Shown here: positions 1 through 64,000 of the stretch, in pieces
Layout of the letters: each line of letters opens with the position of its first letter
Numbering within the stretch: the stretch's first letter is position 1
DNA from: Hyphomicrobium sp. LHD-15
GTDB lineage: Bacteria > Pseudomonadota > Alphaproteobacteria > Rhizobiales > Hyphomicrobiaceae
Direction of reading: 5' to 3'
NCBI RefSeq assembly: GCF_031157355.1
Contig: NZ_JAVIFT010000002.1
Coordinates: 730,501 to 794,500 of the forward strand
Length of the DNA: 64,000 nt
Position numbers and translations under genes: made by a program
The notes under the pieces: model-generated
Told to the model about the DNA's origin: nothing
Databases searched by the model: none
Seen by the model: the letters and a program-made list of their open reading frames with translations, nothing else

Positions 1-247
1 CAGCGTGAGCGACGAGCACCTGGTGCAGCTTTCCTTCGAGATTGTTCGTCCAGAAATCGAGGAAGCTCTTGAGCTTCGGAAAGCGTGGATGGAGGTCGTA
101 CTCCTGCCAGATGTAGCTCTGCATCAATGAAGGATGATCGGGCAGGCGGTAGATGATTTCGGCGGTGGTCAAGCTATAGCCCGCAAGCATGCGGACAAAA
201 TCAGTGTCGGCGGTGCTCAAGGTCGGCTCCCGGGTTGCCAGGTTCAC
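1..247 (-). CDS. usg: Usg family protein, partial (3' end outside window)
   Basis: The minus strand reads an open frame that runs off the left edge. The visible protein contains AGYSLTTAEIIYRLPDHPS, then QEYDLHPRFPKLKSFLDFW and LEGKLHQVLVAHA. These match what I know of the Usg family, short alphaproteobacterial proteins of about 85-95 residues first named from a gene linked to tryptophan operons; the biochemical role is unknown. About 82 codons are present, so only the last few residues are missing. The start is uncertain: GTG at 247 is used here, a TTG at 220 is in frame, and there is no clear ribosome binding site. It is divergent from the MarC family gene. Confidence 0.75.
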   Translation of the reverse strand, partial: MNLATREPTLSTADTDFVRMLAGYSLTTAEIIYRLPDHPSLMQSYIWQEYDLHPRFPKLKSFLDFWTNNLEGKLHQVLVAHA

Positions 248-395
248 CGGAATAGTGTACGGCAAGCGCGGAAATTTTCAATATTCATATGTTTATTCAA
301 TTACTTAGCAGCAGTCATGACGTATTGCTAACAAGCTGCCTAGTGCAATTGCATCGCTCGGGTAGACTTGCCCGATCCGTAATCGGACTCCCGAG

Positions 396-1034
396 ATGCT
401 TGCCGCGGCGCTGACCAGCTTCACGACCTTTTTCGCGACCATCGGGCCGATCGAGGCCGCGGTGCTGTTTGCGACACTGACGCCTCAGATGGCGGAAGCG
501 GAGCGGCGGCGGATCGCGGTGCGTGCCACCCTCATCGCGGCGGTGATTCTCTTCTCTTCGACTCTCGCTGGCGGTCCGCTGCTGAGGCAACTCGGCGTTT
601 CCATTCCGGCGCTGCAGACGGCCGGGGGAATCATTCTGCTCATGATCGGGCTCGACATGGTGTTTGCGCGTCCCACGAGTGCGTTCAAGTTGACCCCTTC
701 GGAAGGGGTGGAGGCGCAACGCAAAGATGACGTAGCCGTGTTTCCGCTGGCCACGCCTCTGCTCGCCGGTCCTGGCGCGATGAGTGCCGGCATTCTGCTG
801 GCCGCCAACGCACATGGCGATGCCGTCGCGCTTTCCATGACACTTGTGGCCCTGACAACGGTCATGGCGCTTACGTTCGTCCTTCTGCTTGTTGCGCATG
901 ATCTCTCACGCTTTATCGGCGTGACGGCGCAGAGGGTTCTGATGCGGGTGTTCGGTATCCTGCTGGCGGCGATCGCGGTGCAGGCGCTGTTCAACGGCAT
1001 CGGTGCAAGCGGGCTGATCGCCTCCCGCGCCTAG
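396..1034 (+). CDS. MarC family integral membrane protein
   Basis: A 212-residue hydrophobic protein with about six predicted membrane segments. The N-terminal stretch TTFFATIGPIEAAVLFATLT and the central PLATPLLAGPGAMSAGILLA are typical of the MarC/YchE family, where a polar loop with a PLA-x-P-x-L-x-GPGA motif sits between membrane helices. The family was once linked to antibiotic resistance, but that role was withdrawn and the substrate is unknown. ATG at 396 is the first in-frame start. The gene stands alone between the divergent Usg gene and the flagellar operon and shows no link to motility other than position. Confidence 0.85.
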   Translation: MLAAALTSFTTFFATIGPIEAAVLFATLTPQMAEAERRRIAVRATLIAAVILFSSTLAGGPLLRQLGVSIPALQTAGGIILLMIGLDMVFARPTSAFKLTPSEGVEAQRKDDVAVFPLATPLLAGPGAMSAGILLAANAHGDAVALSMTLVALTTVMALTFVLLLVAHDLSRFIGVTAQRVLMRVFGILLAAIAVQALFNGIGASGLIASRA

Positions 1035-1070
1035 AGATCAAACGCTCCCCTAGGTGTTAACACTTTCTGC

Positions 1071-1089
1071 GGCCGAGTCTTTCTCGGCC
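1071..1089 (+). other. Perfect hairpin before the flagellar operon
   Basis: GGCCGAG and CTCGGCC pair perfectly across a five-base loop between the MarC family gene and flgB. No run of T follows, so it is not a standard intrinsic terminator. It may end marC transcription weakly or form part of the flgB leader. Confidence 0.4.
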
Positions 1090-1177
1090 GGGTCCGAGGT
1101 CGTGCGCAAGGCGATCACAAGGTTCGGACAAGATTGTCGCCCTACAACCGATGGAGGGTCAGGCGAGGCGCGCGCTC

Positions 1178-1558
1178 ATGGATTCCATCAATTTCTTCTC
1201 GGTCGCATCTCAGCAAAACCGCTGGCTGTCCGTGCGTCAGTCCGTGGTTGCGCAAAACATCGCGAACGCGAATACGCCCGGCTACAAGGCGCTCGACGTC
1301 GAGCCGTTCGAGGCGGTGCTGAATTCCTCCGGTATCGAGATGCGCAAGACGCAGTCGAACCATATGACCCCCACCAGCGGCACCGGAAGCGATGCCGAGA
1401 CGGAAGAAGCCGCAAAGTGGCAAGTGGTTCACTCGGGAAACAGCGTCAGCCTCGAAGAGCAGATGCTGAAGTCCGGTGAGGTTGCCGGCTCTTATGCGCG
1501 CAACACCAGCGTCATGAAGACTCTTCATCGCATGCTGCTGGCTGCTTCGCGGGGATAA
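1178..1558 (+). CDS. flgB: Flagellar proximal rod protein FlgB
   Basis: FlgB builds the proximal rod that crosses the periplasm and is exported by the flagellar type III apparatus. The N-terminal motif VVAQNIANANTPGYKALDVE is the rod/hook signature, and the C-terminal part (SVSLEEQMLKSGEVAGSYAR) forms the matching helix. The product is 126 residues, normal for FlgB. An upstream ATG at 1151 is in frame, but ATG 1178 is preferred because GAGG lies about ten bases before it and the protein then begins with the family-typical MDSINFFSVASQQNRW. This is the first gene of a ten-gene operon reaching fliP; flgC follows after three bases. Confidence 0.93.
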   Translation: MDSINFFSVASQQNRWLSVRQSVVAQNIANANTPGYKALDVEPFEAVLNSSGIEMRKTQSNHMTPTSGTGSDAETEEAAKWQVVHSGNSVSLEEQMLKSGEVAGSYARNTSVMKTLHRMLLAASRG

Positions 1559-1561
1559 GCC

Positions 1562-1981
1562 ATGGCCGATCCGATGCAAGTTGCGATCAAGGTGGCCGCC
1601 TCGGGGCTCGAGGCGCAGTCGCGTCGCATGCTCGTGGTTTCGGAGAACCTTGCCAACGCTTCGTCGACCGGCAGCACGCCCGGCGCAAATCCCTATACGC
1701 GCCAGACCGTCAGCTTCGAATCGGCGCTCGACGATGTTTCGGGCGCAAACCTGGTTCAGGTCGACCGCGTCGATACGGACAAGAAGCCCTATCGCATCGA
1801 ATACGATCCGAGCCATCCGGCTGCCGACGAGCAAGGCAATGTCAAGCTGCCGAACGTCGACATGCTCGTCGAGCTGGCCGACATGCGGGAAACGAACCGC
1901 TCTTATGAGGCCAACCTCCAGGTGGTCAAGCAGGCGCGGTCTCTGATCTCGATGACCATCGATCTTCTCAGGAGCTCATGA
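1562..1981 (+). CDS. flgC: Flagellar proximal rod protein FlgC
   Basis: Rod protein of 139 residues. The N-terminal [20 protein letters not shown] and the PYTRQTV motif are characteristic of FlgC, and the C-terminal [18 protein letters not shown] is the conserved rod-family helix. It is exported without a cleaved signal peptide and polymerises with FlgB, FlgF and FlgG. It starts three bases after flgB and its TGA overlaps the fliE start by four bases, so the three genes are probably translationally coupled. Confidence 0.95.
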
Positions 1982-2319
1982 TGCTGGACGGCGTCGGTAA
2001 GCTTTCTCCGTTTGGAACGCCGGGCACCGGCACTGCGCAGGGGCTCGCGCAGCCGACGCCCGTCACGGGTACGCCGAATGCGGTCAAGACCGAGGCGCTG
2101 CCCACGGATTTCGGAACCGTGCTCGGGCAGATGACGCTCGATGCCATCAGCACACTCAAGACCGGCGAGCAGACCGCGATCGCGGGCGTGCGCGGGCAAG
2201 CTACGACGCAGCAGGTGGTCGAGGCCGTGATGGCTTCCGAGCAGACGCTGCAGGCCGGCATCGCGATCCGCGACAAGGTCGTTTCCGCCTATCTCGAAAT
2301 CAGCCGCATGACGATCTAG
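1978..2319 (+). CDS. fliE: Flagellar hook-basal body protein FliE
   Basis: A 113-residue protein that joins the MS ring to the rod. The C-terminal half ([20 protein letters not shown] followed by [16 protein letters not shown]) is the conserved FliE segment; the first 45 residues are a variable Pro/Thr/Gly-rich tail. The start codon overlaps the flgC stop in ATGA. Two ATG codons lie in tandem at 1978 and 1981; either could be used. FliE is normally exported first and opens rod assembly, consistent with its place beside flgB and flgC. Confidence 0.92.
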
Positions 2320-2341
2320 CGACGCAAAACAGGGCAAGTTC

Positions 2342-3130
2342 ATGAGAGCGCTTTCCATTGCTGCGACGGGTATGAATGCGCAGCAGACAAACCTGGAGGT
2401 GATCGCGAACAATATCGCGAACATCAACACCACCGGTTTCAAACGGGCGCGAGCCGAATTCACGGACCTCCTCTACCAGGCAGAGCGGGCGGTGGGTGCG
2501 CCGGCGCGCGGAGGCGGGGCAAACGTGCCGGAAGGCGCCTATGTCGGCCTCGGTGTTCGGACGGCCGCGGTTCGAAATCTGCATGAGCAAGGCTCGCTCG
2601 TGCAGACGGGCAACAAGCTGGACGTTGCTATCAACGGACGCGGCTGGTTTCAGATTACGGGCGGGGACGGCGAGACGTTCTATACGCGCGACGGTGCCTT
2701 CAACAAGAACGACCAGGGCCAGATCGTAACCCTCGACGGTTACGAGGTGCAGCCCACGATGACGGTTCCGCAGGACGCGACCGATATCACGATCAACGAA
2801 AGCGGCGAGATCTACGTCACGGTCCCCGGACAGAACGAGCCGCAGCTGCTTGGCCAGCTGACGCTTGCCTCGTTCGTGAATGACGCGGGTCTCGAGCCGA
2901 TGGGCGGCAATCTTTACAAGCAGACGCAAGCATCCGGCGATCCCGTTACCGGTGTGCCGACGGATCCCGGCTTCGGAAAAATCCATCAGCAGTATCTTGA
3001 GAACTCGAACGTTGATGCTGTGAAGGAAATCACCAACCTGATTGCCGCGCAGCGCGCTTACGAGATGAACTCGAAGGTCATTCAGACCGTCGATGCGATG
3101 TACGGCACTGTCGCCAACAACATGCGTTGA
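2342..3130 (+). CDS. flgG: Flagellar distal rod protein FlgG
   Basis: FlgG forms the distal rod that passes through the P and L rings. The 262-residue product has the usual length. The N-terminal motif [20 protein letters not shown] and the C-terminal [20 protein letters not shown] with [19 protein letters not shown] are the two coiled-coil ends of the rod/hook family, enclosing a middle domain of about 150 residues. The longer FlgG-specific N-terminal segment is present, which argues against FlgF. It lies 22 bases after fliE and is followed by flgA. Confidence 0.96.
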
Positions 3131-3154
3131 GTCGCGAGAGGAGCGGTGACGATC

Positions 3155-3649
3155 ATGGCTGAGGCAATCCGCTCCGTTTATCGCCGGTTCGCGGCGATGA
3201 CGGGCACGGCTCTGGTGGCCGCGGGTGTCCTCGCGGCATCGCTCGGTTCCTCAGCTGTTGCAGCCGATTTCGTGCTGCCGGTTCCGCGCGTCACGATCTA
3301 TCCGGGCGACGCGATCAACGACGCCATGCTTATCGAGCAGGAATTCCGCGGTGCGGATGTGAAAGGTTACGCGGTTTCGCGCGACATGCTGGTCGGAAAG
3401 GTTTCGCGCCAGACGTTGCTGCCGAACCGCCCTATCGCGCAGACCGCGATCCGCGAGCCGTTCGCCATCAAGCAGGGCGAGCCGGCCGTCGTGGTGTTCA
3501 TTTCGGGTGGGCTCGTGATTTCGGGAACAGCCATCCCCCTTCAGGCGGGTGCCGCTGGTGAAATCATCAGCCTGCGCAACACGGAGAGCGGCACGACGAT
3601 CCGCGGCAAGGTGCAGGCCGACGGTACGGTGCGGGTAGGGATGCAATGA
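3155..3649 (+). CDS. flgA: Flagellar P-ring assembly chaperone FlgA
   Basis: Periplasmic chaperone that helps FlgI polymerise into the P ring. An N-terminal hydrophobic segment ending in SSAVAAD is a probable signal peptide. The mature part is one SAF-type domain (PRVTIYPGDAINDAMLIEQE through GYAVSRDMLVGKVSRQTLLP), followed by the C-terminal FlgA domain with the conserved IRGKVQADGTVRV. At about 164 residues it is a short single-SAF form, common in alphaproteobacteria. A GTG at 3146 is in frame, but ATG 3155 is better spaced from the GAGAGGAG at 3135-3142. The stop overlaps flgI by four bases, fitting the FlgA-FlgI partnership. Confidence 0.9.
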   Translation: MAEAIRSVYRRFAAMTGTALVAAGVLAASLGSSAVAADFVLPVPRVTIYPGDAINDAMLIEQEFRGADVKGYAVSRDMLVGKVSRQTLLPNRPIAQTAIREPFAIKQGEPAVVVFISGGLVISGTAIPLQAGAAGEIISLRNTESGTTIRGKVQADGTVRVGMQ

Positions 3650-4758
3650 TGAGAGCGCTCGCGCTTATCGCTCTCGCTCTTCTGGCCAGCCTGCCCGCGA
3701 ATGCGGGCGGAAGCTCGGGTGTGCGCATCAAGGACATCACCGCGATCCAGGGTGTGCGCGCCAATCAGCTCATCGGATACGGTCTCGTCGTGGGTCTCAA
3801 CGGTACCGGCGACAGCTTGCGCAATTCGCCGTTCACCGCGCAGTCCCTGCAGTCGATGCTCGATCAGATGGGCGTCAATATCCGAAACGCCAATTCACGC
3901 ACACGCAATATCGCCGCCGTTCTGGTGACCGCCGATCTGCCTCCGTTCGCGGGGGCGGGATCGCGGATCGACGTTACGGTGTCTTCGCTCGGTGATGCGA
4001 CGTCTCTCGCCGGCGGTTCGCTGGTCATGACGCCACTTAACGGCGCGGATCAGGCGATCTATGCGGTTGCGCAGGGTCCGGTTGCCGTCAGCGGCTTCTC
4101 GGCGCAGGGGCGGGCCGAGTCCGTCAGCCAGAACGTGCCGACGACGGGGCGAATTCCCAACGGCGCATTGGTCGAGCGCGAAGTCTCGGGCTCGCTCGAC
4201 GACGAGGCGACGCTGGTTCTGGAGCTGCGCAACCCGGATTTCAGCACCTCTGTGCGCATCGCGGATGCGATCAATACCTATACGTCGCAGAAGTACGGGC
4301 AGCGTACGGCGCGCGAGCAGGATTTGCGCAGTGTCGTGCTGCAGCGGCCCCCACGCGTTGGTGCGGCGCGCTTCCTGGCTGAGATCGGCGAACTCGTGAC
4401 GGAGGCGGATGGCCCCGCCCGCGTCGTGATCGACGAACGGACCGGAACTGTGGTGATCGGGCGCGAGGTTCAGATCGCAACGGTTGCCGTCTCGCATGGC
4501 AGCCTCACGGTTCGTATCACAGAAAGCGCGAAGGTCTCGCAGCCGGAGCCGTTCTCAGACGGGCAGACGGTGGTGGTTCCGGAGAGCTTCGTCTCCGTCA
4601 ACCAGGAAGGCGCAAACCTCGCCATCATGGGTGGAACAAATCTCGAAACGCTGGTTCGGGGACTCAACATGATGGGTCTGAAGCCAACAGGGATCATCGC
4701 CATTCTGCAGGCGATCAAGACGTCGGGGGCTCTGCAAGCGGAGCTGGTCGTGCAATGA
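3646..4758 (+). CDS. flgI: Flagellar P-ring protein FlgI
   Basis: FlgI is secreted by Sec and forms the P ring around the rod in the peptidoglycan layer. The 370-residue product begins with a clear signal peptide (ALIALALLASLPANA). The family motif GVRANQLIGYGLVVGLNGTG follows, with SPFTAQSLQSMLDQMGVN after it. The C-terminal segment TLVRGLNMMGLKPTGIIAIL is also typical. The start overlaps the flgA stop and the stop overlaps motE, so this is the middle of a tightly coupled flgA-flgI-motE group. Confidence 0.97.
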   Translation: MMRALALIALALLASLPANAGGSSGVRIKDITAIQGVRANQLIGYGLVVGLNGTGDSLRNSPFTAQSLQSMLDQMGVNIRNANSRTRNIAAVLVTADLPPFAGAGSRIDVTVSSLGDATSLAGGSLVMTPLNGADQAIYAVAQGPVAVSGFSAQGRAESVSQNVPTTGRIPNGALVEREVSGSLDDEATLVLELRNPDFSTSVRIADAINTYTSQKYGQRTAREQDLRSVVLQRPPRVGAARFLAEIGELVTEADGPARVVIDERTGTVVIGREVQIATVAVSHGSLTVRITESAKVSQPEPFSDGQTVVVPESFVSVNQEGANLAIMGGTNLETLVRGLNMMGLKPTGIIAILQAIKTSGALQAELVVQ

Positions 4759-5798
4759 CGTGGGCGCGCGAAATCGTCGAAAACCTTGAACGCGGTGGCG
4801 GGCCGAGATTTGCTGTTTGCCTAGCTGTGGCGGGACTCATGCTTGGGTTTTCTACGCCAAGTGCCGCGCAGCAGGGGTGGGTGCCGACCGTCGCGACGGC
4901 GCCCGGCGGCAGTTTCCATACGCCGCCCGCGGCCGGAAACCGGATGTCGTCGCAGATCGACCCGCGCTACTTCCCCTCCCGCACTTCTCCGCCCGCGCAA
5001 GTTCGCAATCCACTGCCGCAAGGCGCCTGGTCGCCAATCATAACGGGCGGAATCCCCGAGCCGATGCCGGCGGAGCCCAAAGTCATCACAACGCCGACTG
5101 AAGTGACGCAGGACCGCGTCGTGCCTCCGCTTCAGCCGTTGACGCCGATCCGTCCGCTTACGGCTCCGAAAGCGGTGGCTTCTGCGGAAGGCATGCAGAA
5201 TTCCAAGGCCGCACAGGGCGCCAATCCAGCCCCGGTTCAGTCGGATGCTGCTGCGCCGGCGGCAGAAGACGACAGCAACGCATTGTTCAAAAAGCCCGGT
5301 CCGCTCGATACGCCGCCGCCGAATGCGACCGCAGCGCAACAGTACTGTTTCAATACCGTCGATACCGCGGCCGATGCGCGTTTCGCGTGGCAGGCCAAGA
5401 AAATCAAGGAAATGGAGGCGGCTCTCGACAAGCGGGCCCAGCAACTCGAAGCCAAGACCGAGGAATACAAACTGTGGCTTCAGCGGCGGGATGAATTCTC
5501 ACGTAAGGCCCACGAAAAGCTGGTGGGGTTTTATTCGCGGATGCGTCCTGATGCGGCGGCGGTGCAACTTGCGACGCTCGACGAGGAAATGGCCGCTGCC
5601 GTGGTGACCAAGCTCGAGACGAAAGTGGCAAGCCAGATCATGGGTGAAATGAACCCGGAGCGTGCCGCCAAGATCGCGACGATCATCTCGGGTGCCGCGA
5701 AAATTCCGCCCGATCGGAGGCGTGCCACCGGTCAGTCCGAAGGCGCACCGCCCGGTCCTCCAGATGGGGCAACCCAGCCGGAGCAGCCACGATCATGA
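4755..5798 (+). CDS. motE: MotE-like periplasmic chaperone of the motility protein MotC
   Basis: A 347-residue protein in the position of rhizobial motE, between flgI and flgH. In Sinorhizobium MotE is a disulfide-linked periplasmic dimer that stabilises MotC. Here a signal-like segment (residues about 19-38) precedes a long Pro/Ala-rich region (40-195), a single cysteine in the mature part (Cys198), a coiled coil (about 210-255), and a C-terminal domain with SRMRPDAAAVQLATLDEEMA that resembles the MgtE N-terminal fold. The Pro-rich region makes it longer than the classic protein. MotC is encoded about 9 kb downstream. The assignment rests on synteny, the cysteine plus coiled coil, and the C-terminal domain. 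Confidence 0.8.
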   Translation: MTWAREIVENLERGGGPRFAVCLAVAGLMLGFSTPSAAQQGWVPTVATAPGGSFHTPPAAGNRMSSQIDPRYFPSRTSPPAQVRNPLPQGAWSPIITGGIPEPMPAEPKVITTPTEVTQDRVVPPLQPLTPIRPLTAPKAVASAEGMQNSKAAQGANPAPVQSDAAAPAAEDDSNALFKKPGPLDTPPPNATAAQQYCFNTVDTAADARFAWQAKKIKEMEAALDKRAQQLEAKTEEYKLWLQRRDEFSRKAHEKLVGFYSRMRPDAAAVQLATLDEEMAAAVVTKLETKVASQIMGEMNPERAAKIATIISGAAKIPPDRRRATGQSEGAPPGPPDGATQPEQPRS

Positions 5799-5809
5799 CG
5801 AGGTGAGCC

Positions 5810-6568
5810 ATGACGACGACTTGTCTTTGGCCTAAGCCGGTGCCGTCGAGGCTACCGGCCTTCGTCATTGTTGCGTTGACGCTTGCGGCGGGCGGGTGCG
5901 CCAACAAGATTGAAGATTTCGGACGGCAACCGGAGCTAAGCGCGGTCGGTGCGGGCTTGCTCGCGGACAGGGTTCCGCTTCCGGCCGAGCCTGTGCCGCA
6001 GCCTTCCTATCGCCCCGGCAATTCGATCTGGCAGGACGCGAGCGCGGATCTGTTCCGGGATCCGCGCGCGCGCAAGATCGGCGATGTCGTTACGGTCAAG
6101 ATCGCGATCAAGGACAAGGCCAGGCTCGACAACAACTCCAAACGCTCGCGGGATTCCAAGAGCTCGCTCAAGCCCAAGATCGGCTACGATCTACAGACCT
6201 CCGGTGGTCTCAATCATTCGGGCGATATGAGCGTCGACGTCGAGGCGGAAGGCGAGACCTCGACCGATAGCAAGGGCGGCATCACCCGCTCGGAGAGCAT
6301 CGAGCTGCTTATCGCCGCCGTCGTGACCGGCGTGCTTCCGAACGGGAACCTCATCATCAGCGGCAGCCAGGAGGTTCGCGTCAACTTCGAGGTTCGCGAG
6401 CTCAGTGTTGCCGGTATCGTCAGGCCGCGCGACATCTCGACGGAGAACGCGGTCGAGTACGACAAGATCGCGGAAGCGCGGATCTCCTATGGCGGGCGCG
6501 GCCGGATCACCGAGGTGCAGCAGCCCGCGGTCGGCCAGCAGCTGTTCGACCTTCTCACGCCGTTCTGA
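5810..6568 (+). CDS. flgH: Flagellar L-ring lipoprotein FlgH
   Basis: FlgH is an outer-membrane lipoprotein that forms the L ring. The 252-residue product has a lipobox, LAAGGC, with the lipidated cysteine at residue 30. The downstream motif SIWQDASADLFRDPRARKIG and the segment NLIISGSQEVRVNFEVRELS are hallmarks of the family, as is the C-terminal AEARISYGGRGRITEVQQPA. The ribosome binding site GAGGTGA is well placed before ATG 5810. It sits 11 bases after motE and just before fliL in the basal-body operon. Confidence 0.96.
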   Translation: MTTTCLWPKPVPSRLPAFVIVALTLAAGGCANKIEDFGRQPELSAVGAGLLADRVPLPAEPVPQPSYRPGNSIWQDASADLFRDPRARKIGDVVTVKIAIKDKARLDNNSKRSRDSKSSLKPKIGYDLQTSGGLNHSGDMSVDVEAEGETSTDSKGGITRSESIELLIAAVVTGVLPNGNLIISGSQEVRVNFEVRELSVAGIVRPRDISTENAVEYDKIAEARISYGGRGRITEVQQPAVGQQLFDLLTPF

Positions 6569-6579
6569 GGAGCGCTTCA

Positions 6580-7071
6580 GTGGCGAAGGACGACGGTAAG
6601 GACAAAAAGGGTGGAGGCGGTCTGGTTGGGCTGATCGTCGTGACCTTGGTCGCCCTTGGCTTCGGTGCCGGCTTCGGTTTTTTTCTGGACGGGCAGATCA
6701 AGGGCTCGGCCGAGACCAAATCGGCGGGTAAGGAGAAGGATGCTCCAGCGCCGGAAGCGGCGAGCCCGACTGTTTCGGCATCGAGCAAGATCGTCGCAAT
6801 GGCGCCTATCGTCACCAACCTTGCACAGCCGAACGATATCTGGATCCGGATCGAAGCCTCGATCCTGGTGGACGGCATGGTGCAAGGAGGAGACGCGCTG
6901 GCGGCTCAACTTTCCGAGGACATCGTCGCTTATCTCAGAACCGCGGCGCTTGCCCAATTCGAAGGGCCGAGCGGCTTTCAGAATCTTCGCGAGGATCTGA
7001 TGGATCGGGCGACCATTCGTGACCGCCAGCACATCAAGGACATCATCATTCACGGGGTCGTTCTGGAATGA
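6580..7071 (+). CDS. fliL: Flagellar basal-body associated protein FliL
   Basis: FliL is a single-pass inner-membrane protein that sits with the stator units and affects torque. The 163-residue product has a Lys/Gly-rich cytoplasmic N-terminus, one membrane helix at about residues 15-36, a linker, and a periplasmic domain with NDIWIRIEASILVDG and REDLMDRATIRDRQHIKDII. The start is GTG at 6580 with GGAG upstream. The gene ends four bases inside fliP, a pairing common in alphaproteobacterial flagellar operons. Confidence 0.9.
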   Translation: MAKDDGKDKKGGGGLVGLIVVTLVALGFGAGFGFFLDGQIKGSAETKSAGKEKDAPAPEAASPTVSASSKIVAMAPIVTNLAQPNDIWIRIEASILVDGMVQGGDALAAQLSEDIVAYLRTAALAQFEGPSGFQNLREDLMDRATIRDRQHIKDIIIHGVVLE

Positions 7072-7805
7072 GACGAGTCGTCCTGCTTTCCCTGTTCCTG
7101 GTGCTCATTCCCGGCGTAGCCATGGCTCAGGCGCTGAATTTCGAAGGGCTGCTGCCGGCGGGCGAGCAGACAGTTACCGGTCGCATGGTGCAGATCATTC
7201 TGATGATCACCATGCTTTCGGTGGCGCCGGGTCTCCTGATGATGGTGACATGCTTTACCCGGTTCGTAATCGTGCTGTCTCTGCTGCGTACGGGGCTCGG
7301 CCTTCAGACGACGCCGGCCAACATGATCCTCGTCAGTCTTGCGCTGTTCATGACGTTCTATGTCATGGCGCCTACCTTCGATCGGGCCTGGCAGAATGGG
7401 CTCAAGCCGTTTGCGGAGAACAAGATCACCGAGGAGGAGGCGTACGTTCAGATCACGCAGCCGCTGCGTGAGTTCATGCGTGCCAACGTCAGGCCAAAAG
7501 ACCTGGAGCTTTTCGAGGATCTCGCGCAGGAGAGGTTCGGCGCCCGGCCGGCGGATGCGGAGGTCGAGCTTCGCGTGCTGATCCCGGCTTTCATGATTTC
7601 AGAGCTCAGGCGCGGCTTCGAGATGGGCTTCCTGGTGGTGTTGCCGTTTCTCGTCATCGACCTCATCGTGGCGACGCTGACCATGTCGATGGGCATGATG
7701 ATGCTGCCACCGACGGTCATGAGTCTTCCCTTTAAAGTGCTGTTCTTCGTGCTGATCGACGGATGGAATCTCTTGATCGGTGGGCTTGTCAGATCGTTCC
7801 CGTGA
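7068..7805 (+). CDS. fliP: Flagellar type III export gate protein FliP
   Basis: FliP is part of the FliP-FliQ-FliR gate through which rod, hook and filament proteins pass. The 245-residue product has a signal peptide (ending GVAMAQ), then several membrane helices. Family signatures are RFVIVLSLLRTGLGLQTTPA, the large periplasmic loop, and IPAFMISELRRGFEMGFLVV with LTMSMGMMMLPP. It is the last gene of the flgB-fliP operon; fliQ and fliR are not in the window. The next gene, a flagellin, begins after 174 bases and probably has its own promoter. Confidence 0.97.
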   Translation: MRRVVLLSLFLVLIPGVAMAQALNFEGLLPAGEQTVTGRMVQIILMITMLSVAPGLLMMVTCFTRFVIVLSLLRTGLGLQTTPANMILVSLALFMTFYVMAPTFDRAWQNGLKPFAENKITEEEAYVQITQPLREFMRANVRPKDLELFEDLAQERFGARPADAEVELRVLIPAFMISELRRGFEMGFLVVLPFLVIDLIVATLTMSMGMMMLPPTVMSLPFKVLFFVLIDGWNLLIGGLVRSFP

Positions 7806-7844
7806 GGCAACGGCGAGAATTTTACGTAGGGAGGCAAGTCCCCA

Positions 7845-7859
7845 TTAACCGTGGATCAA
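7845..7859 (+). promoter_or_regulatory. Candidate CtrA-type site before flagellin 1
   Basis: The sequence TTAA-N7-TCAA occurs 120 bases before the first flagellin start. It matches seven of eight positions of the TTAA-N7-TTAA element bound by the cell-cycle regulator CtrA in alphaproteobacteria. A similar site precedes the second flagellin. This is a motif match only; such short motifs arise by chance. Confidence 0.3.
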
Positions 7860-7979
7860 TACCTCCGCGCTATATCTATCTTCAGTGGCAGATTGGGTTC
7901 GGGGGAAAGGCCCTAAGCACGGTGCCGCGTGTAAAACGGCCGTAGTCGCGGTCTGAGTGGTGAGCGTAAGGGTAGTAAC

Positions 7980-8903
7980 ATGAGTAGCATCAATACGAAC
8001 ATCGCGGCGATGACCGCGTTGCAGGCGTTGAATAAAACTAACGCCGATGTGCTGAACACACAGAACCGGATTTCCACAGGTCTGCGCGTTGCGAGCGCGT
8101 CCGACAACGCCGCGTATTGGTCGATTGCTACCACTATGCGTTCCGACCGCGAGTCGATTTCCACGGTTTCCGACGCTCTCGGTCTCGGCGCCGCAACGGT
8201 TGATATCGCGTCGAAGGCGCTCGAAACATCGGTTGATGTTGCAAGCCAGATCAAATCGAAGCTCCTTGCTGCACGCTCGCCCGGCGTCGATCGCGGAAAG
8301 ATCCAGGCCGAGATCGAACAGCTTCAGTCCTCGCTGCAGGACACCGTCAATGGCGCTACTTTCTCAGGCCAGAATTGGCTCGCCGTCGACTCGACCGGCA
8401 CGACAAGCCGCACCCTCGTCTCCTCATTTTCACGGGATGCAGCTGGTGATATTTCGATCGGCACCATCTCGGTGGATGTCGGCGCGACAGGCTCGATGAT
8501 GATCGATACGTCGGGTGGCGGCGCCGGTGTGCTCGATTCCGATCGCACGGTCACGAGCGGCGGTACATATACCATTCTGACCCTCGACATCAGCACGCTC
8601 ACGGATGACACCGCTGATCTGGCGGATCTCGAGGACTATATCGCTGGCGTCGATGATGCGATCAGCTCGATTACCGGTGCGGCGACCGATCTTGGTGCCG
8701 TCAAGACGCGAATCAATCTGCAGAAGGATTTCGCCGACAGCTTGATGGATGCCATCGATACGGGTATCGGCACGCTCGTCGATGCGGATATGAACGAGGA
8801 ATCGACGCGCCTCCAGGCTCTCCAGGTTCGCCAGCAGCTCGGTGTCCAGGCTCTCAGCCTGGCCAACCAGTCGGCTCAGTCGATCCTGTCGCTGTTCCGG
8901 TAA
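7980..8903 (+). CDS. Flagellin, first of three tandem copies
   Basis: A 307-residue filament protein. Both conserved ends are present: an N-terminal D0/D1 region with SINTNIAAMTALQALNKTN and DNAAYWSIATTMRSD, and a C-terminal region with ADMNEESTRLQALQVRQQLG ending in ANQSAQSILSLFR. The middle (about residues 130-210) is short, so the outer D2/D3 domains are minimal, as in many alphaproteobacteria. It has no signal peptide because it is exported by the flagellar apparatus. AAGGG precedes the ATG. It is closely related to the two following copies, most closely to the second, and is followed at once by a strong terminator, so it is probably a single-gene transcript. Confidence 0.96.
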   Translation: MSSINTNIAAMTALQALNKTNADVLNTQNRISTGLRVASASDNAAYWSIATTMRSDRESISTVSDALGLGAATVDIASKALETSVDVASQIKSKLLAARSPGVDRGKIQAEIEQLQSSLQDTVNGATFSGQNWLAVDSTGTTSRTLVSSFSRDAAGDISIGTISVDVGATGSMMIDTSGGGAGVLDSDRTVTSGGTYTILTLDISTLTDDTADLADLEDYIAGVDDAISSITGAATDLGAVKTRINLQKDFADSLMDAIDTGIGTLVDADMNEESTRLQALQVRQQLGVQALSLANQSAQSILSLFR

Positions 8904-8959
8904 ACGCGAGCGTCTTCGCGCCCCGTACGCCGCCGTTTCCTTACAGTCCCCTTCCGGAA

Positions 8960-8994
8960 AGCCGCACCTCAACGAGGTGCGGCTTTTCTTTTTT
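8960..8994 (+). terminator. Intrinsic terminator after flagellin 1
   Basis: AGCCGCACCTC pairs perfectly with GAGGTGCGGCT across a three-base loop and is followed by TTTTCTTTTTT. It separates flagellin 1 from flagellin 2. Confidence 0.92.
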
Positions 8995-9166
8995 GCATTT
9001 TTCATCCGGCAGGCCGAGCCTTTGCGCTCCCAAAGGGGTCTCGGGATCCGGCTTAATATTCAAAATCTTACATCTTGATTCGTGTCCCCCGACCTAGCTT
9101 GCGCGGGGCTGTTCCTGTGGGCTCTTTGTGCCAGTTTGGGCCGATCTGGTGATTTTGAGGCACGAT

Positions 9167-9181
9167 TTAACGGTTCAGTAA
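9167..9181 (+). promoter_or_regulatory. Candidate CtrA-type site before flagellin 2
   Basis: TTAA-N7-GTAA lies 73 bases before the second flagellin start and matches seven of eight positions of the CtrA element. The stretch 8995-9254 holds no gene and must contain the promoter of this flagellin; I see no convincing sigma-28 or sigma-54 type promoter in it. Confidence 0.3.
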
Positions 9182-9254
9182 GCACCCCTGAGTATTTTCG
9201 ATTGGGAAAGCCCGACTTGGAAGCGGGACCATACGAGTCGGAAGAGGGACAGAT

Positions 9255-10178
9255 ATGAGCAGCATCAATACGAACATCGCGGCAATGACCGCATTGCAGG
9301 CGTTGAACCAGACCAACAAGGAAACGCTGGTCACGCAGAATCGCGTTGCGACCGGCTATCGGGTCGCAAATGCCTCGGACAACGCCGCCTACTGGTCGAT
9401 CGCGACGACGATGCGTTCGGATCGCCTCGCTCTTTCCACGGTTGCCGACGCACTAGGTCTCGGCGCCGCAACGGTCGATGTTGCAAACCAGGGCATCACC
9501 TCGGCGATCGATACCGCGAGCAAGATCAAATCCAAGCTTGTCGCCGCCCGCCAGCCGGGTGTTGATCGCGCCAAGATCCAGGCCGAAATCGAGCAGCTCC
9601 AGAGCTCTCTGCAGAGCTCGGTCGATACCGCGACATTCTCCGGCCAGAACTGGTTGTCGGTTGACAGCACCGGAACCACGACTCGCAGCCTCGTCGCTTC
9701 GTTCTCGCGCGATGGTGCGGGGGCGATCACGATCGGCACGATCAGCGTCGACGTCGGCGCGACGGGCTCGATGCTGGTCGACTCTTCGGGCGGTGGCCAG
9801 GGTATTCTCGACTCGGACAAGACGGTCACGAGCGGTGGCACCTACACCATTTTGAGCCTCGACATCAGCACTCTGACCGATGACTCGGCAGATCTCGACG
9901 ATCTTGAGGACTACATCTCGGGCGTCGACGAGGCGATCACGGCGATGACCAATGCGGCAACCGATCTCGGTGCCGTCAAAACGCGTATCGACCTCCAGAA
10001 AGAATTCGCAAAGAGCTTGATGGATGCCATTGATAAGGGCGTCGGCCAGCTTGTCGATGCGGACATGAACGAGGAATCGACCCGTCTGCAGGCTCTGCAG
10101 GTTCGTTCGCAGCTCGGCGTTCAGTCGCTCAGCATGGCGAATCAGTCAGCGCAGTCGATCCTCCAGCTCTTCCAGTAA
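9255..10178 (+). CDS. Flagellin, second of three tandem copies
   Basis: A 307-residue flagellin of the same length as the first. It shares the N-terminal SINTNIAAMTALQALNQTN, the ASDNAAYWSIATTMRSDR segment and the C-terminal DADMNEESTRLQALQVRSQ. Differences from copy one are concentrated around residues 23-33, 60-85 and 225-270, while the middle domain is almost the same (GTISVDVGATGSM, then GGQGILDSDKTVTSGGTYTI). The ribosome binding site GAGGGACAG is well placed. It has its own leader of about 260 bases and its own terminator, which allows expression separate from the other two. Confidence 0.96.
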   Translation: MSSINTNIAAMTALQALNQTNKETLVTQNRVATGYRVANASDNAAYWSIATTMRSDRLALSTVADALGLGAATVDVANQGITSAIDTASKIKSKLVAARQPGVDRAKIQAEIEQLQSSLQSSVDTATFSGQNWLSVDSTGTTTRSLVASFSRDGAGAITIGTISVDVGATGSMLVDSSGGGQGILDSDKTVTSGGTYTILSLDISTLTDDSADLDDLEDYISGVDEAITAMTNAATDLGAVKTRIDLQKEFAKSLMDAIDKGVGQLVDADMNEESTRLQALQVRSQLGVQSLSMANQSAQSILQLFQ

Positions 10179-10212
10179 GCTCTACACGCTTACTCCCGCT
10201 TCCACGTTTAAG

Positions 10213-10242
10213 CCGCGCTCCTCTCCCGGGAGCGCGGTTTTT
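10213..10242 (+). terminator. Intrinsic terminator after flagellin 2
   Basis: CCGCGCTCC pairs with GGAGCGCGG across a seven-base loop and is followed by five T residues. Confidence 0.9.
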
Positions 10243-10342
10243 GCGTTTCAAAGGGCCTTCAGAACGCCTTCCCTCCGTATCGCAATCCCCACGCAAGGTT
10301 CACATTAAACAATGAGTCACGAATCGGGAATGGGGCGCTGGA

Positions 10343-11269
10343 ATGAGCAGCTTAAATACCAATATCGCGGCTATGACCGCCCTGCAGACCCTGAGTTCGA
10401 CCAACAGGGAAATGTTGGTCACTCAGAACCGAGTCTCTACCGGTCTTCGCGTCAAGGATGCTTCGGACAACGCCGCGTATTGGTCCATCGCCACGACGAT
10501 GCGCTCCGACAATATGGCGGTCTCGACGGTCGCCGATGCTCTCGGGCTTGGTGGCGCAACCACGGACGTCGCTGTTACAGCGATGAACAACGCGATCGAA
10601 GCCGCCAGCAAGATCAAGGCTAAGCTGGTCGCCGCGCGCGAGCCCGGTCTCGACCGCGGTAAGATTCAGAGCGAAATTTCCGCCCTTCAAACGGAACTGC
10701 AAAGCACGGCCGAATCAGCGGTTTTCTCCGGCGAGAACTGGCTCAACGTCGATTCGACAGGGCCTACGGTCAAGACGATCGTGGCTTCGTTCTCGCGCGA
10801 CAGCACGGGGGCGATCTCGATTGGAACGATCGAGGTCGATGTTGGTGCAACTGGCACGATGTTGTTCGATACGTCGGGCGGTGGCGCTGGCATTTTGGAT
10901 TCGGACAAGACCGTAACGAGCGGCGGCACCTACACGGTAGCGAACCTCGATATCACGGCCATCACTGATGATCCGGCTGATTTGCAGGATCTCGAGGATA
11001 TGATTTCAGGGGTGGACGACGCGCTCAGTGCGATGACAGATGCGGCGACGGTGCTCGGCGCGGCAAAATCGCGGATCAGCTTGCAAAAAGAATTCGTCGC
11101 CAAGCTCATGGACACGATCGATACCGGTATCGGCCAGCTGGTCGACGCCGATATGAACGAGGAATCGACGCGACTGCAGGCCTTGCAGGTACGCCAGCAG
11201 TTGGGCGTGCAGGCGCTCGGCATCGCGAATCAGTCCGCTCAGCAAATTCTCAAGCTGTTCCAGGGTTAG
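10343..11269 (+). CDS. Flagellin, third of three tandem copies
   Basis: A 308-residue flagellin and the most different of the three: the start reads MSSLNTNIAAMTALQTLSST and the C-terminus ends ANQSAQQILKLFQG. The N- and C-terminal polymerisation domains and the short centre are intact, so it should be a functional filament subunit. The gap to the previous gene is 164 bases with a terminator inside, leaving about 100 bases for its promoter and leader. In rhizobia and Caulobacter, multiple flagellins form distinct zones of one filament; which copy has which place cannot be read from sequence. Confidence 0.96.
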   Translation: MSSLNTNIAAMTALQTLSSTNREMLVTQNRVSTGLRVKDASDNAAYWSIATTMRSDNMAVSTVADALGLGGATTDVAVTAMNNAIEAASKIKAKLVAAREPGLDRGKIQSEISALQTELQSTAESAVFSGENWLNVDSTGPTVKTIVASFSRDSTGAISIGTIEVDVGATGTMLFDTSGGGAGILDSDKTVTSGGTYTVANLDITAITDDPADLQDLEDMISGVDDALSAMTDAATVLGAAKSRISLQKEFVAKLMDTIDTGIGQLVDADMNEESTRLQALQVRQQLGVQALGIANQSAQQILKLFQG

Positions 11270-11403
11270 AGCGCTATCCCTTCGGTTCCGACATGAATTG
11301 AACCGAGATCGCCATTCGCCGCGACCTCGCTTTCTGTCGTTTAGGCGTATCTGTTCGACAGTATTGATTTCGGGCCCGGATCCCATCACCCGCGCGCCCT
11401 CAG

Positions 11404-11445
11404 AAGGCCACGCCATTCCGCCCCGGCGTGGCCTTCGCGTTTTTA
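11404..11445 (+). terminator. Intrinsic terminator after flagellin 3
   Basis: AAGGCCACGCC pairs perfectly with GGCGTGGCCTT across a ten-base loop, followed by CGCG and a run of five T. It closes the flagellin group before fliF. Confidence 0.88.
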
Positions 11446-11551
11446 TCTCGTTTGATCGCCGGAACCTGAGAGCGGCAATTCCCGCGCAAGCTTCTTTGCC
11501 CAGAATCCTTTCGGCGTCATTCCAATAATCCGCGCAAAGGGTTGGGTCGGC

Positions 11552-13237
11552 ATGCTCGGACTCGAACAACTGGACAGACTTTGGGCCAACCTGCTGGCGC
11601 TCGGTACGAAGCGCCTGGCGGCGCTCGGCCTTGTCGGTCTTGCCGTGTTCGCATCGGTCGGGTTCGGCAGTTTCTATCTCAGCCGCTCCGACTATGACAC
11701 GCTCTATTCGGGCCTCAGTGCGCAGGATGTCAGCCGTATGGGCGCGGTGCTCAAGGAGGCCGGCATCAACTTCGACGTCAACTCGGAAGGGACCAAGATG
11801 ATGGTCCGGCGCGAGGAGACGGCACAGGCGCGCATGCTGCTGGCCGAGAAGGGGTTGCCGTCCAGCTCCAACGCCGGCTACGAGCTGTTCGACAAGCTCG
11901 GCCCCATCGGCCTCACCTCGTTCATGCAGGAAGTCACACGTGTCCGTGCGATCGAGGGCGAGCTTGCGCGCACGATACAGGCCATGAAGGGCATCAAGGC
12001 GGCGCGCGTTCACATCGTGCTGCCGGAAACGGGATCTTTCCGGCGCGGGCGGCAACCGGCGTCGGCTTCGGTCGTGATCCGCACCGAGATGTCCGCCGAC
12101 TCCTCGACGGCGCAAGCCATTCGCCATCTGGTTGCGGCGGCGGTTCCGGGCCTCACCTTGGACGACATCAGCGTGCTCAACACCGACGGCACGGTGCTGG
12201 CTTCTGCGGGCGATTCCAGTTCGTCCTCGTCGGCGCGTAAAATCGAGCTCGAAAAGACCGTAAGCAAAGATCTTGTCGACAACGTGCGCAAGACGCTTAC
12301 GCCATATCTCGGGCTAGATAACTTCGAAGTGAGCGTCGCGGCGCGCATCAACACCGACAAGCGCCAGACCAACGAGACCTCGTTCGATCCGGATTCGAAG
12401 GTCGAGCGCTCGCTGCGGGTGGTCAAGGAGAGCGGCAGCCAGCAGGATTCGACCAGCAAGCAGCCGGTGGGCGTTGAGCAGAACGTACCCGATCAAGGCG
12501 CGGCAGGATCGGGCGGCGATCAGTCCAAGCGGACGAACGACCGGCGTGAGGATCTCACGAACTATGAGCTCTCCTCCAAAACCGTATCCACTACCAGCGA
12601 GGGGTATCGCATCGATGCCCTGACCATTGCCGTCGTGCTCAATCGCAAGCGGCTTCTGGCTTCTCTCGGCGAGTCCGCCACCCCAGAGGCGGTTCAGGCA
12701 CAGGTGAAGGAAGTCGAGCGGCTGGTCGGAACGTCTGCGGGTGTGGACACGAAGCGCGGCGATCAAATCAGCGTTGTGGCCGTCGAGTTTGCCGAAGACA
12801 CGCGCATGGCGGACGCCTTCAACAGCGCAAACCTCATGGGCCCGCTGATCGGTTTGGCTACGGGCTTGATCAAGGCGGCGACGGTCCTTGGGCTGGTCCT
12901 GATCGTGGTCATGTTCGGTTTGCGGCCTGTCACGCGTATTCTTCTCGATCAGAAGGAAGCGCAGCTCGCGGGTGGTGCGCTCGCGGCGGCCGGGGCCGGC
13001 GGGATCGACGATGGTTCTCTCTTGATGTCGGGCGACGATGCGGAGGCGGCTGCACTGGCCGCGGATTCTGCCGCGACGGCCGAGCTTCTCGGAATCAAGA
13101 CCGATCAGAATCTCATCGAGGATATCACCTCCGACGTCATGCGGCTCTCGCAACGGCGGCTTGAGCAGATGGTCGCGCTCGATGAAGAGCAGGCCGCAAA
13201 CATCCTCAAGCAGTGGATGCGGGAGCGGGCCGCATGA
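11552..13237 (+). CDS. fliF: Flagellar MS-ring protein FliF
   Basis: FliF forms the MS ring in the inner membrane, the base for rod, switch and export apparatus. The 561-residue product has a first membrane helix at about residues 24-44 and a second at about 430-455, enclosing the periplasmic ring-building motifs (SDYDTLYSGLSAQDVSRMGA, GYELFDKLGPIGLTSFMQEV, RVHIVLPETGSFRRGRQPAS). A Ser/Gln/Asp-rich segment (about 285-340) is the variable loop. The C-terminal cytoplasmic tail, ending near QMVALDEEQAANILKQWMRE, is where FliG binds. It overlaps the fliH-like gene by four bases. Confidence 0.97.
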   Translation: MLGLEQLDRLWANLLALGTKRLAALGLVGLAVFASVGFGSFYLSRSDYDTLYSGLSAQDVSRMGAVLKEAGINFDVNSEGTKMMVRREETAQARMLLAEKGLPSSSNAGYELFDKLGPIGLTSFMQEVTRVRAIEGELARTIQAMKGIKAARVHIVLPETGSFRRGRQPASASVVIRTEMSADSSTAQAIRHLVAAAVPGLTLDDISVLNTDGTVLASAGDSSSSSSARKIELEKTVSKDLVDNVRKTLTPYLGLDNFEVSVAARINTDKRQTNETSFDPDSKVERSLRVVKESGSQQDSTSKQPVGVEQNVPDQGAAGSGGDQSKRTNDRREDLTNYELSSKTVSTTSEGYRIDALTIAVVLNRKRLLASLGESATPEAVQAQVKEVERLVGTSAGVDTKRGDQISVVAVEFAEDTRMADAFNSANLMGPLIGLATGLIKAATVLGLVLIVVMFGLRPVTRILLDQKEAQLAGGALAAAGAGGIDDGSLLMSGDDAEAAALAADSAATAELLGIKTDQNLIEDITSDVMRLSQRRLEQMVALDEEQAANILKQWMRERAA

Positions 13238-13842
13238 CGAATGCGCTTCCCGTTGCCTTCTATTTGAAAGATCTGAGCGGAGATCCTGGCGGGCGGGGGA
13301 TGCGAGGCGCGCTCGGCGCCGCGGCAGATGGCGCCTCGGAAGTCGAAAAGCGCATCAGCGACGCTCACGCCTTGGGAATTCTCGAAGGCCGGGCGGCCGC
13401 GCAGGTCGAGACCGAAAAAGCCCTCGCCAACCAGGCCGCCCAATTCGAGCGCAAGCTCGCAGCCGAGCGCCAGAAATGGACCGCGGATCAGGGCGCGCGT
13501 CTCGGGGATGCGGTTTCCAAGGCTATGCAGGATATCGAGCAGGGAATTGCCGATCAGGTCGGGCGGGTGTTGGGCCCCATCGTCGCCGAGCGGATCCGCA
13601 TCAAGGCGGTGGAGGAGCTTTCCCTCTCGCTCAATGCCATGCTGGCCAAGGGCGACTACGCGAAGATTACGATCACGGGGCCTAATGACCTCCTGTCGGT
13701 GATCGAGTCTCGATTGAACCAGCATGATGGGGTTTCGTTTGTCGACGCAGAGGGCGTCGACGTTACCGTTCACGCCGACGAGACGATCGTTGAAACGCGG
13801 ATCGGGGTCTGGGCCGAAGCGATCGAAGAGGACAACTCATGA
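13234..13842 (+). CDS. fliH: FliH-like flagellar export regulator
   Basis: A 202-residue protein, acidic at the C-terminus, with a long helical, probably coiled-coil stretch (about residues 35-95; VEKRISDAHALGILEGRAAA) and a C-terminal domain with ADQVGRVLGPIVAERIRIKA. This matches the layout of FliH, which dimerises and restrains the export ATPase FliI. Similarity is structural rather than a strong motif, as is normal for divergent alphaproteobacterial FliH. The start is ATG 13234, which overlaps the fliF stop; an in-frame upstream start at 13213 would lie inside fliF. The fliI gene does not follow here, which is a little unusual. Confidence 0.72.
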   Translation: MTNALPVAFYLKDLSGDPGGRGMRGALGAAADGASEVEKRISDAHALGILEGRAAAQVETEKALANQAAQFERKLAAERQKWTADQGARLGDAVSKAMQDIEQGIADQVGRVLGPIVAERIRIKAVEELSLSLNAMLAKGDYAKITITGPNDLLSVIESRLNQHDGVSFVDAEGVDVTVHADETIVETRIGVWAEAIEEDNS

Positions 13843-15068
13843 GCGCTGATGGCGATGTGTCGACGCCGCACGAAGTCGTTATCGTACGGCGACGCGGCGG
13901 AGACGGCGAGGACGGACATCACGGCGGTGCCTGGAAGATCGCGTTTGCCGATCTGATGACGGCGATGATGGCGTTCTTTCTCGTGATGTGGCTTCTCAAT
14001 GTCTCGGACAAGGAGAAGATCCAGCAGATTGCGACGTATTTCAATCCGTTGAAGCTCAACGCGAAACGCCCGACGACGAAGGGTGTCGAGAACGAAGTCG
14101 AAGTCGACAAGTCGGCGCCGACCACGGTGGGACCGGAACCGAAAGGCGCCAACGTCAGCACCGTCGACGACAAGGACAAGATGCAGGGCGCGTCCAAGCC
14201 CGGCGGCGACGGCGAGCTGGCGGACGGCGTGGCTCACAAGGCCGAAGAAGAGCTTTTCAACGATCCTTACGGCGTGTTGGCGCGGCTCGCTCTCAAGGCG
14301 TCCGAAGAAGAGGATCAGGCCAGCGCGAAGAGCGAAAGCGCGACGTCGGGTGGTGGCGATGCCTATTCCAACCCGTTCGAACCTTTTGCCGACCGGCCGG
14401 CAATTCCCGAAAAGAAAGAGGCTTTGAACGAGCCTTCGCCGATGACGCTGAACGAGGGGACAGCCTTTCCGGGGACCCCCGGCCTCGAGGAGCCGCTCGA
14501 GGTGAAGCCGGAGGAGACCGAAGCAGGCAATCCTCCGAAGCAAGCAGCCACGGAACCGCCGAAGCAATCAGATGCGCCGCCCGAAGCGCAAACCGAGCAG
14601 AGCAAGGCTGAGGTTCGAGCACTCGAAGGTGAGATCAGGGAGGCGCTTCGCGGACTTTCGCCCGAGAAGAAGCCGTCTATCGACGTGAAGATGATCGACG
14701 AGGGGCTTCTCATCAGCCTGACCGACGATTTCCGCTTCGGTATGTTCGCAAGCGCTTCCGCAGAGCCGCGGCCAGAACTCGTCGTGGTGATGGAGAAGCT
14801 CGCCAAGGTTCTGGCGACGCGCGACGGCAAGATCGTCGTGCGAGGTCATACGGACGCGCGCAAGTTCCGAAACGAGAAGAACAACAATTGGCGTCTCTCG
14901 ATGGATCGGGCCCAGATCGCCTACTACATGCTGGCGCGGGGCGGAATAGTCGAGGGACGCTTCGATAGCATCGAAGGACACGCCGATCGCAATCCGAAAA
15001 TTCCGTCTGATCCGAATGCGGCGGAGAACCGCCGCATCGAGATCCTGCTGAGGACACCCCGGTCGTGA
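13839..15068 (+). CDS. motB: Flagellar motor stator protein MotB
   Basis: MotB anchors the stator to peptidoglycan and carries the proton-binding aspartate. The 409-residue protein has a cytoplasmic basic N-terminus, a membrane helix (about residues 34-53) with Asp38 in AFADLMTAMMAFFLVMW, a very long acidic/Pro-rich linker (about 60-255), and a C-terminal OmpA-like domain with IVVRGHTDARKF and a typical NRRIEILL end. Periplasmic linkers of this length are found in rhizobial MotB, which works with MotC. motA is not in the window. Start and stop overlap the neighbours by four bases. Confidence 0.95.
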   Translation: MSADGDVSTPHEVVIVRRRGGDGEDGHHGGAWKIAFADLMTAMMAFFLVMWLLNVSDKEKIQQIATYFNPLKLNAKRPTTKGVENEVEVDKSAPTTVGPEPKGANVSTVDDKDKMQGASKPGGDGELADGVAHKAEEELFNDPYGVLARLALKASEEEDQASAKSESATSGGGDAYSNPFEPFADRPAIPEKKEALNEPSPMTLNEGTAFPGTPGLEEPLEVKPEETEAGNPPKQAATEPPKQSDAPPEAQTEQSKAEVRALEGEIREALRGLSPEKKPSIDVKMIDEGLLISLTDDFRFGMFASASAEPRPELVVVMEKLAKVLATRDGKIVVRGHTDARKFRNEKNNNWRLSMDRAQIAYYMLARGGIVEGRFDSIEGHADRNPKIPSDPNAAENRRIEILLRTPRS

Positions 15069-16357
15069 TCGTTCGCGCTGTTCCAACTTTGCTGTTTTCT
15101 CTGGCCTGCCTGTCGGCAGGCTTGGGTCTTGCCTATGCGGCCGAAGATCACGGAAGCGGCTCGCACGAGGCTCACAAAGAGGCTCCGAAAGACGCGAGCG
15201 GATCTCCTCCGGCGGGCGAAGGTGAGGCGGCGGGCGAGGAAGCTGCGGAGGTTCTTCCGCCGCTGTGGCCCGAGACGCCGGTCGTCGAAAACGATAAGCA
15301 ACCCTTTATATTGCTCCGCAAGCTGCGTTCCGTGCAGGACAAGGTGGCGGCAGGAAGCGTTTCGGCGCACGAGGAGCAGCGGCTGCTGCTGCGCGACTAC
15401 GGCGAAGAGATGCGGTCGCTTCCGGTTGGTGTGTGGGACGATGTCCGCAACGTGCGCGCCGCCATTTTCTTCGTTCTGAGCGGTGGCGATCCGGCCGTGC
15501 TCAAGACCGTCATCGGCCGGGAACGGACTCCGTTCGTCGAGCGCCGGCTGCTCAAGGGCGCGCTGGCCTATGGAGAAGGCCGACTGGTGGATGCGCTCAG
15601 CATGATCCACAAAATCGAAGCGCGGAAGCTCGATCCTCTGCTTGGCGGCATGGTCGCTCTCATTCAAGGAACGCTCGTCAGCAAGAAGGATGGCGTCAAG
15701 GCCATCGCCTATTTCGACGAAGCACGGCTTCTTTCTCCGGGAACGCTTATCGAGGAATCGGCGCTCAGGCAGCAAATTCTTCTGCTTGCCCGCAATGGAG
15801 ATCTGAAGCGCTACGATACGCTCGTAGACCAGTATTCGCGGCGGTTCCCGAATTCACTGTTCGCACGCAATTTCCGCAGGCAGTTGTTTGCCGGCGTTGC
15901 GCGGGAGACTTTCAAGCCGGCCTCCGAGTGGGTCACACGCACGGAGACCGAGTTGATGAAAGTTCCGGCTTCGGAACGCGTCGGCCTTTATCTGTCGATC
16001 GCGGAAGAGGCAACGAAAGTCGGCAATACCGGTATCGCGGGCTTTGCTGCAGGAAAAGCGCGCGGGCTGGCGCAGGCCGGTAGCCTATCAATGCAGCGCG
16101 CCAAGCTGTTCGAGGGCGCGGCTCTCGTGACGACCGCGGATTTCGAGGCGGGCGTGAAGCTTCTTGGCGAGATCAACGTCGAACGACTCCGGACGTCCGA
16201 CCGCGAAATTTATGATGCAGCCATGGCAATTGCCCGGTCTGTCGGAAAATGGCCGCAGGTCAGCCAAGTGCCGGATGACGCGCCTTTGGAGGCTGTCGAC
16301 CGGGCGCAGACATTGCTTTCAAAAGTCGATTCGTTGTTGGGAGGATCACCGCAGTGA
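15065..16357 (+). CDS. motC: Periplasmic motility protein MotC
   Basis: MotC is a rhizobial periplasmic protein that interacts with MotB and is needed for motor torque. The 430-residue product begins with GTG, overlapping the motB stop, and has a signal peptide ending near AYAAED. A Glu/Ala-rich segment follows, then an all-helical domain from about residue 75 with FILLRKLRSVQDKVAAGSVS and FVLSGGDPAVLKTVIGRE, resembling the known MotC architecture. Its folding partner MotE is encoded at 4755-5798. The gene ends four bases inside fliK, giving the motB-motC-fliK unit known from Sinorhizobium. Confidence 0.9.
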   Translation: MIVRAVPTLLFSLACLSAGLGLAYAAEDHGSGSHEAHKEAPKDASGSPPAGEGEAAGEEAAEVLPPLWPETPVVENDKQPFILLRKLRSVQDKVAAGSVSAHEEQRLLLRDYGEEMRSLPVGVWDDVRNVRAAIFFVLSGGDPAVLKTVIGRERTPFVERRLLKGALAYGEGRLVDALSMIHKIEARKLDPLLGGMVALIQGTLVSKKDGVKAIAYFDEARLLSPGTLIEESALRQQILLLARNGDLKRYDTLVDQYSRRFPNSLFARNFRRQLFAGVARETFKPASEWVTRTETELMKVPASERVGLYLSIAEEATKVGNTGIAGFAAGKARGLAQAGSLSMQRAKLFEGAALVTTADFEAGVKLLGEINVERLRTSDREIYDAAMAIARSVGKWPQVSQVPDDAPLEAVDRAQTLLSKVDSLLGGSPQ

Positions 16358-17865
16358 GTGCTGCACAGGCCTTGACGTCGGGTATGCTCGCTCTCTCCGG
16401 AAGCGTGCGGTCGAATGATGCGGTGCGCACGGAAAAGGGCGCGACGTCGTTCCGTGACGAGCTCGAATCCGCTTCGCGATCCTCTGCGGAGCCGCCGCGG
16501 GACAGTGCTTCTGCGTCTGAGCCGTCGCGCGCCTCGGCTGCGAAGGATCGCTCGAATACGCGTGAAGACCGCACCTCCAACGAGCGTGAGGACGACGAGC
16601 AGGGCTCCCGCCGCGAGAGCGATGCGACGTCCACTCCGGATCAGACGGCGGCCAAGGATCTTTCGCTGGTGCTGGCTGCGCTCGGGGGAACGGCCCAAAG
16701 CCAAGAGAATGGTGCCCCGTTCGATGACGCTCTCGTGGCTTTGAAGAGTGTCGTCGCGGATCCGGCGCTGGTTGCTGAGAACGGCGCGCAACTGGAACAA
16801 GGCCCCGTGCTTCCAGGCGAGCCGGGTGAGGTGAAGGATGCGTTCGATGCGGCCAAGCTGCTCGCACTCCTAAAAACTGCGCCCGACGTTTCTCGTGCAC
16901 CTGGCGCAGAGGTTGCGGTCGAGGGCGGTGAGTTTACGGCGACGGTTCTTGGGCAGGAGACGCATCTCGCGGTCGAGATGCCGGCTGAGTCCGGTGGACA
17001 GAAGACGCAGGAAGCGGGTCCGGTCAGTGTTGCGCAGTTGCAGGCTAGCGCGGCAGAAGGATCGCCGGATACGGAGCGGGCAGCCGGCAAGCTTGCGAAC
17101 GAAGCGGCGTCCGAGGACGGCGAGCCCGGATCGACCCGGCGTGGCGGCGCGCCGACGCAGGACACGCGCAGCTCCGTCGTTCGAGGTTTTGCTGAGCAGG
17201 GCGTCGGTGGCCAGGATGGGCGTCAACAGGAGGGCAGCGGCTCTTCGAATGGAAATTCTCAACAATCATCGACAGGCGTGTTCGCGACGATGGTGAGCGG
17301 GGCGCGCAGCCAGAGCGTGCAGCCGGCAGATGAGGGAGAGGTTACTCTCTTCGATCCTTTGAGCGAGCAGATCGCGGCAGAAGTGCGCGCGGAGTTGCGC
17401 GCCGATGGATTGGGTGAAACCTCTTCCGACGGCGTCGTGAAGGTTCTTCACCTGCAGCTGAAGCCGGCCAATCTCGGGGCCGTGACGGTGCGGCTCGCGC
17501 TCAAGGACAACGCGATCTCGATCCATATGGAAACCCAGCACCGCGATACGCTCGCGGTCATCGAACGGGAGCGTGAGGCGCTGGCCGGGGCGTTGTCGTC
17601 GGCCGGGTATACGGTCGATGGCATTACGGCCGCGCCGCAGAGCGATATCCTGCGTTCGAGCGGGGTGCAGACCGGCTTCGGCGATCAGGGCGCTTCGGGT
17701 TCGCAGGGCCAGGTCAATCAGGGCCAGGGGCTCGCCAGCTCGTCCGGGGAACAGGGACGCCAGGGGCGGGGTTCTTTTGGCGGCAACACCTATTCCAACC
17801 CGTCCGACGGTAAGGCTACCGGCGATGCCGGTGCACGGGGGAATGGAGTTGGGCTATATGTTTAA
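16354..17865 (+). CDS. fliK: Flagellar hook-length control protein FliK
   Basis: FliK measures hook length and switches export from hook to filament proteins. The 503-residue product is low-complexity and rich in Ser, Glu, Ala and Gly for most of its length, with the conserved Flg_hook domain at about residues 335-430: VVKVLHLQLKPANLGAVTVR, then HRDTLAVIEREREALAGALS. The tail is Gly/Gln/Ser-rich. The start is GTG at 16354 inside the motC stop. The same gene was once called motD in rhizobia. flgD and flgE, often next, are absent; unrelated small genes follow. Confidence 0.92.
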   Translation: MSAAQALTSGMLALSGSVRSNDAVRTEKGATSFRDELESASRSSAEPPRDSASASEPSRASAAKDRSNTREDRTSNEREDDEQGSRRESDATSTPDQTAAKDLSLVLAALGGTAQSQENGAPFDDALVALKSVVADPALVAENGAQLEQGPVLPGEPGEVKDAFDAAKLLALLKTAPDVSRAPGAEVAVEGGEFTATVLGQETHLAVEMPAESGGQKTQEAGPVSVAQLQASAAEGSPDTERAAGKLANEAASEDGEPGSTRRGGAPTQDTRSSVVRGFAEQGVGGQDGRQQEGSGSSNGNSQQSSTGVFATMVSGARSQSVQPADEGEVTLFDPLSEQIAAEVRAELRADGLGETSSDGVVKVLHLQLKPANLGAVTVRLALKDNAISIHMETQHRDTLAVIEREREALAGALSSAGYTVDGITAAPQSDILRSSGVQTGFGDQGASGSQGQVNQGQGLASSSGEQGRQGRGSFGGNTYSNPSDGKATGDAGARGNGVGLYV

Positions 17866-17902
17866 GGGTGCGTAGACACCCCGTTCGTTGTGCGAGTTCA
17901 GT

Positions 17903-18307
17903 ATGAGCGTCATTCCATTCACGTCTGGTCGAAGAGCGACACGAGCGATGACAACCACAGGACTTCTCGGGCCATTCCGGCTCGCCTACGACGATATCAC
18001 CGACACCATTCCGCGGGTGGCGCCCGGCGCTTTCGTGCTCGGCCACAAGGGGCCGGATGGGCGGTTCTATGCCGACTACGTCGGCCGGGCCGATCAGGAT
18101 GTACGCGATAAGCTTCTGCAGCTCATCGGATCAGGCAATCTGTTCAAGTACAGATGCCTGACCTCAAGCGAAGCTGCGTTCCATGCGGAATGCGAGCTCT
18201 TCCATGACTTCCAGCCACCCGGAAACCGTATGCATCCGGACAGGCCGGCGGGCACTAATTGGGAATGTCCGAGGTGCCGCTTCTTTCGCCTTCAAGGGCG
18301 AGCATAG
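17903..18307 (+). CDS. Conserved hypothetical protein, possibly GIY-YIG-like
   Basis: I do not know a named function. The protein of about 134 residues has GAFVLGHKGPDGRFYADYVG near the middle, then RADQDVRDKL, the acidic ECELFHDF segment, and a C-terminal NWECPRC with two close cysteines. The first part faintly resembles the strand order of GIY-YIG nuclease domains, but the catalytic pattern is not clear. The start is uncertain: ATG 17903 and ATG 17948 are both in frame, the latter beginning just before the conserved-looking part. Its last 53 bases overlap the end of a convergent small gene. It has no visible link to flagella other than position. Confidence 0.6.
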   Translation: MSVIPFTSGRRATRAMTTTGLLGPFRLAYDDITDTIPRVAPGAFVLGHKGPDGRFYADYVGRADQDVRDKLLQLIGSGNLFKYRCLTSSEAAFHAECELFHDFQPPGNRMHPDRPAGTNWECPRCRFFRLQGRA

Positions 18308-18479
18308 CCATGATGTCGCTCAGCGCGGCCTGATAGCCGTGGTGCCAATAGGCGCGCTCGGGCGTATGGGCATCGAGATGGCGCTGGTCGACGTCGGTAT
18401 AGGGCGCTTCTTCCTCCAGCCACTCGCGAATGTTGTCGCGGCGCTGGCGAAGCATTGTCACACTCGTTTTCTGATACAT
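18255..18479 (-). CDS. Small hypothetical protein
   Basis: A 74-residue (or 66-residue, from the ATG at 18455) acidic protein containing RQRRDNIREWLEEEAPYTDV, then PERAYWHHGYQAALSDIMAM. The helical amphipathic pattern and the WHHGYQAAL motif look like a real small conserved protein rather than a chance frame, though I cannot name a family. It is convergent with, and overlaps by 53 bases, the gene at 17903-18307, so one of the two 3' ends may be wrong or the overlap is real. Confidence 0.55.
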   Translation of the reverse strand: MYQKTSVTMLRQRRDNIREWLEEEAPYTDVDQRHLDAHTPERAYWHHGYQAALSDIMAMLALEGERSGTSDIPN

Positions 18480-18683
18480 GTTTGATCCGACCCTGACCCA
18501 AGTTTTTTCTGCTCACCGCTTGGAGCGGCAGCGTTCCTGTTTGTAACCCAGGCCCCATTGCAACCGGCTTAGGCTCGGCGCGAAAAGTTGGCTCAAATTT
18601 TACAGGGTTTTTGTGCCAGTTCGGGACGGTCGGAAAGGTTTGAGTCAGGATTTGCGAGCTGGAGCGTCCCAAAGTGGGTTTGC

Positions 18684-18983
18684 TCAGTGGATCTCGGGTA
18701 GCACGTCGCCGATGCGGCGCGTTCCCTTCGGCCGGTGGGAAGCGGCTTCCTTGGCCTCAGCCGGTTTCTTTGCAACGATCTCGGCGGCAAGACGGTGAAT
18801 CCACGCGTCTATCGTTGCGTCCGGGCTGCGGCCCTCGGCGACGTCGCTGGCAACGGCATTGGCAAGCGCGCGAGCCAGTGTTGCGGCGCGCGTTTCCCCC
18901 AGCGGGCGGGACAGCTCGCCAAGAGCAGAAATTCGGGCGCGAAGGTTAGCTGAAAGCTGCATGGTTGCACCAAACGAAGACAT
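18684..18983 (-). CDS. Small hypothetical protein
   Basis: About 99 residues if translation begins at the ATG at 18983, which gives MSSFGATMQLSANLRARIS. The protein is Ala/Arg-rich and helical (TRAATLARALANAVASDVAE), with a basic C-terminus (KEAASHRPKGTRRIGDVLPE). The frame stays open upstream to 19127, but that extension overlaps the divergent lysozyme start and lacks family-like features. I do not recognise the protein. It is read away from the lysozyme gene, with a 142-base shared upstream region. Confidence 0.5.
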   Translation of the reverse strand: MSSFGATMQLSANLRARISALGELSRPLGETRAATLARALANAVASDVAEGRSPDATIDAWIHRLAAEIVAKKPAEAKEAASHRPKGTRRIGDVLPEIH

Positions 18984-19125
18984 ATCCGTTCTACGCAACT
19001 GCCGTGCCAATACGTGGCCGGATCGAAGGGCGTGATTGCCAGGCCCCAAAGGCGCCCGGCCGAAAGTCAGCTTTGCGCAAGGGCCTCGGGTTAACAAGAC
19101 TGGTCGGAGGCCACAGATCCCTGCC

Positions 19126-19929
19126 ATGCACAGCTTTTATCTGGATGCGATCCGCAACTTTGAGGGCTTTACGCCCAAGGCGAGCTGGGACTATGCGCAG
19201 CACACAAATGGTTTCGGGACCAAGGCGCAGTTCGCCGGCGAAGTAATCGATCGCACGGAAGCCGAGCGCCGTTTCCAGGCAGAGGTTTCGTCGGCGCGCT
19301 CCATCGTCGAGAGGGCGGCGCCGAACGTCGACGACGGCACCAAGGCGGCTCTGACCTCTCTTACCTACAACGCGGGAACGGCGTGGATCGACAGCGGTCT
19401 TGGCGATGCCGTACGGCGTGGCGATCTCGACGCGGCGCGCGACATCTTTCAGAAATACAACAAGGCTGGCGGAGAGGTGCTCCCCGGTCTCGTCAATCGC
19501 CGTGCGCAAGAGGCGCTTTGGATCGGAAATCCGGACGGGGTTACGCTTGCGAGCGCGTCCGGGAGCTCTGCTCAGAGTGCCACCAGCACGGACGTGCTGC
19601 CGCCGATCGTTGTCGACCGCGACGAGAGCGCCATCCGGGTCGCGGAGATGCTACAGACGCGTACGCAGCCGGATCAAACCGCAGCGTCCGCAACACAAAG
19701 CAAGACCGAAGGATCGGTGTTCGACCGGGCGCCCAGAACGGAGCGCATCGAGGTCCGCAGGGTTCTTTCGAATGTCGCGAATGATGCCCTGGCGGCTCTC
19801 GTCGACGCCGAGCGTCTCGGGCCGGGCGGTGTTGCCGACGTGGCTCGGCTCGCACAGCTCGGCAGGGGGAGTGAGCTTGCCGGCTTCTCCGATCGAGACG
19901 CCCGTGAAAAGGAAACGCGGCGGATTTGA
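19126..19929 (+). CDS. Lysozyme of the phage type (GH24-like)
   Basis: The first 140 residues resemble GH24 lysozymes, which cut the glycan strands of peptidoglycan: AIRNFEGFTPKASWDYAQHT carries the expected catalytic Glu in the FEGF motif, followed by NGFGTKA and later YNAGTAWIDSGLGDAVRRGD and GLVNRRAQEALW. The C-terminal 130 residues are Ser/Asp/Arg-rich without a clear domain. No signal peptide is visible, so export could use the flagellar route or another path. ATG 19126 starts right at the domain; an earlier in-frame start at 19036 adds a basic, unlikely leader. Position between fliK and cheR suggests, but does not prove, a role in letting the rod cross peptidoglycan. Confidence 0.75.
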   Translation: MHSFYLDAIRNFEGFTPKASWDYAQHTNGFGTKAQFAGEVIDRTEAERRFQAEVSSARSIVERAAPNVDDGTKAALTSLTYNAGTAWIDSGLGDAVRRGDLDAARDIFQKYNKAGGEVLPGLVNRRAQEALWIGNPDGVTLASASGSSAQSATSTDVLPPIVVDRDESAIRVAEMLQTRTQPDQTAASATQSKTEGSVFDRAPRTERIEVRRVLSNVANDALAALVDAERLGPGGVADVARLAQLGRGSELAGFSDRDAREKETRRI

Positions 19930-19963
19930 CCGCCGCGCGTGATGTTTCCCAGAGAATGAAGCC

Positions 19964-19996
19964 CGCTTCGGATCGATAGGATCCGAAGCGTTTTTT
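19964..19996 (+). terminator. Intrinsic terminator after the lysozyme gene
   Basis: CGCTTCGGATC pairs perfectly with GATCCGAAGCG across GATAG and is followed by six T. The stem and loop resemble the hairpin modules found between cheW and cheY, so the terminator may derive from that repeat family. cheR converges from the other side and stops at 20000. Confidence 0.9.
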
Positions 19997-19999
19997 GTT

Positions 20000-20929
20000 T
20001 TAACCGGCGGTGCGGAAGCGGTTTGCAGCCGACAACGCCGTCGCGCCGAAGCCTGGGGGCAAAGCGCTGGCGGGGGGTGTTGCGAAGCGCGTCGCGTGAT
20101 CCGACTGGATGGGCGCTCCTGCGCCGTTGCGTTGGAAAATGCCGCGGTGCTCCGGATGAGCGACCAAGTCGGTCTTGAGGCCGATCAAGCTTTCCGATGC
20201 GCCGAGCGTCAGGAAGCCATCGGGGGCAAGAATACGCGACATACGTCCCAGAATGTCCATCTTGCGAGCGGCATCGAAGTAGATCAGCACGTTGCGGCAG
20301 AAGATGATGTCGAAGCGGCCGAGAGAGGTGTAGTCGGCGAGGAGGTTCATCTGGCGGAAGGTGGCTTTCGAGCGCATCGCGTCGGAAATCTGCCAGCTAT
20401 CGCCGATCTGGTTGAAGTGGCGCAGGAGCATCGGCGTCGGGAGACCGCGCTGAACTTCGAACTGCGAGTAGATACCCTTGCGGGCCTTGTCGAGCACTTG
20501 GTCGGAGAGGTCGGTGCCGAGAATTTCGATCTTCCAGCCGGCCAGCTTTGCAGCCTGTTCCTCGATGATCATAGCCAGCGAGTAGGCTTCCTGACCGGTC
20601 GATGCGGCCGCGGACCAGATGCGGAGGCGCCGCTCGCTCTGACGCGCGGCGATCATCGCAGGGAGCATGACGCTGCGGAACTGATCGAAGGGGCCCTTGT
20701 CGCGGAAGAAGTAAGTCTCGTTGATCGTCATCGCCTCGATGACGTCTTTCGCGAGCTTCGGCGATTGCCCTTTCTGGAGGATGAGCACGAGCTCTTCCAG
20801 GCCTGAAAGCTTTTCGCGCCGGACGATCGGCATTACGCGGCTCTCAACCAGGTATTTCTTGCTCTGTTCCATCACGAGGCCGGATGACCGGCGGAGGAAC
20901 TCGCAAAGTGCGTCGAATGCTTGGGACAT
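20000..20929 (-). CDS. cheR: Chemotaxis protein methyltransferase CheR
   Basis: CheR methylates glutamates on chemoreceptors using S-adenosylmethionine and works in the cytoplasm for adaptation. The 309-residue protein has the helical N-terminal domain (EFLRRSSGLVMEQSKKYLVE, with AMTINETYFFRD) and the methyltransferase domain with the SAM motif IWSAAASTGQEAYSLAMI, the GTDLSDQVLDKARKGIY strand and FDIIFCRNVLIYFD. A C-terminal Pro/Ala tail of about 40 residues extends past the domain. It is the last gene of the minus-strand che unit; CheB, its counterpart, is not in the window. Confidence 0.96.
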   Translation of the reverse strand: MSQAFDALCEFLRRSSGLVMEQSKKYLVESRVMPIVRREKLSGLEELVLILQKGQSPKLAKDVIEAMTINETYFFRDKGPFDQFRSVMLPAMIAARQSERRLRIWSAAASTGQEAYSLAMIIEEQAAKLAGWKIEILGTDLSDQVLDKARKGIYSQFEVQRGLPTPMLLRHFNQIGDSWQISDAMRSKATFRQMNLLADYTSLGRFDIIFCRNVLIYFDAARKMDILGRMSRILAPDGFLTLGASESLIGLKTDLVAHPEHRGIFQRNGAGAPIQSDHATRFATPPASALPPGFGATALSAANRFRTAG

Positions 20930-21010
20930 GTTACGCTTCGCTTATTGTATTGGTTGGGCCGATCGCGGCGAACTCGACATCGCTATGTCTCGTGCGCGAG
21001 CGCAAAGACT

Positions 21011-21376
21011 TCACACCATGCCGATCTGTTCGAGCTTGGTGCGGATGATTTCCTGATCGAACGGCTTCATGATGTATTCGGTGGCGCCGGCTTCGAGGGC
21101 AGCGATGATCTTGTCGCGGGTGTTCTCGGTGGTGCAGAAAACAACCTGAGGCTGGTCGCCCTGCGGCATCTTGCGAAGCTTGTGCAAGAACTCAAGGCCG
21201 CTCATGACCGGCATGTTCCAGTCGAGCAGGATGAGATCAGGAAGGGCTATCTCGCATTGCTCAAGGGCGTGGGCGCCATCGCGCGCCTCAGTCACCTCGA
21301 AGCCGATGTTGTCGAGAATCTGCTTTGCGATCTTACGGATGAATGCCGAGTCATCCACCACGAGCGCTTTCTTCAT
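21011..21376 (-). CDS. cheY: Chemotaxis response regulator CheY
   Basis: A single receiver domain of 121 residues. The acidic pair is Asp8/Asp9, the phosphorylated residue is Asp52 in LILLDWNMPVMSG, and the TTEN and YIMKPF motifs supply the conserved Thr and Lys. Phospho-CheY binds the switch to change flagellar rotation, and CheA at 22056-24689 is the likely donor. ATG 21376 is chosen because AGGGTGAG precedes it; a longer in-frame start at 21397 would swallow that site. A 200-base gap to cheW is filled with three tandem hairpin repeats, unlike the tight spacing elsewhere in the operon. Confidence 0.96.
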   Translation of the reverse strand: MKKALVVDDSAFIRKIAKQILDNIGFEVTEARDGAHALEQCEIALPDLILLDWNMPVMSGLEFLHKLRKMPQGDQPQVVFCTTENTRDKIIAALEAGATEYIMKPFDQEIIRTKLEQIGMV

Positions 21377-21427
21377 TTTACTCACCCTGTTACGCAAGTT
21401 TACGCTTCCGTGCGGCCATGATGCACA

Positions 21428-21579
21428 CTTCAGGTTTGTAAAGCCTGAAGAAATCGCGGTCGCTTTAGTGAAATCGATGTTTCCCGCTTCGGGCTGATAA
21501 GGCCCGAAGCGATCATGGTGATCTTTAGTGAGACCGATGATTCACGCTTCAGGCTGGTAGGGCCTGAAGCGATCATGGT
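21428..21579. repeat. Three tandem 59-60 base palindromic modules between cheW and cheY
   Basis: Hairpins begin at 21428, 21487 and 21547, a period of 59-60 bases. Module 2 has arms CGCTTCGGGC/GCCCGAAGCG, module 3 has CGCTTCAGGC/GCCTGAAGCG, both with seven-base loops; the first is shorter (CTTCAGG/CCTGAAG). Modules 2 and 3 continue with GATCATGGT, and modules 1 and 2 are followed by a shared CTTTAGTGAAATCGATG-like linker. The G-to-A change between modules 2 and 3 is matched by C-to-T in the partner arm. The array abuts the cheW stop codon and ends about 50 bases before the cheY start. Related copies lie at 25.4, 28.7 and 33.3 kb. Confidence 0.9.
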
Positions 21580-22059
21580 CTAGTTCGCAAAGTCGAACAG
21601 AGCCCCGATGTTGAGAGCGGGGATCAGGAGGTTGCCGACCTTGTACAGGCCGGCCATGAAGCGAGAACGAGCCGGATCGAAGTGGGCAGGGATCTGCACC
21701 TTCATCGAGGCGTCGAGCGTCAGCACATCGCCGACTTCATCGACGATGAGCGCGAAGTTTTCGCCTTTGTGCTCGATGCCGATGGCGAGAGAGTTCTGGA
21801 ACTCGTCCACCGGGATTCCGAGGCGGCGACGCAAGCTCACCGCCGTCACGATCTTGCCGCGCAGATTGACGAGGCCGACGATGTCGATCGGTCCGAGCGG
21901 AATGGGCGTGACGCTGGTGATGCGGAAGATGGTCTGGGTGTGCAGCACGGAGAGACCGAAGGCCTCGCCGCCCGCAAACACCGTGAAATAACTTTCCTCG
22001 CCCGCGGTCGGAACGTCGGAGACCGACTGAACTGCTAAAGCGGCGCTGGTATTGCTCAT
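21580..22059 (-). CDS. cheW: Chemotaxis coupling protein CheW
   Basis: CheW links CheA to the chemoreceptors in the polar array. The 159-residue protein is one CheW domain after a short Ser/Ala leader: YFTVFAGGEAFGLSVLHTQT, TPIPLGPIDIVGLVNLRGKI and the EHKGENFALIVDEVGDVLTL segment are typical. Its start overlaps the cheA stop by four bases, so the two are translationally coupled. CheA itself carries two CheW-like domains, so this protein is the third such domain in the unit. Confidence 0.96.
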   Translation of the reverse strand: MSNTSAALAVQSVSDVPTAGEESYFTVFAGGEAFGLSVLHTQTIFRITSVTPIPLGPIDIVGLVNLRGKIVTAVSLRRRLGIPVDEFQNSLAIGIEHKGENFALIVDEVGDVLTLDASMKVQIPAHFDPARSRFMAGLYKVGNLLIPALNIGALFDFAN

Positions 22060-24689
22060 GCTGCAAGCTCCACGCTCATGGCCTTGGCGTCGGCGGCTGC
22101 ATCCAGTGCGTATGCGAGCGTTTCGAGAAGGGCATGACGGTCATGTTTGCTCAGAAGCGCGATCATGCCGTTTTCGGTGGCCGATCGCGACGAGCGGTTG
22201 GTCGGGTTGCGGCTCAGCCCGATCGCAGGAGTGCGGGCCGCATCCTTGCGATCCTTGAGAGCGCGCAGGAAATAAGGTGCCGACAGAGCCGGTGCATCAC
22301 CGTCGAGGATGACGGCATCGAACGAAGACATCTGGTTCAGAAGTTCGTTGATGTCCGCCGGGATCGTGACGGCGACAAGGTTATAGCCTGCTGCCGAGAT
22401 GGCGGGGCAGAGCATGTCGCGAACGAGCTGATCGTCGGCAGCGAACAGGATGCGCTGAGGCGCCGTGCTCGACTTGCCGGGCGGGTCAGCCATTCGGATG
22501 AAGTGTGATACGTCAACCAACTCGACAGCCTCGCCGCGAATTTCGGCGGAGCCGACCAGCTCGGAATTGGCGCTCGCGAGTTGGATCTCGAGCTTTTCTT
22601 CCAGAATGTCGACGATCTCGTCGGCCATGAGGCCGATTGAGCGGTTCTCGGTCGCGACGACAAGCACCGGATACGACGGCTTCGACATGTCGATCTCGGG
22701 AGAAATCGGAACGATCGGCATCAGGCGGCCCTGGAGCAGCACCATGAGGCGGCCGTCCGAGCTTTCGATGCGGCTGGTCTCGACCATCTCGATGCGCGAG
22801 ACGAGCGACAGCGGCAGAACTTTCGAAGCCCCGGCGCCGGCGCGGAACATGACAAGGCGACGGCGTTCGGCCGCGCTCTGGTCGCGAGCCTGATCGCGCT
22901 TCTTCTCGGTCGACTTCTCGATGCCGAGATTGCCGGCGATACCGGCGGGATCGAGAATGAGAACGACCGAGCCGTCACCGAGGATCGTGTGGCCGCTGAA
23001 CACCTTGAGGTGGGCCAGCGAAGCGCTGAGCGGCTTGACGACGATTTCCTGGATGTCGGCAACGCTGTCGACGATGATACAGAACGAATCCGTGCCGACG
23101 CGCATGACGACGGCGAGCTTGTCGCTCTCCTCCTTGGCGGCGTCAGCTCCGAGGCCAACGACCTCGCGAAGCTCTACGGCAGGAATAACCTCCTCGCGCA
23201 GCTTCAGAACAAGGGCGTTCTGGACGTCTTGGATGAGATCCTTGTAGTTTTTGCCGAGGCTGACGGCCTCGACGACCGAAGTCTGGGGAAGCGCGAAACG
23301 CTGGCCGGCGACTTCGATGATCAGAGCGGGCGCGATTGCGAGCGTCAGCGGGATGCGCAGCGAGAAGCGGCTGCCCTTGCCTTCGACCGACGATAGCGTA
23401 ACCGATCCACCGATGGCTTCGATGTTCGAGCGGACGACGTCCATGCCGACGCCGCGGCCGGAAACGTTGGAAACGACCTGCGCCGTCGAGAAGCCAGGCT
23501 CGAAGATGAAGCGGTAGATCTCCTCGTTGCTCATGTTACGGAGATCCTGCTCCGTAGTGAGGCCCTGCGAGAGGATCTTCTTCTTGATACGCTCGGTATC
23601 GAGGCCTTTGCCGTCGTCCGAGATGTCGATGGTGATCTGGCCGGCTTCGTGGGCGGCCGAAACGCGGATCTCGCCGCGCTCGGGCTTGCCCTTTGCCAGG
23701 CGCTCTTCCGGCCGTTCGATGCCATGATCGGCGCAGTTGCGGATCAGGTGAGTCAACGGGTCGCGGATGACTTCGATGAGCTGACGATCGAGCTCGGTGT
23801 CGGCACCCTCGGTGATGAGATCGATGCTCTTGCCGAGACTGGTCGAAAGCTCGCGCACGAGGCGCGGAAGGTTCGCGTAGATGCGGCCGACGGGCTGCAT
23901 GCGCGCCCGCATCACGGCATCCTGAAGATCGCTCGTGAGCGTCGAGAGGTGCTGCAGCGGTGTTTTGATGGAGTCGTCTTCGCGGTGGCGCGCAAGCTCA
24001 AGGAGCTGATTGCGGCTGAGGACGAGCTCGGACACGAGCTGCATCATGCGCTCGATCGTGTCGACGGAGACGCGGATGGATTCCTGGTTTGCGGTCGATC
24101 CGCCTTGGGCGCGGTTTTCCTTCGGCTGTGCGGCCGACGAAGCCTCGGACTTCGGGGCTTCCTTGGAAACGGCGACGGGTTCCGGAGCCGGTGCGGCGGC
24201 AACGGGATGGGCGGGTGCGGCTTCAACGACGGGAGCAGCGGTCACGACCGGGGCGGCCGCGACGGAAGGCTTCGTATCCGCTTCGGCCGACGCGGCAGCG
24301 GCGGCGGCTTCCGAGCCCGCAGCGTAGTAGGCTTCGAGCGCATCGATGATCGCGGCGTCGTCGCCTGGCGGCTCAGAGCCGTGAGCGCCGATTTCCTCGA
24401 TGATCGTCTTGATGCGGTCGATGGCAGCAAGAATGAGCGTCACGGAGTGCTGCGTCGGCGGAACGCCGTCGCGCAGCATGCCCATCACGGATTCGGCGGC
24501 GTGGCCGACGCGCTCTAAGCGCTCGAGGCCAAGGAAGCTCGACGTACCCTTGATGGTGTGAACAAGGCGGAAAATGCTGGTGATCAGAGATGCGTCGGAG
24601 GGGTTGCGCTCGAAATGCACGAGCTGTGTTTCCGCCCCTTCAATATGCTCCGTCGTTTCCGTCAGAAAATCTCGTAGTAGCTCGTCCAT
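22056..24689 (-). CDS. cheA: Chemotaxis histidine kinase CheA with C-terminal receiver
   Basis: A long CheA of 877 residues. Domains in order: HPt with His44 in RLVHTIKGTSS (1-105); an Ala/Pro/Glu-rich linker (about 125-200) where the CheY-binding domain would be, with no clear P2 fold; the dimer helices (about 203-268); the ATPase domain with LIRNCADHGIE, DISDDGKGLD and GRGVGMDVV (290-445); a CheW-like domain (446-585); a second CheW-like domain (about 610-735); and a receiver-like domain (745-865) with Asp752/Asp753, Asp796 and Lys848. The receiver may act as a phosphate sink or internal target. Its stop overlaps cheW. Confidence 0.96.
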   Translation of the reverse strand: MDELLRDFLTETTEHIEGAETQLVHFERNPSDASLITSIFRLVHTIKGTSSFLGLERLERVGHAAESVMGMLRDGVPPTQHSVTLILAAIDRIKTIIEEIGAHGSEPPGDDAAIIDALEAYYAAGSEAAAAAASAEADTKPSVAAAPVVTAAPVVEAAPAHPVAAAPAPEPVAVSKEAPKSEASSAAQPKENRAQGGSTANQESIRVSVDTIERMMQLVSELVLSRNQLLELARHREDDSIKTPLQHLSTLTSDLQDAVMRARMQPVGRIYANLPRLVRELSTSLGKSIDLITEGADTELDRQLIEVIRDPLTHLIRNCADHGIERPEERLAKGKPERGEIRVSAAHEAGQITIDISDDGKGLDTERIKKKILSQGLTTEQDLRNMSNEEIYRFIFEPGFSTAQVVSNVSGRGVGMDVVRSNIEAIGGSVTLSSVEGKGSRFSLRIPLTLAIAPALIIEVAGQRFALPQTSVVEAVSLGKNYKDLIQDVQNALVLKLREEVIPAVELREVVGLGADAAKEESDKLAVVMRVGTDSFCIIVDSVADIQEIVVKPLSASLAHLKVFSGHTILGDGSVVLILDPAGIAGNLGIEKSTEKKRDQARDQSAAERRRLVMFRAGAGASKVLPLSLVSRIEMVETSRIESSDGRLMVLLQGRLMPIVPISPEIDMSKPSYPVLVVATENRSIGLMADEIVDILEEKLEIQLASANSELVGSAEIRGEAVELVDVSHFIRMADPPGKSSTAPQRILFAADDQLVRDMLCPAISAAGYNLVAVTIPADINELLNQMSSFDAVILDGDAPALSAPYFLRALKDRKDAARTPAIGLSRNPTNRSSRSATENGMIALLSKHDRHALLETLAYALDAAADAKAMSVELAA

Positions 24690-24729
24690 TAGAAGTCCCC
24701 CTCGGCGTGTTACTTGCTCCCCAGCTTAT

Positions 24730-25278
24730 TTAGGCCACACACGGGATGAGACGATCAGCCATGCCCTGCGGAGATTCGGCCGGCATCTCTTTGCCATTGT
24801 TTACGAGGTCGGAGGCGCGGTTGAGGGCACTCCGGATCGCACACGATGCGTTCTCACAGAAATCGGAAACGCGCGAGGGATCGAGCTCGCCGTCGGGGCT
24901 GCGATGGGCGCGGATGACATCGATGCTGGCCATCGCCATGGCGTTGATGCCGTCGATGATGCCTTCGAATTCGCGACGGAAAGATTCGTCGAGACCTTCA
25001 TAGATCTCGAGCGCGCGGGCGCTGCCGGGAAGCTGCGACTTCGCGAAGTACTCGCGATATGTGACCGGGTTCCATTCGAGCAGCTCATCGAGCATTTCGG
25101 GAAGGAGGGTCGGCAGGTTCTCGATCAGGAGGAGAATTTCGTTGAAATGATTGAGGTAGTCGTTGGCGATCCCGGAGGCGGGATTCACGAGGCAAGCGGC
25201 GCGCTGTTCCAACGAGTCAACGTGTGCAGTTTCATTCTCAGCCATATTTTTTGCCGCCCGCTTTGAAGTTTCGTCCAT
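24730..25278 (-). CDS. Conserved hypothetical protein of the che operon
   Basis: About 182 residues from ATG 25278 (ATG 25245 and an earlier in-frame codon at 25299 are alternatives). It is acidic and helical, with LVNPASGIANDYLNHFNEIL and LIENLPTLLPEMLDELLEW as the most family-like stretches, and a second helical part (FRREFEGIIDGINAMAMASI). I know no assigned function. It lies directly upstream of cheA, 40 bases away on the same strand, so it is probably co-transcribed and may be a component of this chemotaxis system. It is not CheZ, CheD or CheX by any motif I can see. Confidence 0.7.
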   Translation of the reverse strand: MDETSKRAAKNMAENETAHVDSLEQRAACLVNPASGIANDYLNHFNEILLLIENLPTLLPEMLDELLEWNPVTYREYFAKSQLPGSARALEIYEGLDESFRREFEGIIDGINAMAMASIDVIRAHRSPDGELDPSRVSDFCENASCAIRSALNRASDLVNNGKEMPAESPQGMADRLIPCVA

Positions 25279-25413
25279 CCGTAAGCGACGATACTCCACG
25301 GCGATGACTAAAAATCAGTTACGAGACCCGCAAAAGGGCGCAATCTGATGAACATCGTGTCAATCTGGACGAGAGTGTTGTCCCTGCCGGAGAGGGCACA
25401 GCGCGGCCGTTAA

Positions 25414-25515
25414 AGCGAGTTTGCTTTTCTTTGAAACGCAATCCCGCTCTAGGTTTTTGATGAGACCGATGATTCACGCGATCTGCCCGATAAGGACAGA
25501 GGCGATCTTGGTCCA
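25414..25515. repeat. Dispersed two-hairpin repeat, copy near fliM
   Basis: The copy reads GCGAGTTTGCTTTTCTTTG, then CGCAATCCCGCTCTAGG, then GATGAGACCGATGATTCACG and a right-hand palindrome that is degraded here (GCGATCTTGGTCC at the end). It is clearly the same element as the copies at 28655 and 33240, on the same strand, and its right half is the module found beside cheY. It fills the 303-base gap between fliM and the che-operon hypothetical gene; I see nothing else in that gap. Confidence 0.85.
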
Positions 25516-25602
25516 GGAGAGCCCCGTCTGCCGTGACACGTAAATCGCTTGCGCCGACTCGCGCTTCGGGCGCGTGGCGTCGTTCGTTAAAAATGCGTAA
25601 AC

Positions 25603-26559
25603 TCAGCGCGCCGGGGAGCCGGAAATCAGATCCGACACAAGCTCTTTCTGGCGATCGATGGGCTGCTCGACAACGAGGGCGAACTGGCTCTTTGATTGTG
25701 CAAGTCGGCACCAGAAGATGCGTTCGTCCTGGCATTCGAGAGCGATCAGGCTCTTGGTGTCGGCATCGAGCCGCAGGATCTGGCCAGGCTCGAGGGCGGC
25801 GATCTCGTTTAGAGTCATTTCGGGGCCTTCGAGTACGCCGGTGAGCAGCATGGTGGACGAGGCGAGCCCATCCTGCATCTTCTTCTGCCATTCCGGATCG
25901 ACGCTGGTGCCGTCCAGGGCGCGGGTGCGCTCCAGCAACTTGCGGATCGGGTAGAGCGCAGATTGCGGGATGATCATGAACATGCGCCCGCCGTTGTCGA
26001 GGATCTGGAACAAGATCTGGACGGAGATGACAGGAACGTCGGTCTGGCCGAGAATCTGGAAGTCGAGCTTTGTCTCGAGCTTTTCGATGTCGAGGTTCAC
26101 GGGCGTGATCGGATTGAGAAGGTCCTCAAGCTCCGGTACCACGAGGCTGAACACGCTGCGGGCCAGGCGCGCTTCGAGCGACGTAAACGGACGATCGGCC
26201 TCGAAGGCCGGCATGCTTCCGTCGCCGCCGAATGCCGCGTCGATCAGAGAGAAAATGAAGCGACGGTCGAGACCAATGACGATCTTGCTGTCCCATTGGC
26301 GGCAGTAATAGATACCGGCGATGCTGTCTTCGTAGGATTCGAGCACGTCCCACGAATTGCCGCTTTCGACCTGGTTGACGAAAAACGACGACGGGACGTT
26401 GCAGTAATCGCGGAACCGCTCCGAGAGCGTGGTGACCAAGCGTTCGAGCACGCCCTTCAGAACGTGCAGGCGTTCGACCTCGAGCTTCGGCGGCTCGAGC
26501 AGTCTGTCGGTGCCGGGCTGGCCGCCAGATTCTCGGATCTCTGCGTATTCTTCCCGCAT
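25603..26559 (-). CDS. fliM: Flagellar motor switch protein FliM
   Basis: A 318-residue switch protein. The middle domain (KGVLERLVTTLSERF, IAGIYYCRQWDSKIVIGLDR, AFEADRPFTSLEARLARSVF) and the C-terminal surface-presentation domain (EIAALEPGQILRLDADTKSL) support FliM, which forms the C ring with FliG and FliN. The usual N-terminal CheY-binding motif (consensus near SQDEIDALL) is not visible; the protein begins MREEYAEIRESGGQ. It starts on the last base of the fliG stop (TAATG), so the two are coupled. FliN is not in the window. Confidence 0.88.
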   Translation of the reverse strand: MREEYAEIRESGGQPGTDRLLEPPKLEVERLHVLKGVLERLVTTLSERFRDYCNVPSSFFVNQVESGNSWDVLESYEDSIAGIYYCRQWDSKIVIGLDRRFIFSLIDAAFGGDGSMPAFEADRPFTSLEARLARSVFSLVVPELEDLLNPITPVNLDIEKLETKLDFQILGQTDVPVISVQILFQILDNGGRMFMIIPQSALYPIRKLLERTRALDGTSVDPEWQKKMQDGLASSTMLLTGVLEGPEMTLNEIAALEPGQILRLDADTKSLIALECQDERIFWCRLAQSKSQFALVVEQPIDRQKELVSDLISGSPAR

Positions 26560-27614
26560 TACTCGTCCTCCTCCGTCGTGCCGATTTCAATGATGCCTTT
26601 TTCGATCATTTCCATGGCGGCATCGGCAATGGCGCGGCGTGCCTTCTGAATTTCCTTCGCACTCGGCTTCTTGCCGGTTGCGATTTCCTGCTCGATCATA
26701 CGGCGGGCGCGTGCGGGTGTGGCTTCCAGAATGAGATCGATCATGCGCGGTTCGGCGCCGAAGAGCGCTGCGATCGTGCGATCGGCGGGTACGACGTCGA
26801 ACAGCGTGACGAGCGCCGGCTGAGACAGGCGGAGCAGGTCGTCGAACGTGAAGAGCAGGCCGCGCACGACTTCCGCCTCCTTGGGGCGGTGCTCATCGAG
26901 ATCGGTCAGGATCTCGTCCATCTGCTTGCGATCCATCTTGTTGATGATATCGGCGAGACGCGCGTGGATGGTCGGGCCGGTGTTCTTGGCGCTCTTGTAA
27001 AGCAGCTCTTCCTTCACGGCGCCTTCGAGCAGAAGGATCGGTTTTTCGAGCACGATCTTGAGCGCCAGCATGCGCCGCATGATCTCGTTGCGCAGCGGCG
27101 TCGGCAGCATCTTGAGGGTGGCGGCGGCGTAAGCAGGCGGCGTGCGCGACAGCACGAGGGCCGAGACCTGCGGATGCTCCTTGGCAAGGTATTGGGCGGT
27201 GCTGAGCTCGGGCACTTCGCCGAGCTTGATCCAGATCGACTGCAGCGACTTCGAGCGCACCTGAGACATGATCTCGGCGATCTGCTCGGGCGGCACCACG
27301 CCGGACAAGAGCTGCTCGACCTCGTTGGCGGTGGCGACGAGATCGCCGCCGGTCCGCAAGCTCATGGCAAATTCCTCGATCAGCGTATCGAGGGTTTGCT
27401 TGGTGACGGCGCCGAGGTCGGTGGCCGTCTGCGCGATGAGTTTGATGTCGTCTTCGTCGAAATGCTTCAGGAGGCGCGAGGCCACCTTCTTATCCATGCA
27501 GAGCAGGAGAGCGGCGACCTTCTTGGGGCCGGTCAGCTCCTGCTCGGATGGCTCATCGCCTCTGCCTGATCGTCTTTCGGCGTTCGCCTGGCTCATCGGT
27601 CGCTCAAGGGCCAT
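26559..27614 (-). CDS. fliG: Flagellar motor switch protein FliG
   Basis: FliG is the torque-generating part of the C ring, binding FliF above and FliM below. The 351-residue product has the N-terminal domain (ELTGPKKVAALLLCMDKKVA), the middle EHPQVSALVLSRTPPAYAAA (the EHPQ motif that contacts FliM), and the C-terminal torque helix region (FTFDDLLRLSQPALVTLFDV followed by DRTIAALFGAEPRMI). Two in-frame ATGs at 27614 and 27596 are possible; neither has a strong ribosome binding site. It is the first gene of the minus-strand switch/chemotaxis unit. Confidence 0.94.
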   Translation of the reverse strand: MALERPMSQANAERRSGRGDEPSEQELTGPKKVAALLLCMDKKVASRLLKHFDEDDIKLIAQTATDLGAVTKQTLDTLIEEFAMSLRTGGDLVATANEVEQLLSGVVPPEQIAEIMSQVRSKSLQSIWIKLGEVPELSTAQYLAKEHPQVSALVLSRTPPAYAAATLKMLPTPLRNEIMRRMLALKIVLEKPILLLEGAVKEELLYKSAKNTGPTIHARLADIINKMDRKQMDEILTDLDEHRPKEAEVVRGLLFTFDDLLRLSQPALVTLFDVVPADRTIAALFGAEPRMIDLILEATPARARRMIEQEIATGKKPSAKEIQKARRAIADAAMEMIEKGIIEIGTTEEDE

Positions 27615-27830
27615 CGTTGAAGGCGCCGTTTGCCCACGTACCGCGGCGGCTGCTCTGTTGCTACAACCCCTTGCGGCACAACGCGTCGGACGTCTTTGTG
27701 CCAGACGGAAGCCTAAGCTAAAGACTTCGTCGATTTGCCTTGAGCGAAGCTTGTGCTTTGGGGTGCGCTACAACTCTGGTGAGCCTTTCTTACGCGGGCT
27801 GTGGCCCGGCAACCTCCACCTGTGCAGGGC

Positions 27831-28430
27831 TCAGCTAAAGCGCTGCCAGGTTACGGTGACTTTCGTTCCCACCGGCACGCGCGGATAGAGGTCCAACACG
27901 TCCTCGTTGTACATGCGAATGCAGCCCTTGGAGGCGGCGGTGCCGATGGTCCAGGGTGCGTCGGTTCCGTGGATGCGGTAGGCCGACGAGCCGAGATACA
28001 GCGCGCGCACGCCGAGCGGGTTCATCGGATGGCCGCCCGGAACCCAGCTCGGAAGGCGCGGGTTCTCGCGCAGCATGGTCGGGGTCGGCGTCCATGAGGG
28101 GTTTACGCGCTTGTCGGAAACGCTCGTCACGCCCGCCCAGCGGCTCTGTTCTCGCGGAACGGCGATCGGGTAGCTGATCGCCTCGCCGGGCTTGTGAATC
28201 CAGTAAAGCCTTTTATCGCCGAAGGAGACGATGATTTGGCGCGGCTGATATTTCGAGCTGAAGCCGACGACGGAGCGCGATCCGCCGTCCCACAGAAACG
28301 AGAACAGGTCTTGCGCCGAAGCGCGCGACGGCGCGAGCGTGACAAGGGCCAGCGCCATTGCGGCCAGCATCGTGAAGTTCAAGTGGCGCGACGCGCGGAT
28401 GGCTTGGCCTCTGGAACACGCGATCGTCAT
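27831..28430 (-). CDS. L,D-transpeptidase (YkuD domain)
   Basis: A 199-residue exported enzyme predicted to form 3-3 cross-links in peptidoglycan or attach proteins to it. After a signal peptide (AAMALALVTLAPSRASA) the catalytic domain runs from QIIVSFGDKRLYWIHKPGEA to the active-site region YRIHGTDAPWTIGTAASKGC followed by IRMYNEDV, with the histidine and the nucleophilic cysteine in place. ATG 28430 is chosen because GGGGGAG lies just before it; the open frame extends to 28562 without support. It stands alone between fliG and a repeat copy. Confidence 0.92.
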   Translation of the reverse strand: MTIACSRGQAIRASRHLNFTMLAAMALALVTLAPSRASAQDLFSFLWDGGSRSVVGFSSKYQPRQIIVSFGDKRLYWIHKPGEAISYPIAVPREQSRWAGVTSVSDKRVNPSWTPTPTMLRENPRLPSWVPGGHPMNPLGVRALYLGSSAYRIHGTDAPWTIGTAASKGCIRMYNEDVLDLYPRVPVGTKVTVTWQRFS

Positions 28431-28654
28431 GCGAAAGGTCTCCCCCGTCGGTGTTTCGATGAAATGTCTGCCCGTCTTGTCTGGCGGGGATGGCGTGCGC
28501 AAAGCTCCCCGCATCCGACGCGATTTGCAAGATAGGGTGGCTTTGAGGCCATTTACGTGCAAGCTCGGGCTATTCCGTATTTGGCGTTAACAGCCGTCCC
28601 CGTCGTTGCATATTTGCATCTTTCGGGCGGTCTGTCAGCTTGGCGCCTGCACTC

Positions 28655-28733
28655 GAGCGTGTTTGCTTTTCTTCGGATCGCAACCCCGCTCTAGGTTCTT
28701 GATGAGACCGATGATTCACGCTTCGGTCTAGAG
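28655..28733. repeat. Dispersed two-hairpin repeat, truncated copy
   Basis: The left half is complete (GAGCGTGTTTGCTTTTCTTC to CCCCGCTCTAGG, arms GAGCG/CGCTC) and the shared GATGAGACCGATGATTCACG follows, but the right palindrome stops after CTTCGGTCTAGAGC. The copy ends across the stop codon of the DUF4186 gene at 28728-28730. No other feature is seen in the gap 28431-28727. Confidence 0.85.
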
Positions 28734-29114
28734 CAGGCGCGGCTCCTGCGGCTCGTGACCGGCGTTGGTTTGCCGGGTGAGCCAGCGTTCGATTACCGCA
28801 ACGGTATAGTCTACTTCAGTATTTTCCATAGCCCGATCGTTCGGGATGCCGTGCCATTTGGTGAGGCAGCCGCGGCAGCACGTAGCGGTTGCGTGCTGGG
28901 CGATGAACACCGGATGTCCCCGAAACGGCGTCTGTTTTCCATCGTTGGGCGGTTTCGCCGGCGCTAAGCGCTTGCCGATGAAGTGGCGTGCATGATCGCG
29001 CACGGCATCGACACCCTTGCTTGCGAGGTAGTCGCGTTCGCGAGGCCCCAGCACGAACCGCTGCCGGAACGGCGATTTCGCGAGGCGGGCCAGGATGTCG
29101 TCGATGTCGTTCAT
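28728..29114 (-). CDS. DUF4186 family protein
   Basis: A 128-residue protein. The stretch SPFRQRFVLGPRERDYLASK, then AKPPNDGKQTPFRGHPVFIA, QHATATCCRGCLTKWHGIP and VIERWLTRQT matches the DUF4186 family as I know it, a widespread family of unknown function. The conserved Cys-Cys-x-x-Cys cluster with nearby His residues could bind a metal; this is inference. ATG 29114 is used because it sits just before the family start; the frame is open further upstream only by overlap with the next gene. Its stop codon lies in the edge of a repeat copy. Confidence 0.85.
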   Translation of the reverse strand: MNDIDDILARLAKSPFRQRFVLGPRERDYLASKGVDAVRDHARHFIGKRLAPAKPPNDGKQTPFRGHPVFIAQHATATCCRGCLTKWHGIPNDRAMENTEVDYTVAVIERWLTRQTNAGHEPQEPRLL

Positions 29115-29178
29115 GATGGACCGTGCATCTCGCACTCGCGGCCAGGGTTGGATGATGTGTCCGCAGTCGGCTCGGAAC

Positions 29179-31032
29179 TCACGCGCTTTGCGCGGCGCAC
29201 CAAGCCTGCCACGATCTTCGATACGCCTGCTCCATGGCACGCGTCAGGCTCTCGATATCGCGAAGCTGTGATTGCTCGCATCTCAAACGCAGACCGGCTC
29301 GAACTTCTGCGAGGCCTTGCAGATCGCTCGCTGCTTTCTTTGCTTTGGCGATGTAGGCGGCATCGGATTCGGTGATCCAATCGTGAAGGCCGAGGGCGCC
29401 GAGCAGGCTTGCGCCGAGGCGGCCGACCGGCGGGCGATCGACAAGGGTCAGAACCGGGGCGCCCATCCAAAGCGCTTCGAGCGACGTGGTTCCGGCATTA
29501 TGCGGAAAGGGATCGAGCGCGATGTCGATCTCGTTGTAGCCCGCGAGAACCGCTGCGTGGTTCGGGGTGTCGCGCAGGTCGAGTCGCTCCGAGCCGATGC
29601 CGTGGGCGAGGAAGCGCTGTCTCACGTCCTCCTGGGTGCTGGCCGCTCCGAAAGGCTTGTTGTCGAGGCGCAAGCGGCTTCCGGGACAGGCCTGAAGGAT
29701 TTCGGACCAGACCCGGACGACGCGATCGTTAAGGCGGATTGGGCGCCCGAAATAGCCGAATGTGAGGTGGCCGTTCTCAAGGGCGGGGAGTGGGCCGACG
29801 GGCGGCATGGTCCGCGGCGGCTCGTAAGCCACGAACGGGCGTCCCAAGGAAACCGGCCGCTCGCTGATATGCTGCTCCGTGCCCGGCGGCAGCAGGATAT
29901 CGTCGGCGATCAGTCCGTCCATGGCGCGGAGGCCGGTGGTGGTTCCGGTTCCGATGACGTACGAGAGCTGCACGGGTGCGGGCTTTCGCGCGAAGACAAG
30001 CTGGCGATTTCCGGGCGAATGACCGGCGAGATCGATCAGCACGTCAATCTCGTCGTCCTGGATCAGCTGCGCAACGCGATCGTCGGGCAGGCCGGTCGTC
30101 TGCACCCATTTCGAAAGCGCCTGGAATTTCCGGCTGGTTTCGTCGACGTGGCGGACATCGGCGTAGCAGGTAATATCGAACGCGTTGCGGTCGTGGCGGG
30201 CCATCAGCGGCAGCATGAAGACAGCGACCACGTGATTGCAGAGATCGGGCGAAACATAGCCGATCTTGAGTGGGCGATCTGGGTTCGGTGCGTTGGTGTG
30301 TTTTACGCGCGGGGCGAAGGATTTTGCGTAGGTGGCGTCGTAGGCACCGGACGCTGCGCGCAAATCGGCCGCGGACATGTCCGGATCATAGGTCAGGCAG
30401 ATCAGGAAGCTCGAATGAAGCTCCGGGTTCGGGTCTCGCGCGAGTGCTGAGCCATAGACCTGTTTTGCGTCCTTGAAGCGCCCGAGATTGGCGAGCGCGC
30501 TGCCGAGATTGCGCACGGCGCCGGCGTGATATCCGCGCTCCAATGCTTTACGGAACGAGATGGCTGCGGCCATGAGGTCGCCCTGCCGGAATTGAGCGTT
30601 GCCAAGCGTGACGTAAACCTGGAGCGTATCAGCGCCATCGGCGATGGCCCGCAGAGCCATGGCGTGCGCTGCGTCGTGGTTTCCGAGATCGACGAGAACG
30701 TTCGCATAGTTTGCGGCGGCATCTGCAAACTTGGGGTCGAGCGCAAGCGCGCTTTCGTAGGCGGCGGCGGCTTCGGTGAGTTTCGCGGTGGCCCGATAGG
30801 ACGCGCCAAGATTGGTCCAGGCTGATGGCGTAGGATTTATGGCGATCGAACGCTTCAGCGCATCGACCGCGCCGTCAAAGTCGTGCCGCTGGTAGAACAG
30901 GATCCCAAGTCCGAACAGGGCGACATCGGCATGCCGACCTTCGGCCAGGCATTTGCGCGCCAGCGTCTCCGCTTCGTTTTGTTTTCCTGCTCTCAGTAGG
31001 GAGGTGAGAAGGACCGCATCATTGTCCGTCAT
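29179..31032 (-). CDS. TPR protein with SPINDLY/OGT-type (GT41) glycosyltransferase domain
   Basis: A 617-residue protein with N-terminal tetratricopeptide repeats (residues about 1-210; e.g. AWTNLGASYRATAKLTEAAA) and a GT41 catalytic domain from about 245: LKIGYVSPDLCNHVVAVFML, DVLIDLAGHSPGNRQLVFAR, GTGTTTGLRAMDGLIADDIL, and the donor-site region DIALDPFPHNAGTTSLEALW with MGAPVLTL. Such enzymes transfer a sugar to Ser/Thr of proteins bound by the repeats. In Caulobacter the similar FlmG glycosylates flagellins. Three flagellin genes lie 18-23 kb away in this window, making flagellin a plausible target. No nonulosonic acid pathway genes are seen here. Confidence 0.9.
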   Translation of the reverse strand: MTDNDAVLLTSLLRAGKQNEAETLARKCLAEGRHADVALFGLGILFYQRHDFDGAVDALKRSIAINPTPSAWTNLGASYRATAKLTEAAAAYESALALDPKFADAAANYANVLVDLGNHDAAHAMALRAIADGADTLQVYVTLGNAQFRQGDLMAAAISFRKALERGYHAGAVRNLGSALANLGRFKDAKQVYGSALARDPNPELHSSFLICLTYDPDMSAADLRAASGAYDATYAKSFAPRVKHTNAPNPDRPLKIGYVSPDLCNHVVAVFMLPLMARHDRNAFDITCYADVRHVDETSRKFQALSKWVQTTGLPDDRVAQLIQDDEIDVLIDLAGHSPGNRQLVFARKPAPVQLSYVIGTGTTTGLRAMDGLIADDILLPPGTEQHISERPVSLGRPFVAYEPPRTMPPVGPLPALENGHLTFGYFGRPIRLNDRVVRVWSEILQACPGSRLRLDNKPFGAASTQEDVRQRFLAHGIGSERLDLRDTPNHAAVLAGYNEIDIALDPFPHNAGTTSLEALWMGAPVLTLVDRPPVGRLGASLLGALGLHDWITESDAAYIAKAKKAASDLQGLAEVRAGLRLRCEQSQLRDIESLTRAMEQAYRRSWQAWCAAQSA

Positions 31033-31125
31033 GGGCAGCAGCGTTGGTCCCTTCCGGTGAGTGAACGAGACGGGGAATCACTTTTAATTCCTTAGCATTC
31101 TTCACATTGTGACCCAGAGGTTTTT

Positions 31126-31148
31126 CTTCGACAGCGGAGCTGTCGAAG
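31126..31148. other. Perfect inverted repeat between the GT41 gene and the sensor kinase
   Basis: CTTCGACAGC and GCTGTCGAAG pair perfectly across three bases. Both flanking genes are read on the minus strand. On that strand the hairpin is followed by AAAAA rather than T, so it is not an intrinsic terminator in the needed direction; it could be an operator or a transcript-end stem. Confidence 0.5.
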
Positions 31149-31165
31149 AGCTGCCGACACGCCTT

Positions 31166-32542
31166 TCATGAGCGCTGGGGAAACGTGATCGAGACCTTGA
31201 GGCCGGGCCCGTTGTCGGTCAGATCGACGGTGGCGCCGTGCAGATCGGTGATCGCCCGGACGAGGCTCAAGCCAAGGCCGTGACCCGGCGTCGTGCGCTC
31301 GCGTTCAAGGCGGTAAAACCTGCGGAATACGTTTTCGTGCTCGTCGCCGGGGATGCCGGGGCCGTTGTCGGCCACTGTGAGTATCGGCCTGCGTTGAGAG
31401 CCCGAAAGTGCGAGTTGGATGGAGGTTCCAGGCGGGCAATGCTGAATGACGTTCTCGATCAGATTGGCCACGAGCTGAACCAGCAGCTCGTGATCGCCCC
31501 GGATCGTCAGCGCGGAAGCCTGTGCCTCGTCCCAGACGAGCTTGAAACCACTGTCTTCGATGACGGGGGCGTAGGCTTCGCTGGCGTCACCGAGCACGCG
31601 CCGCAAGTCGATGTCGACGAAGCGTGCGCGTCTGTCGCCTGCTTCGAGCTGGCCGATGTTCAACAGCGCTTCGAAGGTCGAGACGATACTATCCACCTCC
31701 TCGATGGCATGTTCCAAGACTTGCCGGATGCCTGGATTTTCGGCTTCTGCCTCGCAGGCACTTTCGAGCTGCTGGCGCAGGCGCGTCATCGGCCGCTTGA
31801 GATCGTGGGCGATATCGGTCGAGGACTGGTTGGCGTTCAGGACCAAGCGTTCGAGCTGGGTCAGCATGGCGTTGATGCGTTCGCTGACCTCATCGAGATC
31901 ATGCTGCGGGAGCTTGATCGGGACCCGCTTGTCGAGGGCGCCGGCGGATACGGCGGAGAGCGTCTGAGCGATGGAATCGATGCGTTTCTGGGCGCCGCGC
32001 GCAAGATAGATACCGGAGCCGACGCCGAGCACGACGGTGGCGAGCAGGCCCCAGCCGAGGCTGCGCATCAGAATGAGGCGAGCCTGCCGGACTTCCCGGT
32101 CGCTGCGGCCGATCAGCAGCATGCCCTTGGAGACCGGCGTCCAGAGCGCGAAGAAGCGGTCGCGCCCGGTTCCATTGCCGGCAATGTCAGGAAGGTGGGA
32201 GCGCTCCAAGGCGCGCCAGCCTTCGAACGGGCGTTCGGTGCGGATGTTTCCGGCCACGACCGTGCCGTTGGCGTCCTCGACGGCAAAGATGCTGTCGGTA
32301 TCGCGGACGGATTCGGCTTCGTCGGTGACGACGCTGACCAACTCGTCGAACCCGTAGCGGCGGTCGATGGCGAGGAGCGCATCTCGTGTATGGACGATGC
32401 GGGCGCGGACGCCTTCCTCCAGCCCGTCGGCAAGATTGGCGATCAAAACCGCGAACAGCACCGTGACGCTGACCGTAATGATCAACGTGAAGGCGACGGC
32501 AGAGCGGACTTGCGTACGCCGGAAAAGATCACGGATTGTCAT
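31166..32542 (-). CDS. Two-component sensor histidine kinase
   Basis: A 458-residue membrane kinase. Two membrane helices (about 15-37 and 163-182) flank a periplasmic sensor of about 125 residues; a HAMP domain follows (about 183-236), then the phosphoacceptor His246 in STDIAHDLKRPMTRL and an ATPase domain with LVANLIENVIQH, VADNGPGIPG and GHGLGLSLVRAITDLHGATV. The stimulus is unknown. Its start overlaps the end of the response regulator gene by 14 bases, so the pair is one operon. The HDLKRP form of the H-box occurs in a subgroup of alphaproteobacterial kinases. Confidence 0.95.
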   Translation of the reverse strand: MTIRDLFRRTQVRSAVAFTLIITVSVTVLFAVLIANLADGLEEGVRARIVHTRDALLAIDRRYGFDELVSVVTDEAESVRDTDSIFAVEDANGTVVAGNIRTERPFEGWRALERSHLPDIAGNGTGRDRFFALWTPVSKGMLLIGRSDREVRQARLILMRSLGWGLLATVVLGVGSGIYLARGAQKRIDSIAQTLSAVSAGALDKRVPIKLPQHDLDEVSERINAMLTQLERLVLNANQSSTDIAHDLKRPMTRLRQQLESACEAEAENPGIRQVLEHAIEEVDSIVSTFEALLNIGQLEAGDRRARFVDIDLRRVLGDASEAYAPVIEDSGFKLVWDEAQASALTIRGDHELLVQLVANLIENVIQHCPPGTSIQLALSGSQRRPILTVADNGPGIPGDEHENVFRRFYRLERERTTPGHGLGLSLVRAITDLHGATVDLTDNGPGLKVSITFPQRS

Positions 32543-33212
32543 TGATTGAATAACCGCTGCCGCGAACGGTATGGATCAGCGGCTTTGCAAAGGGCCGGTC
32601 TATTTTTGCGCGCAGGCGCGAGATGTGCGTTTCGACGACGCTGGTGCGCGGGTCGAAGTGGAAGCCCCAGACGCGCTCGAGCAGCATGGTGCGCGTGACG
32701 ACGCGTCCTTTGTTGCGCATAAGCGTTTCGAGCAGAACGAACTCCTTGGGTTGGAGATCTATGCGTTCCTGTCCGCGTTTTACCGTGCGGCTCGCGATAT
32801 CGAGTTCCAAGTCTCCGGCGCGAAGGACGTCGCCGTCGGAGCGCATCGGCGCGCGCCGTCCGAGCGCGTTGACGCGAGCAAGAAGCTCGGCGAAGGCAAA
32901 CGGTTTGACGAGGTAGTCGTCACCGCCGACGTCCAACCCCTGGACCCGGTCGTTGACGCCACCGAGCGAGGTCAGGAACAGGATGGATACGCGGCTGCCA
33001 GCAGTTCGCAGCGTGCGCGCGAGGGAGAGCCCGTCGATGCCGGGAAGCATGCGGTCCAGGATGACCAGGTCGTAGTTTTCGCGGATGGCAAGCGCGAGAC
33101 CGTCTTTACCGTCCGATACGACATCGATGGTGTGTCCCGCCTGGACCAGTCCATTCGACACGTATCGGGCAGTCTCCTTGTCATCCTCGACCAGAAGTAG
33201 CCGCATGCGCAC
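32529..33212 (-). CDS. OmpR/PhoB family response regulator
   Basis: A 227-residue regulator with a receiver domain (Glu9/Asp10/Asp11 region, phosphorylated Asp53 in LVILDRMLPGIDG, Lys in YLVKPF) and a C-terminal winged-helix DNA-binding domain (LQPKEFVLLETLMRNKGRVV, then TSVVETHISRLRAKIDRPF and TVRGSGYSI). It is the partner of the kinase that follows. The targets are unknown. A long repeat copy lies just upstream (33240-33400) in what should be its promoter region. Confidence 0.96.
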   Translation of the reverse strand: MRMRLLLVEDDKETARYVSNGLVQAGHTIDVVSDGKDGLALAIRENYDLVILDRMLPGIDGLSLARTLRTAGSRVSILFLTSLGGVNDRVQGLDVGGDDYLVKPFAFAELLARVNALGRRAPMRSDGDVLRAGDLELDIASRTVKRGQERIDLQPKEFVLLETLMRNKGRVVTRTMLLERVWGFHFDPRTSVVETHISRLRAKIDRPFAKPLIHTVRGSGYSINDNP

Positions 33213-33239
33213 TCCCTCTCCCCTGTTTTTACGACCTTA

Positions 33240-33400
33240 GAGCGTGTTTGCTTTTCTTTGAATCGCAATCCCCGCTCTAGGTTCATGAAGAGGCCGATGA
33301 TTCACGCTTCGGCCTTTTCCGGCGCTGCCGATTCACGCCGCGCCCGATAGGGGCCGCGACGATCGGAGCGGCGCGTGGGTCCGAAGCGATCATGGTTTAG
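33240..33400. repeat. Dispersed two-hairpin repeat, longest copy
   Basis: The left part (GAGCGTGTTTGCTTTTCTTT to CCCCGCTCTAGG) forms a hairpin with arms TAGAGCG/CGCTCTA, counting the bases just before it. The right part opens with CGCTTCGG at 33305 and closes with CCGAAGCG at 33381, followed by the ATCATGGT tail known from the cheY array. The 68 bases between the arms include a second, degraded module beginning GATTCACG. It lies between the response regulator start (33212) and the small RNA candidate. Confidence 0.85.
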
Positions 33401-33489
33401 CAGCGTTTTGAGAAGCTGGCCTAGATGTTTGATTTGGAGCGCAAATCTAGGTGGGACATGCTTCGATTTTGAATGCGGGGCCGGTCGCA

Positions 33490-33650
33490 GATAAAATTAG
33501 AGCCCGAACACCGCATTGGCGCTCGGGCTCCGGATACCCAGCAAGGGTGGGGTACCGTTCAGGGCAGCACGCGAGGGGGGACCATTGTTCAGGAGCTGGC
33601 TGTGGCACACCCAAGTGGGTGCCCACACTCTGTGACGCCCTGAAAATGAT
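33490..33650 (-). ncRNA. Candidate structured small RNA
   Basis: No gene is seen in 33401-33828, but the minus strand folds well. In its 5'-3' order: TTCAGGGC (33637-33644) pairs with GCCCTGAA (33558-33565) around a strong inner hairpin (33601-33627, stem TGTGG/CCACA plus CACCC/GGGTG); then GGTACCC pairs with GGGTATCC (33532-33556, one wobble); then GAGCCCGA pairs with TCGGGCTC (33500-33530), followed by TAATTTTATC, which resembles an intrinsic terminator. A TAAGAT lies just before the proposed 5' end. I could not match it to 6S, SRP, tmRNA or RNase P RNA. Confidence 0.5.
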
Positions 33651-33828
33651 CTTAGGCAGGCATTCTTACCCGCGCATGTCGGATACCTTACAATTCCCGT
33701 AAGCTCGCAATTGATCCCATGTTCGACTTTGGCGCTCCGTTAGGTTGCCTCGGGTTTTGCTCGGGGGTGGAGTTGCGGGTCCGGCCTCCACACCGCGGCC
33801 AACCTCCCTCGGGCAAGACCTAGTGCTG

Positions 33829-34389
33829 CTAAGCGGCAGGCGGAGCAGCTGCCATATCGGCCGGCATCTCGACTTCTCCGGCGCCTGCCGCCGTTGCGGC
33901 CGTGTCGTCGGAGGTTTCCGCAAAGCGCGAGATTACGAAGCCAATCAACGCAAGGATCAGGATCAACGGCAGGTTGCGGCCAACGCCACGTGCGATGCCG
34001 GGCAGCGCCATCGGTGCAGCCGATGACAGAAAAGCTCGAACCTCCGGTGTCAGGAGGTCGGATGCAAGGAGATCCGCGCTTTCGTCGGCCGTTTGGCCTG
34101 CATCTCCTGATGCTGCGGCAGCTGACGGCTCGGCTGAGGTTGCGCTCTCGGCGGGGCGGGCTTCCGTATCGACGGCTGCCATGGTTACGAGCCCGATCAC
34201 TCCGAACAGCGCGGCCATGATGGAGTAACCGGCGACCGCGCCGTACATGTCGACGAGCTTCACAGTCAGTGCGGCGGTGGCGAAGCCGCCGGCGATCAGA
34301 AGGGGGATCGCAACGGTGACGCGGCCGACGTATTTGGCGACGACCGAGTCGATCTTGTTTTCGGCGCGCTTAAAAAGGCCTTGTAACAT
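33829..34389 (-). CDS. Hypothetical membrane protein
   Basis: A 186-residue protein with about three membrane segments: two near the N-terminus (AIPLLIAGGFATAALTVKLV and YSIMAALFGVIGLVTMAAV) and one near the C-terminus (NLPLILILALIGFVISRFA). A Ser/Ala/Asp-rich stretch separates them, and the tail is Ala/Pro-rich. I do not recognise a named family. The upstream neighbour on the same strand is a DUF883 protein 56 bases away, and a membrane transporter precedes that, so the three may be co-transcribed as an envelope-related group. Confidence 0.7.
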   Translation of the reverse strand: MLQGLFKRAENKIDSVVAKYVGRVTVAIPLLIAGGFATAALTVKLVDMYGAVAGYSIMAALFGVIGLVTMAAVDTEARPAESATSAEPSAAAASGDAGQTADESADLLASDLLTPEVRAFLSSAAPMALPGIARGVGRNLPLILILALIGFVISRFAETSDDTAATAAGAGEVEMPADMAAAPPAA

Positions 34390-34445
34390 GCCGCGCTTCT
34401 CCCGTTGTCGCTTCCTGACTGTGCTTCAGCTTCGCGTGCCAGTCG

Positions 34446-34733
34446 TTAGGACTTCCAAAGCGCGCCGATCACAAAGCCCAAACCCGCGGCAACAGCCAGT
34501 GTCGTCAGCGGCTGATCCTTGACCGATTTATCGAGCGCGGTTTTGAAGTTGTCGGCGACGACCTGAACCTGCTCGGTCGCTTGGCGACCCTGATCCGCGA
34601 CATTCTGAACGACGCGTTCAATATGCTCGCCTGTTTTCTCGGCCAGGTTGGCGGCCTTTTCGGAAAGCTCATCGGCGGTGCGGGCGTACTCGCCGGACGT
34701 GCGTTGGTTCGTGGTCGATGTTGACTGTGCCAT
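34446..34733 (-). CDS. DUF883 (ElaB/YqjD-like) membrane-anchored protein
   Basis: A 95-residue protein: a long amphipathic helical, Gln/Glu/Ala-rich region (ADELSEKAANLAEKTGEHIE through ATEQVQVVADNFKTALD) and a single C-terminal membrane helix (TLAVAAGLGFVIGALWKS). This is the layout of the YqjD/ElaB family, in which some members tether ribosomes to the inner membrane in stationary phase. Whether that applies here is unknown. TGAGG-like bases lie before the ATG at 34733. Confidence 0.85.
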   Translation of the reverse strand: MAQSTSTTNQRTSGEYARTADELSEKAANLAEKTGEHIERVVQNVADQGRQATEQVQVVADNFKTALDKSVKDQPLTTLAVAAGLGFVIGALWKS

Positions 34734-34806
34734 TGGTACGTCGCTCCTGTTGAGGTGGGATCAGCCTTCCGGCCGCTCCCCTAACGCAATTGGGCGGCTG
34801 TTGGTT

Positions 34807-35916
34807 TCATCCGGGAAGTTCGGGCGTGTCTTTGGGAAACAGATGACGAAACGTGACGATGGTGGTCATCAGGATCGGAACCGCCACGAAGGCTCCGATC
34901 GGTCCCCACATCCAGGCCCAGAAGCCGATGGCAAGAAACACCGCAAATGGGTTGAGTGTCATCTGGCGGCCCATGAGCGTTGGCGTCAGGAAATGTCCTT
35001 CGATCGTCGTCATGACGATGAAGACAAGGGGGGCAGCCAGGGCTTCGGAGATGGTTGGAAACGTAAACAGGCCAATGAGAAACAGCACCAAAACCATGAT
35101 CGCCGGGCCGATGTAGGGAATGTAGTTCAGAACAGCCGCAAGCACGCCCCACAGGAGTGGATTGGGCAAGCCGACCACGTAGGCGAGAATGGTCGTCAGG
35201 GTGCCGAGGCAGATATTCACGACCGTGAACGTGCCGAAATAGATGGTCGTGTTGCGTTCGATGTCGGACAGGATCCTGAGAGCCGTGAGGCGGTCTTCCC
35301 GGTTTGGAAGAATGAGCACGGAGCGCGCTTTGATTTTCTTCTGGTAGATCATGTAAAATATGAGGGCGCCAAGGAATAGGATGCCCTGCGTTACCGCTGG
35401 CGTGAGGATGCCTACGATACCGCGCACGATGTTGGTATTCTCTTCGACATGGAGCCCGCTGCCGCCTTGTCCGGTGGCTTGACCGATTGCACCCAGAACT
35501 TCCTTCAGAAATTCGAGCGGCTGGCTCATCGACTGCAGCTTCTGCTTGATCATGGCGCCGAGTTCGCTGGCACGGCCGAGCCAATAGGTCAGCGGCAGCG
35601 ACAGGAGCGTGACGACCGACAGGATCACCAACACGATCGCAAGCGTGAGCAGCAGCACGGATACGCCTCGCGGGAGGCCTTGGCGCTCCATCCAGGCGAC
35701 GACAGGAAGCAGGATGTTGGCGACAACCCAGGCGAGGATGACCGGTACGGCCACGTCTCGCATCAGATAAAGCGCGGCAAGGAGAGCGAGCGCAAAGATA
35801 CCGGTCACCGAAACGTTGGCGACCATCTGCCAGTTTTCGGCTGTCGTTCGTTTTTCCACCTCGGGCGAGATTTCGGCAGGCGTCCGTTCAATTCCGGCTT
35901 CGGCAACCACAGCCAT
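34807..35916 (-). CDS. AI-2E family transporter (PerM-like)
   Basis: A 369-residue membrane protein. After a hydrophilic N-terminus come paired helices (LALLAALYLMRDVAVPVILA, VSVLLLTLAIVLVILSVVTL), a long soluble section (residues about 130-195) and a C-terminal bundle containing GLPNPLLWGVLAAVLNYIPY followed by IGPAIM, the family signature. Members export small molecules or ions; the name comes from an E. coli protein thought to release autoinducer-2, but the substrate here is unknown. It may form a transcription unit with the two small membrane proteins downstream. Confidence 0.9.
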   Translation of the reverse strand: MAVVAEAGIERTPAEISPEVEKRTTAENWQMVANVSVTGIFALALLAALYLMRDVAVPVILAWVVANILLPVVAWMERQGLPRGVSVLLLTLAIVLVILSVVTLLSLPLTYWLGRASELGAMIKQKLQSMSQPLEFLKEVLGAIGQATGQGGSGLHVEENTNIVRGIVGILTPAVTQGILFLGALIFYMIYQKKIKARSVLILPNREDRLTALRILSDIERNTTIYFGTFTVVNICLGTLTTILAYVVGLPNPLLWGVLAAVLNYIPYIGPAIMVLVLFLIGLFTFPTISEALAAPLVFIVMTTIEGHFLTPTLMGRQMTLNPFAVFLAIGFWAWMWGPIGAFVAVPILMTTIVTFRHLFPKDTPELPG

Positions 35917-35962
35917 GGCGTTCTCCCGTGTTTGCCGGCATTCGTGTTCGCCGGTTCATGTT

Positions 35963-37537
35963 CTATTTCGAGCGCGCAGGATTTCTTCTGAGTGAGCCTG
36001 CGATTGCGCGTCTCGCACCGCTTGCCTGGGACCACACCGATTTCCACGTCCACGCGTCCTTGAGATCGTGCAGACAGCGCAGAAGCTGGGCGCGCATGGC
36101 TTCGGGCAGAGCTTCGGCAATCTGTTGCCAGACCTGCTCAACGTTGTAGGGCGCCGCTGGGTCCACCAAACTCACGGGGACGACTTCCGCGGCATCGAAA
36201 CCGAGGTCGTGGGCAGCTGCTTCAAGAGCGGAGCGGATGTTGCGGGCCTTTTCCTGCTCACCGCTGCCGATGTCGTAGGGAGGCGACCATTCGCTGAACG
36301 GACGTAGGCGATCGATGTGGGTCGCGACCAGGATCACGGGTGGGCGGCGGCGATTGAGGCGCGCGGCGAAATTGAGCCGCAACGTTTCGAGGGCTTTGCG
36401 ATCGGGCTCCCGGTCGGCGCGGTGGGCGCCGATCACCCAGAGCACGAGATCGCTATCGGTCGCTTCCTCCATCAAATCTCCAAGCGCGCTGGCATCGTTG
36501 CCGATGCCGGGGCTGTCGATGACGAGGGCCGCGGGAAAGCCTTCGCGCGCAAGCAAATACGGCGTGAAGGCCGAGGTGGTGGGAAGGGTGTCGGTCGCGG
36601 CCTTTGCCTCGCGGGCAAGCGCATTGACGAGGCTGGACTTGCCGGCGCTGGTCTGGCCCGCCACCAGAATGCGCAGCGGTTCGGCTCGATGCTGGCTCAA
36701 GGCGTCCTGATCGGCGGCGGTTTCCGGCGATACGTAGCTCGCAAGCGCATCCGATCTGACGCGGAGCCTGCCGCCATAGAGATCGATGGCCGCTCGTCCG
36801 ATCTCTGAGACATAGGCTTCCGTGAGACGCCGAGTGACGGCATCGCGGCCCCATTGCATCATGGCTTTCGACAACTGCTCGCGCGCTTCCTGAGCGGCGG
36901 CTGTTGCGGGATTTATGAGCCGGATGACACGCCAGACATCGTAGGCGCGCTCGGCCATCCCGATGGCATCGCGCCAGCGGTAGAGGGCAAGTGCCTGGGC
37001 AACCGTCAGCCGATCTCCGAACGGCACGCTGTCGAGCACGAAAGCTCTAAGCCTGCGGCTGACCCGCTCGATGATGGCGAGGGCTTCCGGCGTGGTGAAT
37101 TGCCAGAGCGGGTCAGTGCGGCCGGGATGAAGGCGATGGGCGACCGTCTCGATTGCCTCCTGGCCGAGTTTCAGCAAACCATCGGTGCTGGCAATGCGCG
37201 TTGGGTCGGTGCGCCCGGCCAGGGCCAAGACATCGCGCCAGGCTTGCTCTTCGATCGGCGACCAGCCGAGCTTGCTGGCCATGTCGGTATCTATCGACGT
37301 TGGCGCTTGCTCTGTTTGCGGGGCTGCCGGTTCCGGGAGGAGCTTGCGCTGGGTCACGTAAACCGCCAGGACGGCGGCGAGCGCAAATCCGGTCCAGTAA
37401 ATCAGGTAGCCGTTCTGCCACAGCCAGATGCTGCCGAGCGGTATCAGTGACAACGCCGGAACGAGAAGTCCGAAGGCGATCAGGATGAGGGAAGCCGTGC
37501 GCCGGGCTCTCGGTTGACGTGGAGGGCTCTCGGTCAC
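35963..37537 (-). CDS. Membrane-anchored GTPase of a tandem pair
   Basis: A 524-residue protein. Two membrane helices lie near the N-terminus (about 15-36 and 44-62), then a helical region of about 220 residues, then a GTP-binding domain: P-loop GQTSAGKSS (294-302), a Thr-rich switch I around 317-322, DSPG (341-344) and THID (406-409). It resembles Era/dynamin-like GTPases that act on membranes, but I cannot name the family. Its start overlaps the end of the second GTPase gene by four bases, so the two are made together. A role in envelope stress or membrane remodelling is inference only. Confidence 0.8.
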   Translation of the reverse strand: MTESPPRQPRARRTASLILIAFGLLVPALSLIPLGSIWLWQNGYLIYWTGFALAAVLAVYVTQRKLLPEPAAPQTEQAPTSIDTDMASKLGWSPIEEQAWRDVLALAGRTDPTRIASTDGLLKLGQEAIETVAHRLHPGRTDPLWQFTTPEALAIIERVSRRLRAFVLDSVPFGDRLTVAQALALYRWRDAIGMAERAYDVWRVIRLINPATAAAQEAREQLSKAMMQWGRDAVTRRLTEAYVSEIGRAAIDLYGGRLRVRSDALASYVSPETAADQDALSQHRAEPLRILVAGQTSAGKSSLVNALAREAKAATDTLPTTSAFTPYLLAREGFPAALVIDSPGIGNDASALGDLMEEATDSDLVLWVIGAHRADREPDRKALETLRLNFAARLNRRRPPVILVATHIDRLRPFSEWSPPYDIGSGEQEKARNIRSALEAAAHDLGFDAAEVVPVSLVDPAAPYNVEQVWQQIAEALPEAMRAQLLRCLHDLKDAWTWKSVWSQASGARRAIAGSLRRNPARSK

Positions 37538-38823
37538 GGCTGCGCCTCGCGATCCTGGTCTGAGCGTCGGCGCTCTTTCGCCATGCGGAAGGCTTCACGC
37601 AGGGCTTGCTGGTAAGTGTCGGCTATGCCTTTTCGATCGGTGGTGCCGAGGCGACGACCGTGCAGATAGAAGACGGCTGCCTTGCCGAGCGCATAGGTGA
37701 CGGCGAAGCTTGCAGCTGCGGATGCGGCGGCTCCGGCCGTTTGCCCGTAGACCGGCAGCATCTTCGCGAGTTGGCGCAAGCCGATGCTCGTTGCGACCTT
37801 GGCCAGCGTTCCGGCGCCGAGGGCTGCGGATAGCTCGGCGTATGCGCGGCGGTCCCAGTCGATGCCGTAGAGGCTTCCCAATTGCCCCAGCATGCGAGCT
37901 TGGATCGTGGACGACGCAATCGTGCCGGCAACGGGAAACGGAACGAGGTCGCTACCGCCCGCTGCTACGGCGTGGCCCATGACGATCGGATCGGCGGAGC
38001 GAGCCTTGGGGTCGGCGTGAAATCCCGGCATGGCCGAGAGGGCGGACCGCATTCCGGCCGGCGCGACGGTTGCGAGCGCTTCCGTCAAGGCTTCGAGCCC
38101 GTAGTCGCTCGGCGGAAGCCTGTCGTCGGCTTTGGTGAGATCCACCGGAACGAACAAAAGTGCGCCGCGGCCCGGAATTTTATCCAGCAACGTCCGCTGG
38201 TAGGCGAGGCTGCGCATGAGATCTATCGGAATGCGCTCGATCGCCCGGCGCTGTTCAGGCTGGCTCGCGGATGCGTCGGCAAATGGATAGGGGAGGATAT
38301 GGCCTGCGCCGGAGGGATAGCCGTCGTGTAGGCTGGTTTGCGCGATGACGATCGGCCAGTCCGGGTGGCGGGTCCGAACTTTGCGGAGGGCGTCGATCAA
38401 TGCGTCTTGCGCAGGATCCATGGCGCGCATTGTCGCGAGCACGAGGTGCGCATTCGATTCGGCAAACGCCAAATCCTCCGCAGGGTCGTAGTCCGCTTCG
38501 CCTAACCCGCGCGTATCGAGGAATCTCAATACCGGCATTTCTCCCGGAAACGCATAGATGCGGGCGGTACGCGTGCAGGGACGAAAGCCGTCGCCGATAT
38601 CGGCGTCGGTGCTTTGCGTGATCGCGCGAATAACAGATGTTTTTCCGCTTTGGACTTTGCCGAGGAGCCAAACGACAGGGGCGTGCTCGTTGGCGTGCTT
38701 CGACCAGCTTTCGCTTTGCGCTCGTGAGGATGCGGGTGCTTCGCTCGCGGGCACATCGGCGGAAGCCCTCCCGCTCGACAGGCTGGGCAGCACGCCCCTC
38801 AGCGCAGCAGCCCATTTCGCCAT
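37534..38823 (-). CDS. YcjF-like (DUF697) GTPase of a tandem pair
   Basis: A 429-residue protein with an N-terminal GTPase domain (P-loop GKVQSGKTS at 55-63 and DTRGLGE at 103-109) and a C-terminal hydrophobic DUF697-like region (GLRQLAKMLPVYGQTAGAAA, then SFAVTYALGKAAVFYLHGRR). The lysine and serine/threonine of the P-loop are intact. The gene precedes and overlaps the membrane-anchored GTPase gene, suggesting a heteromeric GTPase pair at the membrane. In other bacteria DUF697 GTPases associate with stress-induced operons; whether that holds here is unknown. Confidence 0.8.
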   Translation of the reverse strand: MAKWAAALRGVLPSLSSGRASADVPASEAPASSRAQSESWSKHANEHAPVVWLLGKVQSGKTSVIRAITQSTDADIGDGFRPCTRTARIYAFPGEMPVLRFLDTRGLGEADYDPAEDLAFAESNAHLVLATMRAMDPAQDALIDALRKVRTRHPDWPIVIAQTSLHDGYPSGAGHILPYPFADASASQPEQRRAIERIPIDLMRSLAYQRTLLDKIPGRGALLFVPVDLTKADDRLPPSDYGLEALTEALATVAPAGMRSALSAMPGFHADPKARSADPIVMGHAVAAGGSDLVPFPVAGTIASSTIQARMLGQLGSLYGIDWDRRAYAELSAALGAGTLAKVATSIGLRQLAKMLPVYGQTAGAAASAAASFAVTYALGKAAVFYLHGRRLGTTDRKGIADTYQQALREAFRMAKERRRSDQDREAQP

Positions 38824-38945
38824 GGCAGCCTCTCGATTCGAAGAAGGTGACGTCGATGTCTCTGCGCCGCAGGACTTTCATGAGGCGCACAGGACAACGC
38901 TCGAAGAACACGTAAGTTCCCCGAGCGTCATCATCAATACCGAGT

Positions 38946-39332
38946 TCAAGAGTTGGATTGCGTCTTCAGAAAGTCGATGATGAGCTTCCGCTGCTCGGCT
39001 TCAGGTACGCCCGCGAACGGCGTCATGGTGGTGCTGGATGCGAGCGACTTCGGATCTGCCAGGAACTTGTCGAGCGTGGCTTCATCCCAGGTGATATCGG
39101 CTGTCAGGCTGCCGGAATAGTTTCCGAAGTCCTTAACCTGGCCGGCTTTCGCTCCGAAAATGTTATGAAGCGTCGGGCCAAGGCGGTTGTCATCCGGCTT
39201 CGTCGAATGGCAGTTGCGGCAATGGGTGTTGAACGCAACCTGGCCTGCGTCGCCTTCCCCCGCGGCGATGGTCGAAAGAAATGGAACGGCGAGGGCAGCA
39301 AGACATCCAAGCGTCAGGAGTGTGTTTTTCAT
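38946..39332 (-). CDS. Class I cytochrome c
   Basis: A 128-residue exported electron carrier. A signal peptide (TLLTLGCLAALAVPFLSTIA) precedes the haem site CRNCH; the distal region TMTPFAGVP supplies the expected axial methionine, and LGPTLHNIFGAKAGQVKDF and ITWDEATLDKFLADPKSL fit mitochondrial-type cytochromes c. ATG 39332 is preferred because GAGGAGG lies about eight bases upstream; the frame is open to 39512 without support. Its redox partners are not encoded nearby. It lies downstream of a small unknown gene on the same strand. Confidence 0.93.
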   Translation of the reverse strand: MKNTLLTLGCLAALAVPFLSTIAAGEGDAGQVAFNTHCRNCHSTKPDDNRLGPTLHNIFGAKAGQVKDFGNYSGSLTADITWDEATLDKFLADPKSLASSTTMTPFAGVPEAEQRKLIIDFLKTQSNS

Positions 39333-39411
39333 TGTTTTAGCCTCCTCTTTTTTGTTGGAGGCGTAACGCGTGGGGGAGAGTTCTAGTTTCCTGGGGCGAA
39401 TACGGACGTAT

Positions 39412-39618
39412 TCAGGTGTGTGCATACGTTTTCGCGGGCTGGCAGGTGTAGCGCGCGACGTAAAAATTCGGGTGTGCTTCGACCCACTTTGCGCCCTCGA
39501 TCTGGGACGCAATCAAGCATCCGATCGCTCCGACATGTTCGTCGAGCTGGATCGGATTGGCCTCCCGGCAGGAGGCACCGATAACGACTGAGCACACGGT
39601 GAATATCAGCTCATACAT
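39412..39618 (-). CDS. Small conserved hypothetical protein
   Basis: A 68-residue protein beginning MYELIFTVCSVVIGASCREA, with ASQIEGAKWVEAHPNFYVAR and a final cysteine near the end. I have seen this pattern (an MYEL/MFEL start, spaced cysteines, then AKW-x-x-xHP and an aromatic end) in short uncharacterised proteins of Bradyrhizobium and relatives. A GGAG before ATG 39618 supports this start over an ATG five codons upstream. The N-terminus is hydrophobic enough for export, and the four cysteines could form disulfides. The function is unknown. Confidence 0.65.
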   Translation of the reverse strand: MYELIFTVCSVVIGASCREANPIQLDEHVGAIGCLIASQIEGAKWVEAHPNFYVARYTCQPAKTYAHT

Positions 39619-39783
39619 GATGCTCTCCGGCATTTTTTGTTCTTCTTGAAGCGGTAATTCCGCGGCGCTCGATGCGGTTCCATACGCTTCTTACACACCG
39701 CCTCTGCCGGCTGATGTGTGGAACAGATGAATGCCGGTTCCCGTTTCTTTCGAGAGATGCAGATGAACTTGGAGGTGCAAGCC

Positions 39784-40149
39784 ATGGTTCTGCGCCGGAA
39801 AACTACTTTTGTGGTTCCGCACGGAGCGCTTGTTGCGGCCGCGATCGGCGCGGTGGCGTTTTTGGGCTCTGTTTCCGCCCAAACACCTTCGCCCGGCGCT
39901 CCGGATGTTCCACCGGAAGTCATGGAGCCGCCGCAGGAAAGCACGTCGCCGCCTGCCGACCCCAGCACGGATGGACCGGCTCCCGAGGAGCCGTTGTCGA
40001 AGGAGCTTGAAAAGCGGCAAGGCGTGATCGAGCCTCCGCGCGGAGTCGATCCGAAAATCGAGAAGCCGGTTCCTGAGGACTTCAAGAGCAAGACGCCCGT
40101 TCTGCCACCGCCCGGTGAGGGTGGAACGCCTGATGCTCCGGCGAAATAA
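39784..40149 (+). CDS. Hypothetical proline-rich exported protein
   Basis: A 121-residue protein with an N-terminal hydrophobic segment (GALVAAAIGAVAFLGSVSAQ) that looks like a signal peptide, followed by a low-complexity Pro/Glu/Ser region (PSPGAPDVPPEVMEPPQEST). ATG 39784 is well placed after GGAGGTG; earlier in-frame ATGs exist from 39718. No domain is recognisable. An inverted repeat AGGCGGC/GCCGCCT at 40151-40179 follows, without a T run. It converges on secDF. Confidence 0.6.
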   Translation: MVLRRKTTFVVPHGALVAAAIGAVAFLGSVSAQTPSPGAPDVPPEVMEPPQESTSPPADPSTDGPAPEEPLSKELEKRQGVIEPPRGVDPKIEKPVPEDFKSKTPVLPPPGEGGTPDAPAK

Positions 40150-40233
40150 AAGGCGGCTAGTGCATGGCACCGGCCGCCTAACTATTCGTAGTGGCGAAGG
40201 TGGGCGGAACGGTAGGTTCCACTCACCTCTTTC

Positions 40234-42756
40234 CTATCGTGCCGGCAAGGCCTGCTCGGGTGTAGCCGATGCCGGCCGTCCCCCGCGCAGGTATTTTTCG
40301 CCGATGTTGAGAAGGATCGGCGCCGCGATGAAGATGGAGGAGCTCGTCGCGAGGACGAGGCCGAACAGCAGCGTCAACGCGAACTCCCGCAACGCCGGTC
40401 CGCCGAACATCGCGAGCGGGGCGATCGACAGGAACAAGGCCACGGACGTTCCGATCGTGCGCGACAGCGTTTCGTTGATGCTGCGATCGACGATCTCGCG
40501 GAGTGGCGTCTTCTTGTAGCGCACGAGATTCTCGCGCACCCGGTCATAGACGACGACCTTGTCGTTGATCGAGAAGCCCATGATGGTGAGGATGGCCGCG
40601 ATCGACGTCAGATTGAACTCGAAGCCGGTGAGTGCGAGGAAGCCCACCGTCTTCGTGAGATCGAGGAACATCGTCACGATCGCGCCGACGGCGAACGGCC
40701 ATTCGAAGCGGAACGAGATGTAGCCGAACATCGCGATGGCCGCGAGGCCGAGCGCCCAGAGGCCGTCACTCAACAACTCTGCGCCGACCGAAGGACCGAC
40801 AACTTCAACGCGGCGGATTTCCGACCCAGGTGCAGCCTGCTGGACAGCTTCGCGTGCCTTTTGCAAGGCTGCCTGCTGCTCGGCGGGGGCGCCGTGCGGG
40901 TGCTCGAAGCGCAGCATCACGTCGTCGTCGCTGCCGAAGCGCTGGACCTGAACGGGGCCGAGGCCCGCATTCATAAGTGCGCTTTGCAGCGCGGATGCAT
41001 CGGCCGGGCCTTGCGTTTTTGCTTCTATGGCGACGCCGCCCGCAAAGTCCACGCCCATCTTGAGGCCGGGGTGGAAGGCGAGGGCCAGCGACGCCAAGCT
41101 GATCGCCGCAGAGATGATCAGGCCGGAATAGCGCGCCCGCATGAACTGGATCGTCGTGTGATCCGGAAAGAAGCGGAAGCGTGTTCCGATGGTCAGAGAC
41201 TTAGGACGATTACGCTTGATCCATGCAGCCGTCAGCAGCCGCACGAGAACGATGGCCGTGAAGATCGAAACCACGATGCCAAGGCTGATGGTGACGGCGA
41301 AGCCGCGGATGGCGCCGACGCCGACGATGAACAGGATCAGCATCTTGATCAGCGTGGTGATGTTGGCGTCCATGATCGTGGTGTAAGCGCGGCGGAAGCC
41401 GGTCTCGATCGACGAGATGACGCCGTTGCGCTTGCCGAGCTCTTCGCGCGTTCGCTCGTTGATCAGGATGTTGGCGTCCACGGCCATGCCGAGGGCGAGC
41501 AGGATGCCGGCCATACCGGGCAAGGTCAGGGTCGCGCCCATCATCGACAGGCCGGCGATGGTGAGAGCCAAGTTGACGAGCAGGGCTGCCGCGGCGAACA
41601 GGCCGAAGCGGCCATAGGTCAGGATCATGAATCCGACGACGAGCGTGAAGCCGGCGATGATCGAGTAAAGGCCTGCGCGAATGGCATCGGCGCCGAGGCT
41701 CGGCCCAATGGTGCGCTCCTCGACGATGGTCAGCGGCGCGGGCAGGGCGCCGGCGCGCAGCAGAACAGCGAGATCGTTGGCTTCCTCGACCGTGAAGTTG
41801 CCGCTGATCTGGCCTTGTCCGCCAAGAATGGGCTCGCGGATCACGGGCGCGCTGATCACCTTATTGTCGAGCACGATGGCGAACGGCTGCCCCACATGCT
41901 TGGTGCTGACATCGGCGAAGCGCCGGGTGCCGATCGAATCGAGGCCAAAGTCCACGACCCATCCGCCAGCATTGCGATCCATGGCGGCGGTTGCGCGCGT
42001 TAAGTTCATGCCATCGACCTCGACATGCCGGCGCACCGGAAGCTTTGCTGCGCCTTCGGACCTGTTGGCCATCGGCAGCAGCTCGACTTCGGGGCCTGCA
42101 GCGGTGCCGTCCGGGGCAACGAGGCGGAACGTCATTTTCGCGGTAGAGCCGAGCAGGCGCTTGATGCGGTCGGGATCGGAGACGCCCGGCAACTCGACGA
42201 GCACGCGGTTTTGACCCTGACGGGCCACCACGGGTTCGTTGACGCCAGTCTCGTCGATGCGGCGCCGGACAATCGAGATCGACTGCTGGACGGCTTTTGT
42301 CGAGAGGTCGGTGACGGCCTGCGGGTTCAGCGTCAGCGTGAGTGTCTGTCCGCTTTCAGAGGTCGTGAACACCTGCGTACGATTGGGGCCGTCGACGCGC
42401 TCGGCGAGAATGTCGCTCAAGGCCTGACGCGCGGATGCAGGCGTCGCGGTATCTGCAAGCGTGACCGACACGCTGTCCTTGCCGGCCACGATCGACGTGA
42501 AGGGGACCTTTGCCTTGCGCAAGGCTTCCGCGGTCGAGGAGCGGGCGCTCGCGATGCGCTCCTTGACGACCGAATTCATATCCACTTCGAGCAGCAGATA
42601 CGATCCGCCCTGAAGATCGAGGCCGAGATTGACGCGGGGTTGTGGAACCCAGGCGGGGAGCGTTCCGTGTGTCAGGAGGTTGGGGATGCTCAGCAAAATG
42701 CCGAGCAGGCAGACACCCAGGATCAGGGATGTCTTGAAACGTGAAAAATGGAGCAT
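40234..42756 (-). CDS. secDF: Fused protein-export membrane protein SecDF
   Basis: An 840-residue fusion of SecD and SecF, which uses the proton gradient to help pull exported proteins through SecYEG. The SecD half has VNLGLDLQGGSYLLLEVDMN and, near position 400, the membrane segment TLTLPGMAGILLALGMAVDA followed by NILINERTREELG. The SecF half (from about 550) has KMGVDFAGGVAIEAKTQGPA, LTIMGFSINDKVVVYDRVRE and NETLSRTIGTSVALFL. Twelve membrane helices are expected. Fusion is known in several Rhizobiales and is not an error here, since both halves are complete. yajC is not visible beside it. Confidence 0.97.
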   Translation of the reverse strand: MLHFSRFKTSLILGVCLLGILLSIPNLLTHGTLPAWVPQPRVNLGLDLQGGSYLLLEVDMNSVVKERIASARSSTAEALRKAKVPFTSIVAGKDSVSVTLADTATPASARQALSDILAERVDGPNRTQVFTTSESGQTLTLTLNPQAVTDLSTKAVQQSISIVRRRIDETGVNEPVVARQGQNRVLVELPGVSDPDRIKRLLGSTAKMTFRLVAPDGTAAGPEVELLPMANRSEGAAKLPVRRHVEVDGMNLTRATAAMDRNAGGWVVDFGLDSIGTRRFADVSTKHVGQPFAIVLDNKVISAPVIREPILGGQGQISGNFTVEEANDLAVLLRAGALPAPLTIVEERTIGPSLGADAIRAGLYSIIAGFTLVVGFMILTYGRFGLFAAAALLVNLALTIAGLSMMGATLTLPGMAGILLALGMAVDANILINERTREELGKRNGVISSIETGFRRAYTTIMDANITTLIKMLILFIVGVGAIRGFAVTISLGIVVSIFTAIVLVRLLTAAWIKRNRPKSLTIGTRFRFFPDHTTIQFMRARYSGLIISAAISLASLALAFHPGLKMGVDFAGGVAIEAKTQGPADASALQSALMNAGLGPVQVQRFGSDDDVMLRFEHPHGAPAEQQAALQKAREAVQQAAPGSEIRRVEVVGPSVGAELLSDGLWALGLAAIAMFGYISFRFEWPFAVGAIVTMFLDLTKTVGFLALTGFEFNLTSIAAILTIMGFSINDKVVVYDRVRENLVRYKKTPLREIVDRSINETLSRTIGTSVALFLSIAPLAMFGGPALREFALTLLFGLVLATSSSIFIAAPILLNIGEKYLRGGRPASATPEQALPAR

Positions 42757-42858
42757 GGTCGCATTCCGATATGGCCGAAGCCGCCGGCGCGAAGCGCGCG
42801 GCGGTCGACGAGAATTTTCATTTTTTGAAAGGGCTTGAGAGGCGGCCTAGGCGGCCAA

Positions 42859-43260
42859 TCAGGCGAGAGGAGGCGCGCGGCTCAAACCGTTGCGGATGCG
42901 CGCAACGTCGATCGGCAAGCCGAAAGCATGCGGACGGATCGGACTTGTAAGAAATAGGGCAGGCGAGAACGTGTCATCGCCGCCAAACGCGACCGAGGAG
43001 TCGCCGCCTCCGAAGCCCAAGGAAGGATCGTAGGCATCGAGCCGCACCGAAACGGGTTTTCCGGTGGAGCGAGCATCGGTAGACGCTTCGGAGACCGACG
43101 GGCCACCCGGCAGGCTCGTGCTGACGCCGAGCGCAGACGCAGCGCCGGCCAGCATGCCGAGCACGACCGCCAGAAAGGCAGCCAAGGGGCTACGTCGCGT
43201 TTGCCGAATGTCCGGCCTGATCGTCACGGGTGCGGTTCCAATGTCTGACGCCCTCAACAT
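42859..43260 (-). CDS. Hypothetical small membrane or exported protein
   Basis: A 133-residue frame with one hydrophobic segment (LAAFLAVVLGMLAGAASALG) after a basic N-terminus, followed by a Ser/Asp/Gly-rich part (DPSLGFGGGDSSVAFGGDD). It lies upstream of secDF on the same strand. I recognise no domain, and the composition is partly what random high-GC sequence gives, so the gene is only moderately supported. The rest of the gap 42757-43377 holds one long inverted repeat and nothing else I can identify. Confidence 0.45.
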   Translation of the reverse strand: MLRASDIGTAPVTIRPDIRQTRRSPLAAFLAVVLGMLAGAASALGVSTSLPGGPSVSEASTDARSTGKPVSVRLDAYDPSLGFGGGDSSVAFGGDDTFSPALFLTSPIRPHAFGLPIDVARIRNGLSRAPPLA

Positions 43261-43280
43261 AGGGGACCCGCTGGAAATAG

Positions 43281-43326
43281 CTAGGGCGCATTCCGCCGCC
43301 CCGGCGCGGAGCAGAATGCGCCCTAG
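43281..43326. other. Long inverted repeat after the thiolase gene
   Basis: CTAGGGCGCATTC pairs perfectly (13 bases) with GAATGCGCCCTAG across a 20-base GC-rich loop. It lies 52 bases beyond the thiolase stop. No clear T run follows on the minus strand, so it may be a factor-assisted terminator or a palindromic element. Confidence 0.5.
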
Positions 43327-43377
43327 TTAATTGTTCGAGCTACCTTTTATCGGCAAGATTTTGGCTGAACGCTGGAG

Positions 43378-44568
43378 CTAATTTGCAAGCTCGATAGCGA
43401 TCGCGGTCGCTTCGCCGCCGCCGATACAGGCCGAGGCCACGCCTTTTTCCGCGCCCCGCGCGCGCAAGGCGTGGAGGAGCGTTACAATCAGGCGTGCGCC
43501 GGTCGCACCGATCGGGTGGCCGATGGCGCAGGCGCCGCCGTTGACGTTCAGGCGGTCACGCGGAATGCCGAGATCCTTCTGGGCTGCCATCGCGACGGCG
43601 GCGAAGGCTTCGTTGATCTCGTAAAGATCGACATCGTCCGTGCTCCAGCCAGCCTTGGCCAGAACTTTGCGGATCGCGGGAATGGGCGCTGTCGTGAACC
43701 AGGCGGGCTCCTGGCTGTGGGTGGCGTGCGCGCGGATGTAGGCCATGACCGGCAGTCCTTCCCGTTCCGCCACGGACCGCCGCGTGAGTACGAGAGCGGC
43801 CGCGCCGTCGGCGTTGGCCGACGCGCTTGCTGCCGTGATCGTGCCGTTGGGCCGGAACGCGGGGCGTAGCTTTGCGATTTTTTCCGGGGAGACCTTGAGC
43901 GGGTTCTCGTCCGTCGTGACGGTTCTGGTCTCACCCTTTGCCTCGATCGCGACGGGCGCGATCTCGGCTTCGAAGGCACCAGACTTGATGGCGGTTTGGG
44001 CGCGCGTCAGGGTTTCGATGGCGAACGCATCCTGATCGGCACGCGTCAACTGATAGGCTTCGGCGGTGGCTTCGCCAAAATCGCCCATGCTGCGGCCCTT
44101 CTCGTAAGCGTCCTCGAGGCCATCGAGCAGCATATGATCGATGATGCGATCGTGACCGGCCCGATAGCCGCTGCGGGCTTTGGCGAGAAGGTATGGCGCG
44201 TTCGACATCGATTCCATGCCGCCCGCGACGATGATGTCGGCGGAACCCGCCGCAAGAAGGTCGTGCGCGAGCATCGTCGCCTTCATGCCCGAGCCGCACA
44301 CCTTGTTAATCGTCGATGCGGCGACTGCGTCGGGGAGTCCGGCCCCGCGCGCGGCCTGACGTGCGGGAGCCTGGCCTTGCCCGGCGGAAAGCACGTTTCC
44401 GAACAGAACCTCGTCGACCTTTCCGGGTGCCAGATTAGCCCGTTCGAGCGCGGCGCGAATGGCGTGGGCGCCGAGCGCCGAAGCGGAAAGCGAGGCGAGA
44501 TCGCCTTGAAACCGGCCAAGCGGCGTGCGCACGGCCGAGGCAATGACAATCGGATCTTGCAGGGTCAT
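43378..44568 (-). CDS. Acetyl-CoA C-acetyltransferase (thiolase)
   Basis: A 396-residue thiolase that joins or splits acyl-CoA units, for example two acetyl-CoA to acetoacetyl-CoA. The catalytic residues are present: Cys91 in NKVCGSGMKA, the His in GGACAIGHPIGATGAR, and the second Cys in SACIGGGEATAI. The length and NEAFAAVAMAAQKDL motif fit the AtoB/PhaA group. GGAGGAAAACACG precedes ATG 44568. It is divergent from the MFS transporter; no phaB or other beta-oxidation gene is adjacent, so the pathway (polyhydroxybutyrate or fatty-acid) cannot be fixed. Confidence 0.94.
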   Translation of the reverse strand: MTLQDPIVIASAVRTPLGRFQGDLASLSASALGAHAIRAALERANLAPGKVDEVLFGNVLSAGQGQAPARQAARGAGLPDAVAASTINKVCGSGMKATMLAHDLLAAGSADIIVAGGMESMSNAPYLLAKARSGYRAGHDRIIDHMLLDGLEDAYEKGRSMGDFGEATAEAYQLTRADQDAFAIETLTRAQTAIKSGAFEAEIAPVAIEAKGETRTVTTDENPLKVSPEKIAKLRPAFRPNGTITAASASANADGAAALVLTRRSVAEREGLPVMAYIRAHATHSQEPAWFTTAPIPAIRKVLAKAGWSTDDVDLYEINEAFAAVAMAAQKDLGIPRDRLNVNGGACAIGHPIGATGARLIVTLLHALRARGAEKGVASACIGGGEATAIAIELAN

Positions 44569-44623
44569 CGTGTTTTCCTCCGAACACTGGCGAACCGGCT
44601 ATTCGTCGCGGGGAAATTATTAT

Positions 44624-44637
44624 ATGATGGCCATAAT
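44624..44637. promoter_or_regulatory. Candidate operator between thiolase and MFS genes
   Basis: A 14-base near palindrome with core ATGGCCAT and outer AT/AT pairs (ATGATGGCCATAAT, 12 of 14 positions symmetric) sits in the divergent promoter region 44569-44762. It could bind a regulator of either gene. No binding protein is identified. Confidence 0.3.
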
Positions 44638-44762
44638 GCAAGATCGGTCGCATCATTGTGATGCTGTGTCGCGGTGTCGATCGGCTTCAGGGTCGTTGTG
44701 GGCCGGCGAAGGTTTCGAGGGGTGCCGTTGCCCGGCGCGGAAGACAAGACAGAGGGGTTCCA

Positions 44763-46064
44763 GTGATATCTGGGTCGGTTTCACAAGCTCTGCAGCGGCG
44801 CGGCATTCACTACGGATGGGTAGTCGTCGCCGTCACGTTTCTCACCATGCTGGTGACGGCTGGAGCCGTCGGTGCGCCCGGCGTTTTTATTGAGCCGCTG
44901 GAGAAAGAGTTCGGATGGCGGCGCGACGAGATTTCGTCGGCGCTTGCGATCCGCTTTCTGTTGTTCGGCTTGATGGGGCCGTTCGCGGCGGCGTTCATGA
45001 ACCGGTTTGGCGTGCGGCGCGTGGTGGTTTTCGCGCTGTCTCTGATTGCGGTTGCGTTGACGCTCTCGCTCTGGATGACCCAGATTTGGCAGCTCATTCT
45101 GCTGTGGGGCGTCGTTGTCGGGATCGGCACCGGATTGATGGCGATGGTGCTGGGTGCGACCGTCGCCGTGCGCTGGTTTTCGGAGCGGCGTGGATTGGTG
45201 ATGGGCTTGCTGGCGGCCAGCTCAGCGTCGGGGCAGCTGGTGTTTCTGCCGTTGCTGGCGCGCCTGACCGAGACCGTCGGGTGGCGTTCGGCTCTAGGGC
45301 TGGTCTGCGGCGTTCTCATTCTCACCGCGCTCGTTGTTCTCGCGCTGATGCGGGAGCGGCCGTCCGATATCGGGATGCCGGTGTTCGGGGAGCGTGAGGT
45401 CTCTTCTCCGGCTGTGAGTTCGGCGAGCCTCGGCCAATCTCTGCTGGTTCCGCTTCGGGTGCTCGGCGAGGCGGCGCGCGTGCCCGTGTTCTGGGTGCTG
45501 TTCGGCACGTTCTTTGTTTGCGGGGCGAGCACCGCGGGCCTTATCCAGACGCACTTCATCCCGTTCTGCGGAGACTATGGCTACACGGCCGTCGGTGCGG
45601 CCGGCATTCTCGCGATGATGGGTATCTTCGACTTCTTCGGGACGCTCGGGTCGGGTTGGTTGTCGGATCGTTTCGACAATAGGTGGCTGTTGTTCTGGTA
45701 TTACGGCCTTAGGGGGCTCTCGCTGATCTACCTTCCATTCAGCGATTTTACGCTCCTCGCTCTCACGATCTTTGCGCTGTTCTATGGGCTCGATTGGATC
45801 GCGACGGTGCCTCCGACGGTGAAGCTTACGGCCGAGCGTTTCGGCGATGGCAAGGCGAACATCGTATTCGGCTGGATCTTCGCGGGGCATCAACTCGGAT
45901 CGGCGACGGCGGCTTACGGCGCCGGGCTGTCACGCACGGTCTATCTCTCCTATCTTCCGGCATTTTTTGCGGCGGGGCTGCTTTGCCTCATAGCCGCGCT
46001 TGCTTTCGTCGTGCTTCGGCAAACAGAGGGGCCGAGGCGGGTTGCGTTGGCTCAAAGCCAGTAA
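44763..46064 (+). CDS. MFS transporter
   Basis: A 433-residue transporter with about 12 membrane helices. It has the family features HYGWVVVAVTFLTMLVTAGA at the N-terminus, the cytoplasmic loop between helices 2 and 3 with NRFGVRRVVV, and GSGWLSDRFDNRWLLFWYY in the second half. It resembles the oxalate/formate and monocarboxylate type subgroup (HYGW start), but the substrate cannot be assigned. GTG 44763 is chosen because GAGGGG lies five bases before it; a longer frame to 44658 crosses the promoter region. A TetR gene follows 125 bases downstream. Confidence 0.9.
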   Translation: MISGSVSQALQRRGIHYGWVVVAVTFLTMLVTAGAVGAPGVFIEPLEKEFGWRRDEISSALAIRFLLFGLMGPFAAAFMNRFGVRRVVVFALSLIAVALTLSLWMTQIWQLILLWGVVVGIGTGLMAMVLGATVAVRWFSERRGLVMGLLAASSASGQLVFLPLLARLTETVGWRSALGLVCGVLILTALVVLALMRERPSDIGMPVFGEREVSSPAVSSASLGQSLLVPLRVLGEAARVPVFWVLFGTFFVCGASTAGLIQTHFIPFCGDYGYTAVGAAGILAMMGIFDFFGTLGSGWLSDRFDNRWLLFWYYGLRGLSLIYLPFSDFTLLALTIFALFYGLDWIATVPPTVKLTAERFGDGKANIVFGWIFAGHQLGSATAAYGAGLSRTVYLSYLPAFFAAGLLCLIAALAFVVLRQTEGPRRVALAQSQ

Positions 46065-46189
46065 TGAATTGAAACACGATTGTCTTGGCGCGGGCGGAAG
46101 CTCTCAATATATGAAGATGGAAATATAAACGCTGCAATTGAAGCGCCTCGCGACGCGAGGAAGAAGAAAAGTTCGAGGAGGAAGCCATC

Positions 46190-46777
46190 ATGCCGCGGGT
46201 TTCGCGCAAGGAAGCGGATCAGCATAGGGTCGATATCATTCAAGCTGCGTCGCGCCTCATTCCGCAATTCGGCATCGATGGCGTCAGCGTGCCCGCCCTG
46301 ATGGCAGAAGCGGGACTGACGCACGGCGCGTTTTATGGACATTTTGCGTCGAAGGAAGCGCTGGTGATCGCGGCGTGTGACGAGGCCTTCGAGAAAAAGC
46401 GGAAGTACTACGACGATATTTCCGTGCGCCACGCGAACGAGCCCGACGCCACGCGCGCCGCCTACATCAAGCGCTATACGCGTGCGACGCATCGCGAAGA
46501 GGTCGCCGACGGTTGTCCGATTGCGGCGCTGTGTGGGGACGTGGCGCGAAAGGAAAGAAAGGGGCCGATCCGCGCGGCGTTCGTTGCCGGGGTCAACTCG
46601 CTGATTGAACGGATGTCGCTTTTGCTCTCGCGGCGAAAGAAGAAGGCCTCACGCGAGGAAGTGATCGCGACACTGAGCCTGCTGGTCGGCGCGCTGCAGC
46701 TTTCTCGCGCAACCGAAGGGCATGCCGTCTCCGACGAATTTTTGGCCGCGGCGCGCAAGCATCTGTTGGATGCCTAA
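46190..46777 (+). CDS. TetR family transcriptional regulator
   Basis: A 195-residue repressor-type protein. The helix-turn-helix is clear: RVDIIQAASRLIPQFGIDGV, SVPALMAEAGLTHGAFYGHF and ASKEALVIAACDEAFEKK. The C-terminal ligand domain contains DGCPIAALCGDVARKERKGP, typical of the subgroup with a CPI/CL-type motif near the ligand pocket. ATG 46190 follows GAGGAGGAAG. It is 107 bases upstream of the molybdenum hydroxylase genes on the same strand and may control them or the MFS gene; the ligand is unknown. Confidence 0.93.
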   Translation: MPRVSRKEADQHRVDIIQAASRLIPQFGIDGVSVPALMAEAGLTHGAFYGHFASKEALVIAACDEAFEKKRKYYDDISVRHANEPDATRAAYIKRYTRATHREEVADGCPIAALCGDVARKERKGPIRAAFVAGVNSLIERMSLLLSRRKKKASREEVIATLSLLVGALQLSRATEGHAVSDEFLAAARKHLLDA

Positions 46778-46884
46778 TCTTCGCTAACTACGTGGCTTAT
46801 GGTGTCACACTATTTTACGGGTTGCGGTTTTAAATGACGCCGATAATGTAGCAATTCCAAACTACAGCGTGAGTGAGGCATCCT

Positions 46885-47340
46885 ATGGTAGACCTCAAGG
46901 TAAACGGGGCCGCGGTTTCCGTCGATGCTCCCGACGATATGCCGCTGCTTTGGGTGATCCGCGACATTCTCGGAATGACAGGCACGAAGTTCGGCTGCGG
47001 TATTGCGCAGTGTGGCGCCTGCACGGTGCATGTGGACGGCGAGGCGACGCGATCGTGCGTGCTGCCCGTTTCCGATGTGGCGGGAAAATCCATCACGACA
47101 ATCGAAGGCATCGGAAGCACGCCCGAGGGCAAGGCCGTTCAGCAGGCGTGGTTGAAGATGGAAGTCGTGCAATGCGGCTACTGCCAATCGGGTCAAATCA
47201 TGTCTGCCTCCGCGCTGATTGCAGCGATGCCCAACCCGTCGGACGGCGACATCGATGGGGCCATGAGCGGAAACATCTGCCGATGCGGAACGTATGTCCG
47301 TATCCGTGAGGCGATCAAAGACGCCGGTAAGTCTCTCTAG
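46885..47340 (+). CDS. Small [2Fe-2S] subunit of a molybdenum hydroxylase (IorA-like)
   Basis: A 151-residue iron-sulfur protein that passes electrons from the molybdenum site. The N-terminal plant-type cluster is [20 protein letters not shown] with a further Cys in [10 protein letters not shown], and the C-terminal cluster is [17 protein letters not shown] with [15 protein letters not shown]; all eight cysteines are present. Size and layout match the small subunit of isoquinoline 1-oxidoreductase-like or periplasmic aldehyde oxidases. ATG 46885 is preferred over an in-frame GTG at 46873. The large subunit gene starts 18 bases later. Confidence 0.95.
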
Positions 47341-47358
47341 ATCTCTTCGGAGGACGCC

Positions 47359-49527
47359 ATGCTCGACACCCTCGATGTTCGCGAGCCGTCGTTCTCGCGG
47401 CGCACCTTTCTCAAGGCGACCGCGGCTGTTGGCGGTGGCCTCATCATCGGCTGGATCCCCGAGGCTGGAGCCGATCAGGCTTCGCTGTTTGCGCCCAATG
47501 CCTTTATCCGGATTGATCCGGCCGGCAAGGTGACCGTTGTTTCTCCGGCGATCGAGATGGGACAGGGCACCTATACCTCGTTGCCGATGCTGGTTGCGGA
47601 GGAGCTCGATATCGATCTCGCCAACGTGACGGTCGATCATGCGCCGCCGGATGCGAAGCACTACGGCAATCCGTTGGTGTTTGGCGTGCAGATGACGGGC
47701 GGATCGACATCGGTCCGGGCCTTCTTCCTGCCGCTGCGACAGGCCGGAGCGGCGGCACGGCAAATGTTGATCCAGGCCGCGGCTGCATCGCTCAAGGTCG
47801 AGGCTGCTTCGCTTTCAAGCGAGCCGGGTTTTGTCGTCCATGCCGCGAGCGGGCGTCGTGTAGCCTATGGCGATCTGGTGGACGCGGCTGCAAAATTGCC
47901 CGTGCCGGCAGACGTGAAGCTCAAGGATCCCTCGCAGTTCCGGATTATCGGCACCCCGGCCAAGCGCCTGGATGTCTCGGGCAAGGTCGATGGGACCGCG
48001 ACATACGGCATCGATACCAAGCTGCCCGGCATGAAGATCGCGACTGTGGCGGCGTCCCCGGTGTTCGGCGGGAAGGTCAAGGGGTTCGACGAGGCTGCCG
48101 CTCTCAAGGTGCCCGGTGTGCACCAGGTGGCGAAGATCGACAATGCGGTCGCCGTGTTTGCCGATCACTATTGGGCGGCGAAGACGGGCCTCGAAGCTGC
48201 GGCCGTCGAATTCGACGACGGGCCGCACGCCAAACTGACTACGGCCGATATCGTCGCGGACATGGCGAAGGCGGCGGAAAAGGACGGCGCGGTCGCGCGC
48301 AAGGACGGCGATGCGGCCGGGGCTTTCGCAAAAGCGGTCATCAAGGTTGAAGCAACGTACGAAGCCCCATTCCTCGCGCACGCGACCATGGAGCCGATCA
48401 ACTGCACCGTTCACGCAACGGCTGATGGTTGCGATGTCTGGGTTGGCACGCAAGTTCCGGCAATTGCGCAGACGGTTGTTGCCAAGACGCTCAATCTTCC
48501 GCTTGAGAAGGTGCGCATTCACAATCATCTGCTCGGCGGCGGTTTCGGTCGCAGGCTCGAGGTCGACTTCATCGAGCAGGCTGCGCAGTTCGCGGCTCAG
48601 GCGAAGTTTCCGATCAAGGTGGTCTGGAGCCGTGAGGAAGACATCCAGCACGACATGTACCGGCCTTACTACTACGACCGGCTGAGCGCTGGCCTCGACG
48701 ATCAAGGCCTGCCTGTTTCCTGGCAGCATCGTATCGTCGGCTCGTCGATCATCGCCCGTTATTTCAACATTGAACTCAAGGACGGCATCGATGTAGATGC
48801 CGTCGACGGGGCGATCGAGCTGCCCTATGCGATCCCGAACGTGCTGGTCGAATACGTTCGCCACGAGCCGCCCGGCATTCCGACGGCGTTCTGGCGCGGC
48901 GTCGGGCCGACGCACAACATCTACGTCATCGAGAGCTTCATCGACGAGCTTGCCGCGAAAGCCGGAAAGGACCCTGTCGAGTACCGGCGCGCGCTGCTTC
49001 AGAAGAATCCCCGTGCGCTCGGCGTGCTGGATAAGGTCGCCGAGATGTCGAAGTGGGGTACATCCCTTGGTCCACGGAAGGGGCGCGGCGTTTCGGTTCA
49101 GTTCGCGTTCGGCTCCTACTTTGCCGAGGTGGCGGAGGTCACGGTTTCGGACAAGGGCGTCGTGCATGTCGACAAGGTCTATGCGGCCGTCGACTGCGGC
49201 GTGGTGGTCAATCCCGACACTGTCGTTGCCCAGGTTGAGAGCGGCATCATATTCGGCATCACGGCCGTTCTGCATGGCGAGATTACGCTGAAGGACGGCC
49301 GGGTCGAGCAGAGCAACTTTCATGACTACGAGATGCTTCGGATCGATCAGGCTCCGGAGATCGAGGTGGCGATCATCAAGAGCAGCGAAGCGCCGGGCGG
49401 AATTGGCGAGCCGGGAACGTCGGCTTTGACCCCTGCCGTGCTCAACGCGGTGCATACCGCTACTGGCGTGCGTCTTCGCAAGACGCCGATCAAGTCGGCA
49501 GACCTCGCCGTTTCGAAAAAGGAGTGA
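47359..49527 (+). CDS. Molybdopterin-binding large subunit (IorB-like) with Tat signal
   Basis: A 722-residue molybdenum enzyme of the xanthine oxidase superfamily. It starts with a twin-arginine signal (SFSRRTFLKATAAVGGG), so it is exported folded. Cofactor-site motifs follow: IEMGQGTYTSLPMLVAEELD, GTATYGIDTKLPGMKIA, HNHLLGGGFGRRLEVDF and PTAFWRGVGPTHNIYVIES. The active-site Glu lies in PGGIGEPGTSALTPAVLNAV. With the small subunit it probably hydroxylates an N-heterocycle or oxidises an aldehyde; the exact substrate cannot be read. No haem subunit gene follows directly. Confidence 0.95.
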   Translation: MLDTLDVREPSFSRRTFLKATAAVGGGLIIGWIPEAGADQASLFAPNAFIRIDPAGKVTVVSPAIEMGQGTYTSLPMLVAEELDIDLANVTVDHAPPDAKHYGNPLVFGVQMTGGSTSVRAFFLPLRQAGAAARQMLIQAAAASLKVEAASLSSEPGFVVHAASGRRVAYGDLVDAAAKLPVPADVKLKDPSQFRIIGTPAKRLDVSGKVDGTATYGIDTKLPGMKIATVAASPVFGGKVKGFDEAAALKVPGVHQVAKIDNAVAVFADHYWAAKTGLEAAAVEFDDGPHAKLTTADIVADMAKAAEKDGAVARKDGDAAGAFAKAVIKVEATYEAPFLAHATMEPINCTVHATADGCDVWVGTQVPAIAQTVVAKTLNLPLEKVRIHNHLLGGGFGRRLEVDFIEQAAQFAAQAKFPIKVVWSREEDIQHDMYRPYYYDRLSAGLDDQGLPVSWQHRIVGSSIIARYFNIELKDGIDVDAVDGAIELPYAIPNVLVEYVRHEPPGIPTAFWRGVGPTHNIYVIESFIDELAAKAGKDPVEYRRALLQKNPRALGVLDKVAEMSKWGTSLGPRKGRGVSVQFAFGSYFAEVAEVTVSDKGVVHVDKVYAAVDCGVVVNPDTVVAQVESGIIFGITAVLHGEITLKDGRVEQSNFHDYEMLRIDQAPEIEVAIIKSSEAPGGIGEPGTSALTPAVLNAVHTATGVRLRKTPIKSADLAVSKKE

Positions 49528-49572
49528 TTCCGAACGCGCCGGAACGCACGCGCTCTGGTCAGTTATTCCTTA

Positions 49573-49594
49573 TTGTGATCATATGTATTCACAA
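49573..49594. promoter_or_regulatory. Perfect inverted repeat upstream of a membrane protein gene
   Basis: TTGTGA and TCACAA face each other across ten bases (TCATATGTAT), 34 bases before the ATG at 49628. It resembles an operator for a dimeric regulator; the spacing (ten) differs from the CRP site (six), so CRP-type binding is not claimed. Confidence 0.4.
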
Positions 49595-49627
49595 GACGGT
49601 GGCGTTTGGGGCAAACGGGGGGCGGAG

Positions 49628-50113
49628 ATGGTTTTCGGTCTGGATGGTTTCACACTTTTTCATATTTTGCTCAGCCTGATCGGAATTTGCGCTGGCTTCG
49701 TTGTCCTCGGCGGGTTTCTGGCGAACGCCAAGCTCGATGGTGCCACGCATGTGTTTCTCGCCGCGACAGTGGCTACGAATGTCACGGCGTTCGGATTTCC
49801 GATCTCGCAGATCCTGCCTTCCCACATTGTCGCCGGTATTTCCCTGGTCGTTCTCGCTGTGGCGCTCTATGCGCGCTATGGCGCTCAGCTCGCGGGGGCG
49901 TGGCGCTGGATCTACGTGGTCACGGCGACGGCGGCGCTCTATCTCAATGTGTTCGTGCTGATCGTTCAGACGTTCATCAAAAATCCCGCGCTTGTCGCCA
50001 TCGCTCCGACGCAGTCGGAGCTTCCTTTCGCGGCAACGCAAGGTGCAACGCTGGTGGCGTTCGTCGTGCTCGGCTGGTTGGCGGTGCGCCGCTTCAGCGC
50101 TCTGCGCGCGTAG
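49628..50113 (+). CDS. Hypothetical membrane protein with four helices
   Basis: A 161-residue protein with about four membrane segments (FHILLSLIGICAGFVVLGGF, VAGISLVVLAVALYARYGAQ, WRWIYVVTATAALYLNVFVL and ATLVAFVVLGWLAVRRFSAL). It has no motif I can tie to a named activity; I have seen similar small proteins near oxidoreductase genes. ATG 49628 follows GGGGGGCGGAG; an in-frame ATG at 49583 falls inside the inverted repeat. It follows the molybdenum hydroxylase genes by 100 bases, with a possible own promoter. Confidence 0.75.
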   Translation: MVFGLDGFTLFHILLSLIGICAGFVVLGGFLANAKLDGATHVFLAATVATNVTAFGFPISQILPSHIVAGISLVVLAVALYARYGAQLAGAWRWIYVVTATAALYLNVFVLIVQTFIKNPALVAIAPTQSELPFAATQGATLVAFVVLGWLAVRRFSALRA

Positions 50114-50144
50114 GCTTTCTCGAACGCCGAGTAAGGCCGGCGTC

Positions 50145-50840
50145 TCAGGTCTCGCCGGTGAGGCGCGGAGCCCAGTCCTCGGTGGCGCGCGTTTCGATGC
50201 GCCGCGTCGCGAGCTTCCTCCAGCCTTCCGCAAGTTCAGGAATTTGCGCCATTTCCCGCAGTTCGTCGTAGTGGCGCGTATCGACATAGAGCAACCGGGT
50301 CAGGCGTGACAGGGGCCAGCTCTCCTGCCGCCGCTCTACGAGCTCCAGCGGAGTGTGTTCTTTGGCGTCGCCTTCCTCGAGAACGCGGTAGTACCAGCCA
50401 GTACGGCCACGGGCTTGCGTCAACGCAGACATGTCACGCCGATCGAAGCGAGCATTCAGTTTCCAGCAGGGCTGGCGGCCCTGGCTCACCTGCAGCAGCG
50501 CTGAGCCGAAGCGCACGATATCTCCGATGTGGACGTTGTGCTCGGTCCAGCCCGAGGTCGACAGGTTCTCGCCGAAAGCTCCCTTTGCCCCGAGCAGCGG
50601 ATGCGGACCTATTTCGTCTGCCCAATCGGAATAGTGATCGAACGGGTATTGGTGGATCGCCTTCTCGCGGCCGCCGTGGTTCTTGAGGTCGGCCTGCTCG
50701 TCGCCAACGAGGCCCGTGTACGTCAAGTGCCAGGGGCCGGCAAGCGGCGCTTTGGCAATGGCGCTCAGTCGTCCTCTCTGATCGATTGGGGCGGGCTTGC
50801 CAGCGAGGACGATGGGGCGGGCGGCTTCAAGCATCGGCAT
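50145..50840 (-). CDS. MOSC domain protein (YiiM-like)
   Basis: A 231-residue protein with a MOSC beta-barrel domain: LTYTGLVGDEQADLKNHGGR near the start, the acidic/His HGGREKAIHQYPFDHY, GAFGENLSTSGWTEHNVHIG, and the conserved cysteine in SQGRQPCWKLNARF. The family binds the molybdenum cofactor and moves or reduces on it; YiiM reduces N-hydroxylated compounds. The link with the molybdenum hydroxylase upstream is plausible but the strand differs. ATG 50840 and 50834 are both possible starts. Confidence 0.9.
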   Translation of the reverse strand: MPMLEAARPIVLAGKPAPIDQRGRLSAIAKAPLAGPWHLTYTGLVGDEQADLKNHGGREKAIHQYPFDHYSDWADEIGPHPLLGAKGAFGENLSTSGWTEHNVHIGDIVRFGSALLQVSQGRQPCWKLNARFDRRDMSALTQARGRTGWYYRVLEEGDAKEHTPLELVERRQESWPLSRLTRLLYVDTRHYDELREMAQIPELAEGWRKLATRRIETRATEDWAPRLTGET

Positions 50841-51041
50841 CCTTTCGTGGTTGTTCCTCACAACAGGACCAGTTGGGAAAGCTGGAAGGCTTTGTCAGCA
50901 TACAGGCGCGACGCGCACCCGCGATCTCAGTCACTTCGACGCGCCTCCGCCAATATTGTTTAGTGGGAACCATATTCCTATTGTAGGACAGTCGCGATCC
51001 GGGCGTTCCGCTGGTGCGCTCGCCACAAGGACGTTCACGTC

Positions 51042-52388
51042 ATGACGAGCGATACGCCTGACCTCACCGTCTCCGCCCTGGCGCGGGGGCAACATTCTCA
51101 GGCGCGCGGGCTTGTCTATCGTCCATACTGGTGGGACGCCGCGCCACGCGCGACTTCGACCCAGAGTCCTCGCGCTGTGTGTGATGTCGCGATCGTGGGG
51201 TCCGGGTTCACGGGGTTGTCCGCTGCGCTGACACTTGTTCGGAACGGCCGCTCGGTCGTGGTGCTCGAGCGCAACGAGCCGGGCTTCGGCGCGAGCACGC
51301 GCAACGGCGGACAGATCGGAAGCGGAAATCAGAAATTCCGGGTCAAACGCCTGATCGATCTGAGAGGCCGCAAGAAGGCGGAGGCGATGCTGCGCGAAGG
51401 CGTGCAGATGCTCGACTACATCGCGCATCTCGTTGCCGCCGAAAACATCGACTGCCACTTCGTGCGTTGCGGCCGTTTTCGTGCGGCGGTCCGGCCCGAG
51501 CACTACGACGCCATGGCGCGCGATATGGACGATCTCCGTAAGCTCATTGGGGTCGAAAGCCACATGGTGCAGCGTGCCGAGCAGCATTCGGAAATCGGAT
51601 CGGATGCGTTCTTCGGCGGGTCCGTTCTGCCGGGAGATGCCTCGCTGCATCCCGGCCTCTACCACGCCGGTCTGATGCGGCGGATCGAGGAAGCCGGCGG
51701 CCAGATCGTCGGTGGTGCGGCTGTGCAGGCTATTCACGTGGACGGGGCGGGGTTTTCCGTCAAAACCGCGCGCGGGGATGTCGTCTGCAGGAACGTCATC
51801 ATCGCCACCAACGGCTACACGGACGGTCTCGTTCCGGAGTTGGGGCGGCGCATCGTTCCGATCGGCTCGGGGCTCATTGCGACTGGCGAGATTCCGGAGC
51901 AGACCTTTGCGCGACTGATGCCGAAGAACCGGGTCTACGGAAATACCAATCGGGTTTTCTATTATTTTCGTGCGGCGCCGGACGCGCGGCGGGTGATCTG
52001 GGGCGGGCGCGTGGGCCGCTTCGCGTCCAATACATCGCCGGCAGCGTTCCGGCATCTGGCGCGCGACCTGCTGCATGTGTTCCCGGATCTCGCGGACGTT
52101 CCCGTTACGCACGCGTGGGATGGCATGATCGGCTACACCTACGACGAGGTACCGCATCTCGGGCGAACGGCGCGTGGTATTCACTACGCGATCGGGTATT
52201 GCGGTACGGGTGTTTCGCGAGCCACCTATTTTGGAAACAAGATCGCGCTTCAGTTGATCGGCGACAGCGCGGGAACGACCGCGTTCGACGATCTCGCATT
52301 TCCGAGTTTCCCCGCGCATCCCGTGGCGAAACAAGCCGTCCCGTTCTTCGAAGCGTGGTATCGGGTCCGGGACGCAACGAATTTGTAA
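51042..52388 (+). CDS. FAD-dependent oxidoreductase of the DAO/PuuB type
   Basis: A 448-residue flavoenzyme. The FAD-binding motif is CDVAIVGSGFTGLSAALTL with the acidic end VVVLERNEPGFGASTRNGGQ. Further conserved parts are FVRCGRFRAAVRPEHYDAM and the C-terminal GMIGYTYDEVPHLGRTARG followed by YAIGYCGTGVSRATYFGNKI. It resembles gamma-glutamylputrescine oxidase and related amine or amino-acid oxidases; the substrate cannot be fixed. The N-terminal 45 residues, with RPYWWDAAPR, fit that group. It stands alone between divergent and downstream unrelated genes. Confidence 0.93.
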   Translation: MTSDTPDLTVSALARGQHSQARGLVYRPYWWDAAPRATSTQSPRAVCDVAIVGSGFTGLSAALTLVRNGRSVVVLERNEPGFGASTRNGGQIGSGNQKFRVKRLIDLRGRKKAEAMLREGVQMLDYIAHLVAAENIDCHFVRCGRFRAAVRPEHYDAMARDMDDLRKLIGVESHMVQRAEQHSEIGSDAFFGGSVLPGDASLHPGLYHAGLMRRIEEAGGQIVGGAAVQAIHVDGAGFSVKTARGDVVCRNVIIATNGYTDGLVPELGRRIVPIGSGLIATGEIPEQTFARLMPKNRVYGNTNRVFYYFRAAPDARRVIWGGRVGRFASNTSPAAFRHLARDLLHVFPDLADVPVTHAWDGMIGYTYDEVPHLGRTARGIHYAIGYCGTGVSRATYFGNKIALQLIGDSAGTTAFDDLAFPSFPAHPVAKQAVPFFEAWYRVRDATNL

Positions 52389-52554
52389 CGGCGACGTCGC
52401 GACAGGTTGCTTTGTCAGTATCTCTCGATGCCGCCCGGTCGATTGGGTGTCGCGGGGCTCGGCAAGCGGCGGAATCCTTTCTATACTGTTGTGGTCGATT
52501 TAGGGGCTGGTCCGTGCGGAGGCCTGCCGACAACTCAAGCGGGGGAACATTCGC

Positions 52555-52929
52555 GTGCGACGGCTCGCCTATATTGCGGTTGGAGTTCTCGCGACGCTTC
52601 TCGCCATCGCCGGTGCCATTCTACCCGGCTTGCCCGCGACGCCATTCCTGCTCGTCGCGTTGTGGGCGTTCTCCCGATCCAGCGACAGATTGCTGGCATG
52701 GCTCGATCGCGTGCCGCTGCTCCGGGCCGCGCTCGCCGAGGCACGGCGCTTCGAGGAGCGGGGGCGCATTCGCCGTGAGGTGAAATTTACGGCCGTCGCC
52801 GTCGCGTGGGGCTCGGTGGTGTTCACCGCCGTGGCGTCGGATTTCTCGCGTCCGGTTCTTCTCGGCGTCGTCACGGCGGCAGCTTTGGCCGGGTCGATCG
52901 CGATGTGGTGGATTCCGACCGATCGGTGA
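52555..52929 (+). CDS. DUF454 (YbaN-like) inner-membrane protein
   Basis: A 124-residue protein with two N-terminal and two C-terminal membrane segments separated by a soluble stretch. The motif GAILPGLPATPFLLVALWAF followed by SRSSDRLLAWL is the DUF454 signature. The function is unknown. The start is GTG at 52555, placed at the beginning of the first helix. It lies 167 bases after the FAD oxidoreductase gene and is convergent with a glycosyltransferase gene. Confidence 0.88.
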   Translation: MRRLAYIAVGVLATLLAIAGAILPGLPATPFLLVALWAFSRSSDRLLAWLDRVPLLRAALAEARRFEERGRIRREVKFTAVAVAWGSVVFTAVASDFSRPVLLGVVTAAALAGSIAMWWIPTDR

Positions 52930-52954
52930 TCGCCCGCGCTCAGGGAGAGAAGCG

Positions 52955-54142
52955 CTAACTCTGAGCGAAGGCGTTTGCGAGCTCGCCTGCCGTGATCCGA
53001 TAGTCGAATGCGCGAAGCGCTTGTTCGCGTGCGCCCTGTGCCAGCCGAGTGCGAAGCTCAGGATCTCGGGAAAGACTCTCGATGGCTTCGGTCAATCCGT
53101 CGACATCTTTCTGGTGGACCAGAATACCGGACTCGCCGTTTGCGATCATGTCCTCGGTGCCGCCGATGCGGGAACAGATGACGGGAACGCCCGATGACAT
53201 CGCTTCCATGACGCTGACAGGGGCTGCTTCTCCGAGGCCGACGCTTGACAGCACGAAAGCGTTCGCGCGGTTCAGCAGTGCGATGACGTCTTGCTCGGAG
53301 CAGTTTCCGGGGAGATCGACGGCCTGTTCAAGACCCAGCTCCGAAATTGTGCGCTCGATTTCCGCCCGATGGGGGCCTTCGCCGGCGATCGTATAACGGG
53401 CATCCAGCCCCTTGTCGCGAACGCGCTTCAACGCAGCGAGCGCGAATTCGTGCCCTTTGGCTGCATTGAGTCGCGCGACCGTGACCATCAAGAAAGGCGC
53501 GTTTGCGGGCTTGCTGTTGGCGCTTGGCTTGAAGCGTTCAGTGTCGACGCCCATCCAGATGACCGGCACGCGGTCCTCGGTCAGATCCGTCGCGGAGAGC
53601 ACCTGCTTCTGCAGCGGGCGCGTTACAGTCGAGACGAAGCCGGCGCGTTGCATCTTTTGGCGATGGTCCGTCCCATACACGGGGAGGTCGCCATGAAGCG
53701 TGAGGCTGTATTTGGGGCCGCCCAATAGGTTTGCCATCGCGGCAATGTGGGCGGCGTTCGCACAAGAGTGGACATGGAGGTGCTCGATCGCGAATTCTTC
53801 GCATTTCGCGGTCAAATCAGCCGCGCAGCCGAGAAGAGCGGCGACCTTGAGGCGGCCCGATGTGGAGCTTTCCGGCAACGAGGCTGCATAGGACAATGCG
53901 GCGGCGGCCGCTCGCGGGCGAGACGCCAGAATGCGTGCGGTCTCTCCAGGGCGCGGGGGATAGACATAGTGGGTCGTATCGCGCGCTTCCTGCGCAAACG
54001 CGTGCAGGCAGGCGTTTTCGGGCGGTCGCCGTGTCGAAAACGGCTGAACCGTGTGCCCAAGCTCTCGCAGGGCGGTCATTTCCCGCCAAAAGAACGCGTG
54101 TGTCTGGCCAGGCCACTCAGGCACTAGGTAGCCAATTCTCAT
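52955..54142 (-). CDS. Glycosyltransferase family 4
   Basis: A 395-residue GT-B fold enzyme that transfers a sugar from a nucleotide donor. The N-terminal domain starts MRIGYLVPEWPGQTHAFFWR, a form seen in exopolysaccharide enzymes of the colanic/succinoglycan type. The C-terminal donor domain has VTVARLNAAKGHEFALAAL, IAGEGPHRAEIERTI and the E-x7-E motif region GEAAPVSVMEAMSSGVPVIC. It opens the polysaccharide locus and is divergent from the next glycosyltransferase gene, with 424 bases between them. Confidence 0.93.
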   Translation of the reverse strand: MRIGYLVPEWPGQTHAFFWREMTALRELGHTVQPFSTRRPPENACLHAFAQEARDTTHYVYPPRPGETARILASRPRAAAAALSYAASLPESSTSGRLKVAALLGCAADLTAKCEEFAIEHLHVHSCANAAHIAAMANLLGGPKYSLTLHGDLPVYGTDHRQKMQRAGFVSTVTRPLQKQVLSATDLTEDRVPVIWMGVDTERFKPSANSKPANAPFLMVTVARLNAAKGHEFALAALKRVRDKGLDARYTIAGEGPHRAEIERTISELGLEQAVDLPGNCSEQDVIALLNRANAFVLSSVGLGEAAPVSVMEAMSSGVPVICSRIGGTEDMIANGESGILVHQKDVDGLTEAIESLSRDPELRTRLAQGAREQALRAFDYRITAGELANAFAQS

Positions 54143-54566
54143 TCCGTTACCTGGTTCTCGTCGATTCGTCGGGTCTTGGGTTTCGGCTCTTTCCGGCGAG
54201 CTTAGCCGCGCTTCAACCGGCGCGTATCTTTTTCGGACCTATGGTCAATGGCGAAGGGATTTGATCTTGCCGATGCAAGCTATCGGCGCGTGATATGCAA
54301 CTCGCATTGCTTCGAGGTGGCGGGTCTCCGGTCTTGAACCGTTCTGTGGTCTTCCTTGCCGGCTGTTAACCAGGTTCCGTGGCCCTTGTTCTCCGGGCAT
54401 TTCATCGAATTTATTCTTTGGTCGTGAAGGTTTCCTATCATGGAGCGTCGTATCTTCCGTGTCGGAACACTTTCCGGATTTGGGTTGCCCTCCCGGGAGA
54501 CGGGTTCGTCTCCATGTTTTCGGCTGCGCAGCGCACCACCTTAGGGACTTGTGAAGGAGCAGACGC
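54143..54566. other. Divergent intergenic region between two glycosyltransferase genes
   Basis: The 424 bases hold no convincing gene, RNA, repeat or terminator. The region must contain two divergent promoters; I can point to no clear box. The last bases include GGAG as the ribosome binding site of the downstream gene. Confidence 0.5.
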
Positions 54567-55889
54567 TTGACTGAGGGCAGCGGGAAAATACATGCGCTGC
54601 TCGTTGTCGAGCAATGCAATCCGGAATGGCCTTCGGTTCCGTTGGTCGGCTACAAATTCTACCGTCATATTTCCGAACTCGTGCGCGTTACCCTGGTGAC
54701 GCACGTCCGCAACGAGCAAGCGCTTCGCGCTCAGCATCCGGATGCGGATATCGTCGTCATTCCAGAAAGCGCGTGGACCGCCGGGTGGCACAGGATCGCA
54801 ACGCGGCTCAGCACGATCCGCGGCAGCACGATCTGGCCGCTCTATCATACGCTCACCTATCCGACCTATGCGGAGTTCGATCGCAAGGTTCTGCGTGCGG
54901 TGGGGCAGCGCATCACGCGCGGCGAGTTCGATGTCGTGCATGCGATTACGCCGATGATGCCGCGCTACCCCTACAGCGTGCGAAAAGTCTGCGGGCAGAC
55001 GCCGCTCGTTATCGGACCAGTCAACGGCGGCGTGCCCTATCCCGCAAGCTTCGGGACGGTCGCGAAATCCGAGTTCTCGTTCCTGAACTGGCTACGAACG
55101 GCGGGACGATATCTGCTTTCGGGGTACCGCCAGACCTACGAAAACGCCGCCTACGTGTTCTCCGGCTCCCAATTCACCAAGGGTCTCCTGGAAGATCTTT
55201 TCCGCCTGAAGCGCAGGGTCGAGGTGCTGGCGGAGAACGGATTGGACGCTTCCTTTTTCGCAACGCCGGCAGGCGACAGCGCTCGACAGGAGAGCGATAA
55301 ACTCGAAATTCTGTTTGTCGGTAGGCTGGTACCTTATAAGGGCGCCGATATTGCCATCGACGCTCTTGCGGCACTTCCGTCCGCGTCACGCGAGCGGGCG
55401 CGGTTGACGATTGTCGGCGATGGGCCTGAGCGGGCCTCGCTCGAGGCGCAGGCAAAAGGGGCGCAGATCGATCATCTGGTCCGGTTTGCCGGCTGGGTGC
55501 CGCAGCAGGAAACGCTAGCTTACTACCGATCGGCTGATGTGTTCTGCTTCCCGTCCGTCCGCGAGTTCGGCGGGGCGGTGGTGCTCGAAGCGATGGCGAA
55601 CAAGCTGCCGTGCATCGTCGTGAACAACGGTGGTGTGGCCGAGTATGTGACCGAGGCGGCGGGCTTCAAGGTCGAGCCGCTTTCGAGGGAGCATGTCGTG
55701 GCGGATGTCGCGCGTGCCTTGCAGAAGATGATCGAGGCGCCTGGCCTTCGACAGGCTATGGGCGTTGCCGCGGGGCAGCGGGCGCGGGACTACGCGTGGT
55801 CCGGCAAGGCGCAGCGTATCGTTGAGATCTATCAGTCTCTGCTGCGCGAGCAACCAAGACAGGGCGTTTCGCAAGGATCGGTCGCATGA
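54567..55889 (+). CDS. Glycosyltransferase family 4, TTG start
   Basis: A 440-residue GT4 enzyme. The donor domain has LEILFVGRLVPYKGADIAID, TIVGDGPERASLEAQAKG, and the E-x7-E region SVREFGGAVVLEAMANKLPC. The acceptor domain contains GPVNGGVPYPASFG. The start codon is TTG at 54567, supported by GAAGGAG eight bases upstream and the lack of a nearby ATG. Translation is coupled to the next membrane protein gene by a four-base overlap, so it likely works on the same polysaccharide. Confidence 0.92.
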   Translation: MTEGSGKIHALLVVEQCNPEWPSVPLVGYKFYRHISELVRVTLVTHVRNEQALRAQHPDADIVVIPESAWTAGWHRIATRLSTIRGSTIWPLYHTLTYPTYAEFDRKVLRAVGQRITRGEFDVVHAITPMMPRYPYSVRKVCGQTPLVIGPVNGGVPYPASFGTVAKSEFSFLNWLRTAGRYLLSGYRQTYENAAYVFSGSQFTKGLLEDLFRLKRRVEVLAENGLDASFFATPAGDSARQESDKLEILFVGRLVPYKGADIAIDALAALPSASRERARLTIVGDGPERASLEAQAKGAQIDHLVRFAGWVPQQETLAYYRSADVFCFPSVREFGGAVVLEAMANKLPCIVVNNGGVAEYVTEAAGFKVEPLSREHVVADVARALQKMIEAPGLRQAMGVAAGQRARDYAWSGKAQRIVEIYQSLLREQPRQGVSQGSVA

Positions 55890-57433
55890 GCGCAAGCCTG
55901 TCCGGTGCGGTTTACGCCATCGTCGGATTTTCGGCGCCTTTTGGGCTGGCGCCGCGCATCGCGCCGCCATTGTTCCTGGCACGTTGCTTGGCCGTTTGGC
56001 TTTTCACAGCGCTGATCCTGTTCTTTCTCGACGACCCGCTTGCCGTGTTGGCGCTTTCCGGACTGGTGCTGTTGGTCCTTGCGCCGTCCGATTCATTGCA
56101 GAGGCTGGGTTTCTTCTTTATCGCGGTGCCATGCCTGCCGGCCTACTTGCAGGTGTACCTGCCGTTTCCGGGCATAAACTGGCTGATCATGCTGACCTAC
56201 TACAAGGTCGTCGTGTTCTTCGTGCTGGTTCCGATCCTGTTTCGATCGTCTCCTCAAGGCAATCACCGAGGCGACTTTTCTGTCGCTGACGCAAGTGTCG
56301 TGATTTACATCATCCTCACGGTTGCGTTGGTTACGGTGTCGATGGGGCCGACAGCCGGGCCGAGATTTCTCATCGATCAGTTGCTCGTGCTCGGGATCCC
56401 GTATTTCGTTTTGAGCCGGACCATTCGCAGCCAAGAGGATTTCGATTTCTGCTTTCGGGCGATCCTCTTCGTTTCTCTTATTCTGGCTTCCATCGCGATC
56501 ATCGCCACGCTGAAGCAGTGGGATTTCTATCGGCTCAAGGAACCGCCTTCGGTTTTCTCGATCCCGGATATCCGCTCAGGTCTCATCCGTATCGCCGTGA
56601 CCGCGAACACGCATTCCCTCGGCTATCACCTGGCGCTCGGCTTTCTTTTTCTCGAGTATCTGAAGGGCGCGCTTACTCTCGGGACGCTGCGGTTGTGGCT
56701 GTTCCGCGGCATGCTGCTGGCTGGTCTCGTCTCAACCGACTCGCGCGGCGCCATGCTGGCACTTGCGGTGGCGATTTTCGTCTATGTCGTCATCATGGTC
56801 CGGAAAGCCTTCATCCGCTGGGGTCTGCTGCTTTCGCTCGCGACGGCAATCATTGCCGGCGGGTTGTGGCTCATCACTACCGAGGATGCGTCCGGTGTGG
56901 ATGCCTACAACAGCGTCGGATATCGGCAGCTGCTTCTTCAGATCTCCATCCAGCACATTCTGGAGAACCCCGTTTTCGGTGACCTCCATTTTCTGCTGGA
57001 TCCGAAATTCGGTGTGCTGCTGCAGGGGCAGGGCATCATCGATATCACCAATTTCTATCTTCAGGTCGCTCTTTGCTTCGGGTTGGTGGGCTTGGCACTC
57101 TTCGGCGCGATCTTCGCTCCCACTTTGCTGGGGCTGACGCGTACGATTGCCAGATCGGCCGCGGCGCGTTCCGATGATCGCGATCGTATTCGCAAAATCA
57201 GCGCTCTCCTGTTGTCGGCGACTGCCGGCTGGTTCGTGCTCGTCGTGACAACCAGCGACGTGGCTCTAACCCTGCATTTGGGTCTTATCCTCATCGCAAT
57301 GTCGCGGGCGATGTTGCGTCTCGAGGCATCGCAGCCCGTGGCGAAGGTGAAGCGCGACGATCGAACGCCTTCGCTGCGGGGTTTTGCCTATCGCGTCATT
57401 CGCCCTGAAGGCAGTGCGGGTGGGACTGGCTAG
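55886..57433 (+). CDS. O-antigen ligase/polymerase-like membrane protein (Wzy/WaaL type)
   Basis: A 515-residue protein with about 10-12 membrane helices and a large loop near the centre to C-terminal half (residues about 315-370, with DASGVDAYNSVGYRQLLLQI). This fits the Wzy polymerase / O-antigen ligase superfamily, which has low sequence conservation; GLVSTDSRGAMLALAVAIFV (around 270) is the SRG-type motif before a membrane helix often seen in it. It overlaps the upstream GT4 gene by four bases. It probably polymerises repeat units made by the enzymes of this locus. Confidence 0.82.
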   Translation: MSASLSGAVYAIVGFSAPFGLAPRIAPPLFLARCLAVWLFTALILFFLDDPLAVLALSGLVLLVLAPSDSLQRLGFFFIAVPCLPAYLQVYLPFPGINWLIMLTYYKVVVFFVLVPILFRSSPQGNHRGDFSVADASVVIYIILTVALVTVSMGPTAGPRFLIDQLLVLGIPYFVLSRTIRSQEDFDFCFRAILFVSLILASIAIIATLKQWDFYRLKEPPSVFSIPDIRSGLIRIAVTANTHSLGYHLALGFLFLEYLKGALTLGTLRLWLFRGMLLAGLVSTDSRGAMLALAVAIFVYVVIMVRKAFIRWGLLLSLATAIIAGGLWLITTEDASGVDAYNSVGYRQLLLQISIQHILENPVFGDLHFLLDPKFGVLLQGQGIIDITNFYLQVALCFGLVGLALFGAIFAPTLLGLTRTIARSAAARSDDRDRIRKISALLLSATAGWFVLVVTTSDVALTLHLGLILIAMSRAMLRLEASQPVAKVKRDDRTPSLRGFAYRVIRPEGSAGGTG

Positions 57434-57480
57434 AGCTTCGCCCAGCGGGGTGGCCGTTCAGCGTTGTGGGATCACGGCGA

Positions 57481-59112
57481 CTATTTTGTCGGATTGGCCT
57501 TTATGAAGGTCTCAAGCGCGTCTGCCTTCGGCGCGTCCGCCAGTGGCTGGTTCAAATATTCGCGGGCGCCCCAATTGCCCCACTTCGAATAGCCGGACGT
57601 GTTGACGAACTGCATGAACATGCCGCCGCCAGCCTTTTGCCACTGCGTGAGGTAGGCGAGGTAGAGATCCTTCATGGCGGGATGCCGGTTCGCCGCGGCG
57701 AACAAGGCATTGATGCGCTCGTTGTTGACGACATTTCCCACGCCCACCAAGTGCTGACCGCCCTCATATGCGATAAGGCTTACGCCGAAGCGGTCCGCGA
57801 CTTCCTTTTGCCGCGTGAGCCAATCCTGGACCTCAGAAAGTCCGCGGCCGTGCAACTCGGCTATAAGAGCTTCGGGCGTCATCCCCTGCACGCGGGCTTC
57901 TTCGGCCTGATCGCCTGCATAGCCGCCGAGGTATGGAGCGATCGCGAGGGCGTCCGTCGAACGGTAGGCGTCGTTGAAACCGAGTACGGTCTCGGAGACC
58001 CAGTAGTTCGCAGCCTGAGAGGCCATGACACGCACGAGACGAGATGTTCCGGAGAACACCTTCTCCCAGATCTGGAAAATCTCGACTGAGCGGCGGGAGT
58101 AGAACCTGAGCTGGGCTTCGAAGGCGTTGCTGGAAAGGCCGAGCTTGGCGCCTTGCTCCCCCGCATAGCGTGATTGATCGAAAATGGAGTTCCACACTTC
58201 GTTGGAATACTCGATGTAGACGAGCCGATCGGGGTCGAGGTGATCGCGCACGTACTCGGCGAACTTTTCGACGTAGTTGTCATCGGCGAGATGAGGAATC
58301 GTGAACCACGGATCCGCCTTCAGCGTGTTGGCCAGCTCGACCATGATCTCCACGGGCACGCCCTTCATCGTGTAGTGGGCGTCGGTCACCTTGGGGCGCT
58401 GGTCGAACGTCGTGATCTTGGAGTTGTTGGTGTCCATCCAATCCATGAAGCGCAAGGCGCGATAGGATTTGATGCTGTCGAGGAACTCCGGGAGAAACAG
58501 CGATTTTTTTGGGTCGGCGTCGCCGGCTTTCGGCGGGCAGGGTTTGTCGGGTGCGCCGTCGCATGTGCTGTCCGGGGCGATGATCCGAATGTTGCGGATG
58601 TAGTTGTCCGGATTGGTCGCTTCCAGCGTGAGGGAAATGCCGCCTGCCTTAGGGTTCGCCCACAGAGTCAGTTTTCCGGGCTCGACCGCGGTTATGCGCT
58701 GGGGGAACGACGTCAGTTTTCCTTCGCCGTCGTACAGGACTTCGTATTTTCCCGCCGGATAATGCTTCTCGCCATCGTGCCAGTACATGACGGTGCGGGC
58801 GATCTGCCCCGGCAGCAGCGATTTCACCCAGCCGTGCTCGTCGAGATTCAGCTTTCGCCCGTCGTCCCAGGTGTTGCCGGAGGAGGATACCCAGGGGCGC
58901 GATTGCTTGAATGGATCGGTGAAGGTCCACTCCGCGCTCCAATCGACGACGCCGGTCAGATTGGTTCCGATGGGCGAAGTGGCGTTCTGCTCGGAGCCGA
59001 CGCTTTTGATTTTGGGTTCGGCAGCGGCGACATCCTGAAAAGGAAAAGCCAGCGCGAGGGCGAGACCGCATGCGAGGGATATTGTGCGGGACAAGAGGTT
59101 CTGGAACATCAA
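57481..59112 (-). CDS. Secreted glycoside hydrolase-like protein
   Basis: A 543-residue exported protein: signal peptide (ISLACGLALALAFPFQDVAA), a beta-rich N-terminal part (to about residue 175; VDWSAEWTFTDPFKQSRPW), then a probable TIM barrel. The motif RLVYIEYSNEVWNSIFDQSR has a Glu after Asn/Ser as in clan GH-A acid/base sites, and VSLIAYEGGQHLVG supplies a candidate nucleophile Glu. I cannot name the GH family; similar proteins are annotated as cellulose-binding. Its place between a polymerase and a flippase suggests it trims or releases the polysaccharide made here. Confidence 0.75.
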   Translation of the reverse strand: MMFQNLLSRTISLACGLALALAFPFQDVAAAEPKIKSVGSEQNATSPIGTNLTGVVDWSAEWTFTDPFKQSRPWVSSSGNTWDDGRKLNLDEHGWVKSLLPGQIARTVMYWHDGEKHYPAGKYEVLYDGEGKLTSFPQRITAVEPGKLTLWANPKAGGISLTLEATNPDNYIRNIRIIAPDSTCDGAPDKPCPPKAGDADPKKSLFLPEFLDSIKSYRALRFMDWMDTNNSKITTFDQRPKVTDAHYTMKGVPVEIMVELANTLKADPWFTIPHLADDNYVEKFAEYVRDHLDPDRLVYIEYSNEVWNSIFDQSRYAGEQGAKLGLSSNAFEAQLRFYSRRSVEIFQIWEKVFSGTSRLVRVMASQAANYWVSETVLGFNDAYRSTDALAIAPYLGGYAGDQAEEARVQGMTPEALIAELHGRGLSEVQDWLTRQKEVADRFGVSLIAYEGGQHLVGVGNVVNNERINALFAAANRHPAMKDLYLAYLTQWQKAGGGMFMQFVNTSGYSKWGNWGAREYLNQPLADAPKADALETFIKANPTK

Positions 59113-59247
59113 TCCTCCGCGGCGCGATCAATCGCGATGAGACCGTTATCTGTTCCACAACTTAAAGCATTGAGGTCTGCCGGCCTGCCGATGCTTGAGG
59201 ACATGACTAACGATTGCTCGTTCAGCATGTCGTCGCGGATGTGGGCG

Positions 59248-60648
59248 TCATCCGGCAATCAGGCGAACGACCTCGATAAAGGCCAACCCCGCCAGATAGC
59301 CCGCGGGCCAAGCCGGAAGAACGAGCAATTCGTACTTGAGATCGAGGAGGCCGAGCTTCCTGATCAGCCAATAGTGAAGCGGCAGGGCTGCGATCGGATG
59401 CAACGCAACGGCGTAGATCGCGCCCTCCAAACCGTAGGCATTGAAGAGGATCGGCAGCAGGATCGCCACAGCGACGAGCCGGATGATATTGATGGCGGCC
59501 TGGTACTCGGGCTTTCCGATGGCGACGTAGGTGGTCGTGAAAACGTTGTACCTTGCGAAGATGAGCGCGAACGAGAGGATCTGCAGAAGCGGGCCGGCAC
59601 TTTCGTAACGGTCGTCGTACAGAACGTGAATGATGCCTGGCCCGAGCGCGAAGAGAAGCCCGGCGGTGCCGAGATACCAGATGTCGAAAGGCGGCCTCAG
59701 GCGCGCCAACTGCTCGCGCAGCCGGGCGCTGCTGGTGCGGGATGCTTCGCTCAAAACCGGAAGAACAACGCTCTCGAAGAGGCGGGAAATCAGTCCGTCG
59801 ACCGCGGTGTAGAGGTTTAGTGCGATGGCGTAGATGCCGAGCGACGCCGCGCTGATCACGGCGCCGAGATAGGCGCGGTCCATGTTGACCGCCAGCACGA
59901 ACGCGATCGAAGAAACCAGTATCCAGATTCCGAACTTGTAGACCTCGGCAAGGGCCTCGCGGTTCAGCATGAGGCGGTTTGAGATGCCCGGCAAATACAT
60001 GTGGCTGAGCACGGTCGAGATCGCGGCCGCAAACAGGCCGCCGGCGACAAGCGACCAGATCGATCTCGTCAGGAAGCCGAGCGCGATCATGACCAGCAGG
60101 CCGACAACTTGCGCGATGAGATCGATGATGATGATGCCGCGCAGGTTCAGATTGCGGCTGGCGGTGATGTAATTCGACGATTGAAAGCCGCCGATGACAC
60201 CGGCTAGGGACGCCACGACGAGCACGAGAGGAAGCTCCGGCGAACCGAGCGCGGTGTCGGCTGCGAAGATATTGTAGCTTGCGGCGATGTGAAGACCGGC
60301 TGCGATCAGGATGCATGTAACCAGCATGGCCACGCCGCGCAGCACCTGGATGGTCCAGACCGTGTTCAGGAATATGGGGTCGTCGCCGCGCCGGCTCTGG
60401 ATGATGGCCGGCCGGAGCCCGATGTCGGAAAGCAGGCCGAGAATCATCTGGATCGTAAAGACGATGCTCATGAGCCCGAACATCTCGGGGGCGAGCAGTC
60501 TCGTCATGATCAGGTTGCCGCCCAGACGGATGATCTGGCTCAGGATCTGAGCGACCATGCTGAGGCTTGCGGCCTGGAATATGCGGCCGTGAACGAATCT
60601 GTCGCGTAGAGAGGAAAGCCCCGCCCATGAGAGCGCATCGAATCGCAC
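59248..60648 (-). CDS. Polysaccharide flippase (Wzx-like, MOP superfamily)
   Basis: A 466-residue membrane protein with about 12-14 helices. The N-terminal motif ILSQIIRLGGNLIMTRLLAP followed by EMFGLMSIVFTIQMILGLLS is typical of Wzx flippases that move lipid-linked repeat units across the inner membrane. GTG 60648 has a strong GAGGAG eight bases before it; a start seven codons further upstream (60669) is also in frame. It pairs logically with the polymerase-like gene at 55886 and the export protein at 60897. Confidence 0.92.
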   Translation of the reverse strand: MRFDALSWAGLSSLRDRFVHGRIFQAASLSMVAQILSQIIRLGGNLIMTRLLAPEMFGLMSIVFTIQMILGLLSDIGLRPAIIQSRRGDDPIFLNTVWTIQVLRGVAMLVTCILIAAGLHIAASYNIFAADTALGSPELPLVLVVASLAGVIGGFQSSNYITASRNLNLRGIIIIDLIAQVVGLLVMIALGFLTRSIWSLVAGGLFAAAISTVLSHMYLPGISNRLMLNREALAEVYKFGIWILVSSIAFVLAVNMDRAYLGAVISAASLGIYAIALNLYTAVDGLISRLFESVVLPVLSEASRTSSARLREQLARLRPPFDIWYLGTAGLLFALGPGIIHVLYDDRYESAGPLLQILSFALIFARYNVFTTTYVAIGKPEYQAAINIIRLVAVAILLPILFNAYGLEGAIYAVALHPIAALPLHYWLIRKLGLLDLKYELLVLPAWPAGYLAGLAFIEVVRLIAG

Positions 60649-60844
60649 GAGATGCACTCCTCGCATCACTTCTAGAGTCTGAAGTCGGTCAAGCGACTGC
60701 TAGACATCATCGCCGGGGCGGCATGGCAAGGGGTTCCGGCAGCGCGAGATTAATATGTGCTGGAATTGGCCTTGCGGTCCCTAAGTTTCAACCGCGGCGG
60801 ATGCGGACGTAAGGGGTCGTTCAGTATGGAGCGTGAAAGCGCGC

Positions 60845-60886
60845 AAAAAAGCGGCGGTGCAGCAACTCATGTTGCTGCACCGCCGC
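60845..60886 (-). terminator. Intrinsic terminator after the export protein gene
   Basis: On the minus strand GCGGCGGTGCAGCAAC pairs perfectly (16 bases) with GTTGCTGCACCGCCGC across a four-base loop and is followed by six T. It lies ten bases after the stop of the export protein and separates it from the flippase gene. Confidence 0.95.
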
Positions 60887-60896
60887 CTTGCTATTC

Positions 60897-62429
60897 TTAG
60901 TAGTTCGGCCGGCTAATGAAGTCGGTCGTCGACGAAGACGTACGACGGAAGATGGCGGGCGGATCGATCGCCGCATCCTCGATCATGCGCTGGGCCTTTT
61001 CAGCGGCGTTCGCGTCCTTGCCGCCGTTGACGGGCGCGCGTCCGCTGTCGACCACCGCTCCGCTGGTTTCCTGGCCCTCGGAGACGATCACGACGTCGCC
61101 GGGCAGGACTTCAGTAAATACCGTGGCGGGGATGGTCTGGACGCCAGCGCGGCTTTCGCGGGCGATATGATATTGAAGCTTCAGCACATCTTGATCATCG
61201 GCGTTCGCGCGAATGCCTGTCGCGAGCTCCAGCTGCGCAACCTCGCGCTCCAGCGTATCGATACGCTCGCTCAGGGCGGCGCGGCGCTGCTGGGGCACCA
61301 TGACGAGCTGCTGTTCGACGTTGCTCAGGCGGGCGCGGGCGCGCTCGACCATCGCATGGGTTTCAGCGTAGCGGACTTCGCCGGTCATAAGCTGAGATTT
61401 CTGCTCGAAGAAGCGTGCGTTGGAGATCAGCTGCTTCTCCCTTAGGCCCTCGACGCTCGCGAGCTGGGAGCGGGTCATGTCGAGCTGGCCGAGAACGATG
61501 CGTTCCTGCTTCTCGGCGGCTTCGAACTCGCGCTGGGCGGCTTCACGGTCACGCCGCAGACCCACGAGCTGCGTTTCCATCATGTCGCGCTGTTCGCTCA
61601 GCATATCGTTCTGGCGCGAGACGAGCGCGGTAAGCGCGGTCCGCTCGGTTTCCGGCGAGTTCTTGATCAGCTGCGAGATGCGCTCGGTCGTAAGGCCGAT
61701 ATCGGTGCCTTCCCGCTCGGCCTTCAGGCGAGCGAGCTGGGCAAGCGCGAAGGTGAGCTGAGTCTTGGACTGACGATTGGCAACGGTGTGGAGCCCGCCG
61801 CCGCCGGCAGCCGCGGCATCAGACGAACGCGTGACGCCGCGTGCAAGCGAGATCGCCTGTATCACTTTGAGACCCGGACGCCATTCCATGGCGCCGGCTT
61901 CCGTAACCTGTCCCATAATGAAATAGGGGCGGAATTTCGCGATCTCGACGGCGACCGTTACGTCGCTACGCGCCAGGCTGCTCAGCTTCGATGCGAGCAT
62001 CTGCTCGAGATCGGCGGGCGTCATGTTGCCGATTTCGATGCGGCCAATGCGCGGAAATGACAGGGAAAAATCAGGATCAATGGCGTAGTCGCCGCTAAGC
62101 TCCTGGTTGCCCCAGACGCGAACGCGGATGCGTTCAACCTGGGACATGTCGAATTGGGGCCGCTTGTTCAGCGGGGTGGCGAGCGAGCCTGTCGGCTCCT
62201 TGAACTCGACCTCTCTGATGCCCGATGCCTTGGAAGACAGGTCATGAGACGGGGCAACGGAGGCAATGTCGACGCTGGCAGACCTGAGCGTTTCGCTCAC
62301 GTGCGAGCCGTCTCCGAAGCTGTCGGCCAAAATGGCGCCCGGCAAGATGCTTGCTGCAATGCACGCACCGACGATTACAGGTACACGAATACCCCGCCCG
62401 GCAGGGCGGCAAATGGTTTTACTCTTCAC
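60897..62429 (-). CDS. Polysaccharide export protein (OPX, ExoF-like)
   Basis: A 510-residue periplasmic/outer-membrane export factor. A signal-like segment (VIVGACIAASILPGAILA) is followed by the polysaccharide export domain with IRVRVWGNQELSGDYAIDP and SFPRIGRIEIGNMTPADLEQ, a SLBB-like part (FIMGQVTEAGAMEWRPGLKV) and a long coiled coil (about 255-415; REAAQREFEAAEKQERIVLG). This long coiled-coil form is like rhizobial ExoF. GTG 62429 follows GGAAGGGTGGAG; the frame opens at 62462. A strong terminator follows. Confidence 0.9.
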   Translation of the reverse strand: MKSKTICRPAGRGIRVPVIVGACIAASILPGAILADSFGDGSHVSETLRSASVDIASVAPSHDLSSKASGIREVEFKEPTGSLATPLNKRPQFDMSQVERIRVRVWGNQELSGDYAIDPDFSLSFPRIGRIEIGNMTPADLEQMLASKLSSLARSDVTVAVEIAKFRPYFIMGQVTEAGAMEWRPGLKVIQAISLARGVTRSSDAAAAGGGGLHTVANRQSKTQLTFALAQLARLKAEREGTDIGLTTERISQLIKNSPETERTALTALVSRQNDMLSEQRDMMETQLVGLRRDREAAQREFEAAEKQERIVLGQLDMTRSQLASVEGLREKQLISNARFFEQKSQLMTGEVRYAETHAMVERARARLSNVEQQLVMVPQQRRAALSERIDTLEREVAQLELATGIRANADDQDVLKLQYHIARESRAGVQTIPATVFTEVLPGDVVIVSEGQETSGAVVDSGRAPVNGGKDANAAEKAQRMIEDAAIDPPAIFRRTSSSTTDFISRPNY

Positions 62430-62829
62430 GGACTCCACCCTTCCGCTACGATGTCCGCCCACTGAAGAAAAGGGCGTACGTCGTGCTCCTTATGTTGATA
62501 AAAGCCAGGAGCGGATCGTGCCAAATTTGCACGACTACTTACCGAAAAGTATGACCTGTTACAGTCATGTGCAACATAAATATTATGACTTTGTTTACGG
62601 TGGTTAACTTGTGAGCCCATTGCGCATCTCGGTGTTGCAAAAATCGAATTCGGGGGTCTCGCACCCCTTTGCAATCCAGTGAGAATTTGGGTTGCATCTT
62701 GCGTGCCAGTCCAACGCCCGCGATGGCGCTAACCCAAACACAGAGGCCGTTCTTCCGATGGCTGTTTGTTGTGATAAAGATTGTTGGGTGTGTGCGGTGC
62801 ACAACGCACCCCTATTTTGAGTGGAATTC
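62430..62829. other. AT-rich divergent region between export protein and GT2 genes
   Basis: About 400 bases with lower GC than the flanks and no convincing gene. It contains a nested inverted repeat at 62635-62674: outer arms TTGCAAA/TTTGCAA, inner GGGGT/ACCCC with loop CTCGC. It should hold the divergent promoters for the export protein and GT2 genes. Confidence 0.6.
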
Positions 62830-63825
62830 ATGCCTTCCGAGCCGGTCAGCAACGTTTCCGTCGCCATTGCGCTCGTTAACTATTGTACCCGCGATCTCAC
62901 GGTGGATTGTCTGCGTTCGCTCGAAGCGGAAATCGCGGACTGGCCGGATTGCGAGGTCGTCGTCGCCGATAATGCGTCGCCTGACGGTTCGGGTGCCGAG
63001 ATCGCGCAAGCGATCGAACAGAACGGCTGGTCGCGTTGGGCGCGCATGCTGCCGATGCCGAAGAACGGCGGGTTCAGCTACGGCAACAACGGCGTGATCC
63101 GCGAGCAGCTCGCACGCACTACACGGCCTCGCTACATCTGGCTGTTGAATACGGACACGATCGTCAGGCCGGGTGCGCTCAAGACGCTGGTCTCCTTCAT
63201 GGAGGCAAACCCGAAGGCAGGTTTTGCCGGCAGCCGACTCGAGCATCGGGACGGTACGCGCCAATGCTCGGCGTTCCGTTTCCACTCGATCGGAGGAGAG
63301 TTTGAGTCGAGCGTGAATGTCGGTCCGGTGAGCCGACTCTTGAAGTCGTCGGTCATTGCCCCGCCGCTGACCGACGAGACGACGCGCTACGACTGGCTAT
63401 CTGGGGCGAGCATGCTCATCCGCACCACCGTGTTCGACGACATCGGGCTCATGGATGAAGACTATTTTCTCTACTACGAGGAAACGGATTTCTGCCGCCA
63501 GGCGCTCAATCACGGCTGGACCTGCTGGTACGTGCCGCAGAGCCGCGTGGTGCATCTGGTCGGGGCCAGCACGGGTGTCACGTCCGCGGCCGGCAGGATC
63601 AAGCGGCGCGCGCCGTACTGGTTCCAATCGCGGCGTCGCTATTTCATCAAGCATCACGGCGTGGTCTACGCCACGCTGGCCGATGCGGCGCTCGGCGCCG
63701 GCACCGCGCTCTCGATGCTGCGTAATGCGATTCAGGGTCGAGGCTCATCGAGCCCTGAATATTTCCTGTCGGATCTCGCGCGTCAAAGCGCGCTTTTCAA
63801 CCGCTCACTCGGCGAAAAGCAGTAA
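62830..63825 (+). CDS. Glycosyltransferase family 2 (rhamnosyltransferase-like)
   Basis: A 331-residue GT-A enzyme. The N-terminal VAIALVNYCTRDLTVDCLRS, then CEVVVADNASPDGSGAEIAQ, the PKNGGFSYGNNGVIRE segment and the DTD-type metal site in YIWLLNTDTIVRPGALKTLV are typical, as is LMDEDYFLYYEETDFCRQAL in the acceptor part. The pattern is closest to WbbL-like rhamnosyltransferases of cell-surface polysaccharides. ATG 62830 is preferred over an in-frame GTG at 62821. It belongs to the same polysaccharide locus. Confidence 0.94.
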   Translation: MPSEPVSNVSVAIALVNYCTRDLTVDCLRSLEAEIADWPDCEVVVADNASPDGSGAEIAQAIEQNGWSRWARMLPMPKNGGFSYGNNGVIREQLARTTRPRYIWLLNTDTIVRPGALKTLVSFMEANPKAGFAGSRLEHRDGTRQCSAFRFHSIGGEFESSVNVGPVSRLLKSSVIAPPLTDETTRYDWLSGASMLIRTTVFDDIGLMDEDYFLYYEETDFCRQALNHGWTCWYVPQSRVVHLVGASTGVTSAAGRIKRRAPYWFQSRRRYFIKHHGVVYATLADAALGAGTALSMLRNAIQGRGSSSPEYFLSDLARQSALFNRSLGEKQ

Positions 63826-63851
63826 CGCGCGGCGCGCCGGTCGCTGGCCGA

Positions 63852-64000
63852 TCAGCGCATGAAGTGATCGACGGACGCGTTGATGCCCTCGACCAGCCGC
63901 TCGTAGCTGCCCGCCGGCTTCCAGCCGAGAGCCTTCTGCGTTGCGCTGCTGTCATAGCGCGCCCGGTGGGTTCGCGCGGCCCAATCGTTGAAGCTCACTG
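63852..64000 (-). CDS. NAD-dependent epimerase/dehydratase, partial (C-terminus only)
   Basis: The minus strand enters from the right edge and reads FNDWAARTHRARYDSSATQK, then ALGWKPAGSYERLVEGINAS and VDHFMR before TGA. The ALGWKP-x-x-S-x-E pattern is the usual end of extended SDR enzymes such as UDP-glucose 4-epimerases and GDP-mannose dehydratases. About 49 residues are visible, so the exact activity cannot be assigned. It is convergent with the GT2 gene, 26 bases away, and fits sugar-nucleotide supply for the locus. Confidence 0.65.
   Translation of the reverse strand, partial: VSFNDWAARTHRARYDSSATQKALGWKPAGSYERLVEGINASVDHFMR

What the first reader, a model, noticed from the sequence alone, without database searches (positions are those of the whole stretch)
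25414..33400. A family of intergenic two-hairpin repeats
Copies at 25414, 28655 and 33240 share a left half (GCGTGTTTGCTTTTCTTT then CGCAATCCCGCTCTAGG, with arms GAGCG/CGCTC) and a right half beginning GATGAGACCGATGATTCACG that carries the same palindrome as the cheY array. All are on the same strand and only in gaps; one copy ends across a stop codon. The copies differ in length: one is truncated, one has its right hairpin opened by a 68-base insert. This looks like a mobile or amplifying palindromic element comparable to REP or RUP/MITE elements, in a form I do not recognise.
Basis: seen in the sequence. Interest (0 to 1): 0.75.

Follow-up and report, generated by a model that had tools for sequence, protein, structure and literature searches.

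The report
Hairpin repeats pointing one way chromosome-wide
A budding bacterium (Hyphomicrobium) carries about a hundred copies of a small, spreading hairpin DNA element in the gaps between genes, and nearly all copies point the same way around the whole circular chromosome, even where DNA copying runs the other way, which no process I know of would produce.

Summary
Confirmed and extended. The copies belong to a dispersed, modular, intergenic palindromic family: 129 model matches (103 sites) in this 4.29 Mb genome, and matches in 8 of 8 genomes of the genus sample, own included (5-129 each). Ends carry CTAG/TAG and overlap a neighbour's stop codon at 38 of 113 sites. Of 18 occupied orthologous gaps between two species, 15 are filled in one only. 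No Y1 transposase (RAYT) was found in the 8 genomes, so REP membership is not met; MITE-like is the best label, mobiliser unknown. The surprise is polarity: 103 of 103 sites here and 26 of 26 in G007 agree with their contig, through the parS/origin region; in one-contig G006 68 of 78 are plus, 34 in each replichore. In the same DNA a KOPS-like octamer flips between replichores (48/0 versus 0/36 in held G000 stretches). Another palindromic repeat is mixed (14 hits). Exceptions exist: 9 minus sites in G006, one discordant pair in H. sulfonivorans. The cause is unproven; my mechanism is inference.

The parts
25409..25516 (+). Full copy, modules A+B without C; intergenic between a gene called at 24730-25245(-) and fliM 25603-26559(-)
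   Evidence: R1 model 103.3 bits, E 3.9e-25; upper B stem changed on both sides relative to the consensus
28651..28731 (+). Copy with A, linker and 5' arm of B; outer half of B apparently deleted, TCTAG kept; its CTA is the stop codon of the DUF4186 gene 28728-29114(-)
   Evidence: model match 28651-28773, 59.6 bits
33236..33400 (+). Copy A+B with module C nested in the loop of B; intergenic between response regulator 32529-33206(-) and a gene called at 33829-34389(-)
   Evidence: R1 model 87.9 bits, E 4.4e-21; C seen in other copies
33315..33377 (+). Module C (approximate limits), a nested hairpin sharing GATTCACGC with B
   Evidence: sequence; other copies; fold of another B+C copy
21466..21519 (+). 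Hairpin B unit 1 beside cheY, partly degenerate
   Evidence: genome hit C2:751917-752023
21520..21583 (+). Hairpin B unit 2; its end CTAG overlaps the stop of the gene called at 21580-22059(-)
   Evidence: 61.7 bits, E 3.2e-14 for 21520-21580; gene call

Best explanation
A genus-restricted family of small non-autonomous mobile elements (MITE-like, about 105 bp, about 160 bp with C). Two to three hairpins stand between CTAG/TAG ends. SHOWN: modular hairpin anatomy with compensatory changes; intergenic placement; stop-codon overlap at a third of sites; mostly lineage-specific occupancy; species dialects of A with conserved B; one polarity round the chromosome in three species, with some exceptions in one of them. 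INFERRED: an unidentified enzyme acting in trans recognises the conserved bulged hairpin B and the terminal CTAG, inserts copies at CTAG/TAG sites (rare in genes, commoner at gene ends), and inserts or keeps them in one orientation because it acts on one particular strand of DNA during some process that runs one way round the chromosome. The last step is the least certain; the sequences show the polarity but not its cause.
For: Copy number and orientation. Hairpins: 95.4% of stem cells paired, 7 pairs changed on both sides (0 of 500 shuffles reach it), slid controls 26-39% paired; single-strand DNA fold of one copy z -10.3 and -9.2 on its two strands. Dialects: A differs between G000 and G006, B and C do not. 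Occupancy: 127 orthologous gaps G000/G006: 109 empty in both, 10 only G000, 5 only G006, 3 both; junctions at CTAG/TAG and stop codons, e.g. C8:134602 and C6:116872. CTAG outside elements is 0.17 per kb in called genes and 1.85 per kb elsewhere in held G000 DNA. Ends: CTAGAGCRTGATTGC against CTAGACCATGATCGC (read by eye). Polarity: 103 of 103 sites agree with their contig; chromosomes collinear with C3, C5, C6 flipped (137 of 166 reciprocal best hits agree in strand); parS clusters mark the origin; the KOPS-like octamer flips while repeats do not.
Against: No transposase could be tied to the family: PF01797 absent from 8 of 8 genomes; 0 of 8 genes lying between two neighbouring copies in held DNA is a transposase, six further such intervals were not held. 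A target duplication is only suggested; CTAG may be part of the element, and exact CTAG at the right end is seen in only 35 of 68 (G006) and 19 of 60 (G000) matches. In G006 9 of 78 sites are minus, 7 of them in replichore 2; the two that could be checked sit in gene order that is not inverted. H. sulfonivorans has two copies of opposite sense about 30 kb apart on one contig (L139, L147). Fifteen one-sided gaps could be losses rather than gains. Ordinary DDE transposition gives no polarity.
Confidence: 0.55

Rival explanations
1. Polarity is functional and selected: the elements are a directional chromosome signal, read by a DNA-translocating or segregation machine in one sense round the circle; insertions in the wrong sense are lost.
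For: 0 exceptions in 103 sites (G000) and 26 sites (G007); + copies also in segments inverted between species (C1:1446220, C1:1453044, C2:823653, G006:346753); nearly invariant unpaired bulge in B.
Against: Known directional signals (KOPS and the like) flip at ori and ter, as the octamer here does. Matches vary from 5 to 129 per genome, odd for an essential signal. G006 tolerates 9 minus sites.
Confidence: 0.22
2. Inheritance plus avoidance: an ancestor happened to carry one polarity in each replichore, and copies in the opposite sense are purged because recombination between inverted copies causes inversions; equal polarity of the two replichores is a one-in-two accident.
For: The polarity relative to the sense of the parS cluster is the same in G000, G006 and G007, as inheritance predicts; at least one site is shared by position (C2:505853 / 725415).
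Against: Another palindromic repeat in G006 is mixed within replichores (1+/4- and 4+/5-). Most occupied gaps are not shared. Copies are short and imperfect.
Confidence: 0.15
3. A REP/BIME system mobilised by a RAYT (TnpA_REP) on lagging-strand single-stranded DNA.
For: Bulged hairpin of REP-like size, tandem and mosaic arrays, intergenic placement; the kind of strand-specific chemistry that could give polarity (PMC6006769, passages seen).
Against: No PF01797 hit in 8 of 8 genomes, while the control rings in 6 of 14; no GTAG/GTGG foot in the consensus; lagging-strand targeting would flip at ori and ter.
Confidence: 0.05
4. A transcribed 3'-end structure (terminator or RNA stabiliser) kept for its effect on mRNA.
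For: Sits at gene ends: neighbour's stop overlapped at 38 of 113 sites; 34 of 105 intergenic sites are in convergent gaps against 126 of 877 gaps of 60 nt or more in the same kind of stretches, and 12 of 105 in divergent gaps against 183 of 877.
Against: No Rfam match; G.T and A.C mismatches in stems are about equal (51/37 and 35/29), so the RNA of neither strand is clearly favoured; co-oriented gaps show no clear sense preference (35 antisense to 24 sense); transcription cannot set a chromosome-wide sense.
Confidence: 0.08

Closest known systems
Br-REP1 / Br-REP2 of Bradyrhizobium (PMC5082802, abstract and passages seen)
   Same: Alphaproteobacterial, intergenic, several palindromes per element, in 3'-UTRs and a convergent gap, copy number varying between species
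   Different: Different sequences; chromosome-wide polarity, nested hairpin and CTAG ends are not in the passages I saw
REP / BIME with RAYT (PMC6006769, passages seen)
   Same: Bulged hairpins, intergenic, mosaic and tandem arrays
   Different: No RAYT in the genus sample, no GTAG/GTGG foot, larger element
Bacterial MITEs such as RUP and Correia elements (recalled)
   Same: About 100-165 bp, no gene, inverted terminal repeats, short TA-containing target, gene-end placement
   Different: No parent insertion sequence found; internal hairpins; one polarity
RIME and A/B/C mosaic elements of rhizobia; CIR repeats of Caulobacter (both recalled)
   Same: Two-palindrome intergenic mosaics; GANTC sites occur here in B and C
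   Different: Sequence relation not tested; a GANTC in the A part is inconsistent (27 of 52 G006 and 13 of 46 G000 full copies)
KOPS-type polar octamers (recalled)
   Same: Strong strand bias along the chromosome
   Different: KOPS-like GCGCTGGG flips between replichores in the same DNA; this element does not

Membership tests
REP/BIME with RAYT | Cognate Y1 (HUH) transposase in the genome | tested here: not met
   PF01797: 0 of 8 genomes; control 6 of 14
REP/BIME with RAYT | GTAG/GTGG foot 5' of the hairpin | tested here: not met
   By eye on the consensus: bases 5' of the B stem read GATGA (stem from GACC); ends are CTAG
REP/BIME with RAYT | Many intergenic copies | tested here: met
   103 sites; 1 of 115 examined sites mostly in genes
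MITE | Short, no coding capacity, many copies | tested here: met
   about 105-165 bp, 129 matches; coding capacity judged from length only
MITE | Terminal inverted repeats | tested here: met
   CTAGAGCRTGATTGC / CTAGACCATGATCGC, 12-13 of 15 by eye; no separate statistical test
MITE | Target-site duplication | tested here: inconclusive
   CTAG/TAG at both ends of many copies; empty sites compatible but too diverged
MITE | Parent transposase with the same ends | tested here: inconclusive
   Facing end pairs 450-3500 bp apart in held DNA were listed but not each examined; 8 genes flanked by copies are not transposases; whole genomes not searched for other transposase families
KOPS/architecture-imparting motif | Strand bias flips at ori and ter | tested here: not met
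   G000 B core R1 21/0, R2 23/0; octamer R1 48/0, R2 0/36
Known structured RNA | Rfam match | tested here: not met
   window 21000-34000, E<=1: none
RIME / CIR repeats | Sequence homology to the published consensus | not tested
   No consensus at hand; both recalled only

The most novel reading that the evidence does not exclude
In Hyphomicrobium some DNA process runs in one direction right round the circular chromosome, across both ori and ter (for example a unidirectional or rolling-circle mode used in part of the replication rounds, or strand-specific chromosome transfer linked to budding), and these elements record it by inserting in, or being kept in, that one polarity. The unequal strand bias of the two replichores (mean third-position replication component +0.11 to +0.13 in one and -0.02 to +0.02 in the other, in three species) would be a second trace of the same process.
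Probability: 0.13. Interest if true: 0.93.

Novelty: new variant of a known kind. Interest (0 to 1): 0.72.

Why it matters
Strand biases in bacterial chromosomes are explained by replication, transcription or FtsK-type translocation; none of these gives one sense through both ori and ter. A mobile repeat family that does so, in several species and mostly at positions not shared between two of them, has no standard explanation and offers about a hundred natural markers per genome with which to look for the cause. It is also a compact new family for studying hairpin mobility without a RAYT.

Tried and rejected
Replichore-linked orientation: my first reading, rejected when G006 (one contig) showed plus in both halves and G000/G007 showed no change at parS. 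Simple unidirectional replication: not supported, because the KOPS-like octamer flips normally. RAYT: rejected. RNA family: none. CcrM/GANTC as the defining feature: weak. Left-half pattern in 148 other genomes: no match at up to 3 mismatches, including 7 congeners, because that pattern is this species' dialect of A; the covariance model then hit 8 of 8 genomes of the genus. My first pattern for the left half was written with one base too many.

Withdrawn on re-check: from the partial set I had a 27-to-9 excess of antisense over sense in co-oriented gaps (p 0.004); with the larger set it is 35 to 24, so I no longer claim it. Not strengthened: in G006 the second A dialect has 5 minus of 24 full copies and the rest 3 of 28.

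Skew control: four 30 kb stretches of E. coli K-12 gave replication components -0.037, -0.002 (right) and -0.067, -0.138 (left): noisy and itself offset, so I give the skew asymmetry little weight; an outgroup control could not be fetched. In the octamer scan some words lean the same way in both replichores, but mildly (e.g. CCCGCGAG 17/74 and 40/79).

Loci of other species (48, up to 8 kb): polarity in the G000 frame 10 plus and 1 minus of 11 placed; in the G006 frame 10 plus, 4 minus, 1 mixed of 15 placed (overlapping sets; one locus, L143, gives opposite answers because its segment is inverted between the frames; L114 was a tie in the script's motif count and is minus by the pattern); the other loci could not be placed. 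Within, 6 of 7 contigs with two or more loci are of one sense; the H. sulfonivorans contig is not.

Paper searches: in the titles and abstract starts shown nothing describes such polarity or this family; the library lacks most subscription journals. Passages only were seen of PMC3110155, PMC6650430, PMC6006769, PMC5082802. The H. neptunium passages describe segregation that starts at the origin and assume two forks.
Full report
OBSERVATION. The window is G000:C2:730501-794500 of a 4.29 Mb, 10-contig genome. BLAST with a stretch around copy 1 gave 46 matches (40 of 108 candidates scored). A covariance model built from 19 A+B copies gave 129 matches at E<=0.01 (150 of 2015 candidates scored, so perhaps a lower bound). 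Merging hits closer than 400 nt gives 103 sites.

ANATOMY. Module A is a hairpin, CTAGAGCGTGATTGC-loop-GCAATCaCGCTCTAG in this species. A linker ending GATGA leads to module B, GACCGATGATTCACGCTTCgGaC-tgatag-GtCcGAAGCGATCATGGTCTAG, with a TCA bulge in the 5' arm. Module C, a hairpin that also contains GATTCACGC, can sit once or twice in the loop of B. B may be repeated in tandem. Pairing is supported by compensatory change: 95.4% of cells paired, 7 pairs with double changes against a shuffled mean of 2.0 (0 of 500 reach it), slid controls 26-39%. The structure was derived from the same 19 sequences, so the paired percentage leans its way; the double changes are the better evidence. G.T and A.C mismatches are about equal (51/37 in G006, 35/29 in G000), so I see a DNA palindrome rather than an RNA fold.

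PLACEMENT. With my own simple gene caller, 1 of 115 sites in held DNA is more than half inside genes, against 91.2 (sd 4.0) by random placement. Of 113 sites with neighbours on both sides, 38 overlap a neighbour's stop codon by 1-6 nt and 8 overlap a called gene by more than 25 nt. Flanking genes of the other 105, in the element's frame: convergent 34, co-oriented antisense 35, co-oriented sense 24, divergent 12; gaps of 60 nt or more in the 20 kb stretches: 126, 286, 282 and 183 of 877. Convergent gaps are thus favoured and divergent ones avoided; a sense preference is not clear.

DISTRIBUTION. The B pattern in one genome for each of 84,980 species hit 48 stretches, all from records named Hyphomicrobium or one Hyphomicrobiales MAG (exact matches to one pattern, so diverged relatives would be missed). 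The model hits 8 of 8 genomes of the genus sample (129, 99, 63, 56, 37, 30, 27, 5). G006, one contig of 3,653,837 bp, is probably H. nitrativorans NL23 (recalled from its size).

TURNOVER. Dialects of A differ: many G006 copies have one of two other A types, while B and C read the same. Between G000 and G006, 127 orthologous gaps in held stretches, many of them chosen around copies, were compared: 109 empty in both, 10 filled only in G000, 5 only in G006, 3 in both. Of the three, one matches in position (C2:505853), one does not (C2:442112), one was not examined. The 10 G000-only copies all have the common polarity; of the 5 G006-only ones 3 have it and 2 do not. Gains are the simpler reading; losses are not excluded.

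POLARITY. In G000 all 103 sites agree with their contig: C1 38, C2 34, C4 5, C7 1, C8 8 plus; C3 2, C5 8, C6 7 minus; two plus sites also carry an antisense hit to the palindromic A. Flipping C3, C5 and C6 makes gene strands agree with G006 in 137 of 166 reciprocal best hits (C5 had none, C3 and C7 one each), so for the well-covered contigs the polarity is one for the chromosome. In G007 8 of 8 sites on C2 are plus and 18 of 18 on C3 minus. In G006 68 are plus, 9 minus, 1 both. parS-like clusters place the origin at G006 418-422 kb (one lone further site at 2,422,533), G000 C2 190-195 kb and G007 C3 1380-1385 kb. Repeats do not change sense there: G000 C2 has 3 sites before and 31 after, G007 C3 8 and 10. 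By replichore G006 has 34+/2- and 34+/7- (+1 both); replichore 2 alone differs from 1:1 with p = 2.5e-5. The sense relative to the asymmetric parS variants is the same in the three species. In H. zavarzinii (G004), G002 and RBC040 (G001) the hits are consistent within every contig except one weak antisense hit overlapping a plus copy.

CONTROL IN THE SAME DNA. With repeats masked, the strongest flipping octamer is GCGCTGGG: replichore 1, 109 versus 4; replichore 2, 2 versus 79. Per genome, in held stretches: G000 48/0 and 0/36, G006 63/3 and 5/63. The core of B: G000 21/0 and 23/0, G006 19/1 and 27/3. In G000 C1 all 28 octamers in the stretches examined are on minus while all 38 sites are plus; on C2 past the origin all 25 are plus, as are the repeats. 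C6, which seems to hold the terminus, has octamers of both senses without a clean switch, but 7 of 7 repeats in one sense. A different palindromic repeat in G006 is mixed, 1/4 and 4/5. The rule belongs to this element.

EXCEPTIONS. Of the 9 minus sites of G006, two could be checked and sit in non-inverted gene order (3307406 and 2367036). Seven lie in replichore 2, four of them at 2.25-2.95 Mb next to the terminus. In other species' loci most placed ones are plus, but minus cases occur, two of them the two placed loci of strain D-2; local inversions cannot be told from true minus insertions there. H. sulfonivorans has two copies of opposite sense about 30 kb apart.

MECHANISM. Terminal inverted repeats, CTAG/TAG ends, no gene and lineage-specific occupancy point to a MITE-like element moved in trans. 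CTAG is about ten times rarer per kb inside called genes than outside in held G000 DNA, so CTAG targeting alone would favour gaps and stop codons. Neither DDE transposition nor lagging-strand targeting explains the polarity: the first is blind to it, the second flips at ori and ter. Something must distinguish the two strands in the same sense on both arms. I therefore infer strand-specific insertion or retention tied to a process that runs one way round the chromosome, and say plainly that this step is not shown. The replication part of third-position GC skew averages +0.115, +0.133 and +0.105 in replichore 1 and +0.009, -0.016 and +0.022 in replichore 2 of G000, G006 and G007 (18+19, 20+20, 11+9 stretches); this fits such a process, but my E. 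coli control was poor.

VERDICT. A real, genus-wide, recently spreading repeat family; a new family of a known kind (intergenic palindromic mosaics/MITEs) with one property, chromosome-wide polarity through ori and ter, that I could not match to anything in the searches listed.

Noticed in passing
G000, G006, G007 chromosomes: Octamer GCGCTGGG is a very strong KOPS-like polar motif that flips at ori and near ter; a candidate FtsK-orienting sequence of Hyphomicrobium.
   Followed up: partly
G000, G006, G007 stretches: The two replichores have unequal strand bias: third-position replication component about +0.11 to +0.13 in one and about 0 in the other, in three species. No outgroup control.
   Followed up: partly
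G006:C1:418-422k, G000:C2:190.5-195.2k, G007:C3:1380-1385k: parS-like clusters are mostly an asymmetric variant TGTTTCACGTGAATCx, in one sense within each cluster, which contains a GANTC site and the half GATTCACG also found in modules B and C.
   Followed up: no
G006, e.g. near 346753 and 725415: A second dispersed palindromic repeat (CATCCCGGCCAAG...GCAGAGCCGGGA) in mixed orientations.
   Followed up: partly
window 19964-19991: A terminator-like hairpin followed by a T run whose stem and loop resemble the top of hairpin B; weak model hit 19911-20002, 31.8 bits.
   Followed up: no
window 7980-11263: Three tandem diverged copies (65-81% identical over the reported pieces) of a unit of about 1.1-1.3 kb.
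   Followed up: no
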